64,000 nucleotides of DNA from Chroococcidiopsis sp. TS-821 (GTDB lineage: Bacteria > Cyanobacteriota > Cyanobacteriia > Cyanobacteriales > Chroococcidiopsidaceae): NCBI RefSeq assembly GCF_002939305.1, contig NZ_MVDI01000008.1, positions 124,001 to 188,000 on the forward strand, read 5' to 3'. Each line of letters opens with the position of its first letter. Position 1 is the stretch's first letter. The notes under the pieces were generated by a model that was not told the origin of the DNA, did no database searches, and saw only the letters and a list, made by a program, of their open reading frames with translations. Below are positions 1 through 64,000 of this stretch, piece after piece. The position numbers and the translations under genes are program-made.

Positions 1-88
1 AGCTGCAATTTGCCCCAAACGACAGACAGGACATGGATAAGAGTCGTGTAAATTTAAGGAATTCATGAAAAGATGTCAATGAAGTGAA

Positions 89-1042
89 TTACACAATGCG
101 ATATTGCTTGACTGCGATCGCTTTCTCTCCCGAATTTGTAGCACTCATAACTGAACCACATACTTCTACCCTAGCTTGATAGACACTACTCGCGCTACCA
201 TTAGGTGCCGCGTACTCTAAACGAACTTCAGCCCAATCAGCATTCCACGGATCGTTAGCGGTATCTTGTGCCAAGATTTGCCCAAATTTATAGTAGTTTA
301 ACCAATTCCAACCATGTTGCATCCAAAGCTCTCGCTCTACTATTTGCTCAAATTTCGTTAGTCCTGTCCAACCTCGATAAAATCGTCGTAACTCGATAAC
401 TGGAGAATTGCGCAAAACAAGCGCGGGTAAAATTTGCGATTCCAGGTGTCCCCAAACTTGTCCTGTTGGGAAATCGATTAAGGTTGGTGCAAACTGATGT
501 CCGCCAAAGTGCGAACAGCGCCAGACGCGCAGGTTTTCAGGCGTAGCAAATTCTTTCCGTAGCTTCTCATAAATCGGCGTACCAAATCGCGCGCAAGCGA
601 CGTCAATGTTTCCATGCGTGCAAACCAAGATTTCGCGAATATTTTGCGTTTGCTGGCGATACTTTTCCCAAAAATCCAGCGTTGTTCGCTGTAACAAAGC
701 AGAAACTATCAGTTTCAGTTCGTCTTCTGGAACGAGAAATTCTTGTTTGTCAAATTGCGCAAAAAGTTGACTAGGGCGTTGATAACAAAATACGCGGGTA
801 TATCCTGGAATCGAATATTGGCGATCTGGTGCGATCGCGATCGCTGTCAGTTTTGTATTTCCCTCGCGAATTGCTTGAAACGCCGGACTCAATGGAGAAT
901 CGAGTATCAAGCACTCTTTGAGCCAAGGTAGTGGCAATTCTACAACGATCCAAGTATCAGTTGCTTTGGCACTCCCAATTGGATCTTCGCCATTCGCTTT
1001 GGAAACGACTGAGCAAAATTGACAATAGTTTGAAGCTGTCAT
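89..1042 (-). CDS. Sucrase/ferredoxin-like [2Fe-2S] protein
   Basis: The 317-residue product resembles the sucrase/ferredoxin-like family (thioredoxin-fold [2Fe-2S] proteins). An N-terminal CxxC lies at C7/C10. The family core is CTHGNIDVAC (C141, H143, C150), followed by WRCSHFGGHQFAPT (C176, H178, H182), and the protein ends with the usual C-terminal region. It starts at an ATG and has no signal peptide, so it is probably cytoplasmic. It is the last gene of a minus-strand set after a TonB receptor and a siderophore-binding lipoprotein. That setting suggests, as inference only, a role in reducing imported ferric siderophore or handling iron. The family assignment is fairly secure; the substrate and partner are unknown. 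No strong Shine-Dalgarno sequence is visible, and the 91-bp gap to the upstream gene holds a GCAGAGG repeat. Confidence 0.85.
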   Translation of the reverse strand: MTASNYCQFCSVVSKANGEDPIGSAKATDTWIVVELPLPWLKECLILDSPLSPAFQAIREGNTKLTAIAIAPDRQYSIPGYTRVFCYQRPSQLFAQFDKQEFLVPEDELKLIVSALLQRTTLDFWEKYRQQTQNIREILVCTHGNIDVACARFGTPIYEKLRKEFATPENLRVWRCSHFGGHQFAPTLIDFPTGQVWGHLESQILPALVLRNSPVIELRRFYRGWTGLTKFEQIVERELWMQHGWNWLNYYKFGQILAQDTANDPWNADWAEVRLEYAAPNGSASSVYQARVEVCGSVMSATNSGEKAIAVKQYRIV

Positions 1043-1100
1043 AGATATAAGAATCAGGGGTAAGGTAATACTTTGCGTTTGTGTTATGTAGATTCATAGT

Positions 1101-1134
1101 TCTTCCTCTGCACCTCTGCTTCCTCTGCTTCCTT
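1101..1134. repeat. GCAGAGG-type short tandem repeat
   Basis: Several copies of CCTCTGC (GCAGAGG on the other strand) separated by two or three bases. They fill the gap between the binding-lipoprotein gene and the sucrase/ferredoxin-like gene. This is one of about ten copies of this family in the window. Confidence 0.8.
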
Positions 1135-2165
1135 TAGCGCATTTGTTGCAGCTCATTGAGATATAATTCTGTACCAATTGGACCTGGCAAGCCGAGACAG
1201 GTGTACGCAGGAATGAAGTAAGTTCGTCCCGCTTGACTGGCGCGTAGCGATTGCGCGATCGCATTTTTTTCCCAACGCTGTTTTGCCATTTTCACCTGAT
1301 GAGTTGCAAATTCATCAACTGTCGGCGTAAGCGCAAAGTCAAACCCCAGAATAATTACCGAGTCAGCTTGGTTAAGGCTTGGTAGTTCCTCCACACTCAG
1401 CGGTAAAGAATTTTGTTGCGCGGGATCGAAATTTGGCGGATAAACTAATTGAAAACCCAGTTCTTGAATCAACCCACTACACAGATTATCTGTAGAACTC
1501 ACTAAGCGCATCTCGCTGGTACCAGCCGCAATCAGCATTAATACCCTAGGGTGAGAAGCAACAGTTGAAGCAAATTCTTGACGGGCTTCACTTATAGTTT
1601 GCTGCATTTGCGCAATAACTTGTTCTGCTTGTGGCGTGTCAATTGCTGTCGCGATCGCGCGTAAATTTGCTTCTGTATCGTACTGCTTTAAAAATAATGT
1701 CGGCGCAATTTTAGATAACGTCGCGTACAAATCAGCACTCAATTCTCGACTGACAATCAAATCAGGTTTCACCTTAACCAACGCTTCCAGCGAAGGACTA
1801 GCACTCCATCCTACATTGGCGATCGGATTTGTGATGCGATTTCCCAAGTAAGGAATTTGTTGCGGTGGGTTATCGTAATCGCCCTCAAAACGGACGTAAT
1901 CGCCAAATCCTACAGGTTGGACATCTAACGCTAGTAACAATTCCAGCATATCGGGACCTAGCGCTACTAAGCGCTGAGGTTTTCCGCAAATCTCGGTTTC
2001 GCCTATTTGATGCGAGATTTGACGACAATCGCCAGTCATTGTTGCTAACTGCGAATTGCTAACAGAAGGGTTAACACCGCAAGACACAATGACAAAAGCA
2101 GTCAGTGCAGCCACAAGCAGCAATTGAACGTTCTTGTATCTAACCATTCTGCTATACAAACTCAT
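1134..2165 (-). CDS. Iron-siderophore ABC transporter substrate-binding lipoprotein
   Basis: A periplasmic binding protein of the FecB/FhuD/BtuF type. It has a lipoprotein signal peptide (hydrophobic LLVAALTAFVIVSC with a lipobox Cys), then the start of the binding fold (PQRLVALGPDMLELLLAL), and a second lobe with GTSEMRLVSS and SVIILGFDFA. It should capture ferric siderophore after passage through the outer-membrane receptor. The start was set at the ATG of MSLYSRMVRY because GGGGAG lies just upstream and the longer reading frame would overlap the receptor gene; the product is about 343 residues. That GGGGAG is the end of a GCAGAGG repeat, so the repeat appears to supply the ribosome binding site. 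The gene lies 49 bp behind the TonB receptor, so the two are probably co-transcribed. No permease or ATPase gene is in the window. Confidence 0.88.
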   Translation of the reverse strand: MSLYSRMVRYKNVQLLLVAALTAFVIVSCGVNPSVSNSQLATMTGDCRQISHQIGETEICGKPQRLVALGPDMLELLLALDVQPVGFGDYVRFEGDYDNPPQQIPYLGNRITNPIANVGWSASPSLEALVKVKPDLIVSRELSADLYATLSKIAPTLFLKQYDTEANLRAIATAIDTPQAEQVIAQMQQTISEARQEFASTVASHPRVLMLIAAGTSEMRLVSSTDNLCSGLIQELGFQLVYPPNFDPAQQNSLPLSVEELPSLNQADSVIILGFDFALTPTVDEFATHQVKMAKQRWEKNAIAQSLRASQAGRTYFIPAYTCLGLPGPIGTELYLNELQQMR

Positions 2166-2167
2166 AA

Positions 2168-2211
2168 TTCTCCCCTGCTTCCTCTGCACCTCTGCGCCCT
2201 CTGCTTCTCTA
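2168..2211. repeat. GCAGAGG-type repeat carrying a ribosome binding site
   Basis: Tandem CCTCTGC units between the receptor stop codon and the lipoprotein start. On the minus strand the repeat ends in GGGGAGAATT directly before ATG, so it doubles as the Shine-Dalgarno region of the downstream gene. Confidence 0.75.
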
Positions 2212-2214
2212 TTA

Positions 2215-4743
2215 CTAAAACTCCACCGAGAACGAACCAATCACAGTAAACGGCGCACCAACTTGAATTCCACTCGTGCGAGCACCAGCATTAGAAGCCA
2301 CAAAATAATTTACGTCGAAAATATTGCGGAAATTGAGCGCCACGCGGTAGCGATCGCGTTGATAAAATATCGCCGCATTTGTGAGGAAGTAATCGCCCAA
2401 ATTGTATGTGTTTTCTAGATCGCCAAGACGATTTCCGACGTAATTGAATCCAACACCGAACCCTAAGCCTTGTAAGTCACCCGTTTGAAGTGTGTAGGTT
2501 GTCCACAAGCTTGCACTGTGTCTCGGAACATTCACTAACCGATTACCAGTAGGAATATCCGTATCTTGTGTTACTCTAGCATCGGTATAGGCGTATGCAG
2601 CAATAACGTTCCATCCAGGTAAAAGTTCTCCCGTTAAGTCGAGTTCAACTCCTTGGCTGCGTTGTTCGCCTGTCGCAACAGAAAAATCAGGATTCACGGG
2701 ATCAGTTGTTGCTACATTCTGTTTTCTAATGTCGTAATACGCTAGTGTGGCAAATAACCCAGGATTGAGTTCTGCTTTGACACCAACTTCCCAGCCTTCG
2801 CCGCGTTCGGGTTCTAAGAAATCACCGGCGACTGTGGTGGCTGTATTGGGATTAAACGATCGCGAGTAACTACCATAAAGCGAAATTTCGGGAATCGGTT
2901 GATAAACTAACCCAACGCGTGGCGTAAAAGCATCATCACTTTGGGTAACTTCCGAACCTTCTTCATTTACAAAGCTAGGATTTTGTACGCGGCGTTGTTC
3001 TACGGTGTCATAGCGTATCCCTGCTAAGAGTTTCAAATTGTCAAATAAATCAATTTGATCTTGTAAGTACACTCCCAAGCGATTTTGGGCGGTGAAGTTA
3101 TTAACTAGTACAGGTAATTCTGCGATATCAGGTCTAGGAGTTGCGCCATAGACGGGATCGAAGATATTTAGTGGAGAAATAGGCGGTGTAAATTGCCCAA
3201 AGAAGTTATCTGTTTGGCGGTTCAAATCTACACCAAAGAGCAATGTGTGACCGATCGTACCTGTTGTAAATTCACCAACAATATTCGTTTGCAGCGAGTA
3301 CGTTTGAAAGTTTAAATCGCGAGTTTGAAACGAACGCAGCAAATCGCCTGTTTCCTCGTCAAAAATAGTCGGAAAATAAAAACTCGTAAAATATTGCTGG
3401 TCGAAATACCGAAACGCATTTACAAGTCGCCAGTTGTCATTAAAACGATGTTCTAGCGAATATCCCACATTAAAAAATGTTGTTTCACTTTCGTCAGCAG
3501 GTTCGTTTGTAATGCGATCGCGTGGAACGTCAACAACACCATCACCGAACGCTACTAAACCAAAATCTAGCGGTTGCTTATCGTAGGTTAAATCTAAATT
3601 AAATGTGATATCAGTGCGATCGTCAATTTCCCACGCTAAGACGGGTGCGAGGAAGAAGCGTTCGTAATTTTGGTCAAAACCGCGAAACCCACTATCATTT
3701 TGCAATAAGGCATTAAAGCGATAGCGCAAGTCACCATCAGTCGTCAGTGGACCGGTTAAATCAATTCGCGGACGGAAAAAGTTACGATTACCTACTTGAA
3801 TTTCTGCTTCGTAAAACGGTTCTGCTAACGGCTGTTTGCTAACAACATTGATCGCCCCACCAGGTTGAAGATCGCCAAACAAGATAGAAGCGGGACCTTT
3901 AAGAACTTCAATTTGTTCTAAACCGGCGATTTCAGGAACTGCTCGCAAATTTCCATACTGGCGGAAACCATCGCGCAAGACCGGTGCATTAGGAAACCCG
4001 CGCACTGTAAAGTTTGTAAAGTTCCCAAACAAAGTATTGGAGGTAACGCTACTGACATTGCGCAGCGCTTCATCGAGTTGCGTCACTTGTTGCTCGCGCA
4101 ATACTTGTTGTGGTACTACCTGGATCGATTGCGGAATATCGCGTAAAGGTGTCTCGGTACGAGTTCCTGTTACTGCATCGGGAACAAAGTATCCTTGTTG
4201 GAGTTGTTCTCCGGTTACGGTAATAACAATTTCTTCATCTTGTGCTTCGTTTAGACTGTAAACAACCTCACCTACACGTAGTGTTACGGCTTCTGTAGGT
4301 AATGCGCCATCCCCCACGACACTAACTTGAATGGTGGAAGGATCGAGTTGTGTCACGCGCACACTTGCAATTTCAGCGGTAGGATTGTTCGCAACAAATT
4401 CTGGAGTATCAGGAAGTGCTAAAACTGCATTGGGAATATCCGCAATCAGCGTGTTACCTTCAATCCGAAAAGTTTCAGGATCGACTGCAAGAATTTCGTC
4501 TTGAGTTTCTAAGACAATTTCTAACCCTTGATCTGTAGTTAGTAGCTGTACATTTGTGACTTGTACGGGCGATTCATTTTCTGTTTCTTCAATAATTTGC
4601 GCTAACCACTCTTTAACCGTTGTCGCAGGAGATTGAGAATGCGATCGCGTTTTTTCTACAGTTTGTGCTTGAGCAATTTGAGCTACTAATACCGATAAGA
4701 TACTTGCGATTGTCAACGCAAGCGATCGCTGCAAAGATTTCAT
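2215..4743 (-). CDS. TonB-dependent siderophore receptor with N-terminal AMIN domain
   Basis: An 842-residue outer-membrane receptor. It has a Sec signal peptide (residues 1-26, ending AQIAQA). An AMIN-like domain follows (about 55-145: VTNVQLLTTDQGLEIVLET), a layout common in cyanobacterial receptors. The plug spans about 195-310 (RDIPQSIQVVPQQVL, IEVLKGPASILFGDLQPGGAINVVSK), and a 22-strand-type barrel ends in the terminal aromatic motif FSVEF. It should import the ferric siderophore, probably the product of the adjacent NRPS/PKS genes, using TonB-ExbB-ExbD encoded elsewhere. AAGGAAAT precedes the ATG. It heads the minus-strand uptake operon and diverges from the salicylate genes across a 739-bp intergenic region. 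Iron (Fur) control is expected for this family, but no convincing box is visible directly upstream. Confidence 0.95.
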   Translation of the reverse strand: MKSLQRSLALTIASILSVLVAQIAQAQTVEKTRSHSQSPATTVKEWLAQIIEETENESPVQVTNVQLLTTDQGLEIVLETQDEILAVDPETFRIEGNTLIADIPNAVLALPDTPEFVANNPTAEIASVRVTQLDPSTIQVSVVGDGALPTEAVTLRVGEVVYSLNEAQDEEIVITVTGEQLQQGYFVPDAVTGTRTETPLRDIPQSIQVVPQQVLREQQVTQLDEALRNVSSVTSNTLFGNFTNFTVRGFPNAPVLRDGFRQYGNLRAVPEIAGLEQIEVLKGPASILFGDLQPGGAINVVSKQPLAEPFYEAEIQVGNRNFFRPRIDLTGPLTTDGDLRYRFNALLQNDSGFRGFDQNYERFFLAPVLAWEIDDRTDITFNLDLTYDKQPLDFGLVAFGDGVVDVPRDRITNEPADESETTFFNVGYSLEHRFNDNWRLVNAFRYFDQQYFTSFYFPTIFDEETGDLLRSFQTRDLNFQTYSLQTNIVGEFTTGTIGHTLLFGVDLNRQTDNFFGQFTPPISPLNIFDPVYGATPRPDIAELPVLVNNFTAQNRLGVYLQDQIDLFDNLKLLAGIRYDTVEQRRVQNPSFVNEEGSEVTQSDDAFTPRVGLVYQPIPEISLYGSYSRSFNPNTATTVAGDFLEPERGEGWEVGVKAELNPGLFATLAYYDIRKQNVATTDPVNPDFSVATGEQRSQGVELDLTGELLPGWNVIAAYAYTDARVTQDTDIPTGNRLVNVPRHSASLWTTYTLQTGDLQGLGFGVGFNYVGNRLGDLENTYNLGDYFLTNAAIFYQRDRYRVALNFRNIFDVNYFVASNAGARTSGIQVGAPFTVIGSFSVEF

Positions 4744-5482
4744 AGATTTCCTTACACGCCAACTGACGTCTATAAAAACGAAAAGAATAATGTTGAGATT
4801 AATGAATTTGCTTGAGACGCTACACTATCTAGCCAGCATCATTTCTAAGAGTATAAAAATTTACTCAAAATTAAAAAAACCATAATTATACTGAAAATCT
4901 TTTAGTTTTAGCTATTTGGATTCTACAGAACACCGAACTGGGATCCTATCTTCGGTGATGACACAATAAACTAGTTGCACAACACATTCCACATTCATAG
5001 CCAATACGCCGTAGCACATCAAAGTTTAACTGTTGAAAGGTTTTGTCAACAGTCCTAGTTAAGATTAAAATGCTAGTTGCGTAAAGTCAACACTCAATCT
5101 TGTTTTGTACTGCATAATTTCTGAAAATGAGTTGACGAAGAAAGATGTAACGTTACAGATTATAGAGTATACATTATATGTTGAAGTGGTTTACATTTTT
5201 TCATAATGAATACTGCCTTAGAGGGCTGAAATTCGCTTGCGAAAAATTAGTACATGATATAAGCTCTTTGTAGCTTAATAGAAATCTTTTTTGATAAATT
5301 CCATGACTAATTGTTTAGTCGATGCGAGTGATTAAGACGACTAAGTAGGTAATGAGGCGATCGCCCCAGCTACAGAAACGCAGCATTGGTACAAACAAAA
5401 GCATTTACCCAAATCAAATTGAACTAACGCACGTCAACTTTCGTTTGCATCCAGAGGTATTTGATTGGATAGGTTAAAGGTA
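4744..5482. promoter_or_regulatory. Divergent intergenic region between uptake and salicylate operons
   Basis: 739 AT-rich bases without a credible gene. They must contain the promoters for the receptor (minus) and for the carrier/ligase/salicylate synthase set (plus). AT-rich -10-like stretches occur on both strands (for example TATACT on the minus strand near 4850), but no single promoter can be chosen. The 11-mer TACTGCCTTAG at 5210-5220, followed by a GCTG..AT stretch, recurs upstream of the KASIII gene near 10319. No perfect Fur palindrome was found. Confidence 0.5.
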
Positions 5483-5713
5483 ATGGATACGCTCAAAGCG
5501 ATTCTGGTTGATTTCGGTATTCCAGAATCTGCAATCCGTGAAGACACATTGTTATACGGACACTTACAGCTTGACTCGGTTGAGACAGTCAGACTTGCTC
5601 TAGAACTAAAGCGCCGCGTTGGTATCGATTTGAAGTTGGGAACTCGTAACGATATCACTTTGGGTGAAATTTGCCATCAAATTGCAGCGATGTTACCTGC
5701 TCAATCATCGTAA
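5483..5713 (+). CDS. Free-standing acyl/aryl carrier protein
   Basis: A 76-residue carrier protein. The phosphopantetheine attachment site is the Ser in LQLDSVETV (S32), followed by a typical helix II/III region (VRLALELKRRVGIDLKLG). The ATG at 5483 is chosen; an in-frame TTG lies 18 bases upstream. The gene stops 23 bp before an aryl-acid adenylating enzyme, which is followed by a salicylate synthase. The simplest role is therefore as the aryl carrier that receives salicylate, replacing the ArCP domain fused to NRPS or isochorismatase in other siderophore systems. Loading needs a 4'-phosphopantetheinyl transferase, which is not encoded in this window. The carrier call is firm; the salicylate assignment comes from context. 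Confidence 0.85.
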   Translation: MDTLKAILVDFGIPESAIREDTLLYGHLQLDSVETVRLALELKRRVGIDLKLGTRNDITLGEICHQIAAMLPAQSS

Positions 5714-5736
5714 TTTGTAAGGAAATTTGAAAAAAG

Positions 5737-7272
5737 ATGGAAAGTGTTTCTGCATTACCGAAAATCTTTAACGTAGCAGCTTATTTTCTAGACTTGGCGC
5801 AGCAACGCGGTGAAAGGATTGCCTTTTATTACCAGGATCAATCCTATACGTATGCTCAAGTGCGCACTTGGGTGCAACGGATGGCAAAACTCCTTGCTGA
5901 ACTAGGGCTAGAACGTGAAAACCGCATCGCGATTCTTTTACCGGATACGCCCGAATTTGTCTTTACGTTTTGGGGTGCAATTTGGCTAGGAAGCTTACCA
6001 GTTCCCATCAATACAGCTTGCACAGCGGATGACATTCAATATATTTTGCAAGACTCGCGTGCCAAAATTTTGGTAACAACGCAAGCTTGGTTAAATAACC
6101 TAGGAAAGATTGAGTCGCCATTTTTGCAACATGTTCTGACGATCGACGGCGATCGCCCGTTAATGTCTTTAGCACAACAAAGCGATGCGATCGCTTGGGC
6201 AGAAACGTCACCGGAGGAACCCGCATTCTGGCTATACACCTCAGGAAGTACAGGGCGACCGAAAGGCGTAATTCACTTGCATCAAAGTATGGTTGTTTGT
6301 GCCGAACTCTATGGCAAGCAAGTTTTAGGCTTACGCGCAGACGATATTATCTACTCAGTAGCCAAGATGCCCTTTGCGTATGGGTTAGGGAATACATTGT
6401 ATATGCCTATGGCAGTCGGTGCTGCTGCGATTCTTTCTGATGCGGCAAATGCGTTTGACGTTATCGCAGACATTGAAAAATATCGACCAACCATTTTGTT
6501 TGGTATTCCTGGAATTTACGCGGGTATTTTGGCTGTGCATGAAATTGCGCCGCTGAATTCATCATCACTGCGACTGTGTGTTTCTGCTGCGGAACAACTA
6601 CCGAAAACGATTTGGTTGAAGTGGCAACAAACACACGGTATGGAGATTTGCGAAGGAATTGGCACGACAGAGTTGTTGCACATTTTTCTATCAAACACCC
6701 CTAATGCGTGTCATCCAGGAACTTCAGGACGCCCAGTTCCAGGCTATGACGTTCAAGTCGTTGACGAACAAGGAGTTCCCACACAACCTGGTGAAATTGG
6801 GTACTTACAAGTGAGCGGCGAAAGTTTGATGTTAGGGTACTGGAATCGTTTGCGCGAAACTCGCAACGCGCTTTACGGAACAACGATGCAAACCGGAGAT
6901 AAGTACGTCCGCGATGCAGATGGTTATTTTCGGTTTATGGGACGCAAAGACGACTTTTTTAAGGTTAATGGGATGTGGGTGTCGCCGTTTGAAGTTGAGG
7001 ATGTGTTACTTCAGCACGAAAGTGTATTAGATGCGGCTGTTGTTCCAGAAGTGCAGAACGAGCAATTAACTCAGGTCACTGCTTACGTCAGTCTCAAAGC
7101 CGGTTATGAAGCTTCCCATGATTTAGAAAACAGCATTCGCCAGCTGCTGAAGGCGCATTTGCAGTCGTTTAAAGTACCTAAAAGCATTCATTTTCTCAAA
7201 ACGATACCGCGCACGCCGACTGGGAAAGTGCATCGTCAAGCATTACTGAAAAACACATTAGTTGAAGTTTGA
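5737..7272 (+). CDS. Aryl-acid AMP ligase (benzoate-CoA ligase-like; probably salicylate-activating)
   Basis: A 511-residue ANL-superfamily adenylating enzyme. The P-loop is YTSGSTGRPKG (about 167-177), the A5 region is GIGTTE, the A7/A8 regions are TGDKYVRD and GRKDDFFKVNGMWVSP, and the C-terminal catalytic Lys lies in RTPTGKVHR. The stretch KMPFAYGLGNTLYMPM resembles benzoate-CoA ligases more than the EntE/DhbE group. Next to a salicylate synthase and a free carrier, the likely reaction is salicylate + ATP to salicyl-AMP, then transfer to the carrier thiol. It could instead form a CoA thioester; sequence alone does not separate these. AAGGAAA lies about 10 bp upstream of the ATG. The spacing of 23-26 bp to both neighbours indicates one transcript. 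Confidence 0.87.
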   Translation: MESVSALPKIFNVAAYFLDLAQQRGERIAFYYQDQSYTYAQVRTWVQRMAKLLAELGLERENRIAILLPDTPEFVFTFWGAIWLGSLPVPINTACTADDIQYILQDSRAKILVTTQAWLNNLGKIESPFLQHVLTIDGDRPLMSLAQQSDAIAWAETSPEEPAFWLYTSGSTGRPKGVIHLHQSMVVCAELYGKQVLGLRADDIIYSVAKMPFAYGLGNTLYMPMAVGAAAILSDAANAFDVIADIEKYRPTILFGIPGIYAGILAVHEIAPLNSSSLRLCVSAAEQLPKTIWLKWQQTHGMEICEGIGTTELLHIFLSNTPNACHPGTSGRPVPGYDVQVVDEQGVPTQPGEIGYLQVSGESLMLGYWNRLRETRNALYGTTMQTGDKYVRDADGYFRFMGRKDDFFKVNGMWVSPFEVEDVLLQHESVLDAAVVPEVQNEQLTQVTAYVSLKAGYEASHDLENSIRQLLKAHLQSFKVPKSIHFLKTIPRTPTGKVHRQALLKNTLVEV

Positions 7273-7298
7273 ATCTTAATTACCTTAGGTATTGATCT

Positions 7299-8621
7299 AT
7301 GTATCAGGTCGTCAGCGATCCGCTAGTTTACCATGAGTTGTTTGTTCCTGTACAAAAAGATCCGCAATGCTTGTTGCAAACGTTGTTGAGTCTTGGGCTT
7401 TCCAGTTATATGCTGTACCAAAGCGAGCAGGAAACGCGTATTGCTGGTAATGCTTTGTGCAGTATTACTATTAGTAGCGATGCGGTTGTGTGCGATCGCT
7501 TCGGAAAAACTCAATCGCAACCGATAGGCGATCCACTCAAGCAAGTCGAGTCGATCCTCGCGTCTTTACCTATCGAAGATTGGACGGCGTACGGTTACAT
7601 CAGTTTCGATCTCGCGCGTTTTTACTACCCCTATACGAAGGCGATCGCGCAGCCGTTACTTTATTTTGTGATTCCGGAAACCGAGTTACATATAACAGCG
7701 AAAGGTATCCGCATCCGCAGCGTTAAATCGCTAACCAAAATTCTCGAAGCTTTGTCAGTTGATAATTCAACGCAAAACTATACAGCGACGCCACTAGAAG
7801 TTGATTTTAGCGATCGCGCGCACTATCAAACGCAAGTGGGCAAATTAATTCAAGCGATTCAAGCAGGAGATTTGCACAAAGCCATTCTGTCGCGATCGGT
7901 GCAAGTTCAAGGTGAGATGGATGTGCTAGGAACGTATTGTTTAGGCGCGCAAAGCAATAACAGCGCGCGATCGTATTGTTTTGAGTTCGACAACGTCCGC
8001 GCTGTGGGTTTTAGCCCTGAAATTTTGATGAAAGTCGATGGCGATCGCATTATTACCAATCCTCTCGCTGGAACTCGACCCCGTGCTGAAAACGCGCAAC
8101 ACGATCAAAAGTTATATCGCGAGTTGTTTACCGATGCCAAAGAAGTCAAAGAACACGCGCTTTCTATTTGGCTAGCACAAGCAGAAATGGCGGCGTTTTG
8201 TTCGCCAGATACGGTGCAAGTTTACGATTTTATGCAAGTGAAACAATATCGCTGCGTGCAACACCTATCATCACGAGTGGGCGGTCAACTCAAAGCAGGA
8301 AAAACACTTTGGGATGCTTTAAAAGTTTTGTTTCCTGGAATTACGGTGTCAGGTATTGATAAATATCGCGCCTTGAAATGGATTGACGCTTTGGAAGCCG
8401 AACCAAGGGGAATTTATGCTGGGGGTATTGGTTGGGTAAATAGTCGTGGAATGGCAGATATTGCGATCGCAATTCGTTCGGTTTACCAATACGGTCATAC
8501 AATTCATTTCAACGCTGGTGCGGGAATTGTCGCCGAGTCGATACCAGAAAATGAATATTTAGAGTCGGTTAATAAGATGAATACGATGTTGAGCAATCTA
8601 GTTTTGCGATCGCGTGGTTGA
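7299..8621 (+). CDS. Salicylate synthase (Irp9/MbtI/YbtS type)
   Basis: A 440-residue chorismate-utilising enzyme of the MbtI/Irp9 group, expected to convert chorismate through isochorismate to salicylate plus pyruvate. Visible landmarks are K194 in LHKAILSR and E241 in FSPEIL, spaced 47 residues apart like the base/acid pair of MbtI (K205/E252). Others are NPLAGTRPR, AKEVKEHALS, VQHLSSRV, FPGITVSGIDK (Thr at 349, as in salicylate synthases, where EntC-type enzymes have Ala), and the C-terminal metal-site motif AGAGIVAESIPENEY. No isochorismatase or dihydroxybenzoate dehydrogenase is nearby, which supports salicylate rather than dihydroxybenzoate as product. It is the last gene of the three-gene set. 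A GCAGAGG repeat follows its stop codon, and the next gene is convergent. Confidence 0.9.
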   Translation: MYQVVSDPLVYHELFVPVQKDPQCLLQTLLSLGLSSYMLYQSEQETRIAGNALCSITISSDAVVCDRFGKTQSQPIGDPLKQVESILASLPIEDWTAYGYISFDLARFYYPYTKAIAQPLLYFVIPETELHITAKGIRIRSVKSLTKILEALSVDNSTQNYTATPLEVDFSDRAHYQTQVGKLIQAIQAGDLHKAILSRSVQVQGEMDVLGTYCLGAQSNNSARSYCFEFDNVRAVGFSPEILMKVDGDRIITNPLAGTRPRAENAQHDQKLYRELFTDAKEVKEHALSIWLAQAEMAAFCSPDTVQVYDFMQVKQYRCVQHLSSRVGGQLKAGKTLWDALKVLFPGITVSGIDKYRALKWIDALEAEPRGIYAGGIGWVNSRGMADIAIAIRSVYQYGHTIHFNAGAGIVAESIPENEYLESVNKMNTMLSNLVLRSRG

Positions 8622-8624
8622 TAG

Positions 8625-8716
8625 AAAGTAGAGGACGCAGAGGACGCAGAGGACGCAGAGGGGCAGAGGACGCAGAGGACGCAGAGGGGCAGAGGACGCA
8701 GAGGGGCAGAGGAGAA
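8625..8716. repeat. GCAGAGG short tandem repeat array
   Basis: About 90 bp of GCAGAGG units with GAC or GG spacers. It lies exactly between the convergent salicylate synthase and MFS exporter stop codons and ends in GGAGAATAAAG, the tail shared by other copies in this island. Confidence 0.9.
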
Positions 8717-8723
8717 TAAAGAA

Positions 8724-10037
8724 TTAGGAATGAGATTTTGTTTCTTCGCGATCGCGATCGTAGTCAGGTAACAGATCTTCGGCGTTGCGTAGCGTGGGAA
8801 ATGCAAAACCGCCCACACCGATCAAAACCATACAAAGTGAGATCGTAATGTACAACAAGGCAATGCCAGCGCCGGAACCTGTTCCTACTAGCGGTGCAAA
8901 TATCGACGCTATCCACCCTCCTGAAGTCATTGTCAGTTCCAATTGGTCAGCTAAAGGTCCTGCGACTAAACTTGCAACTGCACCCACAATTAAACCAATG
9001 GTGTGCGCAGCGGCTAAAACTCGCCCCTGAATATCTGGTTTAACCTTGGCATACCACACTGCATAACTCGAACTATACACGAGCGGAATATTCAACGCCG
9101 CAAAGAACTGCGCGCCAATCCATATACTCGGTACGCGCCCTAATCCTAAGACAATACTACCCACGCCAGTGCCCACAAACCCCAGCAACATCCCGCGTAC
9201 TTGGCGCTGAAAGCCACCAAAAATGCTTAAACCCACTGCCCCAACAACACCGCCGATACCCGCTGCAATGACAACTGTACTTAATACCTGCGCACTTCCA
9301 CCTGTGCGTGCCAGAATCAATGGCTGATACAAGGTTTCGCTCATGTGGTAGGTAAATAAAAATAAGCAGAAAACGATTGTCATTGCTTGTAGGCTAGGTC
9401 TAGCTAAGATATAGCGGATACCCCATGTCAGTTGTTTCCAAATTGTTTTACTTGTCAGTGTTGTGGCTTCTAAATCAAACGTTTGGGGAATATGGATTAA
9501 AAATACGGTAAAGATTCCCACCGCAAATGTGGCAATATCAATCGCAATGATGCCGAGTAAACCGACTGTGGGATACAAAAGACCAACTAAAGCTGGCGCA
9601 ATAATTGCAGAACTATAGTTGACGAGAGTCTTCAGACTGGTGACGCGGGCGTAGTGCTGCTTGGGCACAATTGATGAAATTGATGCAGTAAAAGCTAAGG
9701 TTTGAATTTGTCCGCAGCAGCCGTAGGCGATCGCTAAACTATAAAGATGCCAAAGTTGCAAAGTTTGGGTGGAGTACAATAGCCCAATCAAAAGCGTACA
9801 CAGCGCCACAACTACATCGCTGAAAATCATTAAGTACTTGCGACTGAAGCGATCGATAATTAAACCTGCAAACAGCGCAATCAAGATTTGCGGTAGCTGA
9901 AAGAAGAAACTAATCAGCGCGATCGCTGTTGTCTCTTGTGTTGCTTGCCAAATCCAAATTGTGAGCGCAAATTGGGTCATTTCCGTCCCAATCGCAGATG
10001 CCATCTGCCCGCTCCAGAGAATTGTGAAGGTACGCAC
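8724..10037 (-). CDS. MFS exporter (EntS-like, MFS_3 type)
   Basis: A 437-residue major facilitator protein with about 12 membrane segments. The N-terminus (MRTFTILWSGQMASAIGTEMTQFAL) and the loop AGLIIDRFSRKYLM (MFS signature between TM2 and TM3) match the family containing the enterobactin exporter EntS and macrolide exporters. Its place between the salicylate genes and the assembly line suggests it exports the finished siderophore across the inner membrane; this is inferred from context. The start is GTG with no clear Shine-Dalgarno sequence. The gene is convergent with the salicylate synthase and divergent from the KASIII gene, with a shared 453-bp regulatory gap. Confidence 0.85.
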   Translation of the reverse strand: MRTFTILWSGQMASAIGTEMTQFALTIWIWQATQETTAIALISFFFQLPQILIALFAGLIIDRFSRKYLMIFSDVVVALCTLLIGLLYSTQTLQLWHLYSLAIAYGCCGQIQTLAFTASISSIVPKQHYARVTSLKTLVNYSSAIIAPALVGLLYPTVGLLGIIAIDIATFAVGIFTVFLIHIPQTFDLEATTLTSKTIWKQLTWGIRYILARPSLQAMTIVFCLFLFTYHMSETLYQPLILARTGGSAQVLSTVVIAAGIGGVVGAVGLSIFGGFQRQVRGMLLGFVGTGVGSIVLGLGRVPSIWIGAQFFAALNIPLVYSSSYAVWYAKVKPDIQGRVLAAAHTIGLIVGAVASLVAGPLADQLELTMTSGGWIASIFAPLVGTGSGAGIALLYITISLCMVLIGVGGFAFPTLRNAEDLLPDYDRDREETKSHS

Positions 10038-10077
10038 GGTTATATTGTTGGGGTTTAAGGATTGTTATTTGGAGTTA

Positions 10078-10116
10078 AGCAGAGGGAGCAGAGGGAGCAG
10101 AGGAGCAGGGGAGAAT
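10078..10116. repeat. GCAGAGG-type repeat
   Basis: Tandem GCAGAGG units ending in GGGGAGAATTAATG, located 41 bp upstream of the MFS gene start, in the gap before the KASIII gene. Confidence 0.85.
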
Positions 10117-10490
10117 TAATGAGCATAGTTTGTCGTAACTTTTTTAGACTGGTAGAGAATTGAGTGATGAAGAGAATTACAAATCGCTCAAGCAGCGATC
10201 GCACAACAATTGCATTCGCAGTATATAATACTTGAGAACTATTGCTACTATTTTGCAGTAAATTTTTCTAAAGTTCTTGCTGAAACATTTAAAAAATGCT
10301 GATATTGAAAACAAATTACTGCCTTAGTCGCTGGAATGTAGGCAGGAGTTAATTCTATAACACAATTCTTTAACTTAGAGTTTGCAAATTTTTTTCATCT
10401 TGGCTTGTATCAGAGAAAAACCTGTGATAGTGTTAAATAGCTTTTTGAGAATATTAATCAACAAGAGTTTCGACTCTTTAAGAGCTTGCT
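10117..10490. promoter_or_regulatory. Upstream region of the assembly-line genes with Fur-like motif
   Basis: AT-rich, with no gene. At 10445-10461, TTGAGAATATTAATCAA is an imperfect palindrome whose left half, TGAGAAT, matches a Fur 7-mer and whose outer arms (TTGA/TCAA) pair. A weaker relative, TTGAGAACTATTGCT, starts near 10233. TACTGCCTTAG near 10319 repeats a motif found upstream of the carrier/ligase operon. These are candidates for iron-responsive control, read by eye only. Confidence 0.35.
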
Positions 10491-11957
10491 ATGACAACGC
10501 CATCGGTCGGTATTCGCTCACTGGCAATTAGCTTTCCCCAAACAACTCGCACCAACGACTATTGGTTGGCAAAATTTCCGCAATTAGGCAATCAAACACA
10601 ACGACAAGCTAGGCTACCGCAGCTTACATCAAGCGAAAATGGGCTTGATATCTGGTTACAAGAAGTCGCTCCATATCTTAGCGATCCTTTTCGGGGTAGC
10701 GTTGGGCGGCGCGTGTTGGCGAGTAACGAATCGTCACTGACGCTAGAATGTCGTGCAGCACAAGCAGCACTTTCATCAGCGCAACTGACAGCAGATGAAG
10801 TTGATTTAGCGATCGTTGCTTCACTCTTTCCCGATACAGTAGGTCCAGGATTAGCGGCTTTGCTAGCAAGGGAACTAGGATTGCGTTGCCCTGCTTGGAA
10901 TTTAGAATCGACTTGCGCAAGTGCGTTGATTGCGTTGCAAACGGCTCAAGCATTCATTCAGACTGGAGTTTATCATCGTGTCTTAATCGTTGTCTCGCAT
11001 ATTGGTTCGCGTTGTGTCAACGACGAAGATACGCTTTCATGGTCGATGGGTGACGGTGCGGGAGCATTTATTGTAGGCTCTGTCAAACCAAATCAAGGCA
11101 TTCTCAGTACCAAAATTGTATCGACATCTACAACGTATGGAGCGTACGTACATGAATTAGTCGTTGATGCCCAAGGTAAACCGCGTATTCAAACTCGTAC
11201 AGGCGAAAACGCGAGTAGCTTAGCCGAAACTGCGGTTGATTGTATCCGCCATTGCTGTCAAGAAGCAGTCAAAGCCGCAGGCGTAAGTCTCGATCAAATT
11301 AGCGTGTTTGCTGTCAATACACCAACTGCCTGGTATGCAAGCGTCTGTGCCAAAGCCCTTGGTATTGATCCGCAGCGCGTGATGAATCTTTACCCGCTGT
11401 ACGCAAATATAGGTCCAGTATACTCGGTTGCTAATCTTTATCACGCTGTTACCACAGGTAAGCTTGGTAAAGATGATTTGGTATTGGTATACGCTAACGG
11501 TGCTGGGGCGACAGCTGCGGCGACTGTTATGCGTTGGGGAGATGTTGCTATAAGTTCAACAGATGATTCATCAACAATTGCACAGCAAGCGACATCAGTG
11601 GTAGCAACACCGCCGCATGTGGATCCTGTGCGATTACCAGCTGCTGTTAACCCAGAAGAACGCTATGCGTTTTTGGAAGCTTATCTGTGCGAGTGGCTAG
11701 CACACTCTACCCAGCGTGCGTCGGCTCAACTTCATTCTCACGTATTGTTGAGTACATTGCTTGATTCTTTACTAGCGATCGCCTTGCGCAGTCGCATTGA
11801 AAGTGATTTAAAAGTGCGAGTTCCGATGGAAAAATTCTTTGGAGAGACAACGATCGCCGATCTCGTAAAATTTTTGTGCGATCAATTAGTCGTGACAGAA
11901 ATTGTGAACTCCAAAACGGCAACTTCAACCTCAGCGCGGGAAATTGTGCATTTGTAA
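10491..11957 (+). CDS. KASIII-like acyltransferase fused to a C-terminal carrier domain
   Basis: A 488-residue protein with two parts. Residues 1-350 follow the FabH/KASIII fold: catalytic Cys C142 in LESTCASALIAL, GDGAGAF, and an Asn in YANIGPVYS (N306, matching FabH N274). Where FabH has its catalytic His (PHQAN), this protein reads NTPTAW (276-281), so the His needed for decarboxylative condensation is missing. Residues about 390-475 resemble a PKS carrier domain, with TLLDSLLAIALRSRIESDL (phosphopantetheine Ser S426), VPMEKFFGE and TIADLVKFL. I know of no standard gene of this architecture. It may be a transacylase that moves an aryl or acyl group between carriers. It opens the plus-strand assembly-line set; an ATG start is used. 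Confidence 0.8.
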   Translation: MTTPSVGIRSLAISFPQTTRTNDYWLAKFPQLGNQTQRQARLPQLTSSENGLDIWLQEVAPYLSDPFRGSVGRRVLASNESSLTLECRAAQAALSSAQLTADEVDLAIVASLFPDTVGPGLAALLARELGLRCPAWNLESTCASALIALQTAQAFIQTGVYHRVLIVVSHIGSRCVNDEDTLSWSMGDGAGAFIVGSVKPNQGILSTKIVSTSTTYGAYVHELVVDAQGKPRIQTRTGENASSLAETAVDCIRHCCQEAVKAAGVSLDQISVFAVNTPTAWYASVCAKALGIDPQRVMNLYPLYANIGPVYSVANLYHAVTTGKLGKDDLVLVYANGAGATAAATVMRWGDVAISSTDDSSTIAQQATSVVATPPHVDPVRLPAAVNPEERYAFLEAYLCEWLAHSTQRASAQLHSHVLLSTLLDSLLAIALRSRIESDLKVRVPMEKFFGETTIADLVKFLCDQLVVTEIVNSKTATSTSAREIVHL

Positions 11958-12162
11958 CACAGGCGTAGCCTTTCCATAGGGCAGAACATTAAGCACGCAA
12001 AGAAATAAGAACTTTAGAGAGATTTTGCGTTAGTCTTGTCATTTTTAAAAACTTAATTACTACTGTGTCTTTACATAGATCGACCTGGCGAGCGTGCCTT
12101 TGTCTTTCAGAACTAAGTCTCCACTGGAAGATTTATACGATTTCACTAAATAAGAACTACTA

Positions 12163-12297
12163 TTAATTTCTCCCTCTGCCCCTCTGCTTCCTCTGCTTCC
12201 TCTGCTTCCTCTGCCCCTCTGCTTCCTCTGCTTCCTCTGCCCCTCTGCTTCCTCTGCCCCTCTGCTTCCTCTGCCCCTCTGCTTCCTCTGCTCCCTA
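12163..12297. repeat. Long GCAGAGG-type tandem repeat array
   Basis: About 135 bp of alternating TTCCTCTGC and CCCCTCTGC units (GCAGAGG on the minus strand), making up much of the gap between the KASIII fusion gene and NRPS 1. The remaining bases of that 409-bp gap (11958-12366) are AT-rich and hold no credible gene. Confidence 0.9.
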
Positions 12298-12366
12298 TTT
12301 ATAGCAACTTCAAAGCGAAACGATCTTAAGGGCTGCTCAGAATTTAGCTATTCATTGTGCAAAAAT

Positions 12367-15300
12367 ATGAACAATTTGCATTCACTGCTGAACTTACTAG
12401 CAAACAGCGACATTAAATTATCAGTTGATGGAGATGCATTGCGCGTTGATGCTCCGCAAGGGAAATTGACGGCAGAATTACGCGATTTACTCGTGCAACA
12501 CAAAGCTGAACTGCTCGCACTGTTGCAGCAACATAATAGCAGTACACTTGTGAATGATTTGCCAGCGATCGCGCCCGCGCCAGAGTTACGTTATGAACCG
12601 TTTCCCTTGACTGATATGCAACACGCCTTTTGGATCGGGCGCAGTGGCGTGTTAGAACTCGGTCATGTCTCCAATCACGGTTATTACGAAATTGAAGGTC
12701 ACAATCTTGATGTAGCGCGACTCAACACCGCGTTGCAACGATTAATTGCGCGACACGATATGCTGCGGGCTATTGTGCTACCTGACGGACAACAGCAAAT
12801 TCTTAAAGATGTACCGCCTTATCAACTCAAAGTTTTGAACTTAAGAGGACAAGATCGAGAAACTGTTGCGACGCAGCTAGAAGCAATTCGTCAAGAAATG
12901 TCGCATCAAGTTTTACCCGCCGATCGATTTCCGCTGTTTGACTTTCGCGCAACGTGCTTAGATGGCGATAAAGTTCGGTTACACATTAGCTACGATCTCC
13001 TTGTGTTTGACGCTTGGAGTTTGTTTCGTTTATTTGAAGAATGGTTTGAGCTTTATCAAAATCCTGAATGCACTTTGCCACCGTTGGAACTTTCGTTTCG
13101 CGATTATGTTCTGGCTGAGCAATCACTTGTGCAAACACAACTTTATCAACGATCGCAATTCTTTTGGCTCAACCGCATCGACAAGTTACCACCTGCACCC
13201 AGCTTACCTTTAGCTAAAAACCCGAAAGAACTCAAACAACACCGTTGCCAACGCTACAACGCGCGCATGGAAGCCTCAGACTGGCAACAACTCAAACAAA
13301 AAGCCACAAACTTTGGTCTGACGCCAACAGGAGCCTTACTTGCGGCGTTTGCCGAAATTTTAACGCTGTGGAGTAGCCCGCAATTTACGCTGAATTTAGC
13401 ATTGTTTAATCGCTTGCCGATGCATCCGCAAGTGAATAATATCTTGGGCGACTTCACGTCGGTAACACTTTTAGCCGTCGATAACTCAAAGCATGAATCA
13501 TTTCGCGATCGCGCATTGCAAATTCAAAAGCAACTTTGGCAAGACTTAGAACATCGTTACTTTAGTGGCGTGCGCGTCACCCGCGAACTCACACGCCGAC
13601 AAGGTGGCACACCGAATGCATTGCCAGTCATTTTTACAAGTACGTTGGGTTTTGCTGGAATTGGGCAGGAAACATTAACTTTTAGTCATTTTGGCGAGTT
13701 GGTTTACGGTATTAGCCAAGCCTCACAAGCGTGGATTGATGTCCAAGTTTGGGAAGAAAAAGACACCTTGACTTTCAACTGGGATGTCGTCGAAGGTTTA
13801 TTTCCTGATGGGTTAATCGCCGATATGTTTGCGACGTACAGCCGCTTTCTGCAACAACTGGCAAATTCTGAAGCCGCTTGGTACGAGACAACCCGCGAAC
13901 TTCCGCCACATCAATTAGCGCAACGCAATGCCATCAACGCCACCGATGCACCGATTCCAGATGTGCTGTTGCACGAACTATTTATCAATCAAGTTCGCCA
14001 AAACCCCGATCGCCCAGCGGTGATTGCGTCGCAACGAACGCTGAGTTATCAAGAATTATGCGATCGCGCAAATCACATTGCGCATCAATTGCGTTCTTCT
14101 GGCGCTGTTCCCAATCAGCTAATTGGCATTGTCATGGATAAAGGATGGGAACAAATCGTTGCCGTCATGGGCATTTTAATGGCTGGCGCTGCTTACGTTC
14201 CGATCGATCCTAAATTACCAGCAGAACGCTTGGCGTATCTCCTCAAAAACAGCGAAGTCAAAATCGTGCTGACGCAATCGTGGTTGGATGAGAAATTACC
14301 TTGGCTGGAAGGCATTCAGCGGTTGTGCGTAGATGATGCACTTGTTCATCATCAGGAAGTACTCGCATCAGTTCAAACACCCGACGATCTCGCGTATGTC
14401 ATCTATACTTCTGGTTCGACAGGCTTGCCCAAAGGCGTGATGATTACGCACCGCAATGTAGCGAATGTGGTAGTTTACACGAATCAACGATTTGGGATAA
14501 ATGCAAGCGATCGCATTCTCGCATTAACCGCACTCAATCACGACTTATCGGTATATGACATTTTTGGTTTACTCAGTGCTGGCGGCGCGCTTGTGATTCC
14601 TGATGCGTGTTTAGTTAAAGATCCGCACCACTGGGCAAAGTTAATTCAACGCGAACAAGTGACGTTGTGGAACTCGGTTCCGGCGATGATGGAAATGTTG
14701 GTAAATAGCTTAGGCGATTTTTCAGCAACGCTTTCGAGTTTGCGCTTGGCAATTTTAGGCGGCGATTGGCTACCAGTTTCGCTGCCTAACCGCCTTAAAG
14801 CGATCGTACCCGATATTAAATTATTGAGCATTGGTGGACCAACCGAAACGACGATTTGGAATATTGGCTATGAAGTAAATGCGGTCGATCCGAGTTGGAA
14901 AAGCATTCCTTACGGTCAGCCGATGACTAATACGAAATACTACATACTAAACGAAGCCTTAGAAGATTGTCCCGTTTGGGTGCCAGGAGAAATGTATTGT
15001 GCAGGCGTGCAACTTGCCAAAGGCTACTGGAAAGACGAACAAAAGACAAAGGCTCACTTTATCGCGCATCCACGCACAGGCGAACGACTTTATCGTACTG
15101 GCGATCTTGGTCGCTATTTACCCGATGGCAACATTGAATTTTTAGGGCGAGTTGATTTTCAAATCAAAATCCGCGGCTATCGTATCGAAGCTGGAGAAAT
15201 TGAGGCGGCGTTGATGCAACATTCAGGGGTCAAAGCTGCGGTTGTCAAAGCTGTAGATGCAGCGCGTTTGGTTGCCTATGTCGTACCCCATACAACACCA

Positions 15301-15807
15301 CCAACAGTTGACGAACTCAGTCAGTTTTTGAGCAACAAACTGCCAGATTATATGATACCTGCGGTGTTTCTTTTTCTCGATGCACTGCCACTATCAGCAA
15401 ATGGCAAAATTGACCGCAAGGCACTACCAACGCCAGATGTCGCCTCATCAACGCGAAGGACGTATGCGGCTCCCCAAACCGAAATTGAGCAGGCGATCGC
15501 CACTGTGTTTCAAGAGGTATTATCACTCGACAAGGTAGGAGTCACTGATAACTTTTTTGACCTGGGTGCTAACTCTTTATTAATCACAACAATCTACAGA
15601 AAGCTAGCAACAGTTTTACCAACAGAAATTCAATCAATTTCAATTATTGATTTATTTAACTACCCCACAATTAGAACTTTAGCTCAGCGATTAAATCAAT
15701 CGCAGAAAACTGATGAAAATGAGCGACGCAATCATGCATCGCAAAAATTAATTCAAGGTAAAAATCGAATTAAACAAAAGTTTGAAAAATCAAGAATTTC
15801 AAAATAA
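12367..15807 (+). CDS. NRPS module 1: TubC docking - Cy - A (Cys-like) - PCP
   Basis: About 1146 residues. Residues 1-60 form a TubC-type docking domain (VDAPQGKLTAELRDLL). Next is a heterocyclisation domain, recognised by D-x4-D-x2-S (DLLVFDAWS, about 210-218) in place of HHxxxDG. The A domain (about 525-1020) has YTSGSTGLPKG, GGPTETT, RTGDLGRY and NGKIDRK. Reading the ten selectivity positions gives D-L-Y-N-I-G-I-I-W-K, closest to the Cys code DLYNLSLIWK. The PCP has its Ser in LGANSLL (about 1070), followed by a Lys/Arg-rich tail, perhaps a docking element. Expected step: couple cysteine to the salicyl group and cyclise to a hydroxyphenyl-thiazoline. No epimerisation, methylation or reductase domain is present. 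The start at ATG 12367 is preferred over the in-frame TTG at 12355. Confidence 0.92.
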   Translation: MNNLHSLLNLLANSDIKLSVDGDALRVDAPQGKLTAELRDLLVQHKAELLALLQQHNSSTLVNDLPAIAPAPELRYEPFPLTDMQHAFWIGRSGVLELGHVSNHGYYEIEGHNLDVARLNTALQRLIARHDMLRAIVLPDGQQQILKDVPPYQLKVLNLRGQDRETVATQLEAIRQEMSHQVLPADRFPLFDFRATCLDGDKVRLHISYDLLVFDAWSLFRLFEEWFELYQNPECTLPPLELSFRDYVLAEQSLVQTQLYQRSQFFWLNRIDKLPPAPSLPLAKNPKELKQHRCQRYNARMEASDWQQLKQKATNFGLTPTGALLAAFAEILTLWSSPQFTLNLALFNRLPMHPQVNNILGDFTSVTLLAVDNSKHESFRDRALQIQKQLWQDLEHRYFSGVRVTRELTRRQGGTPNALPVIFTSTLGFAGIGQETLTFSHFGELVYGISQASQAWIDVQVWEEKDTLTFNWDVVEGLFPDGLIADMFATYSRFLQQLANSEAAWYETTRELPPHQLAQRNAINATDAPIPDVLLHELFINQVRQNPDRPAVIASQRTLSYQELCDRANHIAHQLRSSGAVPNQLIGIVMDKGWEQIVAVMGILMAGAAYVPIDPKLPAERLAYLLKNSEVKIVLTQSWLDEKLPWLEGIQRLCVDDALVHHQEVLASVQTPDDLAYVIYTSGSTGLPKGVMITHRNVANVVVYTNQRFGINASDRILALTALNHDLSVYDIFGLLSAGGALVIPDACLVKDPHHWAKLIQREQVTLWNSVPAMMEMLVNSLGDFSATLSSLRLAILGGDWLPVSLPNRLKAIVPDIKLLSIGGPTETTIWNIGYEVNAVDPSWKSIPYGQPMTNTKYYILNEALEDCPVWVPGEMYCAGVQLAKGYWKDEQKTKAHFIAHPRTGERLYRTGDLGRYLPDGNIEFLGRVDFQIKIRGYRIEAGEIEAALMQHSGVKAAVVKAVDAARLVAYVVPHTTPPTVDELSQFLSNKLPDYMIPAVFLFLDALPLSANGKIDRKALPTPDVASSTRRTYAAPQTEIEQAIATVFQEVLSLDKVGVTDNFFDLGANSLLITTIYRKLATVLPTEIQSISIIDLFNYPTIRTLAQRLNQSQKTDENERRNHASQKLIQGKNRIKQKFEKSRISK

Positions 15808-15912
15808 ATGAGCTTGGCGAATGAATCCGCAGCTAAACGAACAAAATCCACCTGCGTGGAATTAAGATTCAGAGTTTGATTGTGGCGTGCCTGCCTACAT
15901 GCCTCTATATTC

Positions 15913-15926
15913 CCGACTTCAGTCGG
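15913..15926. repeat. Small perfect hairpin before the PKS start
   Basis: CCGACT-TC-AGTCGG is a perfect six-base stem followed by AGGAT, in the 151-bp gap between NRPS 1 and the PKS. It lies within the longer PKS reading frame (from GTG 15887), which argues that translation really begins downstream at ATG 15959. Confidence 0.6.
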
Positions 15927-15958
15927 AGGATCTTATATCATCATTGCGAGAAAGCAAC

Positions 15959-18900
15959 ATGAGCAATCAAAATGGTTTAGAAATTGCAGTTATTGGCTTA
16001 TCTGGAAGGTTTCCAGGGAGCAAGAATATTGAAGAATTTTGGAACAATTTAGCAGCAGGAATTGAATTAATTTCTACTTTTACAGACGATACACAACCTG
16101 CAAATGCGATCGCTAAAGTTGGTGGCGTGTTATCAGACGTCGATCAATTTGATGCGGCATTTTTTGGTTTTAATCCCCGCGAAGCGGAAGCAATGGACCC
16201 GCAACATCGCCTCTTTTTAGAATGTGCTTGGGAAGCACTCGAAAATGCTGGTTACAGTACCGATGCGGATAAATCGATTGGCGTGTTTGCTGGCGTAGGG
16301 ATGGGAACGTACCTGTTGTATAACCTCAGCCCCAACCAGGAATTCATGGCATCGCGAGGTTTTTTGCAAACATTAGTGGGAGTTGATAAAGATTACTTAC
16401 CTACGCGAGTTTCCTACAAATTAAATCTCACAGGACCAAGCATAAGTGTCGGGACAGCGTGTTCAAGTTCGTTAGTCGCGGTGCATTTGGCGTGTCAAAG
16501 TCTACTCAGTGGCGAATGCGATATGGCTTTAGCGGCGGGAGTTGCTGTTAAAGTACCGCAAAACGAATTAACGTTATCTCCCGATGAAATTGCTTCTCCT
16601 GATGGGCATTGTCGCGCGTTTGACTGTCGGGCAAATGGTACAGTTGGCGGCAATGGCGTTGGAGTCGTTGTTTTGAAGCGGCTTGAAGATGCGATCGCCG
16701 ATCGCGACTGTATTTATGCTGTCATCAAAGGTTCTGCAATTAATAACGACGGCGCGCTGAAAGTAGGCTACACCGCACCGAGTGAGGCGGGGCAAACACG
16801 CGCGATCCGCACGGCGCAAATGATTGCTGAAGTGGAACCGGAAACGATTTCCTACATGGAAACGCACGGTACAGGAACAACATTAGGCGATCCGATTGAA
16901 ATTGCCGCAATGACGCAAGCGTTTCGCGAGTCAACAAACCAAAAACAGTTTTGCGCGATCGGTTCAGTGAAAACGAATATCGGACATCTCGACGCCGCAG
17001 CAGGAATTGCAGGTTTAATTAAAACGATTCTGGCACTGTATCACCAGCAAATTCCCCCTAGTCTTAACTTTGAGACTCCCAATCCGCAGATTAATTTTGC
17101 CGAAAGTCCGTTTTACGTCAATACTCAGTTGCGCGAGTGGAAATCTAACGGCAATCCCCGTCGTGCGGGAGTCAGTTCGTTTGGGTTCGGTGGTACAAAC
17201 GCCCATGTCGTACTAGAAGAAGCTCCTGTTTTACCCAAACAGACAACTCAGGGATATCAACTTTTAACGTTATCGGCTAAAACAGCGACAGCGTTAACGC
17301 AAGCAACGCTGAATCTGCGCGATCGCCTTCGTCAATCACCTGAAATCAATTTAGCTGATGTTGCTTATACGCTGCAAATCGGTCGTCGCTCTTTCGATTA
17401 TCGGCGGATGGTTGTCGCGCAAACTGTAGAAGAAGCAATTCAAGCACTCGACGATCCGCAGCGGATTGTTACAGGTTATACGCAAGCAAGCGATCGCGCT
17501 GTCATTTTTATGTTTCCTGGACAAGGTTCGCAATACGTCAACATGGCGCGGGAACTTTACAACAGCGAACCGTTGTTTCAAGCTGAATGCGATCGCCAAT
17601 TTGCTATCCTTGCGCAACACAATATAGATTTACGTCAAGTCATCTATCCTACTACGGCAGAAGCTCAAACAACGCAACTAGGGCAAACTGCCTTTACTCA
17701 ACCTGCACTCTTTGTCATTGAGTATGCACTAGCAAAACTGTGGATGTCTTGGGGCGTACAACCGAGGGCGATGATTGGACACAGTATTGGCGAATATGTC
17801 GCGGCGTGTCTTGCTGGAGTTTTTTCACTCGAAGATGCGCTGAAATTGGTTGCAGTACGCGGACAACTGATGCAGCAACAGCCTCCTGGCGCAATGCTTG
17901 CTGTTCATTTATCTGCCCTAGATGTACAACCATTCTTACACGCATCACTCTCGCTGGCGGCGAGTAATAGCCCACACCTGTGCGTCGTTTCTGGAACAAT
18001 TGAGGCAATCCAAAACCTAAAACGCGAATTAACTGCTAAGAAAATTGAGAGTCGCTTGTTGCATACTTCCCATGCGTTTCATTCAGCGATGATGGAAAGC
18101 GTTGTCACACCTTTCTTAAAACAGTTCGAGTCGATTCGCCTTAACCCGCCACAAATTCCGTTTATCTCAAACGTAACAGGTACGTGGATCGCAGCCACAG
18201 CTGCAAATCCACAATACTGGGCACAGCATTTGCGGCAAACAGTCCAATTTTCCCAAGGAATTGCTGAACTATTAAATCTCCCCGACCCGATTTTTCTAGA
18301 AGTTGGACCAGGCTCGACACTTAGCACTTTAACAAAACAACAAGCTGCACAAAGTGTTTTTGCGTCTTTACCGCATCCCAAGGCACAATCAGGCGATTGC
18401 GCTACGCGCAGCACCGGAGGCGATCGCGAATTTCTTTTGCAAACAGTAGGAAAACTTTGGCTAGAAGGTGTTGCGATCGATTGGGCTAGCTTCTACGCAC
18501 GCCAGCAACGTCACCGCGTACCGCTACCGACGTATCCTTTTGAACGTCAGCGATATTGGATTGAACCACCCCAAGCATCGTCAAGCAGCGCTGTGGCGAC
18601 ACGTAAAACGGACATCGCCGACTGGTTTTATATCCCGTCGTGGAAGCGTTCGCCTATACCACAAATTATCAACAACAAGCAAAAGCAATGTTGGTTGATC
18701 TTTGCCGATCGCAACAACGTAGCCACAGCGATCGCCCAACGACTACAGCAACAAGAACATCAAGTTATTCTGGTGTATGCCGGTGAAAGTTATAGTCACC
18801 ACGATAATGTTTACACGCTTCATCCAGGCGATCGCGAACACTATCAAACTCTAATTCAAGAAGTCCTTGCTCGCGACGAAGCCCCAATCATTGCGCATCT

Positions 18901-20449
18901 GTGGACGCTTGCAGAGCTTTCGTTTGACGAATCGCAAACGCTGGGATTTTACAGTTTACTTTATTTAGCGCAAGCTTTGGGACAACACCAAAGTCCGACA
19001 ATTCCAATTCACGTTGTTTCAAGCAATATTCAAGAAGTTATTGGCACTGAGGAGATCCACCCTGCAAAAGCAACTGTACTCGGAGCGTGTCAAGTCATTG
19101 CGCAAGAATACGTTAATCTGACTTGTCGGCATATTGATGTTCTTCCTTCACCAGATATCAACCAAATGATTGCAGAAATGCGATCGCCTGCAACGGAACC
19201 TCAAGTTGCTTATCGCGGCAATTACCGTTGGATTCCTACCTACGAACCGCTGCGTTTAGAAACTGTTGAGCCAGCATTGCGGACTCAAGGCGTGTACCTG
19301 ATTACCGGAGGACTAGGAGAAATCGGCTTAGCCGTTGCCGAATATCTTGCCCACACGGTTCAAGCCAAACTCGTATTAGTTAGCCGTTCACCGCTACCAC
19401 CGCGTCAAGAGTGGGAACGCTGGTGCAAAGATGCACAAGACCCGATATCTGTCAAGCTCCAAAAAATTCAAGCCTTGGAAGCGATCGGCGCTGAAGTTCT
19501 CGTTTTAAGTGCTGACGTTGCCGATGCAACAGAAATGCAAGCTGTCATGACGCGCGTCGAGCAAACCTTCGGTCAAATTCACGGCATTTTTCATACCGCA
19601 GGTGTTGCAGGCGATGGCATCGTTCAACTCAAAACGGCTGAAACTGCGGCTAATGTGATGCGACCGAAAGTGCAAGGTACGCTGGTGCTGAGTCAATATC
19701 AACCGCTTGATTTTCTCGTGCTGTTCTCGTCGTTGAGTGCGATTCAAGGCGGTGTGGGACAAGTTGACTATTGTGCAGCAAACTGCTTTCTCGATGCCTT
19801 TGCGCGATCGCGCGCCCAACAACGCGTCATATCAATTAACTGGGATATGTGGCAAATCGGTATGGGAGCGCAAAAAATTGCTGAACTGCCCGATGCGCTC
19901 AAGCAAGAGCGTTTGGCAGCACTCAAGACAGGGATCGCTCCTCAAGAAGGAATCGAGGCATTACATCGCATTCTCCAAAGTCGTTGCAATCAAGTCATAG
20001 TCTCGCCGAAAGATTGGCAAACCAACCCCAAACAAGAGCGCATTGCAGTTGATACTTCAGTCAATACTGTTGATACACCATCAAATCATGCGCGATCGCT
20101 ACCGACAACTTATATTGCTCCTAGCAACGAAATAGAGCAACAAATAGCGGCACTTTGGCAAGAACAACTCGGAATCGAACGCGTAGGAGTCAACGATAAT
20201 TTCTTCGAGTTAGGCGGACATTCATTACTAGCAGTAAGAATCGTGTCGCGGTTGCGTGAATTATATTCCGTTGATTTGTCACTGCGGGTATTACTTTCAG
20301 AAGCACCTACTGTCGCAGGCTTAGCAAGTGCGATCGCTGCACAATTGCAACCAGATGACTCGGACGAAATGACTCGCCTCCTTGCCGAAATTGAAAATTT
20401 ATCCCTCGATGAAGTGCAAGCGCAGTTGGCATCACAACAGAATTTGTAA
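15959..20449 (+). CDS. Type I PKS module: KS - AT (malonyl) - KR - ACP
   Basis: About 1496 residues from ATG 15959 (MSNQNGLEIAVIGLSGRFPG). The KS has active-site Cys in GTACSSSL (about 168), with His motifs METHGTGT and KTNIGHLD. The AT has GHSIGEY (Ser about 609), and HAFHS indicates malonyl-CoA. A KR follows, with nucleotide-binding GGLGEIG (about 1116), Ser in FSSLSA and Tyr in VDYCAAN. The terminal carrier is FELGGHSLLAVR (Ser about 1422). There is no DH, ER or C-methyltransferase. The module should add two carbons to the thiazoline carboxyl and reduce the ketone to a beta-hydroxy group. It stops 25 bp before the monooxygenase. An upstream GTG (15887) or ATG (15899) would add residues covering the hairpin; these starts are judged less likely. 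Confidence 0.92.
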   Translation: MSNQNGLEIAVIGLSGRFPGSKNIEEFWNNLAAGIELISTFTDDTQPANAIAKVGGVLSDVDQFDAAFFGFNPREAEAMDPQHRLFLECAWEALENAGYSTDADKSIGVFAGVGMGTYLLYNLSPNQEFMASRGFLQTLVGVDKDYLPTRVSYKLNLTGPSISVGTACSSSLVAVHLACQSLLSGECDMALAAGVAVKVPQNELTLSPDEIASPDGHCRAFDCRANGTVGGNGVGVVVLKRLEDAIADRDCIYAVIKGSAINNDGALKVGYTAPSEAGQTRAIRTAQMIAEVEPETISYMETHGTGTTLGDPIEIAAMTQAFRESTNQKQFCAIGSVKTNIGHLDAAAGIAGLIKTILALYHQQIPPSLNFETPNPQINFAESPFYVNTQLREWKSNGNPRRAGVSSFGFGGTNAHVVLEEAPVLPKQTTQGYQLLTLSAKTATALTQATLNLRDRLRQSPEINLADVAYTLQIGRRSFDYRRMVVAQTVEEAIQALDDPQRIVTGYTQASDRAVIFMFPGQGSQYVNMARELYNSEPLFQAECDRQFAILAQHNIDLRQVIYPTTAEAQTTQLGQTAFTQPALFVIEYALAKLWMSWGVQPRAMIGHSIGEYVAACLAGVFSLEDALKLVAVRGQLMQQQPPGAMLAVHLSALDVQPFLHASLSLAASNSPHLCVVSGTIEAIQNLKRELTAKKIESRLLHTSHAFHSAMMESVVTPFLKQFESIRLNPPQIPFISNVTGTWIAATAANPQYWAQHLRQTVQFSQGIAELLNLPDPIFLEVGPGSTLSTLTKQQAAQSVFASLPHPKAQSGDCATRSTGGDREFLLQTVGKLWLEGVAIDWASFYARQQRHRVPLPTYPFERQRYWIEPPQASSSSAVATRKTDIADWFYIPSWKRSPIPQIINNKQKQCWLIFADRNNVATAIAQRLQQQEHQVILVYAGESYSHHDNVYTLHPGDREHYQTLIQEVLARDEAPIIAHLWTLAELSFDESQTLGFYSLLYLAQALGQHQSPTIPIHVVSSNIQEVIGTEEIHPAKATVLGACQVIAQEYVNLTCRHIDVLPSPDINQMIAEMRSPATEPQVAYRGNYRWIPTYEPLRLETVEPALRTQGVYLITGGLGEIGLAVAEYLAHTVQAKLVLVSRSPLPPRQEWERWCKDAQDPISVKLQKIQALEAIGAEVLVLSADVADATEMQAVMTRVEQTFGQIHGIFHTAGVAGDGIVQLKTAETAANVMRPKVQGTLVLSQYQPLDFLVLFSSLSAIQGGVGQVDYCAANCFLDAFARSRAQQRVISINWDMWQIGMGAQKIAELPDALKQERLAALKTGIAPQEGIEALHRILQSRCNQVIVSPKDWQTNPKQERIAVDTSVNTVDTPSNHARSLPTTYIAPSNEIEQQIAALWQEQLGIERVGVNDNFFELGGHSLLAVRIVSRLRELYSVDLSLRVLLSEAPTVAGLASAIAAQLQPDDSDEMTRLLAEIENLSLDEVQAQLASQQNL

Positions 20450-20474
20450 ACAAATTACCCACGATCAATTACCC

Positions 20475-21701
20475 ATGAAATTCAGTTTGTTTTATTTTTC
20501 TGGTGATGGTTCGACCACCGACAACAACAAATATCGTTTGTTGATCGAAGGCGCAAAGTTTGCCGATCGCCACGATTTTGCTGGAATTTGGATTCCCGAA
20601 CGCCATTTTGATGCCTTTGGCGGTTTGTATCCAAATCCGGCGGTAGCAGGCGCAGCGATCGCGATGGTGACGAAACGCATTCAAATTCGTTCGGGTAGCG
20701 TTGTCATGCCATTACAAGATCCCTTGCGCGTTGCCGAAGAATGGTCAATGGTTGATAATCTTTCGCAAGGTCGCGTTAGCCTTTCGTTTGCACCAGGTTG
20801 GCATCCGAATGATTTCGTTCTTTATCCAGAAAAGTACGCGCGCAAAAAAGAAATCATGTGGCGCGATATCCAAGTTGTGCAGCAGTTGTGGCAAGGAAAC
20901 GCGATCGCCCGCACAGGTGGTAATGGCAAATATGTCAATATTCACACCTTTCCCAAGCCGATCCAATCTCGCCTTCCAATTTGGATTACGTCATTATCCG
21001 ACGAAACATTTGTGGAAGCAGGTAAAATCGGTGCGAACATTCTCACCTCACCACTGTACCAAAGCCTCGACGAAATCTTAAACAAAGTATCGCTGTATCG
21101 GCGATCGCTCGCGCAACACGGTCGCGATCCGCAGCAGGGTAAAGTTGCATTGATGATTCATACATTTATTGGCAGCGATATTAATGTTGTCAAAGCAAAG
21201 GTGAAACAACCTTTTAAAAATTACTTGAAAACGCATTTCGACCTGGTTGTCAAATCGGCTGGCGACTTGCGATTTTCGATCGATCCGGAAACGCTGACGG
21301 CGCAAGATCTCGACGATCTACTCGAATTTAGCTTCGAGAGTTACTTTAACGGCAAAGTCTTGATGGGAACTCCTGAATATTGCCGCAAGATGATTGATAA
21401 TCTGCAACACGCTGGCGTCGATGAAATTGCAGCGCTGATTGACTTCGGTGTCGATTTTGACTCAGTGATGGAAAGTCTTCAGGCATTGCAAAGTATCAAG
21501 CATCATTATGATTCAAGTTCGGCGGATTATGTAGCAGAGGGGCAGAGGAGCAGAGGAGCAGAGGAGCAGAGGAGCAGAGGAGCAGAGGAGCAGAGGGGCA
21601 GAGGAGCAGAGGGGCAGAGGGGCAGAGGAGCAGAGGAGCAGAGGGGCAGAGGAGCAGAGGAGAATAGGGAATTACAGATTACTATAGATGTCTCTTCATA
21701 G
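20475..21701 (+). CDS. Luciferase-like FMN monooxygenase (natural-product LLM/MupA type) with repeat-encoded tail
   Basis: About 408 residues. It begins MKFSLFYFSGDGS and contains the flavin-dependent TIM-barrel features of the secondary-metabolite LLM group: GIWIPERHFDAFGG, GSVVMPLQDPLRVAEEWSMVDNLS-type motifs, FAPGWHPNDF, and TPEYCRKMIDNL near the C-terminus. Relatives occur as free proteins or domains in NRPS/PKS lines, where they hydroxylate carrier-bound chains; the exact reaction here is unknown. It sits between the PKS and NRPS 2 with a 25-bp gap upstream. ATG 20475 is used; the longer frame would overlap the PKS. After about residue 352 the frame runs through a GCAGAGG repeat and encodes a low-complexity RGAEEQ-like tail, evidently an acquired C-terminal extension. 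Confidence 0.88.
   Translation: MKFSLFYFSGDGSTTDNNKYRLLIEGAKFADRHDFAGIWIPERHFDAFGGLYPNPAVAGAAIAMVTKRIQIRSGSVVMPLQDPLRVAEEWSMVDNLSQGRVSLSFAPGWHPNDFVLYPEKYARKKEIMWRDIQVVQQLWQGNAIARTGGNGKYVNIHTFPKPIQSRLPIWITSLSDETFVEAGKIGANILTSPLYQSLDEILNKVSLYRRSLAQHGRDPQQGKVALMIHTFIGSDINVVKAKVKQPFKNYLKTHFDLVVKSAGDLRFSIDPETLTAQDLDDLLEFSFESYFNGKVLMGTPEYCRKMIDNLQHAGVDEIAALIDFGVDFDSVMESLQALQSIKHHYDSSSADYVAEGQRSRGAEEQRSRGAEEQRGRGAEGQRGRGAEEQRGRGAEENRELQITIDVSS
21534..21666. repeat. GCAGAGG tandem repeat inside a coding region
   Basis: About 130 bp of GCAGAGG units read in the LLM frame as Gln-Arg-Ser/Gly-Arg-Gly-Ala-Glu-Glu blocks. The unit is the same as in the intergenic copies and ends in GGAGAATAGGGAATTAC before the stop codon 35 bp later. 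Confidence 0.92.
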
Positions 21702-21753
21702 AGTCAAAAACGCGGGTTTAGTCATGCATATCGGTAAAAGGAATCGCTAATCG

Positions 21754-24700
21754 ATGAATCATTCGCAACGAATTGCGGCACTTTCTCCAGAACAGCAGGC
21801 ATTACTTCGGCTGCGACTGCAACAACAATCCTCACAACGCTTAACAATACCAAAATGCAATCGACACGCGCCGCTTGCTATATCTTTTGCGCAGCAACGG
21901 ATGTGGTTTCAAGACCAGTTGAGCATTAAAAGTGCAGTTTCTAATAATATCTCGATCGCTTTAAAAATCACAGGTTCGCTTCAGGTCAATGCTTTAGCGC
22001 AGAGTCTGCGGGAAATTCTTCAGCGTCATGAAAGTCTGCGGACTACCATCCAAACGGTTGGTGGAGAACTAACTCAGGTAATTTTACCTCTTGACAAATG
22101 GGAGTTACCTGTGCATGACTTGCGCTTAGAAAGAGAGGGCGATCGCGAACAACGATTAGTGACAAAACAGGCTTGCACTCCTTTTAATTTAGAAACCGAT
22201 CTGTTGCTGCGCGCGACACTACTGCAACTCGCTGATGCAGAATACGTTTTACTATTAACAATGCATCACATCGCAGTCGATGCTTGGTCATTGGGGATCT
22301 TTTTTCGCGAACTGAGTGCGCTTTATAAGGCGTTTTCCCGCAATCAACCTTCCCCGCTAACAGCATTACCGATTCAATATGCTGATTTTGCAGCTTGGCA
22401 ACGGCAATCTTTACAAGGTAGTCTTCTTGAAGACTTAGCGTACTGGAAGCAGAAACTACACAATGCTCCTGATTTATTGCAACTTCCGTGCGATCGCCCG
22501 CGCCCTGCGGTTCAATCTTTTGCTGGGAAAACTCTATCATTTCACATCTCGCAGTCTATAACCACAGCACTCAAGCAGCTATCGCAAGCCTCAGGTGCAA
22601 CTTTATTTATGACGCTGCTAGCAGCCTTGCAAACTTTACTGTTTCGCTACACAAATCAAGACGATATTCTTGTCGGTTCGCCCATCGCAAATCGTCACCA
22701 CCCTGAAACCGAGAACTTAATCGGGTGTTTCATCAATACTCTCGTGTTGCGGACGAACTTATCAGGAAATCCTACTTTTCTAGAATTACTTCAGCGCGTG
22801 CGAGAAACTGTACTGGAGGCTTTGGCGCACCAAACCTTACCTTTTGAAAAGTTAGTCGATGAATTACAACTAGCGCGTTCCTTAAGCTACGCCCCGTTAT
22901 TTCAGGTGATGCTTGTTCTGCAAAATGCGTTTTCGATTGAGAATATCGAGTTACCAGGTTTGAGCGTCGAACATTCGCGCATTGATAATCACACAGCCCA
23001 GTTTGATTTAACTTTTCACCTTGTCGAGTCCGACTCTGGACTAATTGGCAAACTAGAGTACAACACCGATTTATTTGATGAATCGACGATTGTTCGTCTG
23101 CTAGAACATTTTCAAATTCTCCTGACAGGAATTGTCACTAATCCTCATCAAACGCTGTCTGCACTACCATTACTGACTTTGGCAGAACAACAGCAGTTAC
23201 GCGCGTGGAATCAAACAACAACGCCTTGTTCTGATAGGTGTATTCACGAACTCTTCACCGCCCAAGCTGAGAAAACACCGGATGCGATCGCACTCATCAG
23301 TGGTGACGAACAACTTACCTACCGCGAACTCAATCACCGCGCGAATCAACTCGCCCGCTATCTGCAAAAATTGGGCGTTAAACCAGAATCTCTCGTATGT
23401 CTGTGCGTTGAGCGTTCAATTTCCACGATCGTGGGATTGTTAGGCATTCTCAAAGCTGGAGGCGCGTATCTTCCGCTCGATCCGACTTATCCACAGCAAC
23501 GCCTGGAGTTTATTTTATCGGATGCTCCAGTGTCGGTGTTACTAACGCAGGAATCGCTGGCAACAAAACTGCCAAAAATTGCTGCAACGGTTTTTCTCGA
23601 CACCGATTGGGAAAAAATTGCGTTAGAAGACACCACGAATGTCACGCCTGCGGTTGTCAACCATAACTTGGCTTATGTCATTTACACGTCAGGTTCCACC
23701 GGACAACCCAAAGGAGTGATGGTTGAACATCGATCGTTAGTAAACTACACCTTAGCAGCAGTTAGAGAATATGAAATCTGTGCCCGCGATCGCATTCTCC
23801 AATTTGCTTCAATTAGTTTTGATGCTGCGGCGGAAGAAATCTTTCCTTGTTTGACGCAAGGCGCAACGTTGATTTTGCGCACCGATACGATGCTAAGTGC
23901 GATCGCAGGTTTTTTGAAAACTTGTGAAGATTGGCAATTGACAGTTCTCGATCTACCGACTGCATTTTGGCATCAGATGGTGACAGAAATGGCAACCCAA
24001 AATTTGCTGTTACCCGATTGCGTGCGTCTTGTAATTATTGGTGGCGAACAAGCAGCGCGCGATCGCTTTATGCTTTGGCAAAAACACGTTGATGCGCGCG
24101 TTCGTCTTGTAAATAGCTATGGACCTACTGAAGCAACAATTGTAACGACAACAGTTGATTTATCCGAACTAGCAAGCGATAACTCTGCGCTACCTATTGG
24201 TAAACCTGTCAGTAATACAAAAGTCTATATTCTTGACTCGTCTCTACAGCCTACCCCGATTGGAGTTCCAGGAGAATTATACATTGGCGGACTTGGGGTC
24301 GCTAGAGGTTATCACAACCGACCTGATTTGACAGCACAAGCATTTATTGCCGATCCTTTTAGCGAAATTCCAGGTGCAAGACTATATAAAACTGGCGATC
24401 GCGCGCGTTGGCGCAAGGATGGAAATATTGAGTATTTAGGACGCATCGATCGTCAAGTGAAAGTACGCGGTTTCCGCATTGAACTCGGCGAAATTGAAGC
24501 TTTACTTGCTCAACATCCTGATGTCCGCGAATGCATCGTCGTCGATCGCGAAGAGACAACGGGGAATAAGCAGTTAGTCGCCTATATTGTTCCCGCATGC
24601 AGTACCTTGACTACGTTAGACCTACGGCGGTTTTTGGAAAAGCGATTGCCTAAGTATATGGTGCCTGCAACATTTATGTTGTTGGATACCTTACCGCTAA

Positions 24701-26361
24701 ACTCTCATGGCAAAATAGACCGTCAAGCACTTCCTATTCCTGATGGTGTCACTGTAACCGCAGCGTTTGTTGCACCGCGTACAGACACTGAAGTTGCGAT
24801 CGCTCAAATTTTTCGGGAGATTCTGAACATTCCGCAGGTAGGGATTGCAGATGATTTCTTTGAATTAGGAGGACATTCATTACTTGCAACAAAGCTAATT
24901 GCTCAGCTATCACGAGTTTTTCAGGTAGAATTATCAATTGTCGATCTTTTTGAGTCTCCCACCGTTGCCGGTTTAGCTGAGCGCGTTGTCAATCAAACCA
25001 AGCCTCACGCAACAGACTTCTTTCTAGTAGAGCGATCGCCACAAACACCCGTACCACTCTCGTTTTCGCAGCAGTACCTTTGGCACGTTCATCACGCCAG
25101 CACTACAGGTGCAGTACTCAATAGTTCAATTATCATCCGCATTCAAGACTCGCTTTCACCCGCAGTCGTAGAGCGAAGTTTGAATGAAATTGTACGACGT
25201 CACGAAATTTTGCGGACTGTTTTTAGTGTCGTTGACGGTCAACCAATGCAAGTTGTTTTACCCGCGCTGCATTTACCATTAGTCTATGCTGATCTAGAAC
25301 ATTTGGCTCCTGAAGTCCGCGAATCAGCAGCATTCGACTTAGCAATCAACGTTGCGCAACCTGCTTTTGATTTAAGCGCCCCTTTAATGCGAACGGCGTT
25401 GTATCGACTGAGTGCGTGCGAACACTGGTTATTGGTGACAATGCACCACCTCATTACCGATGGTTGGTCTTTTCATTTACTTTTACAAGAGTTACATACC
25501 CTAATTCAAGCCTTCTCTGGCAATTTACCTTCACCGCTTCCAGAAGTATCGCTGCAATACGCGGACTTTGCCTTGTGGCAAAAGCAAGTTTATAACGAAA
25601 ATGCGATCGCACAGCAACTGCAATATTGGCAACGCAAATTAGTTGATGAGCATATACCTCAAGCTCAGTACAATTCTTCTGCGATCAAGAGTAAGCAGGC
25701 TAAACGCTATTTCACGTCTATTTCTGAAACACTCGTTGACTCAGTTAAGGCTTTGAGTCGTTCGCTGCAAGTGACAAGTTTTGTTGTTTTACTCGCCGCT
25801 TTAAAACTCGCTTTAGCAGTCTGGAGTGGAAGACGCGAGGTATGGATTGCGACAACGATCGGCAACCGTACTGTGCCCGAAACCGAAGGAATGCTAGGCT
25901 GCTTTATCAACGATGTGATTTTGCGATCGCAGTTTCTACCAGAACAAACAGGATCGACTGTCATCAAACAACTGCAAGCCGACCTCAACGAAGCGATTGC
26001 GCATAAAGAAGTACCGTTAGAATGGGTGATTGCTCAAACGCGGCGATCGCGCCCTGTTAACTTGATGGCAAGTATCACAATTACAGCTTCCGATGCAGGT
26101 ATTAAACGCATCCCTCATTGGGAAATCGTGCAAGTGCAGCAAGGGGATGATATTCCTTCCGAACTTTATGACGAAGACATTCCCCTCGAACTTTATGTCG
26201 AACTATCGAACACAATAAAAATAGGAGCAAACTACAGCATTGAGCAATACACAGTAACACGCATTGAACAACTCTTTGCTATCTATCAAGATATCTTAAC
26301 CAAGCTTACTATTCCTGAGATCGCGCTTTCACAATTACTTCCCACTAACCCTAGCTTATAA
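21754..26361 (+). CDS. NRPS module 2: C - A - PCP - terminal C, no thioesterase
   Basis: A 1535-residue synthetase. The first condensation domain has HHIAVDAWS (about 171-179). The A domain (about 500-1000) has YTSGSTGQPKG, YGPTEAT, KTGDRARW and HGKIDRQ. The eye-read selectivity code is D-A-E-D-I-G-S-I-V-K; two acidic pocket residues hint at an amine-bearing substrate, but I cannot name it. The carrier is FELGGHSLLATK (Ser 1042). A second, C-terminal condensation domain has HHLITDGWS (about 1231-1239) and then the protein stops. With no thioesterase or reductase in the window, this last C domain probably releases the chain by condensation with a free amine or alcohol. AAAGGAA lies 9 bp upstream of the ATG. 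Confidence 0.92.
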   Translation: MNHSQRIAALSPEQQALLRLRLQQQSSQRLTIPKCNRHAPLAISFAQQRMWFQDQLSIKSAVSNNISIALKITGSLQVNALAQSLREILQRHESLRTTIQTVGGELTQVILPLDKWELPVHDLRLEREGDREQRLVTKQACTPFNLETDLLLRATLLQLADAEYVLLLTMHHIAVDAWSLGIFFRELSALYKAFSRNQPSPLTALPIQYADFAAWQRQSLQGSLLEDLAYWKQKLHNAPDLLQLPCDRPRPAVQSFAGKTLSFHISQSITTALKQLSQASGATLFMTLLAALQTLLFRYTNQDDILVGSPIANRHHPETENLIGCFINTLVLRTNLSGNPTFLELLQRVRETVLEALAHQTLPFEKLVDELQLARSLSYAPLFQVMLVLQNAFSIENIELPGLSVEHSRIDNHTAQFDLTFHLVESDSGLIGKLEYNTDLFDESTIVRLLEHFQILLTGIVTNPHQTLSALPLLTLAEQQQLRAWNQTTTPCSDRCIHELFTAQAEKTPDAIALISGDEQLTYRELNHRANQLARYLQKLGVKPESLVCLCVERSISTIVGLLGILKAGGAYLPLDPTYPQQRLEFILSDAPVSVLLTQESLATKLPKIAATVFLDTDWEKIALEDTTNVTPAVVNHNLAYVIYTSGSTGQPKGVMVEHRSLVNYTLAAVREYEICARDRILQFASISFDAAAEEIFPCLTQGATLILRTDTMLSAIAGFLKTCEDWQLTVLDLPTAFWHQMVTEMATQNLLLPDCVRLVIIGGEQAARDRFMLWQKHVDARVRLVNSYGPTEATIVTTTVDLSELASDNSALPIGKPVSNTKVYILDSSLQPTPIGVPGELYIGGLGVARGYHNRPDLTAQAFIADPFSEIPGARLYKTGDRARWRKDGNIEYLGRIDRQVKVRGFRIELGEIEALLAQHPDVRECIVVDREETTGNKQLVAYIVPACSTLTTLDLRRFLEKRLPKYMVPATFMLLDTLPLNSHGKIDRQALPIPDGVTVTAAFVAPRTDTEVAIAQIFREILNIPQVGIADDFFELGGHSLLATKLIAQLSRVFQVELSIVDLFESPTVAGLAERVVNQTKPHATDFFLVERSPQTPVPLSFSQQYLWHVHHASTTGAVLNSSIIIRIQDSLSPAVVERSLNEIVRRHEILRTVFSVVDGQPMQVVLPALHLPLVYADLEHLAPEVRESAAFDLAINVAQPAFDLSAPLMRTALYRLSACEHWLLVTMHHLITDGWSFHLLLQELHTLIQAFSGNLPSPLPEVSLQYADFALWQKQVYNENAIAQQLQYWQRKLVDEHIPQAQYNSSAIKSKQAKRYFTSISETLVDSVKALSRSLQVTSFVVLLAALKLALAVWSGRREVWIATTIGNRTVPETEGMLGCFINDVILRSQFLPEQTGSTVIKQLQADLNEAIAHKEVPLEWVIAQTRRSRPVNLMASITITASDAGIKRIPHWEIVQVQQGDDIPSELYDEDIPLELYVELSNTIKIGANYSIEQYTVTRIEQLFAIYQDILTKLTIPEIALSQLLPTNPSL

Positions 26362-26389
26362 TACCGTGTTGCTTTAAAGTTTCTACAAA

Positions 26390-26478
26390 TAGGGAGCAGA
26401 GGAAGCAGAGGAAGCAGAGGAAGCAGAGGAAGCAGAGGGGCAGAGGAAGCAGAGGAGCAGAGGAAGCAGAGGAGAAAT
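26390..26478. repeat. GCAGAGG tandem repeat array
   Basis: Tandem GCAGAGGAA units ending in GGAGAAATTAATTG, directly downstream of NRPS 2. The rest of the 325-bp gap (26362-26686) is AT-rich with no other feature seen. Confidence 0.9.
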
Positions 26479-26686
26479 TAATTGTAGTTCTTATTTAGAG
26501 AAATAGTATCAAGTGCTTCTCTGAGTGTGCTGCCGCGTACACTTAGTTTCTATAGCTCCGAAGGGAGTCAGAAGGCGTCTGCGTTTCTGTCTGCGAGTAG
26601 ATGTTTGTAAATTGCTGTATTTTGTATCTTAAGCTACAGAAATATATAATTGAATTTGAAAAGCAAACGTCTTTCGAGGGACATTC

Positions 26687-27055
26687 ATGGCAGTACTCTA
26701 CAAAGATTCTTCGCACGGAGATAGACACCTAGAAAGCATGATGGCTTCCTTAGCGCATCGTCTAGAAGTTGCTAAAGCGACAAACAATAGTCAACTTGCG
26801 AGGCTATTAGAGTGCGAAGCGCAGCAATTGACAATTGCTGATACATCAAGTCAGCGATTCAAGTTAAATGCGTGGTTGCAAAGCATAAAACAAAGGGTTG
26901 CAGCGTTGTTTACTCATTCAACGCCGCGAGTACATGAATTTGTCAATGGTAGCGATCGCTGGTGGTACACCATCAACCCGCGCACAGGTGAATTTGTCTA
27001 TGCAGATTCTGAAGCTGAACTGCGTTTATGGATTAAAGATTGCACTCACTCATAG
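26687..27055 (+). CDS. Small conserved cyanobacterial protein of unknown function
   Basis: 122 residues, soluble, with an N-terminal helical half (MASLAHRLEVAKATNNSQLARLLECEAQQL) and a compact C-terminal motif, RWWYTINPRTGEFVYADSEAELRLWI. The C-terminal motif looks like one I associate with conserved cyanobacterial hypothetical proteins; no function is known to me. A good GAGGG lies 7 bp before the ATG. Its stop is only 6 bp from the stop of the convergent RND pump gene, leaving little room for a terminator. It is probably unrelated to the siderophore genes. Confidence 0.75.
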   Translation: MAVLYKDSSHGDRHLESMMASLAHRLEVAKATNNSQLARLLECEAQQLTIADTSSQRFKLNAWLQSIKQRVAALFTHSTPRVHEFVNGSDRWWYTINPRTGEFVYADSEAELRLWIKDCTHS

Positions 27056-27061
27056 TAAAAA

Positions 27062-30000
27062 TTAACTATCCATCGCGTCAGATTTAGACCAACCGAAGCG
27101 ATCGCGCACGCTTTCCTCAAGTGAAACAACGATAACGTAGAGTACAGGAATGATAAACAACGACAAAAACGTTGCTACGAACATTCCCCCAAAAACCGCA
27201 GTTCCTAACGATTGACGACTACCAGCCCCCGCACCTGTCGCTATAACTAGAGGAAAGATACCAACTAAGGTAGAAATCGCTGTCATTAAGATGGGGCGCA
27301 AGCGTTCTCGTGCAGCTTCAATTGCAGCTTTGACTAGTGGTAATCCTTCAGCGCGTAGTTGGTTAGCAAACTCAACGATCAAAATCGAGTTTTTACTTGC
27401 TAAACCAATTAACATCACTAACCCCACCTGACAGTACACGTCATTAATCAACCCGCGCAAGGACTGGGCAATTAACGCACCCAGAATCGCGAGTGGCACT
27501 GCCAGCATGATAATAAAGGGGTCAATAAAGTTTTCGTACTGCGCTGCTAAGACTAGGAAGACAAAGACTAAACCTAAACCAAAGATAATCGGTGCTTGTC
27601 CGCCAGATTCGATTTCTTCCAACGAAGTTCCTGACCATTGATAGCCTAATCCAGGTGGTAAGACGTTCGCTGCAATCTCTTCCATTGCTTGAATCGCATC
27701 TCCTGAACTATATCCTGGTGCGGGTGAACCTGTAATTTCAATTGAGCGAAATAGATTAAAGTGATTAATCGTTTGGGCACCAGTTTCGGGTGTCAGCGTC
27801 ACAAGATTACTCAGGGGAATCATTTCTCCCAACGCCGACCGCACGTACAAGCGACTAATATCATCCGGAGTTGAACGAAATTGCTGATCTGCTTGTACGT
27901 AGACTCGATAGTTGCGCTGTCCCAAGGTAAAGTCGTTGACGTATTGCGAGGCGATCGCAGTTTGTAATGTATTTAAAATATCATCAACCGAAACTTGCAG
28001 TGCTCTAGCAGTATCGCGGTCAACATCAATCGATAACTTAGGCGTACTCGCGGCGAAAGTTGTAAATACTTGCTGCAAACCTGGAGTTTGATTCGCTTGC
28101 GCCATGATTTGTCCAGCAGCTTGTACGAGTGCGTTAAGGTCATTCACGCCACGGCGATCTTGCAACTGAAAGCTGAATCCACCAAAGGTTCCCAAACCTT
28201 GAATTGCTGGGGGATTCAGTGGTAAAATTCTCGCTTCGGTAATTGTGGCAAATCGACCAAACAGTTGACCAATAATTGCATCGACTGATTGTCCAGGTTC
28301 GCGGCGTTCTTCCCAAGGTCTAAGACTAGAAAATATAATACCGTTATTGGCACTACTACCAGTAAAGCTAAATCCGGCAACGGCAAAGCTAGATGTAATT
28401 TCAGGAATTTGCTGGAGTTCTTGTTCAACGCGCGCAATTACATCGCTCGTGTAGTTGAGCGAAACGCCTTCTGGTGCTTGCACAAGCGTAATAAAGTAGC
28501 CTTGGTCTTCCTCTGGTAAAAAACCAGACGGAACGCGCGCAAACATCCACGCGGTCAAGCCTAAGGATAAGACAAACACACCCAGCACAATCATTCTAAA
28601 GCGCATCAACGTGCGTAGCGATCGCGCATAACCCCGTTGCGCACTATCCAAAACATGATTGAAGCGATTGAAAAACCATGCTAGCCAGCGTGGAGGATGT
28701 TGCCCTTGGCGCAATAATTTTGCCGACATCGAGGGTGTAAATGTCAGTGCGAGAAAGGTTGATACAGTGATGGAAAACGCAATTGTTAGCGCAAATTGAC
28801 GATACAGCGCGCCTGTAGAACCAGGGAAAAACGCCACAGGTACAAACACCGCCATTAATACTAGTGAGGTTGCAATAACGGCACTTGTTAACTCGCGCAT
28901 CGACTCAATCGCGGCGGCGCGCGGGTTCATTCCCTTCTCTTGAATCAGGCGGGAAATATTTTCAACAACGATAATAGCGTCATCGACGACCATTCCTGTG
29001 GCAAGCGTTAACCCGAACAGCGTTAAGGTATTAATCGAAAACCCAAAAATCTGCACAAAGATAAACGTACCAATTAGCGAAGCGGGAATTGTGATTGCTG
29101 GAATCAGCGTAGTCCGCCAGTCTTGCAGAAAGATGAAAATGATTAAGACAACAAGCGCGATCGCCTGAATCAAAGTTCCCACAACTTCACTCAGGGATTG
29201 CTGCACAAATGTCGTTGTATCAAACGCAATTTGGTACTCCATCCCTGGGGGAAATCGCTGCGCAAGTTGTTCTAATTCTGCTCTCACCGCTGTAGCAACT
29301 TCGAGTGCATTACTTCCAGGAAGTTGCGAGATTCCCAAACCCGTTGCTTCAATTCCCTGAAATCGGAGAATAGTACTATAGTCTTGTGCGCCGAGCTCAA
29401 CGCGCCCCACATCGCGAAATCGCACGAGTGAACCATCTTCTTCAGTTCGCAAAATCAAATCCTCGAACTGCGAAACATCGTTAAACTGCGTGCGTGCTTC
29501 TAAATCTAATTGATACTGTTGTTCGTCAGAAATCGGTGGTTGTCCGAGTTGTCCTGCACCCACTTGGATATTTTGCTCATTGAGTGCATTTACGACATCC
29601 TGCATTGTTAAGCCCCGACTTGCAAGCCGTTCCGGATCGACCCACAACCGCATGGCGTAACGGCGTTCCCCAAAAACTTGCACGTCACTTACGCCTTGAA
29701 TGCGTCGGAGGGCATCGACAATATAAAGGTCAGCATAGTTACTCAAGAAAGTATTCGTATACTGACCGTTGTCTGAATACAGACCGACCGCCATCAAGAA
29801 GCCTGTTGATTGCTTCAGTACCCTGACTCCTGTACGTTGGACACTTTCAGGTAGTTGAGACTGTACGGTTGCAACGCGGTTTTGTACGTCTACCGCCGCA
29901 AGATCGATATTGCGCCCAGTTTCAAACGTGAGGTTAATCGAGCTATTGCCGTTGTTACTACTCGATGAGGAAATGTAGCGTACGCCTTCTGCACCATTGA

Positions 30001-30208
30001 CTGCCTGCTCTAGAATGTTTGTTACTGTATTTTCAACAACTTCGGCACTTGCTCCGATGTAGTTCGCTGTGACTGTTACCTGCGGCGGGGCAATTTCTGG
30101 ATATTGGGCAATTGGCAAATTCGGAATACTCGCCGCGCCCACCAAGACAACGATGATGGCACAGACGATCGAGACAACTGGGCGTTTGATGAACAGTTCG
30201 ACAAACAT
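27062..30208 (-). CDS. RND multidrug efflux permease (HAE1/AcrB-MexB type)
   Basis: 1048 residues, the usual length for an AcrB-type inner-membrane proton/drug antiporter. It starts MFVELFIKRPVVSIV, has the TM4 proton-relay motif TGMVVDDAIIVVENI, two large periplasmic loops (after TM1 and TM7), and the C-terminal family motif SKNSILIVEFANQL. It should form a tripartite pump with the adaptor encoded just upstream (21-bp gap, same operon) and an outer-membrane channel not present here. Control by the divergent TetR protein is likely (see operator). A role in siderophore export is possible but is supported only by proximity. Confidence 0.95.
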   Translation of the reverse strand: MFVELFIKRPVVSIVCAIIVVLVGAASIPNLPIAQYPEIAPPQVTVTANYIGASAEVVENTVTNILEQAVNGAEGVRYISSSSSNNGNSSINLTFETGRNIDLAAVDVQNRVATVQSQLPESVQRTGVRVLKQSTGFLMAVGLYSDNGQYTNTFLSNYADLYIVDALRRIQGVSDVQVFGERRYAMRLWVDPERLASRGLTMQDVVNALNEQNIQVGAGQLGQPPISDEQQYQLDLEARTQFNDVSQFEDLILRTEEDGSLVRFRDVGRVELGAQDYSTILRFQGIEATGLGISQLPGSNALEVATAVRAELEQLAQRFPPGMEYQIAFDTTTFVQQSLSEVVGTLIQAIALVVLIIFIFLQDWRTTLIPAITIPASLIGTFIFVQIFGFSINTLTLFGLTLATGMVVDDAIIVVENISRLIQEKGMNPRAAAIESMRELTSAVIATSLVLMAVFVPVAFFPGSTGALYRQFALTIAFSITVSTFLALTFTPSMSAKLLRQGQHPPRWLAWFFNRFNHVLDSAQRGYARSLRTLMRFRMIVLGVFVLSLGLTAWMFARVPSGFLPEEDQGYFITLVQAPEGVSLNYTSDVIARVEQELQQIPEITSSFAVAGFSFTGSSANNGIIFSSLRPWEERREPGQSVDAIIGQLFGRFATITEARILPLNPPAIQGLGTFGGFSFQLQDRRGVNDLNALVQAAGQIMAQANQTPGLQQVFTTFAASTPKLSIDVDRDTARALQVSVDDILNTLQTAIASQYVNDFTLGQRNYRVYVQADQQFRSTPDDISRLYVRSALGEMIPLSNLVTLTPETGAQTINHFNLFRSIEITGSPAPGYSSGDAIQAMEEIAANVLPPGLGYQWSGTSLEEIESGGQAPIIFGLGLVFVFLVLAAQYENFIDPFIIMLAVPLAILGALIAQSLRGLINDVYCQVGLVMLIGLASKNSILIVEFANQLRAEGLPLVKAAIEAARERLRPILMTAISTLVGIFPLVIATGAGAGSRQSLGTAVFGGMFVATFLSLFIIPVLYVIVVSLEESVRDRFGWSKSDAMDS

Positions 30209-30229
30209 ATAGTAGGGGTCAGGAGGGTA

Positions 30230-31630
30230 CTATGGTGTATTGGCTCCTACAGGTTGAGACATTGCGGTAGTTGGTATGATGGGCGCACCATCCATCAGAT
30301 TGAGAGTTCCGGAAACCACAACTTGCTCTCCTGGTTCTACACCCGAAAGAACTTGATAACTGTTACCTTGCAGATTACCGAGCTTCACGGGGCGCTGTCG
30401 GGCGATCAGGTTTGGTGTGGAAGTGCCTTCCGGTGCAGCTGGTGCATTTCCTTCGGGTTGTGGAGTTTCGGCAACAAAGACAAAAGGTTCTCCAGCTAAG
30501 CGAGTGATTGCTGTTGTGGGAATCAAAATTCCTGGTTCTTCCGACCAAATTACCCTAGCACGAACAAACTGACCGCTTCTCAGTCGTCCTTCTGGATTAT
30601 TGAACGTTGCCTTTGCTAGAATGCTTTGCGCGTTGGTTTCTACTTGCGGTGCAATAAAACTGATTTGTCCTGTAGTAATTGTCTCTCCCTGCGTGTCAAT
30701 TAATTCTACTTGTTGACCTTGGCGTAAGTCTGGCGAGCGTTCTAAAGGAATTGATAGCCGCAGTTCTAACGGATTATTTTGAGTGACTGTTGTGAGTGTA
30801 TCACTGCTTGTTACAACATCGCCAAGCCGGACTGGAATATCGCCAACAATACCGCTAAACGGTGCTGTGATTGTCGTTTCTTGAAGTTCGGCGGTGGCGC
30901 GTTGAGCATTTGCTTGTGCCTGCTGTAATCCCGCCTCGGCTTCTTGCAAGCTTGCGCGTGCTGCTTGAATGCGACGATTGATCGCGTTGAGGTTTGCTTG
31001 TGCTGTGCGGCGATCGCGCACCACAGTATCTAATTGCTGTCTTGGTAGCGCGCCTTGATTGACGAGAACTGAAATTCGCTGAAATTCTTCGTTTTGCAGG
31101 TCAACTTCTGCCTGTTGAGCAATGCGTTCGGCTTCTAATGCTTCAATTTGTGACTGCGCGTTGGCACGAATCGCGCGGGCTGAATTAACGCTTGCTTGGA
31201 CGCTTGCGAGGTTTGCTTGCTGTTGATCGGGGCGCAATTGAACGAGTGGTGTTCCTGCACTTACGCGATCGCCAGGCGAGACAAGTATGCGACTAACTCG
31301 CCCTGTCACTTCAGGACGCAGGACAACTGCGCGTTGCGATTCGAGGGAACCAAGAAAGTCTGTAGTGTTTTCTACTGTTGTTGTTTCCAACGTTTCTAGC
31401 CTGACTGGAATTCCCTGCGGTTGTCCGGCGGCGGAATTTTGAGCACCGTTGCGACTACTCACCCACCATCGCCAACCAAACCCTACGCCAGTTAACAAAA
31501 CAATCGCACTAATAATTGCAATCCAGCGATTACGACGCTTCGCTCTCGACCGAGCCGATTTTGTTCTGCGAGGTGTCTTTGAAGGAGTTTGCTCAGATGT
31601 TTCTGGGTAATCGGAATTAGATTGCGCCAT
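30230..31630 (-). CDS. RND efflux periplasmic adaptor (membrane fusion protein)
   Basis: 466 residues. A cytoplasmic Lys/Arg-rich N-terminus (about 1-32) precedes one membrane segment (about 33-53: WIAIISAIVLLTGVGFGWRWW). A lipoyl/biotinyl half (SPGDRVSAGTPLVQL) is followed by a long coiled coil rich in Gln/Ala/Arg (about 115-230). The beta-barrel region holds TITAPFSGIVGDIPVRLGD, and the C-terminal domain ends in VVSGTLNLMDGAPI. It bridges the RND permease and an outer-membrane channel. It is the first gene of the two-gene efflux operon, starting at ATG and facing a TetR gene on the other strand. Confidence 0.93.
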   Translation of the reverse strand: MAQSNSDYPETSEQTPSKTPRRTKSARSRAKRRNRWIAIISAIVLLTGVGFGWRWWVSSRNGAQNSAAGQPQGIPVRLETLETTTVENTTDFLGSLESQRAVVLRPEVTGRVSRILVSPGDRVSAGTPLVQLRPDQQQANLASVQASVNSARAIRANAQSQIEALEAERIAQQAEVDLQNEEFQRISVLVNQGALPRQQLDTVVRDRRTAQANLNAINRRIQAARASLQEAEAGLQQAQANAQRATAELQETTITAPFSGIVGDIPVRLGDVVTSSDTLTTVTQNNPLELRLSIPLERSPDLRQGQQVELIDTQGETITTGQISFIAPQVETNAQSILAKATFNNPEGRLRSGQFVRARVIWSEEPGILIPTTAITRLAGEPFVFVAETPQPEGNAPAAPEGTSTPNLIARQRPVKLGNLQGNSYQVLSGVEPGEQVVVSGTLNLMDGAPIIPTTAMSQPVGANTP

Positions 31631-31762
31631 ACGTTGTGCTCGATCCCTCGCTTATCAAACTCAAAATTTTCTAACGAACGCTGCAGCGCGTTCGCTGCTG
31701 AGTACAAAGACTTCTCAACTTTTGTGGTGGCAACGGCAACTAAACTTTAAAAAACTTTTAAA

Positions 31763-31792
31763 ATTATAATACGATACGGCACCGTATTACAA
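31763..31792 (-). promoter_or_regulatory. Putative promoter of the efflux operon
   Basis: On the minus strand, TTGTAA (31792-31787) and TATAAT (31768-31763) are separated by 18 bases, a good sigma-70-like promoter upstream of the adaptor gene. The spacer is almost filled by the palindrome listed next. Confidence 0.6.
31774..31787. promoter_or_regulatory. Candidate TetR operator
   Basis: The perfect palindrome ATACGG-CA-CCGTAT lies between the -35 and -10 boxes of the efflux promoter, in the gap between the adaptor and the divergent TetR gene. Binding here would block the efflux promoter, the usual layout for TetR-controlled pumps. Confidence 0.6.
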
Positions 31793-31907
31793 TAAAAATG
31801 TTACGTAGAGGATTAGCTAGCGATTATCATGCTGTGCCAGACTGTCTGATAAGATAATGTTATGAGGGGGTATCCTTGAGCGACATGAGATACGAATATT
31901 TTTAATT

Positions 31908-32510
31908 ATGATCAGTCAGACAACAAAAAGCTTACCAGGAAGACCCCGAAGTATTGAAGTTCATCAAGCAATTTTGCAAGCGACGCTCGATTTATTGGCA
32001 GAAGTCGGATATCAAGGCTTAAGTATTGAAGCGATCGCCGCGCGTGCTGGTGTGGGAAAAGCAACAATTTATCGTCGTTACGGTTCTAAAGAAGAGTTAA
32101 TCGCCGAAGCGATTGCAAGCAATCGACCACAACTCATCATACCAGATACAGGAAGTCTTTGGACTGATTTAGAAGAAGTACACAAACAAGCTGCGGAACT
32201 TGACCTTTCACCCCTCGGTCGGCAAACGATTGCGATGATCATCAGTTTGGCATCCACAGTGCCACAGTTTGCTGAGATTTATTGGAAAAAATACGCTGTA
32301 CCTCGCCGAAAAGCCGCTTCGATTATCTTTAAACGCGCTCAAGCAAGAGGTGAAATGTCTCCAGATGTCGATCCTGATTTAATTTGTGACTTGATGATGG
32401 GCTTGTTATTTAAGTCAATTCTTTTCCAGCCTGAAACTGAAGAAATTGAAAGTTACATGCGTCGTGCTTTAGATTTTCTTCTTCAAGGTGTCACCTCAAA
32501 GTCGTTATAA
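31908..32510 (+). CDS. TetR-family repressor
   Basis: 200 residues. The N-terminal DNA-binding domain contains ILQATLDLLAEVGYQGLSIEAIAARAGVGKATIYRRYGSKEELIAEAI, the typical TetR helix-turn-helix, here at about 20-68. A TetR_C-like ligand-binding domain follows, with RRKAASIIFKRAQARGEM and DLICDLMMGLLFKS. It is transcribed away from the RND adaptor/permease operon and probably represses it, and perhaps itself, through the palindrome in the shared gap. The ligand is unknown. The start is ATG 31908. Confidence 0.93.
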   Translation: MISQTTKSLPGRPRSIEVHQAILQATLDLLAEVGYQGLSIEAIAARAGVGKATIYRRYGSKEELIAEAIASNRPQLIIPDTGSLWTDLEEVHKQAAELDLSPLGRQTIAMIISLASTVPQFAEIYWKKYAVPRRKAASIIFKRAQARGEMSPDVDPDLICDLMMGLLFKSILFQPETEEIESYMRRALDFLLQGVTSKSL

Positions 32511-32783
32511 TTGATAGCTCATGTTTTAAATAAGGTTTGCAAGAATGAGTAACGCTCATTACAGTTCTTATATATAGAAAAAATTGCTTCTAGCTGACGA
32601 GTATCGCAAAATCTTCTATGCTAAGTAAAATAACTATGTTAGATATAAAACCATCGTAAATTAATTTAGAAAAATTTCCTTCTATACTTCTTCTTTGTAT
32701 ACTTTGCGTACTTTGTGGTTTTACAAAAAAGCTAAATTTCTAGCTTATTCATCTTTCATTAAATAAATTATTTTTAATAACTA

Positions 32784-33320
32784 ATGACGATAAACACGAA
32801 TACTGCTTTGACAGAGCTAGAATATATTCCATACATTGACACCAACGGTCAATTACCGGAAGAATTTCAAAATAAAGTCGGCGTGTATGCAATTTTTGAC
32901 CGCGATCGCGTGTTGCAATTTGTAGGATACTCGCGAGATGTATATCTAAGCCTTAAACAACATTTGGTACGTCAACCAGCAAAATGCTATTGGCTCAAAA
33001 TTCAAACAATTGATCGTCCTAGTCGGACAATTTTAGAATCAATTAAGGAAGCTTGGATAAAAGAAAATGGCTTAATTCCGCCAGGTAATGTAGCTGCTAC
33101 AACACAGTGGAATGAACCGATTGATGCTAAATTAACAATGACGGCTGAGGAGCAAACGAGCTATCAAGCAAGTGACGAACTGGAACAAATCAAGCTCTTA
33201 AAAAGCGTTGCTCGCCGAGTAGAAGCAACAGTATTATCAAATCTAGAATCACGTGGTGTAAAAGTACCAATTCGCTTTAATCCAAAACTAAAGGAAAAAG
33301 GCATTTTGGACGTCACCTAA
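32784..33320 (+). CDS. GIY-YIG-like domain protein
   Basis: 178 residues. The segment VGVYAIFDRDRVLQFVGYSRDVYLSLKQHL (about 32-61) resembles the GIY-YIG nuclease core: GVYAI for GIY, and FVGYSRDV for the YIG strand. The YIG Tyr-Ile-Gly is not intact and the expected catalytic Arg is not obvious, so activity is doubtful. The C-terminal half (about 110-178) is helical and charged, without a recognised domain. It stands alone, with 273 bp upstream and 172 bp downstream free of genes. Function unknown. Confidence 0.65.
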   Translation: MTINTNTALTELEYIPYIDTNGQLPEEFQNKVGVYAIFDRDRVLQFVGYSRDVYLSLKQHLVRQPAKCYWLKIQTIDRPSRTILESIKEAWIKENGLIPPGNVAATTQWNEPIDAKLTMTAEEQTSYQASDELEQIKLLKSVARRVEATVLSNLESRGVKVPIRFNPKLKEKGILDVT

Positions 33321-33492
33321 GTACCGTGCTTCTCAATAGTTGGCAATCATCTTAACCAGACATTCAAAGCTGACTATACATGTGGCAGCTTTCAGTCAAA
33401 GCAGTTTATTGTAGTGTGGAGGGTAGAAGCTCAATCTTATACCGTAAGTAAAATAACAAAAAAGCTAAGCGATCGCTGGAAAAAACTCCGTG

Positions 33493-35244
33493 ATGACAAC
33501 GCTGTTAAACAATCGCTATCAAATCATTCAGATGCTAGGTTCAGGTGGCTTTGGCGAAACCTTTCTAGCGGAAGATACGCATATGCCTTCACGCCGCCGA
33601 TGTGTAATTAAGCAACTCAAACCGCTAGCGAACGATCCTAGCATGTATCAACTGATTCAACAGCGATTTCAGCGAGAAGCCGCAACGTTGGAAGCTTTAG
33701 GCGAAGGAAGTCCGCAAATTCCTAAGTTATACGCCTATTTCTCCGAACGCGGTCAGTTTTTTTTAGTTCAAGAGTGGATTCCAGGTCAAACACTCGCAAG
33801 TAAAGTCGCAACCGAAGGACCGCTAAACGAAAACATTGTCCGTGAAATTTTAGTTAGCTTACTGCAAGTATTGGATTACGTCCACAGTCAAGGAATTATT
33901 TATCGCGACATTAAACCTGACAATATTATTTTGCGCGAGTCTACTAACCAGCCTGTGCTGATTGATTTCGGCGCTGTCAAAGAAACAATGGCAACAGCGA
34001 TCAATTCGCAAGGTAAAGTGACTCAGACAATGGTAATTGGCACTCCTGGGTTTATGTCACCAGAGCAAGCAGCAGGAAGACCTGTATATGCTAGCGATAT
34101 TTATAGCTTGGGCTTAACAGCAATTTATCTGTTGACAGGAAAGCTACCTCAAGAGTTGGAAACGTCGTCGAATGAAGAAATTCTTTGGCAGCGCTATGTT
34201 CCCCATGTAAGTCCCAAGCTAGCCGCAGTTATTGGCAAAGCAGTTCAGTATCATCCGCGCGATCGCTACACAACTGCAATGAAGATGTTGGAAGATCTGC
34301 AGTCGATGAGCCGGATTGCCAATCATCATAAGCAAAAAGCAACGCTATTTATTCCTAGCAGTACTCGTCAGCGTACTGTCATAAGTCCAGCACCAACATC
34401 ACCTGTTAGCGGGTATCCATCGCGAAAAAACAATTGGTTCATCTTGGCAATTGGTGGTTTACTTGCAGGAAGTTTAGCAGCGATCGCACTTTTTACAAGT
34501 TTTCGCCAACAACCTCAAGCAGCATTTGATGACCCAACACCGCCAGAAATTCCCGAACCTCCCGTTGCAGCAAGTCCAACACCAGAATTATCGCCATCAC
34601 CTACCGCACCGCTGGTAGCGTCACCAACACTTCCTCCTGTAGAGTCTCCGACACCACCACCGCCACTATTTCCATCACCCACCGAGGAGGAACCTCTTGC
34701 GCAAACGCCAGTTCCAACGCAAGAACCACAAGAACCAGAAGTAACATCACCACCAGTCGAGGAGACACCACCTCCAACACCTTCACCGTCACCTGTTGCG
34801 TCCCCTCGTCCAGAAAATACAGCGCCCTCAGCCAATACTGCAAGAATTCCTGGATTTCCTACAGGTACCGCCGAAAGCCAAGTTCGAGCCACACTCGGCA
34901 ATCCGACAAAAACAACTAGAGGTCTTTGGGGTAATACACGTGCGGCAATTTACGATATCAAGCCTAACCAAGTTACCCTAGGTTATCTATTTGACCGCAA
35001 TTCTGGACGTCTGCGACAAACTGAGGTCTCTTTTGCGCAATCTGTCGGTACGCAAGTTATGCAAGAAACTTTGCAACAAATGTTAGATGGTAATGCTTCT
35101 GCTGAGATCAATGAAGGGCTACAGCAAGTTTATCAACGTCGTACCAATCGTTACTCGTTTAATACGGGTGAACTCAAAGGAGTCATCGAACGCAACGATC
35201 GCGATCGCATTTATATTGGCGTATGGGATGCGGACTTGCACTGA
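33493..35244 (+). CDS. Membrane-anchored Ser/Thr protein kinase
   Basis: 583 residues from ATG 33493 (a GTG lies one codon upstream). The kinase domain spans about 8-275: Gly-rich loop LGSGGFGETF, Lys in CVIKQLKP, catalytic loop IIYRDIKPDNI, DFGAVKE, and GTPGFMSPEQ. One membrane segment lies at about 315-340 (NWFILAIGGLLAGSLAAIALF). A long Pro/Ser/Thr/Glu-rich linker (about 345-450) follows, and then a C-terminal domain of about 130 residues (IPGFPTGTAESQVRATLGNPTKT onward). That tail resembles an outlying module seen after cyanobacterial kinases and is probably extracytoplasmic, since the membrane segment separates it from the kinase. It is not in an operon. Substrate unknown. Confidence 0.9.
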   Translation: MTTLLNNRYQIIQMLGSGGFGETFLAEDTHMPSRRRCVIKQLKPLANDPSMYQLIQQRFQREAATLEALGEGSPQIPKLYAYFSERGQFFLVQEWIPGQTLASKVATEGPLNENIVREILVSLLQVLDYVHSQGIIYRDIKPDNIILRESTNQPVLIDFGAVKETMATAINSQGKVTQTMVIGTPGFMSPEQAAGRPVYASDIYSLGLTAIYLLTGKLPQELETSSNEEILWQRYVPHVSPKLAAVIGKAVQYHPRDRYTTAMKMLEDLQSMSRIANHHKQKATLFIPSSTRQRTVISPAPTSPVSGYPSRKNNWFILAIGGLLAGSLAAIALFTSFRQQPQAAFDDPTPPEIPEPPVAASPTPELSPSPTAPLVASPTLPPVESPTPPPPLFPSPTEEEPLAQTPVPTQEPQEPEVTSPPVEETPPPTPSPSPVASPRPENTAPSANTARIPGFPTGTAESQVRATLGNPTKTTRGLWGNTRAAIYDIKPNQVTLGYLFDRNSGRLRQTEVSFAQSVGTQVMQETLQQMLDGNASAEINEGLQQVYQRRTNRYSFNTGELKGVIERNDRDRIYIGVWDADLH

Positions 35245-35374
35245 ATCTCCTATAGCGGGGGTCAGAAGTTAGAGGGAAATCGGTACGAGCTTCGATACGA
35301 GTCCTAATTCTATTGACTAGAACTATACATAATACAAAAAATTGCGCTTGACTTGAAGCAACTGCGCTCTCAAA

Positions 35375-35395
35375 GGGCTACCCGCAAGGGAGCCC
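35375..35395. terminator. Hairpin downstream of the kinase gene
   Basis: GGGCTaCCC-GCAA-GGGAGCCC forms an eight-pair stem with one bulge, 131 bp after the kinase stop, in the gap between convergent genes. There is no T-run, so a terminator role is uncertain; it may be a dispersed hairpin. The rest of this 301-bp gap holds no gene. Confidence 0.4.
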
Positions 35396-35494
35396 GCCGT
35401 AGACTTATTCATAAAATGTTACTCATAGCGTGCGCGACACACTTTGTCTGAATAGCTCCAACGGCAAGCGTAGAGCATCTGCGATCGCAGTGTT

Positions 35495-35514
35495 CTCCCC
35501 CAGCGTTGGGGGAG
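35495..35514. terminator. Hairpin downstream of rplL
   Basis: CTCCCCCA-GCGT-TGGGGGAG forms a perfect eight-pair stem 32 bp beyond the rplL stop codon (minus strand). It may end or protect the ribosomal operon transcript; no T-run follows. A second small palindrome, AGCCGATCGGCT, lies even closer, at about 35531-35542. Confidence 0.5.
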
Positions 35515-35545
35515 ATTGAGAGAGGGCGAGAGCCGATCGGCTTAA

Positions 35546-35944
35546 TTACTTGACAGTGACTTTCGCACCAGCTTCTTCCAGCTGCTTCTTCGCGTCTTCA
35601 GCCGCCTCTTTAGCTACAGCTTCTTTGATAGGCTTGGGTGTAGACTCTACCAAGTCTTTAGCTTCTTTTAGACCTAAACCGGTCAACGTACGTACGACTT
35701 TAAGAACTGCAATCTTCTTATCCGCAGGTACTTCATCCAGAATGACGTCAAACTCAGTTTGTTCTTCGACTTCCTCTGCAGGTGCAGCAGCAGCGGCGCC
35801 AGGCGCAGCCATCATCATCATACCACCCGCAGGTGCAGCAGCACTAACGCCAAAGGCTTCTTCGATTTGCTTGACTAACTCAGCAGCCTCTAGCAAAGTT
35901 AAAGACTTAAGTTGTTCTAGAATTTGGTCAGTTGCAGCAGACAT
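35546..35944 (-). CDS. rplL: 50S ribosomal protein L7/L12
   Basis: 132 residues. The N-terminal dimerisation helices ([26 protein letters not shown], about 8-33) are followed by an Ala/Met-rich hinge (about 37-56). The globular C-terminal domain (about 62-132) contains [21 protein letters not shown], which contacts elongation factors. It forms the ribosomal stalk with L10, whose gene lies 58 bp upstream in the same operon. The position at the end of the rplK-rplA-rplJ-rplL order is canonical. Confidence 0.98.
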
Positions 35945-36002
35945 TGATTAACTCCTGTAATGTTTAATTGTTTTCACAAAAATACAATTCAGTTTTAGCG
36001 AG

Positions 36003-36554
36003 CTATGCAGCATCGCTTTGGGCATCATTGTTTTTGTCTTTTTCTGAGATTGCTTGAATACTGCGACCCAGCGAAGCAGGAACTTCGTTGATTCCCACAG
36101 CAATCTTGGTTGCTAAAGCATTGATTGCTCCAGCAATTTGAGCAATCAGTTGTTCTTTGGATGGCAGGTCTGCAAGTGCTTTAATATCAGGCTCTTTGAG
36201 TATCCGACCTTCCATGACGCCGCCACGCAGTTGCGTTTTTTTGCTGGCTTTTTGGAAGTCTTGGTAAGCCTTGATGGCTCCACTAATGTCCTCTTTGACT
36301 AATAAAAAGGCAGAAGAACCCTGGAGAAATTCTGACATTGGCTGCCAGTTTTCCTGACCATCAATCGCAATACCCATGAAGGTATTTTTGGTTACTTTGC
36401 ACGTTGTGCCTGTAGGACGCAGTCGCCGACGGAGATCGGTAATCTCGGCAACAGTGAGTCCTTGGTAATCTATGACAAGCGCTAGCTGCGACTGACTTAA
36501 ACTTTCTTTTAGTTCAGCGACAATTGCTTGCTTGTTTTCTAGCGTTCTACCCAT
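36003..36554 (-). CDS. rplJ: 50S ribosomal protein L10
   Basis: 183 residues. The RNA-binding N-terminal domain (about 1-130) includes LVIDYQGLTVAEITDLRRRLR and VTKNTFMGIAI. The C-terminal helix (about 145-175) anchors L7/L12 dimers and is followed by an Asp/Ala tail. A strong AGGAGGTGAGACAAAG stretch precedes the ATG. It is expected to be autoregulated, with L12, through the L10 leader just upstream on the minus strand. Confidence 0.98.
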   Translation of the reverse strand: MGRTLENKQAIVAELKESLSQSQLALVIDYQGLTVAEITDLRRRLRPTGTTCKVTKNTFMGIAIDGQENWQPMSEFLQGSSAFLLVKEDISGAIKAYQDFQKASKKTQLRGGVMEGRILKEPDIKALADLPSKEQLIAQIAGAINALATKIAVGINEVPASLGRSIQAISEKDKNNDAQSDAA

Positions 36555-36589
36555 CTTTGTCTCACCTCCTTAAACTTGTGCGTAGCCTA

Positions 36590-36760
36590 ATACTCAAAGC
36601 AAAAACCCCAGCTTTATCAGCCAGGGTTAAGCAGGTTATACCTCTACCGCCATGCCACTTGGTTCGCACAAGTGACATTTAAGCAATTGAGTTACAAACC
36701 TCGGCAGGGTATTAAGCTATGCAAGCTCCTGCTGTCTCTGGCTTTATCTATTTGATTTGA
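36590..36760 (-). ncRNA. Ribosomal protein L10 leader
   Basis: The 256-bp gap between rplA and rplJ, read on the minus strand, has the elements expected of the bacterial L10 leader: CAGAGACAGCAGG, AATACCCTGCCGAGG and a distal GC-rich hairpin with a U-run. The L10(L12)4 complex binds this RNA to repress its own operon in many bacteria. The edges given are approximate; a covariance-model search would set them. Confidence 0.75.
36604..36628 (-). terminator. Attenuator hairpin of the L10 leader
   Basis: On the minus strand, AACCCTGGCT-GATAA-AGCTGGGGTT forms a ten-pair stem (two G-U pairs) followed directly by TTT. It lies between the leader core and the rplJ ribosome binding site, so it can act as an intrinsic terminator that sets the L10/L12 level relative to L1/L11. 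Confidence 0.75.
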
Positions 36761-36810
36761 AAGGGTCAGAGTTCAGAGATTTAAGTACATCAACATTCTC
36801 TAACCTCTCT

Positions 36811-37524
36811 CTAAGCAGCTTCAGATTTCATGTCGCGTAGGGCATTAATATCAACTTGAATTGATGGTCCCATTGTTGCTGACACGAACATTGTCCGCCA
36901 GTAACGACCTTTGGCACCTGAAGGACGATTGCGGTCAATAGTCTCCTGCAAAGCCTTAAGATTCACCAATAAGTCTTCTGGTGAGAAGGATGCCTTACCA
37001 AACATAACATGAACAATTCCTGTGCGATCGGCACGAAACTCTAATTTACCTGCTTTGAAATCGGCGATCGCTTGCGTCACGTCAAATGTCACCGTTCCAC
37101 CTTTAGGTGAAGGCATCAAGCCGCGTGGACCTAGCAGTCTTCCAAGTTTTGCCACCTGCGGCATCATGTCGGGCGTTGCAATTAACCGATCGAAGTCCAT
37201 GCGACCTTGTTGGATTTCATCGATTAGTTCTTCAGAACCGACGACATCCGCACCCGCACTAGTTGCTTCATTGACTTTTTCCCCGCGTGCAATCACTGCT
37301 ACTCGTACAACTTGCCCAGTACCTTTTGGTAGCGTTACTGTTGTCCGTAGTTGCTGGTCAGTATATTTAGGATCAATTCCTAGACGAATATGAGCTTCTG
37401 CGGCTTCGGGAAATTTTGCGGTCGCAGTTTCTTTTAACAAGCTCAGCGCTTCTATCGGTTGATAAGGTCTATCTTCAACTTTTTTCCGTAGTTCTTGCAT
37501 CCGGCGAGATTCTTTTTTCGCCAT
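36811..37524 (-). CDS. rplA: 50S ribosomal protein L1
   Basis: 237 residues, normal length for L1. Signature regions include [27 protein letters not shown], the characteristic [24 protein letters not shown]-type block at about 125-150, and [16 protein letters not shown] at the end. It forms the mobile L1 stalk and in some bacteria represses its own L11-L1 transcript. It is separated from rplK by 100 bp. GGGAGAAAAA precedes the ATG. Confidence 0.98.
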
Positions 37525-37624
37525 TTTTTCTCCCTTGGGGTCAACTAACGAAGTTATACTTCTCCCCCGCTATATGTGTACATTAGAGCTTAAAATTCAA
37601 TGCGCTAGAAAATAATTTTAGCAA

Positions 37625-38050
37625 TCAATCTACTATCGTCACACCCATATTGCGGGCAGTGCCAGCAACAATCTTCATTGCTGCCTCTAGATCATTTGCG
37701 TTGAGGTCTGGCATTTTTGTTTGAGCAATTTCTTGCAATTGCGCGCGGCTAATCTTACCAACTTTCTTTTTGTTTGGTTCGTTCGAACCTCGCTCAATAC
37801 CAGCCGCTTTGCTAATTAACACTGAAGCTGGTGGTGTCTTGAGTACAAAGGTGAAACTGCGGTCTTCATAAACCGAAATTTCGACTGGGATAACCATTCC
37901 GGCTTGGTCTGCGGTTCTGGCATTGTATTCTTTGCAGAACATCATAATATTGACGCCATGCTGACCAAGCGCTGGACCCACTGGAGGTGCTGGGTTTGCT
38001 TTTCCTGCGGTCAGAGCCAGCTTAATGACCGCAACAACTTTTTTTGCCAT
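37625..38050 (-). CDS. rplK: 50S ribosomal protein L11
   Basis: 141 residues. The N-terminal domain contains [20 protein letters not shown], the proline-rich thiopeptide-binding region. The C-terminal 23S-RNA-binding domain holds [20 protein letters not shown]-type sequence and ends [11 protein letters not shown]. It lies 7 bp downstream of nusG, the standard bacterial order. Confidence 0.98.
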
Positions 38051-38057
38051 CTCTAAT

Positions 38058-38693
38058 TTAGCCTTGTTTCTGAACCTGATTAAACTCCAATTCTACTGGC
38101 GTGTCGCGTCCAAAAATGGAGAGTAGCGCTTTCAGCTTACTTCGTTCTGGACTGACCTCGACCACTTCACCCTCAAAGTCTTTAAACGGACCCGAAAGCA
38201 CTACAATTTTATCGCCAGCTGCCATGTCAATTTTGACGACTGGCTCTTGCTCGGTTGTCTGTTTAAATATCCGTTCGACTTCGGCATGACTGAGCGCCAC
38301 TGGTTTAACGTGACCGCGTCCTTTTCCCGTGCCTTTTCTTTGTTCCGCGCCGACAAAGTTAATGACGTGAGGTGTATTCTTGACGACCTGCCAAGTGTCA
38401 TCGTCCATTGCCATCTTGACGAGTACGTAGCCAGGAAACACTTTTTCTTCGGTATGCTGTCTACTACCGTCTTTGCGGATTTTCACGGCGGGAGTTTGTG
38501 GAATTTCGACGCGAGCGATCCGCTCTGCAACGTCAAAGGTTTGCGCTCGTCGCTCAATATCTGCTTTGACTCTTTTTTCACATCCCGAAGCAACTTGAAC
38601 TGCATACCAACGCGTCGGGATATTAGGCGAATTTTCTGTCGCTTCTGTATCCTGAACTTGATTGGAATTACCTCGTTCGTCTTCTAATGTCAT
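38058..38693 (-). CDS. nusG: Transcription elongation/antitermination factor NusG
   Basis: 211 residues from ATG 38693. The NGN domain ([21 protein letters not shown] through FPGYVLVKM) is followed by a KOW domain ([21 protein letters not shown]). NusG binds RNA polymerase and, in many bacteria, Rho or ribosomes. The chosen ATG overlaps the secE stop as ATGA, indicating translational coupling. A longer frame from 38717 is possible but would overlap secE more deeply. A Glu/Asn-rich N-terminal extension of about 25 residues precedes the NGN domain. Confidence 0.97.
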
Positions 38694-38920
38694 CGAAACA
38701 CCTGTCCTGCTGCCCAAGCAAAGAAGCCATTAACCAGATAAATAAAAGTCGCGGATAGAACTACCATCGACAATACAGCAGCCGATTCGCTGACAAGTTG
38801 CTGTCTACTAGGCCAGACAATTTTGTCGAATTCTTCTTTGGTTCCGCGAAAGAAGTTGCCAAGGTTACCCTCATTTTTGGATTCTTGGACTTCGACTTCG
38901 TTTTTCTTGTTCACGAGCAA
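38690..38920 (-). CDS. secE: Preprotein translocase subunit SecE
   Basis: A 76-residue single-span SecE. A charged amphipathic helix (FFRGTKEEFDKIVWPSRQQL, with the conserved WPSR) is followed by one membrane helix (about 45-70: AAVLSMVVLSATFIYLVNGFFAW). It is an essential partner of SecY in Sec and thylakoid translocation. The start is either TTG (38920) or the GTG two codons later; GAGGGAG lies upstream of both. It overlaps nusG by four bases. Confidence 0.93.
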   Translation of the reverse strand: MLVNKKNEVEVQESKNEGNLGNFFRGTKEEFDKIVWPSRQQLVSESAAVLSMVVLSATFIYLVNGFFAWAAGQVFR

Positions 38921-39130
38921 TCGTCTCCCTCATCACAATGCAGCTATGACACGAATTTCTGCAGTTACAAACACAACTTATTGTCTGCTTCGCGAGACGC
39001 TCTTAGTCATATATACCAATACTATTTTACCCGAAAGTCATATTTCTTGACACTCAAATAGCATTGCGAACTGCTTTCGGGTTATGCGTAAAAATGTATG
39101 TTACACCTAGCAGGGTCAGATCCTGCGCAG

Positions 39131-39203
39131 CGCGCCCTGGAGGACTTGAACCCCCGACATCAGGTTTTGGAGACCTGCGTTCTACCAACTGAACTAAGAG
39201 CGC
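39131..39203 (-). tRNA. trnW: tRNA-Trp (anticodon CCA)
   Basis: Read on the minus strand, the sequence folds as a cloverleaf: acceptor GCGCTCT/AGGGCGC, D-arm with AGTTCAGTTGGTAGAA, anticodon stem CAGGT/ACCTG with loop CTCCAAA (anticodon CCA), and T-arm GGGGGTTCAAGTCCTCC. The discriminator is G, as expected for tRNA-Trp. CCA is not encoded. Its place between rplS and secE fits the gene order around secE in many bacteria. Confidence 0.97.
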
Positions 39204-39304
39204 ACAATTTGCTGTAGCTATAGCCACTAATTATATAGTGTAACGTAATTTGAGTTTGAATGCGCAAGATCGAGCTTGAATTCAAATTTGCTACTGTTCG
39301 CCAG

Positions 39305-39667
39305 TCATAGAGTACGATCAAACCGCTGTTTAACGCGAGTCGCTTTACCAACGCGATCGCGTAAGTAGTATAACTTGGCACGACGTACTCTACCACGACG
39401 CAGCACCTTAATACTTGCAACACGCGGTGAATGTACAAGAAAAACTCGCTCTACACCGACTCCTTGAAAGATTCGTCGGACAGTAATTGTTTCGTTAATT
39501 CCGCCATTACGTTTAGCAATGACTATCCCTTCATAGGGTTGGGTACGTTCTTTACCACCTTCTTGAATGATCACTCCCACCCTAACCGTGTCGCCGACAT
39601 AGATATCAGGTATATCCGATTTGAATTGCTCCGCTTCAATCGAGCGGATGATTTCTTGCGCGTTCAT
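39305..39667 (-). CDS. rplS: 50S ribosomal protein L19
   Basis: 120 residues. Typical L19 features are [45 protein letters not shown], and the conserved [25 protein letters not shown], given here as a block at about residues 88-115. It lies at the 30S-50S interface. The gene is first in the minus-strand series rplS, tRNA-Trp, secE, nusG, rplK; the ATG start is clear. Confidence 0.97.
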
Positions 39668-40094
39668 AGCCTTATGAAAAACTCACGATCATTCATAATA
39701 GCTCGATATTTATGTTTGAGTCTAGTAAGCGAGTGAGAGTTCTTCATCAGATGATGAAATTTGCACATTACAGAAGAAAGGCATAAAAGCAGTAGAAAAT
39801 AACTGTTCTCGCTGCTTCAGGCGTTTTCCGAGCCAGATTTCGGACACTTGAAGCCTTGCGCTAGAAATGATACTGCGGTACAAAACATTCCCTGACACGC
39901 ACTTCATCTGGCTTCTGCTTATTAAATACTTCGCTCCCTATCCTCTCGACAGATTTTGTAAAACAGTGACACATTTTTTATTTTTGTCGCTATATTGTTA
40001 GGTATAATTCACTGTATTAAAAAAAGTAACAAGGTATTGCAATTAATCGTTTGATACCCTGTGTTACTTTAACTTTCCATGAGGCTTGCTGATA
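39668..40094. other. Intergenic region with a long hairpin before the lyase gene
   Basis: No credible gene. At 40023-40070 AAAGTAACA pairs with TGTTACTTT and GGTAT with ATACC, giving a 14-pair imperfect hairpin ending 24 bp before the lyase start. Read on the minus strand the stem is followed by seven Ts, so it could be an intrinsic terminator for minus-strand transcripts crossing the lyase gene. On the plus strand it would be a 5'-leader hairpin. Confidence 0.6.
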
Positions 40095-40634
40095 GTGACA
40101 TCACCGCGACAACTGACCCCAACCACAGAAGCTTCGCTACTAGCTGCGGAATTTTTCAAACGCTCCGCGGGAAAATGGCGTTCAGAAAGGCGATACTATA
40201 CTTTACCCGACGGCGAAACCAAGGAAATGGTTAGTATAATTACCATTCGCTTTTTAAAGTCAGGGTGTGTGGAACTCGAACAACTCGCTCAATTACACCA
40301 ACTCGATCGTGCAGCAATCCTTACCTGTGGTGCAGAAGTTAGTTGGGAAAGTACCAATTCAGTGTCAGGAAAAAAAGAGTCTAAGGGCGCGACACTTTTC
40401 GGTGTATGTGGAACGACGTTGTATCGCGATCGCGGTTTTGCCACAACAAAGCCAGTGACAGCTGAATATTATTTCTCCAATTCACAAACGATGTGTTTGC
40501 GCACCGAATACAAAGGTTCTGTCTTTGAAGAGGAATTGAAACTGATCGGTAACAACTACCGCACTCGGCAAACAATTATCTCGCGCGCAGGCGAACAGCA
40601 GATGATTGGTCAGTATTTAGAGAAGAGACTGTAG
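40095..40634 (+). CDS. Phycobiliprotein lyase, CpcS/CpeS family
   Basis: 179 residues. It matches the CpcS/CpeS chromophore lyase family: AAEFFKRSAGKWRSERRYYTL at the N-terminus, TAEYYFSNSQTMCLRTEY, and the C-terminal NNYRTRQTIISRAGEQQMIGQYLEKRL region (about 150-178). Such lyases fold as lipocalins and attach phycocyanobilin or phycoerythrobilin to Cys 84-type sites of phycobiliproteins. The GTG at 40095 has GAGG ten bases upstream and is preferred over the TTG at 40086. The bilin and target cannot be told from sequence alone. It is convergent with the flavodiiron genes. Confidence 0.88.
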   Translation: MTSPRQLTPTTEASLLAAEFFKRSAGKWRSERRYYTLPDGETKEMVSIITIRFLKSGCVELEQLAQLHQLDRAAILTCGAEVSWESTNSVSGKKESKGATLFGVCGTTLYRDRGFATTKPVTAEYYFSNSQTMCLRTEYKGSVFEEELKLIGNNYRTRQTIISRAGEQQMIGQYLEKRL

Positions 40635-40710
40635 GGGTGAGAAACAGATGATGAGTGGTTAGTAGTTAGTGGAAATTCCTATTTAATCTAATTTTCCCTG
40701 GCTTCTACCC

Positions 40711-42414
40711 CTAGTAATGATTTCCTGACTTACGGTGGTGAACCGCAGTAACTTTATCGGGAGCGAGAACCTTACCATTATCCACACTTGCGTAAACTAT
40801 CCAATGATCGCCTGCTTCCATACGATTTTGAATTGAACATTCTAGGTACGCCAGCGCGTCACAAAGGATAGGACAGCCATTATCAGCGCTTTGAGTTGCT
40901 ACACCACTAAAACGGTCTTCTCCTGGCGCAAAAGGCTTCATAAAGTGCTTGCGTAATTGCCTGCCCTCAGCGAGTATGTTTAGCACAAATTTGTTACCAA
41001 CGTGCATGAGTGACTCAATTGCACGGTCTTTGGCAACTGCTACAGTTAATCCAGGAGGGTTGAAAGTTGCTTGAGAAACCCATGACGCCAGCATCGCACT
41101 AGAAACGTCTCCCTGTTTTGTTGTGACGACACTCAGCGAGCCAACGATTCGCCCAACTGCTTGTTCAACACTCGTTGCTGGTTGTTGCGGGGCGCGAACT
41201 TTTTTGGCTTTTTTCAAACTTTGAGCAAAGTCAGTACCAGCTTCTTCGCACAACTGGAGGGTAACATCAGTAGGTTTAAACTTGACACGCATCGTGTCGA
41301 ACCCGAATCGATAACCAGCATCTTTGAGTTTGCTCTCGATTAAATCGATTGCTTCACCACTCCAGCCGTAAGAACCAAACACCCCTGCGAGTTTATTATT
41401 AGTCGCAGTCGAGAGAACGATTCCTAAAGCGGTTTGGATCGGAGTTGGTGCATGACCCCCAAGGGTAGGCGAACCGATAATAAATCCGGATGATTTTTCT
41501 ACCGCAGCGCGAATTTCTTCAGGAGTAGCAAATTCACAATTGATCGATTCGACAGCAACACCAGCTTTGGTAATGCCACGCGCGATCGCCTGTGCTAATG
41601 TTGCCGTATTGCCATAAGCTGAAGCATAAATCAAAGCAACAGTCATATCTTGAGACGTCTGCTGCTGACTCCACTGTCGGTAAGCTTCGGTGAGTTGTAA
41701 TAGTCCATAACGGACTAAGGGACCGTGCGCTGTAGCATACATTCTCACAGGAAAATCAGCAAGCTTATCGAGTGCCGTTTCCACTTGACGCGCGTGCGGC
41801 GCCATTAAGCAGTCAAAATAGTAGCGCCGGTCTTCTTGAAAACTTTCCCAGCCTTCATCAAAGACCTGATCGCCGCAAATATGCGCGCCGAACAACTTAT
41901 CTGTGTAAAGAATTTCTGTAAGCGGGTCGTAGGTGCAAAGATGATCGGGATAGCGCGGGTTAGGAGTAGGAATAAATTGCAGATGATGACCTTTTCCTAA
42001 ATCCAGCGTTTCTTCACCGCGCATCACCATAATTTGCAGCTCAGGGTTTTCTAGTGCGCCACGGAGATTGATTGCACCAGGGTTAGAGCAAACAAAGGTA
42101 ATTTGCGGGGCAATTTCTAGTAGCGCTTTTAACGTTGCAGCCCGGTTAGGGTTAACGTGTCCGAGAATGACGTAATCGAGCTTTTGTAAATCGATGCGCT
42201 GCTGTAAGGCTGCTAGATAAATTTGGGTAAAAGTTTCTCCTGGAGGATCGATAATTGCTAGCCGATCGCCTTGAATGATGTAGCAATTAGCAGTCGTACC
42301 GCGCGCCAAGGCATATTCAATTTCAAATCGTAACCGCGTCCAACTGCGCGATCGCAGCACAGTAGTATCGATACCAACGGGAAAAAACTGTACGTCGCGT
42401 GGCTTTGATTGCAT
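40711..42414 (-). CDS. flv1: Flavodiiron protein, Flv1-type (altered metal site)
   Basis: 567 residues with the cyanobacterial three-domain layout: metallo-beta-lactamase-like (about 25-255), flavodoxin-like (about 258-400) and flavin reductase-like (about 415-567). The diiron ligands are largely replaced: GHVNPNR (86-91) where active proteins have H-x-E-x-D-H, NPRYPD instead of NLHWPD, and TDKLFG instead of TCDAFG. Flv1 and Flv2 are known for such changes. Paired with the adjacent canonical Flv3-like protein, the likely role is the Flv1/Flv3 heteromer that reduces O2 downstream of photosystem I. Flv2 cannot be fully excluded. The gene lies 128 bp downstream of flv3. Confidence 0.83.
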   Translation of the reverse strand: MQSKPRDVQFFPVGIDTTVLRSRSWTRLRFEIEYALARGTTANCYIIQGDRLAIIDPPGETFTQIYLAALQQRIDLQKLDYVILGHVNPNRAATLKALLEIAPQITFVCSNPGAINLRGALENPELQIMVMRGEETLDLGKGHHLQFIPTPNPRYPDHLCTYDPLTEILYTDKLFGAHICGDQVFDEGWESFQEDRRYYFDCLMAPHARQVETALDKLADFPVRMYATAHGPLVRYGLLQLTEAYRQWSQQQTSQDMTVALIYASAYGNTATLAQAIARGITKAGVAVESINCEFATPEEIRAAVEKSSGFIIGSPTLGGHAPTPIQTALGIVLSTATNNKLAGVFGSYGWSGEAIDLIESKLKDAGYRFGFDTMRVKFKPTDVTLQLCEEAGTDFAQSLKKAKKVRAPQQPATSVEQAVGRIVGSLSVVTTKQGDVSSAMLASWVSQATFNPPGLTVAVAKDRAIESLMHVGNKFVLNILAEGRQLRKHFMKPFAPGEDRFSGVATQSADNGCPILCDALAYLECSIQNRMEAGDHWIVYASVDNGKVLAPDKVTAVHHRKSGNHY

Positions 42415-42448
42415 AAGTCCGATGTGGTGAAGGATTAGGAAGCTTCAG

Positions 42449-42471
42449 GAGCAGAGGAGCAGGGGAGAAAT
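42449..42471. repeat. GCAGAGG-type repeat remnant
   Basis: Short GGAGCAGAGGAGCAGGGGAG stretch between flv3 and flv1, ending GAGAAATG as in the siderophore-island copies. A second motif family (TAACCACTA, ACTCACCCCTCACTCCT) follows at about 42488-42536. Confidence 0.7.
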
Positions 42472-42542
42472 GTTGTCTATTGACTCTCTTTCACTAACCA
42501 CTAGCTTCCAGCCATTAGTTACTCACCCCTCACTCCTCGCTT

Positions 42543-44270
42543 TTAGTAATGATTGCCAACTTTGCGGTGGTGAACGGCGGTCAGAGCTTCAGGATTGCTA
42601 ACTCTACCAGTTTCGACGGTGGCATAAACAATATGGTGGTCGCTGAGTTCCATCCGACTTGTGACTTGACACTCCATGTAAGCCAGCGCATCAGTAAGAA
42701 TTGGCGCACCAGTTTGGGAAGGTTGGGTTTTAACGCCCTCGAAACGATCGGCACCAGGTGGGAACCGCTTGAGGAAGTGTTTCATTAAGTGCAGATGGTT
42801 ACCTTCTTCTAAGACATTGAGCACAAAGCGATCGCCGACTTGCATTAACGATTCAATTGCGCGGTCTTTCGCAACTGCGATTGTTACACCAAGGGGCTTA
42901 AAACTTGCTTGTGTGACCCACGACGCCAACATCGCGCTGGATACGTCTCCTTTTTTGGCAGTGATAATGTAAAGTCCGCCGCTGATTCTGCCTAAAGCTT
43001 TATCGAGATCGGCATCTAAAGATTTCATAACTTTGATGCTGCGATCGCGCGTTAGCCATTGTCCTAGGTCAGTTCCTGCTTCTTCGCACCGCTTGTAGGT
43101 GGCTTCAGTTGGTGCTTCTCGAATTTGAATTGCGGGAAAAGCAATCGAAAGTCCCAAATCGCGGAATTTGTTCAATAGTGGGTAAATTGGCTCATCATCG
43201 CTACCACCTGATTCAAAAATGCCTATTGCTTGCTTTGCTTTGGCGGCGGCTAAGATGGTACTTAACACAGTTTGGGTAGTTTCTGCCCCATCTCCCGACG
43301 CGGGAGGCATTCCGATTACGATTCCTGATACGCGACTAATCAGTTCTTGAACTTCTTGGAGATCTGCGGCTCGGAGATCGACAGTTTCAACCGCAACGCC
43401 TGTTTTAGCGATACCTTGAGCGATTGCTTGTGCGAGGCGATCGCTGTATCCATAGTCGGAGGTATAGAAAATCGCAGCGGCTGTTTCTGTCTTAGCTTGC
43501 GATTGACTCCACACGCGGTAGCGGCGGGTGAGTTCTTCGACGTTGTGATACAGTAGTGGACCGTGACCTGTGGCGATGGTAGATACTTTACCCAATTCAC
43601 CCATCCGTTTCAGTGCAGATAACACTGAACGCGCATTTGGAGCCATTAAGCAGTCGTAATAAAAGCGGAAATCAGCTTCAATCGCGCCAAGATCTTCGTC
43701 AAAGGTAGAGTCGTCGCAATAGTGCAATCCAAAGGCATCACACGTGTAGAGGACCTGCGTTTTGCGATCGTAGGTGAACATTGTATCTGGCCAGTGTAAA
43801 TTGGGAGCACTGACAAACTCTAATTCGTGTCCGTCACCTAAATCTAAGCGATCGCCGTTTTTGACAATTTGCCGCTTAAACGGCTGATGCACCATATCTT
43901 CTAGAAACTGAAGTGCGACTTTCGACCCTACGACCGTTGCTGCGGGAGCAAGCTGCAATACGTCTTTCACTAAGCCGCTATGATCCGGTTCGGTGTGACT
44001 GATAATGATATAGTCAATTTCTGCTGGGTCAATGACTTGACGCAGCGTGTCTAAATATAGTTGGCGAAATTTTTCATGAGAGGTATCGACCAAAGCCGTT
44101 TGCTCACCTCGAATGATAAATGAGTTGTATGTTGTGCCATTTTGCAAGCCAAACTCGATATCAAAACGATCCCGGTCCCAGTCGAGCGAGCGAATTGCTG
44201 TCGTATTAGGAGCAATGTCCGCAGTTTGCATTGTTAGCCGGTTTTGGGCTTTATCGGCGAGCACTACCAT
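42543..44270 (-). CDS. flv3: Flavodiiron protein, Flv3-type (canonical metal site)
   Basis: 575 residues with the same three domains as its neighbour but an intact diiron site: SHTEPDHSG (H92, E94, D96, H97), NLHWPDTMF, TCDAFGLHY and ATGHGPLLY. The N-terminus (IRSLDWDRDRFDIEFGLQNG, about 27-46) closely resembles Flv3 sequences. It should receive electrons from the photosystem I acceptor side and reduce O2 to water with Flv1, protecting against fluctuating light. AGGAGG sits seven bases before the ATG, an unusually good ribosome binding site for this window. It is first of the flv3-flv1 pair. Confidence 0.87.
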   Translation of the reverse strand: MVVLADKAQNRLTMQTADIAPNTTAIRSLDWDRDRFDIEFGLQNGTTYNSFIIRGEQTALVDTSHEKFRQLYLDTLRQVIDPAEIDYIIISHTEPDHSGLVKDVLQLAPAATVVGSKVALQFLEDMVHQPFKRQIVKNGDRLDLGDGHELEFVSAPNLHWPDTMFTYDRKTQVLYTCDAFGLHYCDDSTFDEDLGAIEADFRFYYDCLMAPNARSVLSALKRMGELGKVSTIATGHGPLLYHNVEELTRRYRVWSQSQAKTETAAAIFYTSDYGYSDRLAQAIAQGIAKTGVAVETVDLRAADLQEVQELISRVSGIVIGMPPASGDGAETTQTVLSTILAAAKAKQAIGIFESGGSDDEPIYPLLNKFRDLGLSIAFPAIQIREAPTEATYKRCEEAGTDLGQWLTRDRSIKVMKSLDADLDKALGRISGGLYIITAKKGDVSSAMLASWVTQASFKPLGVTIAVAKDRAIESLMQVGDRFVLNVLEEGNHLHLMKHFLKRFPPGADRFEGVKTQPSQTGAPILTDALAYMECQVTSRMELSDHHIVYATVETGRVSNPEALTAVHHRKVGNHY

Positions 44271-44479
44271 TCGTCAGCCTCCTGCGCAACTTATAACTTT
44301 TTTTTATCTAGTTCTATTCTCTCACGCTTTTTTTGTAAAGCTTTATTAATAAATTTATATTTCAGTTTAAAAAACTAAAAGTGTTATGAGAGTGTTGAGT
44401 TTTGAGGAAAGTTGATACTTCTTGCAGTAGTAATCGGTGGTTGGTAGTTAGAAAAAAAATCAGAATAGTGACTGATCTT

Positions 44480-45301
44480 ATGAGTGAATTGCACTGGCTA
44501 GCACTGGTGATTGGTAACTCGCGATTGCACTGGGCGTGGTTTAATGCAGAAACGTTGCAATTTGCTTGGGATACAGATTATTTACCCGCATTAGTCGTTC
44601 AAAAACTTGCTAGCGGTCAAAACGTCACCGATTTTTCTCAAGAGATTTTAGCTCCTAAGGCGCTCGAGTTCGGATTAGCACCGCCAATTTACCTCGCTTC
44701 AGTTGTTCCCGCGCAAACGACAATTTGGCAAGCATATCCCAACCTGCACGAAATAACCCTAGCACAAGTTCCGCTGCAAGGAATTTATCCGACGTTAGGA
44801 ATTGATCGCGCCTTAGCTGTGTGGGGAGCAGGTGCAACGTGGGGTTTCCCCATACTCGTTATTGATGCTGGAACTGCATTAACTTTCACAGGAGCAAATA
44901 GCGATCGCGTGCTAGTTGGTGGTGCGATTCTCCCTGGTATTCGCTTGCAATTTCAAGCACTAGGTGAACGAACCGCCGCATTACCCCTTGTCGCTCCCAA
45001 AGAATCACTTCCACCTCGCTGGGGATTAAGTACACCCGCATCAATTCAAAGCGGTATTGCGTATACGCTAATAGCTGGGATCGAAGACTTTATTAGTGCT
45101 TGGTGGCAAGAATTTCCCGCAAGTTGTGTTGTACTGACAGGCGGCGATCGCACTTTACTTCTCAATTATCTTCAAGGACAACACCCAGATATTGCCGCTA
45201 AAATTACCTCTGCTCCATACTTGATCTTTCAAGGAATGTGCTGTTACTGGGCTCTCAAGGAGAATAAGCACCAAGGGCGCAAAGTGGTAGAGGAAAATTA
45301 A
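44480..45301 (+). CDS. coaX: Type III pantothenate kinase
   Basis: About 273 residues from ATG 44480 (MSELHWLALVIGNSRLHW). CoaX features are the N-terminal phosphate loop VIGNSRLHW, ASVVP, GIDRALAVWGA, the acidic VIDAGTALTFTG motif, GGAILPGI and STPASIQSGI. It phosphorylates pantothenate in the first step of CoA synthesis and so also feeds phosphopantetheine to the carrier proteins. The longer frame from 44402 adds 26 residues without family resemblance. It is divergent from flv3 and convergent with the Nudix gene. Confidence 0.92.
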   Translation: MSELHWLALVIGNSRLHWAWFNAETLQFAWDTDYLPALVVQKLASGQNVTDFSQEILAPKALEFGLAPPIYLASVVPAQTTIWQAYPNLHEITLAQVPLQGIYPTLGIDRALAVWGAGATWGFPILVIDAGTALTFTGANSDRVLVGGAILPGIRLQFQALGERTAALPLVAPKESLPPRWGLSTPASIQSGIAYTLIAGIEDFISAWWQEFPASCVVLTGGDRTLLLNYLQGQHPDIAAKITSAPYLIFQGMCCYWALKENKHQGRKVVEEN

Positions 45302-45372
45302 TCGTTATGAATTAATTACAAATGAGAGCTAACCCAAAATCAATCACTAACCACTTACTTCTCACCCCTTCT

Positions 45373-45828
45373 CTACGCTACAGTAGTCAACCCAGCAAAA
45401 TAATCTTGTAATTGCTGCGTGTGGTCGTGTGAAAGTTCGCCTGGAGGTAATGACGTTGGTGGAAAAGCTTTGATATCAATGACTTCTAAAGAATCGCGAA
45501 TTTTCATTTCGCCTTTGACTTCGGCTTCTACCAGTACGCAAATTGAGTGTACGCGCGGATCGCGATCGGGTGCGGAATACACTCCTACCAAGCGGCGAAT
45601 TTTGACGAGTTCAAGACCCGTCTCCTCAGCTAACTCTCGACGCACGGCTGTTGGAATATCTTCTCCCCAGTCGATCATGCCACCTGGTAGAGACCATTTG
45701 CCATTATCACGACGCCGAACTAAAACGATCTGGCCATCGGGCAGAATAGGAATAATGCTCGTACCAGGAATGGGATGTCGAAAGATAATTCCTAAGACAG
45801 TTTGACCGATTTGCCACAAACGGCTCAT
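45373..45828 (-). CDS. Nudix hydrolase
   Basis: About 151 residues from ATG 45828. The Nudix box GGMIDWGEDIPTAVRRELAEETGLEL fits GX5EX7REUXEEXGU (about 70-93). The segment GKWSLPGG precedes it. A longer frame from a TTG at 45891 would add 21 residues that are not family-like. Substrate unknown; candidates are nucleoside diphosphate derivatives such as ADP-ribose. It is transcribed toward coaX. Confidence 0.88.
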   Translation of the reverse strand: MSRLWQIGQTVLGIIFRHPIPGTSIIPILPDGQIVLVRRRDNGKWSLPGGMIDWGEDIPTAVRRELAEETGLELVKIRRLVGVYSAPDRDPRVHSICVLVEAEVKGEMKIRDSLEVIDIKAFPPTSLPPGELSHDHTQQLQDYFAGLTTVA

Positions 45829-46382
45829 ATAGCGCAAAGCTGGAACGCGAGAAAAACTAATATTATTCAACCTTACAATTTTTGAAATCAACTGCCGTCA
45901 GTAATATCATTGAATGCATCTTTGGGGTATTCGGCTCTTTTTTTAGAAATGGATTAACTAGCATCCCATACATTGAACTAGTGTTCATGCTAACACCTCA
46001 CATACAAAGCAATAGAGCTCAGCTTAAATCCAAAGTTCGCGAACCACTACACTTAGCCCAAGAGAATCGGAAGTTAGCTTATAATGAACGCTAAAGTGGC
46101 ATAATAGTCGTTTGACTTAGTAATTGGCATATTGTCTAATCTTAGTGCTTAGTCTATGGCAGCATAGTCTGGCAATAAGGTAACTAGAGTCTACTGTCAA
46201 AAACCTGTGTGACACACAAGTCGCTGTGTAGCTGCCAGCAATAAGTATACTTTTAGCGTTGAGGCGTACGACTACCCAGTTAAATTCGCTAGGCTAAAAG
46301 TATTACCGTTTATTACTGGTAGCTTATATTGCCTTTCTAAAAATCTTAGAGGCACAAATTGTTGTTTATTCATGAGGTGAAC
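45829..46382. other. Structured leader region before the small basic protein gene
   Basis: 554 bp without a credible gene. Several perfect inverted repeats cluster at 46157-46353: TGGCAGC (46157-46163) with GCTGCCA (46231-46237), TGTGTG-A-CACACA (46206-46218), ATACTTTTAGC (46247-46257) with GCTAAAAGTAT (46293-46303), and a bulged GCCT..CTAA/TTAGAGGC hairpin (about 46331-46353). The last ends 29 bp before the ATG. This looks like a structured 5' leader or separate small RNA; I do not recognise the class. Confidence 0.5.
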
Positions 46383-46547
46383 ATGGCTAAGCGCCGTAAC
46401 CCAAAAAAAGAAAAGGCGCTACGGAATCAGGCGTACGCCCGCAAGTTTCGTAAGAGAACAACTACAGGGCGTTTCCAAAGAAGATATCAACAAAATCCGC
46501 AGCAGCAACGAGAAGAAGAAGATACAGCCGCCGCCGCAGAAACATAA
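46383..46547 (+). CDS. Small conserved basic protein
   Basis: 54 residues from ATG 46383, with GAGGTG just upstream. MAKRRNPKKEKALRNQAYARKFRKR is strongly basic, followed by a Gln/Arg stretch and an acidic Ala/Glu tail. The basic N-terminal pattern looks like a conserved cyanobacterial small protein and suggests RNA or ribosome association; this is inference only. The longer frame from 46359 starts upstream of the ribosome binding site and is rejected. Confidence 0.8.
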   Translation: MAKRRNPKKEKALRNQAYARKFRKRTTTGRFQRRYQQNPQQQREEEDTAAAAET

Positions 46548-46638
46548 GCGTTTAATCGCGCTTGTTGAGGCTTGAGCAGCCAGTTACCACCTACATAACG
46601 CGGCACTATTTTGACAAAATATCAGCAGTTGCGGAGGT

Positions 46639-48048
46639 CTACTCCGCGCTCAACAGCTGACGAGCAGCAGTAATTGCTTGACTCACTTGTTCAAAACCCG
46701 TTCCACCGTAGCTATTGCGTGCTGCAACGACCTGTTGAGGAGCGATCGCTTGATAAATATCTTGCTCAAATGCAGGATGTAAAGCTTTCCACTCCTGTAA
46801 GCTCAAATCTTTGAGGAGTTTTCCTGCATCGATGCAAGTTCTGACAACTTTTCCAACAAGGTTGTAGGCTTCGCGAAAAGGAACTCCTCGTGCTGCTAAA
46901 TAATCTGCAACATCAGTTGCATTAGAAAAATCTTCAGCTACTGCTGCTGATAGGCGCGGGGTAGAAAACTCTAATCCCTGCCCTAGCAGAATTGTCATTG
47001 CTTCTAGACAAGCTTTCACTGTGCGAACAGTATCAAAAATAGCTTCCTTGTCTTCTTGCAAGTCTTTATTATAAGCCAAGGGTAAACCTTTCATTAAAAC
47101 AAGCAATGCTTGGAGATGACCGCACACTCTGCCAGTTTTTCCCCGCACCAATTCTGGCACATCGGGGTTTTTCTTTTGCGGCATAATGCTCGATCCCGTA
47201 GCACAGCTATCTTTAAGCTTGACAAAGCTAAATTCTTGCGACGACCACAAAATCACTTCTTCTGAAAGACGGCTGAGATGAACCATGATGATACTCGCGC
47301 TTGCGAGAAATTCAATCGCAAAGTCGCGATCGCTTACTGCATCCATGCTGTTAGCATAAATTTTGTCAAATTGCAAGAGTTCGGCAGTGTAATATCGGTC
47401 TATTGGGAAAGTCGTTCCGGCTAAAGCACCACTTCCCAGAGGCGAGACATTAACGCGCTGATATACATCTCCTAGGCGTTCCCAGTCGCGCTGTGCCATG
47501 TGAAAGTACGCCATGAGGTGATGCGCTAAGCTCACGGGTTGGGCGCGTTGCAGATGCGTGTAGCCAGGGATCAGCGTTTGAATGTTTGTTTCGGCTAAAT
47601 CGAGAAGAACGCTTTGAAATTCGCGAATAGCTTGGCGAATTTGGTGGATTTGGTCGCGCAGATAAAGCCGGATGTCAGTTCCCACCTGGTCGTTACGCGA
47701 TCGCGCGGTGTGGAGCTTTTTACCAACGTCGCCCACAATTTCAGTTAGGCGTCGTTCAACAGCAAAATGAACATCTTCGGCATCAATTCCTGGGGTAAAT
47801 TTTCCTTGTCGATATTCTTGACGAATTTGTTCTAAACCTGTAACCAGTTGCGCAGCTTCTGCGGGTGTCACGATGCCCGTATGTCCGAGCATTTTCGCAT
47901 GGGCGATCGAACCAGTGATGTCGTATTCGATTAATTCAATATCAAAGCCGATACTAGCATTGAAGCGAGCGATCGCCGGGTGTAGCGCTGATTCAAATCG
48001 CTGACTCCATGTTTGTTGTTGATTCACAGCTAATTTACGTTCCTTCAC
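46639..48048 (-). CDS. argH: Argininosuccinate lyase
   Basis: 469 residues of the fumarase/aspartase superfamily. It contains [16 protein letters not shown] (about 100-115), [14 protein letters not shown] and the signature [12 protein letters not shown] with the mobile catalytic Ser loop. It cleaves argininosuccinate to arginine and fumarate, the last step of arginine synthesis. The start is GTG 48048; a second in-frame GTG seven codons on is an alternative. It is the last of a minus-strand series with the phosphatase gene and ftsY. Confidence 0.97.
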
Positions 48049-48329
48049 TCCAGGACACTTCCCATCAAAGCAAGATTTTGACGAAAATTAGATGATATGA
48101 GTACTTAATTTTAAATTGCTGTTACTAAATCTGCTTTTTGCACGCAATTTATGAGAAGTCAGAGGTCAGGGAGGGAGATTAAGGAAAAAGAAGCCCTACG
48201 ACTTTCTTTAGAGCTTGCCAAACAAAGGTGACGAGTGCACATTTAATACCGTTTCTCTTTAAAGTTTCTACAAATAGACAGCAATAGAAGCTTTTAAACT
48301 CAACTCTGACCTCTGCTTTTCTACTCCTC

Positions 48330-49730
48330 TTAATTTGCCTGCAAGACAACAAGGGTCATGTCATCTTTATTTTGATTTGCGGAACCAATAAAGCGATGCA
48401 CTTGTTCAAATAAGTATTCTAAGATCGCTTGTGGACCTTGACAGTGCTGACACGCCCAGTAGAAGTGACGAATCAGGTTTTCTTCATCGAAGCGATCGCC
48501 GCTTTGATTGGCTGCATCGGTAAAACCATCAGTGTAGTAAATAATGGTATCTCCTGGATGCAGTTGAATCTGGGCATCTTCATACTGGCTTTGAGAATCT
48601 AACCCAATCAACATTCCCCAAGTATCCAGGCGTTTGACATTTCCTGTTGCCGCTTGCCACAGTAAAGGTGGGTTGTGAGCAGCATTACTGTAATACAGCG
48701 TTTGAGTTTGGGGATCGTAGGTAGAACAAAATAAAGTAATAAAGCGGTGCGAGTTTTCTAAGTGTGCATAAATTACCTGATTTAGTTTTTGGAGAATTTG
48801 AGCTGGTGAATTGCCGTTAGGAACTTCTGCTCGTAATATTCCCTGTGTCATCGTCATTAATAATCCTGCAGGAACACCTTTTCCCATCACATCTCCAATC
48901 ACGATTCCCCAGCGACAGGGATTGTTGCTACTTAGCTTTGCTTCGTTGGGATGGCAGTTGGTAGGAATAAAATCGTAATAATCTCCTCCAATATGACTTG
49001 CTGGTTGACAGCGTGCGGCTAAGGTTATTCCTGCAATTTTGGGACACTGGCGGGGTAGCAGTCGTAGTTGAATTTCTGCACCGATTTCTAGTTCTCGATT
49101 CATGCGTTCTTTTTTGCGCAGTTCCGCTGTCAACTCATCGTTTTCAATGGCAACGGCGGTTTGATCGGCAACTAGGCGGACTAACTTTTGTCTATTTTCT
49201 GTCCAAGTGTACTCTGGTTTATTGCTAAAAACATAAAGTCGTCCGCGTTCGGATTGTTTGACAAAAATTGTTGTGCCAAAGAGTTGAATGTCCGATCCTA
49301 GGTAGCGACTCACTTGGTCGTCTAAAGTCGCTGTTGCAACTGCAGGAACAATTTTAGGCGCGGTGGTTAAGGAAGCTGTCACAGCGCCGATCGCAGTTTC
49401 TAGCGCATTACGAATGTTTTGACTTTGAAGACTGTCTTGGCAGTGCAGTCGTTCTAGACGGACTTGACCGTTGGGCTTAAATAAAACTAAGGCTCCACCA
49501 TCAGCGTCTGTGACGCGTGTTGCCATGAGTGGAATGAGTTCCAAAAACTGATTAAGATTATTAAAGCTGCGCAGAGCGAATCCAAGAGAACTCAATAGGT
49601 CGTGGATCTTGTGCTGTTCTTTGTGCAGACGCGCTACAAGTTGTTTGAGCGCCAAAATCGGAGTGCTATCGGTGTTGGCGTTGTTATTGCGGTCAGCAGT
49701 AGGTTGCGAAGAAGATTGAGACACAGGCAC
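48330..49730 (-). CDS. GAF-SpoIIE (RsbU-like) PP2C phosphatase
   Basis: 466 residues. A short coiled coil (about 25-45) is followed by a GAF domain (about 55-210) and a short linker helix (LTAELRKKERMNRELEIGAEIQ). The SpoIIE-type PP2C domain (about 222-466) contains GGDYYDFI, VIGDVMGKGVPAGLLMTM, FCSTYDPQTQTLYYSNAAHNPPLL and DDMTLVVL. It probably dephosphorylates an anti-sigma-factor antagonist in response to a signal bound by GAF. No partner switch gene is adjacent. GTG start. Confidence 0.9.
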   Translation of the reverse strand: MPVSQSSSQPTADRNNNANTDSTPILALKQLVARLHKEQHKIHDLLSSLGFALRSFNNLNQFLELIPLMATRVTDADGGALVLFKPNGQVRLERLHCQDSLQSQNIRNALETAIGAVTASLTTAPKIVPAVATATLDDQVSRYLGSDIQLFGTTIFVKQSERGRLYVFSNKPEYTWTENRQKLVRLVADQTAVAIENDELTAELRKKERMNRELEIGAEIQLRLLPRQCPKIAGITLAARCQPASHIGGDYYDFIPTNCHPNEAKLSSNNPCRWGIVIGDVMGKGVPAGLLMTMTQGILRAEVPNGNSPAQILQKLNQVIYAHLENSHRFITLFCSTYDPQTQTLYYSNAAHNPPLLWQAATGNVKRLDTWGMLIGLDSQSQYEDAQIQLHPGDTIIYYTDGFTDAANQSGDRFDEENLIRHFYWACQHCQGPQAILEYLFEQVHRFIGSANQNKDDMTLVVLQAN

Positions 49731-50115
49731 AATTTTATTCTCTTATCTGAGGATTTTATCCATCAAGTGACAGCAAAAATCATTGTGTTTAGTTTAGACG
49801 AGAAGGTATTGCCAGCTACACACTAGAAAGTTTAATGCCTTTTGTGCAACTTGGCGATCGCAACGTTGCAGTACAGTTTTCTACTCTAGTTTTTTGTTTG
49901 GATTTTAGCAAAGAACTGCGATTTACTCTTAGCACTGTGCTTTCTGCTGCCTGCCACACTTATAGCATCTAAGCAGAAATTTAGCAGTAGAAGATAAAGC
50001 TACGAGCAAGTTTTATTTTCTTCCTTGGATCGAGACTATTCAATTGGAAATGTTGAAGTATTTTAGCTAAAAAAAAGTATTTTCAGTTGAAATTGTTTAA
50101 TATTTTGTGTCTAAA
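49731..50115. other. Intergenic region, no feature seen
   Basis: 385 AT-rich bases between the phosphatase gene and ftsY. No gene, tRNA or clear terminator was found; presumably it carries the promoter of the phosphatase gene. Confidence 0.5.
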
Positions 50116-51693
50116 TTAACTACTGAGTAGAGCTTCCACAAATTCGTAGCTGGAAAACGGGCGCAAGTCTTCAATTCCCTCACCCGCACCGATAAAGCGA
50201 ATGGGGAGATTGAGTTGCTGCACGACTGCTAATGCGACTCCTCCTTTTGCCGTACCATCGAGCTTTGTTAAGACAACTCCACTTAGTTGAGCTGCTTGAG
50301 CAAAAACTTCTGCTTGACGCAGACCGTTTTGTCCTAATGTTGCATCAAGAACAAGCAGCGATTCTATTTTAGCGTCGGGAGCTTTTTTATCAACGATACG
50401 ACGAATTTTACTGAGTTCGTCCATAAGATTTTTCTTATTTTGGAGTCGTCCGGCAGTATCGACTAACAGTAATTCGATATTGCGTGATTGTGCTGCAGTA
50501 ATTGCATCAAATACCACTGCCGCTGGGTCAGTGTTTTTTCCTGGGTTGGCAATCACGTCAACTCCACTACGCGACCCCCAAATTTTCACTTGCTCGACCG
50601 CCGCCGCGCGAAAGGTGTCAGCCGCAGCAATTAAGCATTTGTAGCCTGATTTTTGGGCAATGTGCGCGATTTTGCCGATAGTCGTTGTTTTACCCGCACC
50701 GTTGACACCGGTTATTAGCCAAATATTTAGCGTATCTTTTTCAGGAGCAAATGTAGCATTATGCGCTTTTAAAGGTCGATCGAGCATATCTCGCAGAATT
50801 TCTTTGAGATAGGCGATCGCCACTTCTGGGGGTAGTGCTTCTTGTTTGATTCGCTCTTGTAGGGCATTAATTACATAGTCTGTTGCTTCAACGCCAACAT
50901 CGGCTTGCAATAGTAGTGCTTCAATTTCTAGTACTGCTGCTTGGTTGAGAGGTCCTTGCCCGACGATCGCCTTAAGTTGATTGACAATATTACGACGAGT
51001 CTTGTCTAAACCTTGGCGCAGCTTTTTGAGCCAGGTAATTTCTTCTATCGAAATATCTTCTGGTTTACGCCCTTGCGCGGCTAAAATTTCAGCTGACCAC
51101 AAGAAACCTTCATCGAATGCCAAACCAGGAATTGGTGGTGCTTCGTCTACAACTTGTGGAGTTTCTGTAACAGTGGCGCTAATTGGTTCGGGTTCCTCAA
51201 TTGCGGTTGCTTTGAGTCTTTCTAATCGTGCTTGGCGTTCAGCTTCTGCTCTTGCCCAAAAGGGTAAAGACTCAGTTGTCGCCTCAGTGACTGTGGTTTC
51301 ATCACTGGTTGGTGGCGCATCCTCTGCTGTCACGGATATTTCCGCTGTCGGTTGCTCACTTTCTCGAGTTTCTGTCGTGACTGGTTCGCTTTGAGCAATC
51401 TCTGTTTCTGAGTCCGCTGTTGGCAGTTTTACTACTTCTTCTGTTGCAGTTTCTTCGTCAGAGGTAGCTTCGTCTTGTCCTGGTGCAACAGCTTGTGTTT
51501 GTGCTTGTCTTTGTTGAATGTTTTTGTAAGCTGCTTTGGCAAAACTTAAGTAGTCAGTGGTAGCATCACGTAATGGCTCGCGCTGTTCTTCTTCAGGTGT
51601 TGGTTCTGGTGGTGTGGCAGTAGACTGTTCCTCGGTTGCAGGAGCAGCTTGCTCATTACTACTAAATTGACGACGGAACCAATTAAAAACCAT
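50116..51693 (-). CDS. ftsY: Signal recognition particle receptor FtsY
   Basis: 525 residues. A long Glu/Thr/Ala-rich acidic A domain (about 10-205) is followed by the N domain and the SRP-type GTPase: GVNGAGKTTTIGKIA, DTFRAAAVEQ, VDTAGRLQNK and TKLDGTAKGG. It docks ribosome-SRP complexes at the membrane. Its position after DUF502 and nusB is, to my knowledge, a common cyanobacterial arrangement. The N-terminus MVFNWFRRQF offers a membrane-contact helix. Confidence 0.97.
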   Translation of the reverse strand: MVFNWFRRQFSSNEQAAPATEEQSTATPPEPTPEEEQREPLRDATTDYLSFAKAAYKNIQQRQAQTQAVAPGQDEATSDEETATEEVVKLPTADSETEIAQSEPVTTETRESEQPTAEISVTAEDAPPTSDETTVTEATTESLPFWARAEAERQARLERLKATAIEEPEPISATVTETPQVVDEAPPIPGLAFDEGFLWSAEILAAQGRKPEDISIEEITWLKKLRQGLDKTRRNIVNQLKAIVGQGPLNQAAVLEIEALLLQADVGVEATDYVINALQERIKQEALPPEVAIAYLKEILRDMLDRPLKAHNATFAPEKDTLNIWLITGVNGAGKTTTIGKIAHIAQKSGYKCLIAAADTFRAAAVEQVKIWGSRSGVDVIANPGKNTDPAAVVFDAITAAQSRNIELLLVDTAGRLQNKKNLMDELSKIRRIVDKKAPDAKIESLLVLDATLGQNGLRQAEVFAQAAQLSGVVLTKLDGTAKGGVALAVVQQLNLPIRFIGAGEGIEDLRPFSSYEFVEALLSS

Positions 51694-51791
51694 TGCACTA
51701 CTGTAATTGCCAGAGCTACGACTTAACTTTATTAAATAGCAGAGATGTTTAATTTACCAACTCGCAATTGATGCAGGCGAGATGTCTGGGG

Positions 51792-52427
51792 TTAAGATTT
51801 TGGGTAAGCAGCTTGTGTTTGTTCGCTGACGCGGCGGAGAACACCATTAATAAATCGGTGTCCGTCATCTCCACTATAACGCTTAGCAAGTTCTACTGCT
51901 TCATTGATCGCGACGCGATCGGGAACGCCTAAGTATACTATCTCTGCTACTGCAATGCGCAGTAAGTCGCGGTCAATGCGTGCTAGACGCGAGACTTGCC
52001 AATCGACTAACGCTGCATTTAGCTGTTCGTCAATTTCTGAGCGATGGATATTGACAGCGCGGACAATTTGTAGCGCATAAGTACGAACGTCAAACTCTGG
52101 TTGATTTGCGAGTTGAATGAGTTCGGGTAGCTCTAGCGCTGTACCAATTCGGTTAATTGCACTTTGAGTCAGTTGAATCGACTCATTTACCATTGACCTA
52201 GAAGTACGTAAGTCGCTAGCGCGGGTTTCGCTACTTAATAAGCGATCGCTTGCGCGTTGTAATTCGGCTGCAGCGGTCGTCAGCGTATCTTGAACTTCAG
52301 CTGTCAAAGTCCTAACTGCTGCTAGCACCATGTTTGATAGTTGCTGTGTTTCTAGCTTTTCGGGTGAACTTGGCAGTTGACTCAAGCTGAGTAAAGCAAG
52401 TTCGCGGGCAATTCTACGAGGTTGCAT
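51792..52427 (-). CDS. nusB: Transcription antitermination factor NusB
   Basis: 211 residues, longer than the typical 140-160. The NusB fold is split: [18 protein letters not shown] at the start and [47 protein letters not shown] near the end (about 150-200). The middle (about 25-110) is a helical insertion, Ser/Thr/Leu-rich, as in other cyanobacterial NusB proteins. It binds boxA RNA with S10 in rRNA antitermination. It lies 126 bp downstream of the DUF502 gene. Confidence 0.95.
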
Positions 52428-52445
52428 AAGAAGGTTGGGGTTCTA

Positions 52446-52487
52446 AGGAAGCAGAGGAGTAAGGGAGCAGAGGAGCAGAGGAGTAGT
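52446..52487. repeat. GCAGAGG-type repeat
   Basis: GGAAGCAGAGGAGTAAGGGAG-like units between the DUF502 and nusB genes, followed at 52511-52553 by the second motif family (CACTAGCCACTTAACTCCTCACTCCT). Confidence 0.75.
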
Positions 52488-52553
52488 ATTTCTGTATAAC
52501 TCAAAACTTATCACTCAGAACTAATCACTAGCCACTTAACTCCTCACTCCTTT

Positions 52554-53234
52554 TCACTGTAGTGGTGATTCGAGGGTACGCTCTTTGGGAACAACTAAAG
52601 GTTGTATAGGAGTGCTAGCAACGATACCTCCAGAAATAATGATCTTGAAGGCGTCTTCGATTGACATTTTTAATGTAATCACTTCGTCTTCAGGCACAAT
52701 TGCATACCAACCAGTAGTCGGGTTTGGGGTTGTCGGAATAAAAATACTTAGTACAGGACGAGCTAATTGCGATTGTATGTCGCTGCTGATTGTGCCTGTC
52801 ACAAATGCGATCGCCCACATTCCTTTACGGGGATACTCTACTAGGATAACGCGGCGAAACTTGCCGTTGGTATCTCTTAGCAAAGTTTCTAGCAACTGTT
52901 TAAGTGTTTTATAAACTGAGCCTGCTAAGGGAATTGCTTGCAGAAGTTGCTCTCCTACATCGAGTAACCACCGTCCTGCAATATTGCGAGCCATCAAACC
53001 AATGAGCAAAATGCTAAGTAACGGTACCGTTAACCCTACTGCTAAACTTAACAGATCCACTAAAAGTGGATGCATGCCATCAAAGGGGTTTAGTTGCTTA
53101 GGAATTTGCGTGAGAAAGTCAATCACCCATGTCGCGACCGTTACGGTTAGCCAAATCGTAGTAGCCAGCGGAATGACTACTAATAGCCCTGCGATCAAGT
53201 CATTTTTTAAGTCTTGCTTAAGGCGTTCAAACAC
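52554..53234 (-). CDS. DUF502 membrane protein
   Basis: 226 residues. Two N-terminal membrane segments (about 13-38 and 58-82) precede a conserved soluble part: PLAGSVYKTLKQLLETL, VEYPRKGMWAIAFVTG, IFIPTTPNPTTGWYAIVP and MSIEDAFKIIISGG. This is the DUF502 family, found in bacteria and in chloroplast/plant LCV-like proteins; its biochemical role is unknown. It starts at a GTG and heads the group DUF502-nusB-ftsY, suggesting shared transcription. Confidence 0.9.
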   Translation of the reverse strand: MFERLKQDLKNDLIAGLLVVIPLATTIWLTVTVATWVIDFLTQIPKQLNPFDGMHPLLVDLLSLAVGLTVPLLSILLIGLMARNIAGRWLLDVGEQLLQAIPLAGSVYKTLKQLLETLLRDTNGKFRRVILVEYPRKGMWAIAFVTGTISSDIQSQLARPVLSIFIPTTPNPTTGWYAIVPEDEVITLKMSIEDAFKIIISGGIVASTPIQPLVVPKERTLESPLQ

Positions 53235-53497
53235 AAATCGCCCACTCTCCTTGTAACTGGCACTTGACTTTTGAGTTCTTTGTTGTGAGTCAGTAAGTTA
53301 AGATATGACGCACTAGGGAAAAATGTTATCTCATATACTGACACGTAATTTTATTATCCTCGCACTCTCTTTTTGCCTTGACTAAGGTCGTTTGCAATTG
53401 GTTGCATATTCTATTGTATTATTTTAAAAGCTGTAAAGATTTGTTTCAATTAATGTAACATTACTCATGAACTGGTGAATTACATCCCTTGACTTCG

Positions 53498-54307
53498 CTA
53501 GTAGTCAGTGTAATTGGGGCGCTCTGGTGGCAGTGAGTTCATATTTCTTAATCCTGTCCAGCCAATGAGGATGTAACCAATTGATAGCAGCAAACTACGA
53601 ATACCACTACCAATTCCTGACTGAACTTGTTCTTGCGCGCGTTGTTCGACTTCTTGTCTGCGCTGCTGTATCTGTTCTAAAGCTTGATTGCGGACAGTAT
53701 CAGCATTAAGTTGTTGGTCGATGATTTGATCGAGAGCTTCAGGCTTTTCTCTTGCTTGTTGGAGTATATTCCTGATTTGCTCTGGAATCTGCGGGCTTTG
53801 AAGTGCGGCGTTGACTTGTTGTTCGTCTTGCAAGATTGCAGAAATTTGAGTGCGGATTTGAGTTCGCTGTGCAGCAATTTGGGTTTGTAGTTGTGTTTCA
53901 GCTTGTGATACTTCTTGATTGATGCGCGCGATCGCTTCTGACCGAGCTTGCAAAATATTGTTAATATGTAGCGGCGCCAGTAGCAGAAACAGCAACCCTA
54001 ATAAACTTGCCAACACCAACACAAGAAATCTTAAGTTAAGTCCAGCTTGGCGAGTCCAAGTCGCATTTGTCGCCACATTTTCAACCCAATACCCTGCTAA
54101 AAGTAAGGCTGTCCCGACCATAGGGATTGTCCCTCGGTCAATGATTTGAGTGGCAAAGTTGATTTGCCAAGCTTGAGTTTGTGCTCGAAACGGAAATAAC
54201 AATAAGACAAAATCAAGCAGAAAAGCCAAAATCAGGATAACTCCTACTATCTTCAAGGTTCGAGATGCCAGTGAAGAAAATAATATGTCGTTATTAAGTG
54301 CTTTCAT
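53498..54307 (-). CDS. HpsJ-like membrane protein
   Basis: 269 residues. Membrane segments lie at about 18-40, 58-75, 92-113 and 235-252. Between the third and fourth is a long Gln/Glu/Arg-rich helical region (about 118-230) predicted as a coiled coil. The layout and the ending (IGYILIGWTGLRNM) resemble HpsJ-family proteins, named from hormogonium polysaccharide loci of filamentous cyanobacteria. No other hps genes are next to it. The function in this organism is unknown. Confidence 0.75.
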   Translation of the reverse strand: MKALNNDILFSSLASRTLKIVGVILILAFLLDFVLLLFPFRAQTQAWQINFATQIIDRGTIPMVGTALLLAGYWVENVATNATWTRQAGLNLRFLVLVLASLLGLLFLLLAPLHINNILQARSEAIARINQEVSQAETQLQTQIAAQRTQIRTQISAILQDEQQVNAALQSPQIPEQIRNILQQAREKPEALDQIIDQQLNADTVRNQALEQIQQRRQEVEQRAQEQVQSGIGSGIRSLLLSIGYILIGWTGLRNMNSLPPERPNYTDY

Positions 54308-54619
54308 TGTTTCAATCTTTTCAGTGCCAGGTTCTGGAAGCGAGCATTAGAAGAGTATTTTATCTTCATTTGGTTCGCAATGAATTATTTTTCTAACTAT
54401 GGCGTTTCCTAGAGGGTAGTTAATATTAGTGGAAGTTGCAAAAAATACATCAATATTTATTTAAAAAGACAGAAGGTAGAAAATGAAAGATAGCTATGCG
54501 ACGGATAATTGAAGTAATAGCTTGGTATCGCAAAGGTAGAGAAAACAAATTCTTACATCTGTACAAATGTTTACTCTACTTTACTTTTGTCAGGTCGAAC
54601 TAAAATCGAGTTTACTTCA
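54308..54619. other. Intergenic region, no feature seen
   Basis: 312 AT-rich bases between the glycosyltransferase and HpsJ-like genes. No gene, RNA or hairpin of note was seen. Confidence 0.5.
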
Positions 54620-55303
54620 TTATTTTTGATAATACCAACGAGCAATTTTTTGTGGTGGAACACCTATCAAGTAGCTGATAATTGCTAGTTGATTAATGAT
54701 TGTAGTTTGCCAGACTCCCAACCTTAACCAGCGACGTGCTGAAACGATCGCAGGGACTGAGATAATTGCAATACGTCCTTGACGTCGCAGCTGCCGCATC
54801 AATTCAAAATCTTCCATAATCGGTAGCTGAGGAAAACCTCCAATTTGGTGAAAAGTTACTGACTTCATAAAAATAGCTTGATCGCCGTAGGGCATTTGTA
54901 GCCAGCGCGATCGCCAATTTACTCCGCGCTCAATGATTCTTAAACTCAGTAGCGCGGCATCGATGTGTAGCGCAAAAGCCCCAGCTATTACCTGTTTGTG
55001 GTGCTTAGGCGTATTTAAGGCTTGATGAATCAAGGTATCAAAACCTTTTGGGAGACGCGTATCAGCGTGTAAGAACAACAGAATATCACCTGTAGCTGAC
55101 AAAGCACCCAAATTCATTTGCACCGCACGATTAGCTACAGGCGCAGACAAAACTTTTACGCCAAACGAGTGCGCGATTTCCAGCGTGCGATCGCTACTAC
55201 CACCATCTACCACAATAATTTCTAGCGCGCGATCGGGTTGAATACTTGCTAGTGTTTGTGGCAAGTTTGTGGCTTCATTAACAACGGGAATAATAATAGA
55301 AAT
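54620..55303 (-). CDS. Family 2 glycosyltransferase (TIGR04283-like) with apparent ATT start
   Basis: A GT-A-fold glycosyltransferase of the rSAM/selenodomain-associated type. It has EIIVVDGGSSDRT, the metal-binding LFLHADTRLP, PYGDQAIFM and GGFPQLPIMEDFEL. Annotated from the first standard start (TTG at 55264) it lacks the N-terminal strand. Upstream, in frame, the DNA encodes ISIIIPVVNEATN, exactly the missing family N-terminus. No ATG, GTG or TTG occurs between this and the upstream stop. The ATT at 55303 follows AAAGAAGG at four bases' distance, so either ATT is used as start or the start codon was lost. The start given is therefore provisional; the acceptor is unknown. Confidence 0.8.
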   Translation of the reverse strand: MSIIIPVVNEATNLPQTLASIQPDRALEIIVVDGGSSDRTLEIAHSFGVKVLSAPVANRAVQMNLGALSATGDILLFLHADTRLPKGFDTLIHQALNTPKHHKQVIAGAFALHIDAALLSLRIIERGVNWRSRWLQMPYGDQAIFMKSVTFHQIGGFPQLPIMEDFELMRQLRRQGRIAIISVPAIVSARRWLRLGVWQTTIINQLAIISYLIGVPPQKIARWYYQK

Positions 55304-56552
55304 TGAGCCTTCTTTAAGAATAAGTCAACCCCGAACATCTAAACAAATAAAATGTATTTTAATTTATATCATTTCAGCCTTACGGATAATCTATTATCTC
55401 AGTAGACCAGCAACTGAGTGTAAATATAAATTCAATTGTTTCTGCTAATATATCGGCTGCTGATGCTTTCTCTAAAAGCTGAAACTTATGCGCGTTTATT
55501 CTTATAAGGTAACAATCCGATTGGGAGAATTATTGTATAAATATCTGTTTGAGTCATTTTCTAACTTTTGTCAAACTATAGCTTAAGCTTACAAGCAATT
55601 GCTAGCAAGGTCTTGCTATTTATTATAAAAAGCCTCAACTAATCTTTCAAAAGTCCTGCTAAAGATTGACGACCTCAATACTTTAGTTATTCTTTATACA
55701 CGTATTGATTCAGTAGGCGGACTTGAGGCTTTGTGCTTGCGAACTGAAAATCAACTTGCTTGCCAAGTTTCTTGTAAAAATATGTACAATTTTGTTACCA
55801 GGATAGTCTAAAATCAGCATTAAAATTATTAGGTCTTGTGCCAGAATAGCGCTATAGAATGTGCCAGTTTTTTTAATGGCGAATCAACTTGCGATGAGAT
55901 AGCTGTCATGCATGGTAGTGCAGTAAAGATCCAAGACGGCTTTTTCGCATGCTACGAAACGCGATAAGAATTTTAGGCAAATAGTTTTCAATTTACCTGA
56001 TTAAGTAATTGATTTTAGACACATCTGAAGTTAAATTTATTCCAAGTTTATTCTCTGTTAAATTTTGTACGTGACAGCGGAAACTTCAATCTCTCAATCT
56101 CCGTCCGCAGTTTTATTAAATTTGCTGAACTAAAATTCTCATCCGAGGCGGAATTTTACCACCAAAGTTGAGAATCTAGGTTGCTTTTTGTAGAAGTAAC
56201 CGTTGAGCAGCAAAGGATGCATCTCAAACCTTTGGCTCAATCAAGACGAAATCTCAGCGTTACAGTTTGCGGTTGTACTAGTTATTGATTAGGAGCCAGC
56301 GACTGTTGATTGTGGTTCGCGACTTAGTGTAAGCTCTCGCCTTTAAGTCAGGATTGAGTCTTTACGCTCACTGCTCTTAAATCTTGAGGTGGGTTTTATC
56401 GCTGCCATACGCGTTGTGTCCTGTTCCTCAGGTATACTCAAGGGCGGCATACCAGATATATCAGTGTGTGTGATGTGTGATGGAGTGAATTAGAGCAGAT
56501 CGAGGAGACGTAAACTGCGCGAAATGAATGCGATGAATTAGGAGAAAGCATT
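55304..56552. other. Long intergenic region with inverted-repeat element
   Basis: 1249 bp without a credible reading frame. At 55629-55732 the 10-mers AAAGCCTCAA and TTGAGGCTTT face each other, with an inner pair AATCTTT/AAAGATT (55641-55667). This forms a possible structured RNA or a small inverted-repeat element of about 104 bp. GATAAT-CT-ATTATC at 55385-55398 is a small palindrome upstream of the glycosyltransferase. The last part must carry the amidase promoter. Nothing else was recognised. Confidence 0.55.
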
Positions 56553-58481
56553 GTGAGATTTCACTGGCTATTACCCAGTACTTTAGGCGTTACTTTAGGC
56601 ATTTTTCTGTTATCGTCTCCCGCAGAGGCGGCGAAACTTCAATCGTGGAATTTTGATGCGAATCGCAACCGATTGGATTTCAAGACAGATGGTGCAGTTC
56701 AGCCCAAAGCACAACTTATTTTTAATCCTGTGCGATTGGTCATCGATTTACCAGGAACCAAATTACAACGTCCTACGGTAAAACAAGAGCTTGGCGGGAC
56801 AATTCGCAGTATCCGAGTTGGTCAATTTGACGAACAAACAACTCGTGTCGTGATTGAATTAAGTCCAGGCTACAAGCTCGATCCAGCAAAGGTAAAATTT
56901 CAAGGCACAACACCAAGTCAGTGGAGCGTACAGTTACCTCAGCCAGAACGAATTGCCCTTAGTAGTCCACCAGCACCATCGTCTCCCACACAGCAAGCAA
57001 CGACAAACACTTCGCCTTCCCAACCGTTGCTATCAGCGATCGTGTCAGGAAGTAGTACGACAAACAATAGCGCTCCAGCCCAAGAAAAGCTGACAACGGC
57101 TGCAACTGTACAAGTAGAAAATGTTCAGGTGACAGGAGATGGACTATTTGTCCGCACTCGTGGTGGTGGAACTCCTCAAATTAGAGTAAATCGCAGTAGC
57201 GATCGCAGTACGATTGATGTCGATTTAGTCGGTGCTTCGCTATCACCACAGCTCGCTAAAAAGCCTACTGTCACAATCAATCGCTATGGTGTTAGCCGGA
57301 TTCAATTCAATCAAGTTCAAAATTCACCGCCCGTGACGCGGATGACAATGCGGGTAGACAGAAATGGACCTGATTGGCAAGCAACAGTCAGCCGTTTTGG
57401 TGGCTTAGTCGTGCTTCCGCAGGGAAGAAGTACTGCCAATACGGTTGTCAATACTCTGACGCAAAACACAAACACAAATACACCTTCGTCATCAGGTTTA
57501 GCAACTATTCAAGCTGCTGAACTAACGATTGATGGCGCGCAATTATTGATTCGCTCTAGTGAAAAGGTTAACTATACAGCTGGTTGGGACCGCTCTACAG
57601 GACTGTATCGGATTACGATTCCGAATGCGCAGCTTGCGAGTAATGTCCAAGGACCTTCGCTGACTGCTAATAGTCCGGTACTACGCGTGCGCTTGCAACA
57701 ATCCGACCCGCGGACAGTTACGATTTGGGTACAACCCGCAACGGGGGTTCGGATTGGCGAACTTAATCAACCAGGACAAGACATTCTTGCCTTACAACTG
57801 TCTCGCGCCAGCTCGATCGTACTACCACCGGCAAATGCTCAAACACCGCCACCAGAGCCGCAGCCTATCCCAGTACCTGTACCCCAGCCAGCAACACCAC
57901 CAAAACCTGCCACGCCACCTCCTGCAAAGCCTAATCCTCCTAAACAGCGTGCTGTAGTCGTTATCGATCCAGGACACGGTGGAAAAGACCCTGGGGCGAT
58001 TGGAATTGGTGGATTGCAGGAAAAACAGGTAATTCTACCAATATCAAAACAAATTGCCGCGATTCTGGAGAAAGAAGGCATAAAAGTCGTAATGACCCGC
58101 GATTCAGACTATTTTGTTGACCTAGCGCCGCGCGTAGCGATCGCCGAACGCGCCAATGCGGATATTTTTGTGAGTATCCATGCCAACTCAATGGGACTAA
58201 ATCGTCCTGATGTCAATGGTCTAGAAACCTACTATTTCTCTAGCGGTCAGCGTTTAGCACAGGTGATTCATCGCAATATTTTGCAGCGTGTAACTGTGCG
58301 CGATCGCGGCGTGCGACGCGCTCGATTTTATGTTCTGCGCAAATCTTCAATGCCTTCGGTTCTTGTGGAACTCGGTTATGTAACTGGTCGTGAAGATAAT
58401 CCCAGATTGCGAAATCCGGCTTACCAAACACAAATGGCAGAAGCGATCGCGCGTGGCATTCTAGAGTATCTTGGGCGCTAG
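56553..58481 (+). CDS. amiC: N-acetylmuramoyl-L-alanine amidase with AMIN domains
   Basis: 642 residues. A Sec signal peptide (about 1-26, ending SPAEA) is followed by an AMIN domain (about 30-130) and a second AMIN-like region (about 185-290), with a weaker third at about 320-420. After a Pro-rich linker (about 430-465) comes the Amidase_3 zinc hydrolase (about 468-642): VVIDPGHGGKDPGAIG, SIHANS and VLVELGYVTG. It cleaves peptidoglycan cross-bridges during cell separation; in filamentous cyanobacteria AmiC drills septal junction pores. GTG start with AGGAGA eight bases upstream. murI follows 81 bp downstream. Confidence 0.94.
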   Translation: MRFHWLLPSTLGVTLGIFLLSSPAEAAKLQSWNFDANRNRLDFKTDGAVQPKAQLIFNPVRLVIDLPGTKLQRPTVKQELGGTIRSIRVGQFDEQTTRVVIELSPGYKLDPAKVKFQGTTPSQWSVQLPQPERIALSSPPAPSSPTQQATTNTSPSQPLLSAIVSGSSTTNNSAPAQEKLTTAATVQVENVQVTGDGLFVRTRGGGTPQIRVNRSSDRSTIDVDLVGASLSPQLAKKPTVTINRYGVSRIQFNQVQNSPPVTRMTMRVDRNGPDWQATVSRFGGLVVLPQGRSTANTVVNTLTQNTNTNTPSSSGLATIQAAELTIDGAQLLIRSSEKVNYTAGWDRSTGLYRITIPNAQLASNVQGPSLTANSPVLRVRLQQSDPRTVTIWVQPATGVRIGELNQPGQDILALQLSRASSIVLPPANAQTPPPEPQPIPVPVPQPATPPKPATPPPAKPNPPKQRAVVVIDPGHGGKDPGAIGIGGLQEKQVILPISKQIAAILEKEGIKVVMTRDSDYFVDLAPRVAIAERANADIFVSIHANSMGLNRPDVNGLETYYFSSGQRLAQVIHRNILQRVTVRDRGVRRARFYVLRKSSMPSVLVELGYVTGREDNPRLRNPAYQTQMAEAIARGILEYLGR

Positions 58482-58562
58482 TCTGATTTTTTGGTGATTT
58501 TGGTGTTTTATGCCAAAATTCATACTCAGCATCTGTGCTTTGTTTAATTTAATTAATAACCT

Positions 58563-59408
58563 GTGGCTGATACTTCTGTCTCTTCAAATTCACATCGAAT
58601 ACAAAACGCTCCCATTGGTATTTTTGATAGCGGCTTAGGCGGTCTGACGGTACTACATCAGCTTTACCAACAACTGCCTCAAGAATCGATTATTTATCTT
58701 GGAGATACAGCGCGAGTTCCTTATGGTACTCGTTCGCCAGGCGAAATTGTTCAATTTATGCGCGAAATTCTCGCCTGGATGCTTCAGCAACAAGTCAAAA
58801 TGGTGGTCGCGGCGTGTAACACAAGTTCAGCACTGGCACTCGACATCGTCCAAAAAGAATTTCCTATCCCGATTATCGATCTCATTCTGCCGGGAGCAAA
58901 AGCAGCAGTACAGTATGGTAAACGCATCGGCGTGCTCGCTACTCCAGCAACTGTGGCAAGTAATGCTTATAAACGCGCAATTTTAGAAATCGATGCAAGT
59001 GTTCAAGTGTGGCAAGTTGGTTGTCCTGAATTTGTGCCACTCATTGAGCAAAATCGCATCCACGATCCCTATACAAAAGAAGTCGCGCGTGACTATTTAA
59101 ATTTCTTATTACAACAGCGCATCGATACTTTAGTCTATGGCTGCACGCATTATCCTCATCTCGCGCCAGTGCTGCGATCGCTTTTACCAAGGACTGTGAA
59201 ACTTATCGATCCTGCTGAGTATGTCGTCGCGGCTACCGCTCAAGAACTAGAATTATTAGGATTAAAAAATACTTATTCTCCCTCTTTTACACGTTTTTGT
59301 GTCACTGGCTGTCCTCAACAGTTTGCCCAATCTTCCTTACCTTGGTTAGGCTATACTCCCAACGTTGAAGCTATTTGCCTAACAGCAGTACAGTCTAGAT
59401 TAGTCTAA
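58563..59408 (+). CDS. murI: Glutamate racemase
   Basis: 281 residues. The two catalytic cysteines lie in VAACNTSSA (about 80-88) and VYGCTHYPHL (about 190-199). The N-terminus IGIFDSGLGGLTVL is typical. It makes D-glutamate for peptidoglycan. It follows the amidase gene by 81 bp and probably shares regulation; starts at GTG. Confidence 0.96.
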   Translation: MADTSVSSNSHRIQNAPIGIFDSGLGGLTVLHQLYQQLPQESIIYLGDTARVPYGTRSPGEIVQFMREILAWMLQQQVKMVVAACNTSSALALDIVQKEFPIPIIDLILPGAKAAVQYGKRIGVLATPATVASNAYKRAILEIDASVQVWQVGCPEFVPLIEQNRIHDPYTKEVARDYLNFLLQQRIDTLVYGCTHYPHLAPVLRSLLPRTVKLIDPAEYVVAATAQELELLGLKNTYSPSFTRFCVTGCPQQFAQSSLPWLGYTPNVEAICLTAVQSRLV

Positions 59409-59599
59409 AGCAGAGGGGCAAAGGAGAAAGAATGTATGCGAACTGACGTTTGAGACGAACTACTTACCCTCAACTCTAGTTGAAGATGCAAGACAATTTC
59501 TACAGATTTCCTCATAAAACTTCCCCCACGCCAAGGCTTAGCTTAAAATGAGTACAGATTATGTAAATTTTCTTAACTAAAGCTTGAGTCGGCTTATAC

Positions 59600-60571
59600 A
59601 TGACCTCAGCCACCTTCCTTTTCTCCCCAGTTGAAGCAGACCTACAGATACTGTCAGAAAACTTGATTCAGTTAGTAGGTACGCGCCATCCCAAACTCTT
59701 CGCAGCGGCAAAGCACTTATTCGGAGCCGGAGGAAAACGGCTGCGCCCAGCAATTGTGCTACTTGTATCGCGAGCAACAATGTTGGATGAAGATATTACG
59801 CTGCGTCACCGTCGCTTAGCTGAAATCACAGAAATGATTCATACCGCGAGTCTCATTCATGATGATGTGGTAGATGAATCCGCAATGCGGCGAGGTGTTC
59901 CCACAATTCACAGCCTATTTGGTAATGGTGTCGCTGTACTAGCAGGAGATTTCTTTTTCGCTCAATCCTCTTGGTATTTGGCTAACTTAGACAATCTAGA
60001 AGTAGTCAAGCTCTTATCAGAAGTCATTATGGATTTTGCAGCTGGAGAAATCCAGCAAGGCGATACTTTATTTAATACAAGTTTGTCTATCGAAGCTTAC
60101 TTGAAAAAGAGCTACTACAAAACAGCAACTTTGTTCGCGAATAGCTGTAAAGCTGCAGGTATACTCAGTGGCGTATCAAACGAAGTTGCAGAGCATTTGT
60201 ATAATTACGGGCGCGACATTGGTTTAGCATTTCAGATTGTCGATGACATTTTTGACTTTACTGGCTCAACCGATGTCTTAGGTAAACCTGCTGGTTCGGA
60301 CCTCAAAAGTGGCAATCTAACTGCGCCAGTCATATTTGCTTTGGCAGAAAAACCATATTTAGAAGTCTTAATTGAACGAGAATTTGCACAAGAAGGCGAT
60401 TTAGAACACGCGATCGCACTCATTCGAGACAGTAAAGGTATCGAGCAAGCACGGGAATTAGCCGCACAACACGCAACTCAAGCCGTTGAGCATCTCCATA
60501 TTCTCCCACCTTCTGAATCGCGCCAAGCTCTAATGAATATGGCTGATTACGTTCTCAATCGGCTGTATTAG
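59600..60571 (+). CDS. sds: All-trans polyprenyl (solanesyl-type) diphosphate synthase
   Basis: 323 residues. Trans-prenyltransferase motifs are GGKRLRPA, the first aspartate-rich motif HDDVVDESAMRRG, GDFFFAQ, and the second aspartate-rich motif VDDIFDFTG. The chain length is not directly readable, but the cyanobacterial homologue supplies the C45 side chain of plastoquinone. The ATG is 191 bp after the murI stop. Confidence 0.9.
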   Translation: MTSATFLFSPVEADLQILSENLIQLVGTRHPKLFAAAKHLFGAGGKRLRPAIVLLVSRATMLDEDITLRHRRLAEITEMIHTASLIHDDVVDESAMRRGVPTIHSLFGNGVAVLAGDFFFAQSSWYLANLDNLEVVKLLSEVIMDFAAGEIQQGDTLFNTSLSIEAYLKKSYYKTATLFANSCKAAGILSGVSNEVAEHLYNYGRDIGLAFQIVDDIFDFTGSTDVLGKPAGSDLKSGNLTAPVIFALAEKPYLEVLIEREFAQEGDLEHAIALIRDSKGIEQARELAAQHATQAVEHLHILPPSESRQALMNMADYVLNRLY

Positions 60572-60654
60572 TGGTTAGTTAGCCAGTAGTGGTTAGGACT
60601 CGTAGTAGTTCATCTATAGTATTTCTCCTGTGCATCCTCTGCTCTCTACCTTTA

Positions 60655-61134
60655 CTAAGCGATATCTGGAGGAATGTGGTTGGAAGGTGTATTTGACAAC
60701 GAAGATTGCTGCAACTGAACTTGAACGAGACGCTGCATATCTTCGCGGCGAATTTCAACGCCGTTGGTTGTATCGCCTGGTCTTTCAAAGAAGATGATAC
60801 TGTCAACAGTTTCTAAAGCAATAAGCTGAAATAAGATAACAGTTATAGGAACTGGAACAGCGATTAATTGTGGATCGATGTCAGCAGCAGTAGCAACATC
60901 TTCTAACGTGGGAAAAGCATAAACAACGCGCTTTTCTTGATGAAGTTCATCGCGACTGCGTAAAGTCGTCACTACCCACTCTTGTTCTAAGCTTTGTACA
61001 ATGTAGTACTGTAAATGATGTAACTTCTCAGCGAGCAGTTTTAATCCAGGTGCGATCGCTGCAACAACTTTGGGTGTAATGCCGTCCTGGGGGGCGTCAT
61101 CAATCAATAATTGAATTTGCGTGTCTAAATTCAT
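60655..61134 (-). CDS. Conserved cyanobacterial protein of unknown function
   Basis: 159 residues, no signal peptide or clear membrane span, although VPVPITVILFQLIALETV is hydrophobic. The N-terminal ~30 residues (LIDDAPQDGITPKVVAAIAP) and the region WVVTTLRSRDELHQEKRVVYAFPTLEDVATAA (about 53-85) look conserved, but I assign no function. It is convergent with the prenyl synthase gene. The end of the gene is Ser/Gln-rich and proline-poor. Confidence 0.7.
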   Translation of the reverse strand: MNLDTQIQLLIDDAPQDGITPKVVAAIAPGLKLLAEKLHHLQYYIVQSLEQEWVVTTLRSRDELHQEKRVVYAFPTLEDVATAADIDPQLIAVPVPITVILFQLIALETVDSIIFFERPGDTTNGVEIRREDMQRLVQVQLQQSSLSNTPSNHIPPDIA

Positions 61135-61539
61135 AATTAAGCGCGAAACAGCTCTTGCTACCCTTTGAGTTTAGCGAGCTAAAGTCGATAGCTGCTTGTT
61201 GGGACTATTAGCTATTAGAAAAATCGTAATTTTACTGAAATCAAAGCATCACCAATTTATGCAGTACATTTACGTAAACTCTTAAAAAAGTTTTTTAAAT
61301 CCGCAAATTAATCAGTAGGATTGCGCTAGTGTACTCAAGCAGTTATTCGTTAACTTATTGTCGTGTACTGCAATAAAAACATTACTAATTTACTTCAAAA
61401 ACTTAAAGAAAGGACAACAAGAACTAAGAAAGTAGACTACATTTCTTGCTATTGCCTTTGGTAAATACTGCGCGCAGGATAATTTGTTAAAAATGTTACA
61501 CCATTATCTACGACTCATCGACTTACTATTAAAAACAGT
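61135..61539. other. Intergenic region, divergent promoters expected
   Basis: 405 AT-rich bases between two divergent genes. No gene or clear hairpin was seen; promoters for both neighbours are expected here but none can be picked with confidence. Confidence 0.5.
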
Positions 61540-63888
61540 ATGACAAAATCTTCCAGAATGCGACAGCGAAATCGAATAAAAGCATCGCTTGCGCTATCTG
61601 GTTGGAATCGGTGGCGACAGTCTAGAACAATAGAAGTCACTGAAGTAGAAGAATCGCGACTGCTACGATCGCTTGTTCAAGCATTAGTTATCGTTGGAAT
61701 TATCGCAACCGATGTCGCAGCAGAAACGCAGTTTAGCTTGTGGGCGGTACCTTTAAGTATTGTTGGGGCTTTTTGGAGTTGGTATCGCCGTCACGATCGC
61801 AACATTTCAACTAAGTTTTGTATTGCGATCGCGATGTGTTATGCACTCGCCGCATTTTTTGGGCGCTTGCTGGGGGAATTAAACGATACCAGGGTTCTTC
61901 TCGCCGAACTTTTGATTCAACTTCAAGTTTGTCACAGCTTTGATTTACCCCGTCGCAAAGATTTAGGCTATTCCATCGTTGTCGGGTTAATTTTACTCGC
62001 GGTTGCAGGAACTCTTAGTCAGACTTTAGCGTTTGCACCGATGTTATTACTCTTTTTAGCGATCGCTTTACCCGTATTAGTCCTAGATTATCGTTCGCGA
62101 CTGGGAATTGAAGAGCGAGGGGCGAAGAACAACGGACAAGAAGTCAAAAAATTTTCCTTCGTTACGTTCAAAAGTACAGGAATACTATTTTTAGTAACTC
62201 TCGGGCTAGGATTAACCGTTTTTGCAGTTTTACCTCGGTTTCCAGGTTATCAGCTACGGACATTTCCCGTAAGTGCACCGATTGATATTCAAGAAAACTT
62301 TGATGGGCGCAGTATTGTCAACCCAGGTTACGTGCGCGAGGGAAGCGGTAGAGGAACAAATGGCGGTAGTGGTAGCGACGCCCAAGGGGGAACAAGTGTA
62401 GACGAAACTTTTTACTACGGGTTTAATAGCGAAATTAATCAAAATTTACGCGGCGAGATGAAACCCAAAGTTGTCATGCGAGTGCGATCGCAAGTCGAGG
62501 GATTTTGGCGCGTCTTGGGATTTGACCGCTACACCGGTCAAGGTTGGGAAATTTCGCGTAACGAACAAGTCGTCAACCTCAAGCGTCCAACTTGGTCGTA
62601 TCAAATATTTTTATCACCACCTGCGATCGCGCTTTCGACGCGAGAAGTTGTCCAAACGTATACAGTCGTTTCTGAATTACCTAATTTAATTCCAGCGTTA
62701 GCTTATCCCAAACAGATATTCTTTCCCGCACCGGAAATTGCAGTCGATCCAGAAGGCGGTTTGCGATCGCCTGTGGGGTTATCCAAAGATCTCACCTATA
62801 CTGTGATTTCGCAAATTCCTTACCGCGATCGCACTTTATTAGGACAAGCCTCAACGAATTACCCGAAAAATATCCGCAATTATTATTTACAAATTCCGCC
62901 AGAAATCGCCGCACAAGTAAGGCAACTCACTCAAGAAATCTTAGCAAACTACAACCAACAACGCGTCGGACAGTCAGAAAAAGCACTCACATCGCCTTAC
63001 GAGCAAGCTTTATACCTCGCGCAGTACCTCAAGCAAAACTATACTATCCCAGAAAATCCCTTAGCTCTTCCTTATCTTGCAGAAAATGAAGATTTAGTCA
63101 CAGCTTTTCTCTTTAAACACAAAGGTGGTTATCCCGATCACTTTTCTACAGTATTAACAATTATGCTGCGTTCGATTGGGATTCCGGCGCGGTTAACAGT
63201 CGGCTTTAGTCCTGGAGAATTCAATCCGTTTACAGGTTTATACATTGTACGTAATACAGATGCGTATGCGCTGACTGAAGTGTATTTTCCAGAATACGGC
63301 TGGTTTGCTTTCGATCCAATTCCAGGACACCCCTTAATTCCGCCTTCCGTCGAAGAGGCGCAAACGTTTAGTGTTTTACAAAAATTTTGGCAATGGGTTG
63401 CTGGGTGGTTACCTAGCCCTGTATCTGGTTTTCTGAATACGCTGTTTGCGATAGTGTTGGATGGAATAACTGCAGCAATTGCTTGGTTTATTGCGCTTTT
63501 TTCTCAAGGTTGGTTTGGTATTTTAACGGCGTTAATTGTTGCTACTGGAATCAGTTTCTTAATTTGGCTAGGTTTACAACAATGGCAAATTTGGCGCAGA
63601 CAACGAACTTTAGCCAAACTACATCCTATTGAGAGATTGTACCAACAAATGCTTGATTGGACAGCAACACAAGGATTGCGCAAACACGCTGCCCAAACAC
63701 CGCTAGAATATGCGCAAATATCGCATCAGCATTATCCTACAAGCGTTGCTAAAGTCATTGAAGAAATTTGCCAAGCTTACATGAGTTGGCGTTATGGCGG
63801 ACAATTACCTGATGTCGAAGAATTAACAATGCAATGGCACACTTTGAAAAAATATCAATTATCCGATAAAAAAATCTTCCGTGCATAG
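61540..63888 (+). CDS. TgpA/DUF3488-type membrane protein with degenerate transglutaminase domain
   Basis: 782 residues. The N-terminal half has about five or six membrane segments (about 45-200, DUF3488-like), then a periplasmic domain. The transglutaminase-like core (about 480-600) reads GGYPDHFSTVL, IPARLTVGFSPGEFNPFTGLY, RNTDAYALTEV and GWFAFDP. In active TgpA relatives these are G-F-C-E-H-F and DAHAW: here the catalytic Cys is Pro (P532) and the His is Tyr (Y576), while the Asp (D592) remains. A last membrane helix (about 645-685) is followed by a DUF4129-like tail. Probably not a working protease/transglutaminase; the role is unknown. ATG start. Confidence 0.82.
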   Translation: MTKSSRMRQRNRIKASLALSGWNRWRQSRTIEVTEVEESRLLRSLVQALVIVGIIATDVAAETQFSLWAVPLSIVGAFWSWYRRHDRNISTKFCIAIAMCYALAAFFGRLLGELNDTRVLLAELLIQLQVCHSFDLPRRKDLGYSIVVGLILLAVAGTLSQTLAFAPMLLLFLAIALPVLVLDYRSRLGIEERGAKNNGQEVKKFSFVTFKSTGILFLVTLGLGLTVFAVLPRFPGYQLRTFPVSAPIDIQENFDGRSIVNPGYVREGSGRGTNGGSGSDAQGGTSVDETFYYGFNSEINQNLRGEMKPKVVMRVRSQVEGFWRVLGFDRYTGQGWEISRNEQVVNLKRPTWSYQIFLSPPAIALSTREVVQTYTVVSELPNLIPALAYPKQIFFPAPEIAVDPEGGLRSPVGLSKDLTYTVISQIPYRDRTLLGQASTNYPKNIRNYYLQIPPEIAAQVRQLTQEILANYNQQRVGQSEKALTSPYEQALYLAQYLKQNYTIPENPLALPYLAENEDLVTAFLFKHKGGYPDHFSTVLTIMLRSIGIPARLTVGFSPGEFNPFTGLYIVRNTDAYALTEVYFPEYGWFAFDPIPGHPLIPPSVEEAQTFSVLQKFWQWVAGWLPSPVSGFLNTLFAIVLDGITAAIAWFIALFSQGWFGILTALIVATGISFLIWLGLQQWQIWRRQRTLAKLHPIERLYQQMLDWTATQGLRKHAAQTPLEYAQISHQHYPTSVAKVIEEICQAYMSWRYGGQLPDVEELTMQWHTLKKYQLSDKKIFRA

Positions 63889-64000
63889 GTTACTAAGCAA
63901 CCATGTAACCTCTCACGGAAGCAGATTGCTATAAATTTCTGAATAAATTAGTTTCAGCTATTAACGTAAATACTACTAGATGTTAAGTCAGGAGCACCAA

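Follow-up and report, generated by a model that had tools for sequence, protein, structure and literature searches.

We show that one gene of the window, by which we mean the whole stretch of 64,000 nucleotides from Chroococcidiopsis sp. TS-821 analysed here, encodes a KASIII domain fused to a carrier domain (10491..11957, + strand; ATG start, 488 aa), and we suggest, at a probability of roughly 0.7, that the product acts as a self-loading starter-unit transacylase, moving salicyl onto its own carrier for the Cy module of the neighbouring protein. What the sequences show directly is how the domains are arranged, which residues have been replaced, that the gene is linked to salicylate genes and that both docking partners are conserved; the role itself is proposed.

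The gene belongs to a cluster of the salicyl-thiazoline metallophore type, with an iron-scavenging compound as its probable product. Metallophore uptake is represented on the − strand (1134..4743) by a periplasmic binding protein (1134–2240) and a TonB-dependent receptor with an AMIN domain (2215–4743), and an MFS exporter is encoded on the same strand (8724..10037); the other genes discussed lie on the + strand. Among these are genes for a free, discrete carrier protein, the proposed salicyl donor (5465..5713, 82 codons, probable ATG at 5483), which scores 18.9 bits against the PP-binding model where the cut-off is 20.8 bits (two orthologues tested pass, with 24.1 and 29.3 bits), an aryl-acid ligase of the benzoate-CoA ligase family (5737..7272; TIGR02262, 516.5 bits, cut-off 375.25) and a salicylate synthase (7299..8621; TIGR03494, 329.7 bits, just above the cut-off of 325.15). 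Beyond the fusion gene come an NRPS with the order docking domain-Cy-A-PCP (12355..15807), a KS-AT-KR-ACP PKS (15887..20449), a MupA/Atu3671-type luciferase-like monooxygenase (20475..21701, from the probable ATG at 20475 within an ORF of 20382–21701; TIGR04020, 481.6 bits) and a further NRPS, C-A-PCP-C (21754..26361), in which no thioesterase match was found. The Cy-A-PCP protein begins with a TubC_N (β-hairpin) docking domain (12379..12531; PF18563, 60.5 bits, residues 9–59). Its heterocyclization domain, the proposed salicyl acceptor (12604..13866; Condensation, PF00668), carries DLLVFDAWS, in agreement with the DxxxxDxxS motif that is the mark of Cy domains.

From this arrangement we infer a route in which the substrate (salicyl), the donor (the free carrier), the direction of transfer, the catalysis and the physical docking are all proposed. 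The salicylate synthase would supply salicylate, and the ligase would activate it and most likely load the free carrier with it. In the next step the KASIII domain would bind salicyl as a thioester on Cys142, presumably without decarboxylation, since with Asn276 in place of the His it lacks the intact His–Asn pair by which FabH decarboxylates malonyl groups. From there salicyl would move to the phosphopantetheine arm that Ser426 carries in the C-terminal carrier of the same protein. With the last six residues of the fusion docked on the TubC/β-hairpin domain of the neighbouring Cy-A-PCP protein, the Cy domain could condense salicyl with cysteine to give a thiazoline, the fused carrier standing in for the aryl carrier domain that immediately precedes Cy in yersiniabactin-type systems.

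The preliminary description of this DNA had it that C142 and N306 of the FabH triad are kept, that the His motif PHQAN has become NTPTAW and that a carrier with Ser426 stands at the C-terminus, and the ORF, the Pfam matches and an alignment with FabH confirm each point. Pfam places ACP_syn_III (PF08545) at residues 138–211, ACP_syn_III_C (PF08541) at 261–349 and PP-binding (PF00550) at 424–462, all above the curated cut-offs. The KASIII domain, with both the N- and the C-terminal part of the thiolase fold, covers residues 1–355 (10491..11555) according to Pfam, an AlphaFold model and PDB structure matches, and the fused carrier covers approximately residues 390–465 (11658..11885), the C-terminal part alone scoring 34.7 bits. 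When the protein is aligned with FabH of its own genome, the Cys, His and Asn columns fall on C142, N276 and N306, the His column being the N of NTPTAW. Cys142 (codon 10914..10916), the predicted acyl-accepting nucleophile, is Cys in all 15 fusions now at hand, in 15 of 15 standalone relatives and in three of three further standalones, and Asn306 (11406..11408) is likewise Asn in all 15 fusions and all 15 standalones. Asn276 (11316..11318) occupies the His column in every one of the 15 fusions, none of which has the Cys-His-Asn triad of FabH, and Ser426 (11766..11768), the phosphopantetheine attachment Ser in LLDSLLA, is equally invariant among them; three PF01648 matches in the genome are candidate phosphopantetheinyl transferases. 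Against the NCBIfam fabH model (TIGR00747) the window protein scores 121.8 bits, below the cut-off of 292.1. The chain closes with the hexapeptide REIVHL (11937..11954), which we propose as a docking peptide of the SLiM type.

The AlphaFold model, built from six aligned sequences, has a mean pLDDT of 66.3; most ten-residue blocks of the KASIII domain lie at about 60–95, residues 31–70 near 35–41 and the carrier mostly below 50. Among PDB structures PqsC (Z 37.1) and Staphylococcus aureus FabH (Z 36.6) are tied as closest matches, differing by less than 1, and the best 50 entries, with FabH, PqsC and PqsD structures among them, span Z 33.6–37.1; CerJ is absent from these 50 and is a weak sequence match (E 7.1e-7).

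A search for further KASIII–PP-binding fusions, and for their linkage to salicylate genes, had been put forward as a check, and both parts of it came out in favour of the association. Fourteen fusions of identical architecture were found beyond the window by a contig scan, a search of 386 cyanobacterial genomes and a plasmid search, so that the window fusion is neither a chance event nor an assembly artefact; the 15 distinct fusions are those of the window, L003, L004, L005, L037–L040, L042–L046, L066 and L067, L041 having been dropped as a locus identical to L004. L066 lies on a plasmid of Pseudanabaena ABRG5-3, L067 on a plasmid of Chroococcidiopsis CCNUC1, and L003, with a fusion of 508 aa, comes from a Coleofasciculus MAG. 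Fusions measure about 490–520 aa and standalone relatives 363–390 aa. All 15 are cyanobacterial, a range that reflects sampling, the searching having been mostly within Cyanobacteria and the cross-phylum contig scan, with its six peptide patterns, being sensitive to close relatives only.

Among the 386 genomes, in each of which up to four candidates were scored so that genome counts are lower bounds, the fusion occurs in at least 10 and a salicylate synthase (E ≤1e-60) in at least 13, all 10 being among the 13 (P 1.6e-17, phylogeny ignored). A salicylate synthase stands in the same cluster as the fusion in 15 of 15 cases, truncated in L046 by the end of the contig. Fourteen of the 15 clusters, that of the window included, also hold the ligase and a relative of the free carrier, L046 again stopping at the contig end; donor carrier, activating enzyme and second carrier are thus found together in these 14, as in a CloN2-type transfer. 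In L067 the free carrier lies about 19 kb from the ligase and does not adjoin it, a point that tells against our reading.

Salicylate synthases also occur apart from the fusion. In G005, in G070 and at a second locus of the window genome (G000:C3), a free carrier, a ligase and a salicylate synthase are accompanied by a pair of discrete ketosynthases, and the fusion was not found in the stretches fetched around these salicylate cassettes; in G213 and in the second G278 copy the salicylate synthase has no carrier–ligase cassette nearby. The cassettes with discrete ketosynthases imply that the carrier–ligase pair also serves other acceptors and that the KASIII-carrier goes with the Cy NRPS. In all three of the fusion-less salicylate cassettes that hold a ligase (L057, L061 and L080) the free carrier adjoins it and, considering that it is also present in 14 of 15 fusion clusters, this carrier looks like the partner of the ligase.

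On these sequence patterns we lean towards the free carrier, rather than salicyl-CoA, as the probable salicyl donor. The alternative, which we hold to be unlikely but deserving of serious weight, is that the ligase makes salicyl-CoA, which the fusion would use as FabH uses acetyl-CoA, with the same acceptor and the same docking, the free carrier serving otherwise. The ligase belongs by its 516.5-bit score to a CoA-ligase family, so that its product could be salicyl-CoA, and KASIII enzymes classically take acyl-CoA. PqsD, moreover, covalently holds anthranilate, to judge from the title of structure 3h77. Two observations speak against this alternative, namely the recurrence of the free carrier and its place beside the ligase, as just described, and the state of the CoA site. 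In FabH, Trp32 and Arg151 stack the CoA adenine (PMC4606726). When the FabH CoA-site positions are mapped onto the fusions through the FabH of the window genome, Trp32 corresponds to Phe67 in 15 of 15 fusions, Arg151 to the position of Thr181 (Thr in 11, Ser in four) and the Arg36 position is deleted; the adenine-stacking residues are replaced throughout, and this speaks for a carrier rather than CoA as the donor. The loss is not specific to the fusions, because the 15 standalone relatives have the same Phe and the same Arg36 deletion, with Thr (13) or Val (two) at the Arg151 position.

How the proposed transacylase would work without the FabH His is a question in itself. In FabH, mutants of H244 keep transacylation and lose decarboxylation. 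A substitute His had been named as a point to check, and alignment of 13 fusions gave none that is invariant, the commonest being His170 (11 of 13) and His318 (12 of 13), so that a replacement His was rejected as a candidate. The loss of the His, together with the position of the carrier directly upstream of Cy and the joining of all these parts in a single protein in L046, could be taken to mean that the KASIII domain has become an inactive scaffold, the ligase loading the fused carrier directly, in the way that YbtE loads the aryl carrier of HMWP2. We regard this as improbable: all 15 fusions have Cys142, Asn276 and Asn306, conservation is higher in the KAS part than in the carrier (mean pairwise identity among fusions 66% against 44%), which with the invariant Cys argues against a relict domain, and a conserved free carrier would be left without a role.

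A transacylase of the KASIII type does have parallels, if imperfect ones. The catalytic residues of ChlB3 are Cys113, His296 and Asp301, the H295N substitution in CerJ abolishes all malonyl transfer, and KSIII enzymes are described as using the Cys for transacylation and other residues for Claisen-like condensation (PMC9573744). From residue spacing, the His of ChlB3 and CerJ appears to sit at the FabH Asn position; if so, the window family, with Asn at the FabH His position and Asn306 (15 of 15) at the inferred ChlB3 His position, would be without both known His positions while keeping the catalytic Cys as Cys142. The likeness to known KASIII transacylases drawn in the preliminary description therefore holds in part only: KASIII fold and Cys nucleophile are shared, but ChlB3 and CerJ retain a catalytic His elsewhere, and the window family differs from both those enzymes and FabH. 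Since the H295N form of CerJ is dead, it is not self-evident that a KASIII transacylase could function with no His at all.

It seems to us highly improbable that the domain is a gatekeeper or editing enzyme, with Cys142 accepting wrong or stalled acyl groups that would then be hydrolysed or recycled; ChlB3 does hydrolyse 6-methylsalicyl-SNAC (PMC9573744), but such a role would explain neither why a carrier with a docking tail is fused to the domain nor why Cy is preceded by no other carrier. Scarcely tenable is a condensing enzyme that still forms a C–C bond, for instance with another residue in place of the His: the FabH-type Cys and Asn are kept and His170 and His318 are frequent, yet neither is invariant in the 13 fusions compared, and lusichelin and fatuamide, both from clusters with a salicylate synthase, are reported with salicyl joined to thiazoline without added acetate (PMC12210259, PMC11877528).

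The preliminary description had left two targets for the fused carrier, the Cy domain or product release, and for the transacylase that we propose the evidence points to the first. In each of the 14 split systems the N-terminal docking domain of the Cy protein leads straight into Cy, with no carrier ahead, so that an AMP-ligase-loaded aryl carrier before Cy in cis, the yersiniabactin arrangement, is found in none of them; L046 alone has carrier and Cy in cis, with KASIII in front, as a single KASIII-carrier-Cy-A-PCP protein of 1585 aa. Thirteen of the 14 Cy partners are encoded in the fusion's own cluster, and in G008 the partner is the genome's sole match, on another contig. The DxxxxDxxS motif was found in 13 of 13 partner proteins. 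All 14 partners align to the docking domain, the Pfam scan having covered the window protein, and of the window's three NRPS/PKS proteins the Cy-A-PCP protein alone matches PF18563.

The other half of the junction is the C-terminus of the fusion. Fourteen fusions have a free C-terminus, and 12 of them close with a conserved charged and hydrophobic peptide, R-E-x-x-x-L/I, and mean pairwise identity in the last six residues is 58%, as against 12% in the ten residues that precede the last eight. SLiM peptides of fewer than 15 residues are described as binding to β-hairpin docking domains where PCP meets Cy, salt bridges linking the peptide to the strand, and in one solved complex the contact is made by the last five residues only (PMC9113145). 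The two exceptions, L004 and L005, have two Glu and no Arg in their last six residues, and the docking strand of their partners has Arg where the others have Asp (11) or Asn (one). Such a pairing of tail and strand would arise by coincidence once in 91, a post hoc figure uncorrected for kinship that concerns two of 14 cases and maybe one event; the charge match is thus suggestive support for docking. The conserved tail, the docking domain of the Cy protein and the single protein of L046 all fit a hand-over to Cy, and product release, which could be invoked for a cluster whose last NRPS has no thioesterase match, was rejected as having a negligible chance, given the docking tail, the position of the gene ahead of the Cy gene, the restriction of a tail-fitting docking domain among the window NRPS/PKS proteins to the Cy protein, and the terminal C domain of the last NRPS itself, which resembles FatQ, where release by the C domain was proposed as one option (PMC11877528).

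Outside the fusions, the standalone relatives give a wider view of the family. In a tree rooted at the midpoint the fusions form one clade (100/99), and the whole clade, standalones included, is split from FabH (100/100), with a warning from the program about the meeting of the long branches of FabH and L070/L071. The genome search, with up to four candidates scored in each genome, gave 13 cyanobacterial standalones at ≥43% identity, of which 10 were taken with their neighbours and three for residues only. The FabH His position holds Asn in 12 of 18 standalones, Tyr in three, Thr in two and His in one (L053), the last of these speaking against a strictly His-less clade.

Several standalones have neighbours of an aromatic-acid kind: an aromatic amino acid lyase is encoded next to L055 and L047, as is a ligase, L047 also lying beside an O-methyltransferase and a ThDP enzyme, and L051, L006, L068 and L069 lie beside a ThDP enzyme. 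Next to L070 and L071 lie an A domain, an acyl-CoA dehydrogenase and a discrete carrier, the setting in which NTPTAW homologues occur in Streptomyces and Mycetohabitans; in clorobiocin biosynthesis a carrier/A domain/acyl-CoA dehydrogenase cassette forms the pyrrolyl-carrier (PMC11218499). Both settings, the aromatic-acid one and the pyrrolyl-type cassette, are in keeping with an aryl transacylase. As a tentative generalization, for which we would give slightly short of even odds, the His-less KASIII clade with NTPTAW and a retained Cys and Asn may be a class of aromatic-acyl transacylases relying on the Cys with main-chain or Asn help; in cyanobacteria it would have fused with its acceptor carrier into a self-loading starter gate, at which the assembly of salicyl-thiazoline metallophores would generally begin.

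The published fatuamide and lusichelin proposals lead directly from salicylate, either activated or bound to a free carrier, to the Cy module (PMC11877528, PMC12210259), and as set out there they omit an enzyme that seemingly connects salicylate activation with that module. If our reading is correct, the loading step of this metallophore family would have a name, nature would offer a starter module that loads itself and whose docking peptide is portable, and enzymology would gain the question of how a KASIII domain transfers acyl groups without a catalytic His at either known position.

As for known systems, the preliminary description knew of no standard gene with this architecture, which calls for correction, as the gene has probably been published before under the name FatG, in the fatuamide A cluster from Leptolyngbya. 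FatG is given as 1524 nt, annotated '3-oxoacyl-(acyl carrier protein) synthase' and has a Coleofasciculus KAS III as its best match (Table 2 of PMC11877528); like the window gene it lies between the salicylate genes and the gene of a Cy-A(Cys)-PCP protein, FatH, and its length fits the fusions and not the standalones. By its size and best match FatG is probably a KASIII-carrier fusion; the cluster section of that paper mentions neither a role nor a carrier domain for it (PMC11877528). In the literature searched, mostly openly available main texts, neither a KASIII-carrier fusion nor a role for FatG nor a measured transfer by such an enzyme was found; such an enzyme is not mentioned in the lusichelin text consulted (PMC12210259), and a text find for 'KAS' and 'fatuamide' in the eLife metallophore-mining paper gave nothing. 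The present work adds to this the fusion with a carrier, the clade lacking the His, the proposed docking by the tail and the proposed loading role.

Among the other systems compared, CloN2, a KASIII homologue, has a task like the proposed role, in that an aromatic acyl group is moved between two carriers. It is reported to mediate pyrrolyl transfer from CloN5 to a second carrier, CloN1 (PMC11218499), and we liken it by this description, not by sequence; CloN2 and CloN1 are separate proteins, unlike the window fusion. ChlB3 similarly transfers 6-methylsalicyl from carrier to carrier, but ChlB3 and CerJ differ from the window family in their Cys-His-Asp residues, no fused carrier is mentioned in the account consulted, and the acceptor of CerJ is a sugar (PMC9573744). 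KS0 domains, condensation-incompetent ketosynthases of type I PKSs, also pass chains from carrier to carrier (PMC7618002). Theirs is a type I KS and not a KASIII, whereas in the window the acceptor carrier is fused and the cargo would be a starter unit. In yersiniabactin-type siderophore assembly an aryl carrier domain, in HMWP2 loaded by YbtE, stands directly before Cy, and the window is proposed to resemble this in presenting salicyl on a carrier immediately ahead of a Cy-A(Cys)-PCP module; it differs in having a KASIII domain and a second, free carrier in between, and in that the carrier usually resides on a separate protein, apparently joined to the Cy protein by docking.

Relatives of the KASIII–carrier fusion within its own clade, which is separated from FabH, include standalone KASIII genes lying beside genes for aromatic-acid metabolism. 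In two of these loci (L047 2769-10310, with the motif NTPSAW, and L055 9193-14261, with YTATAW) an aromatic amino acid lyase and a ligase adjoin the KASIII gene, and L047 additionally carries an O-methyltransferase and a ThDP enzyme nearby; we suggest that both loci possibly encode cinnamoyl-type pathways. A further member of the clade (L053 9338-10474) still has His at the FabH position (FHTTSAW), a natural contrast for probing the His-less mechanism.

Among the loci that hold the fusion, the Cy-A-PCP partner protein of L044 (6457-8904) is only 816 aa long and its A domain matches that of the window only in part; a further A domain is encoded close by in the same cluster (13130-15685). The salicyl cluster of Pseudanabaena ABRG5-3 (L066 4800-34062), which includes a siderophore ABC transporter, a TonB receptor and TonB/ExbBD genes, is located on a 111 kb plasmid and may therefore be mobile between strains. 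In Chroococcidiopsis CCNUC1, too, the cluster (L067) sits on a plasmid.

Outside the window, the same genome carries a second salicylate cassette, without the fusion in the stretch analysed (L080 110-8618, G000:C3), comprising a free carrier, a ligase, salicylate synthase and two discrete ketosynthases. The same gene set is present in two other cyanobacterial genomes, as L057 in G005 and, judged by gene sizes and BLAST, as L061 in G070; according to Pfam searches run on the L057 copy, the set further includes a member of the cyclase family, an alpha/beta hydrolase and a protein resembling ketopantoate reductase. The cassette has the appearance of a type II PKS primed with salicyl.

Within the window, mutually related tandem repeats of 8-9 base, AGCAGAGG-like units (8630-8713, 10078-10113, 12173-12296, 21533-21662 and 26391-26473) are distributed around the cluster's genes; the repeat at 21533-21662 is coding, and the luciferase-like monooxygenase carries its translation in the C-terminal tail. 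The last NRPS (21754-26361) ends in a C domain and has no thioesterase match, and its product is likely to be released via this terminal domain. FatQ of the fatuamide cluster (PMC11877528) similarly has a terminal C domain and no thioesterase match.
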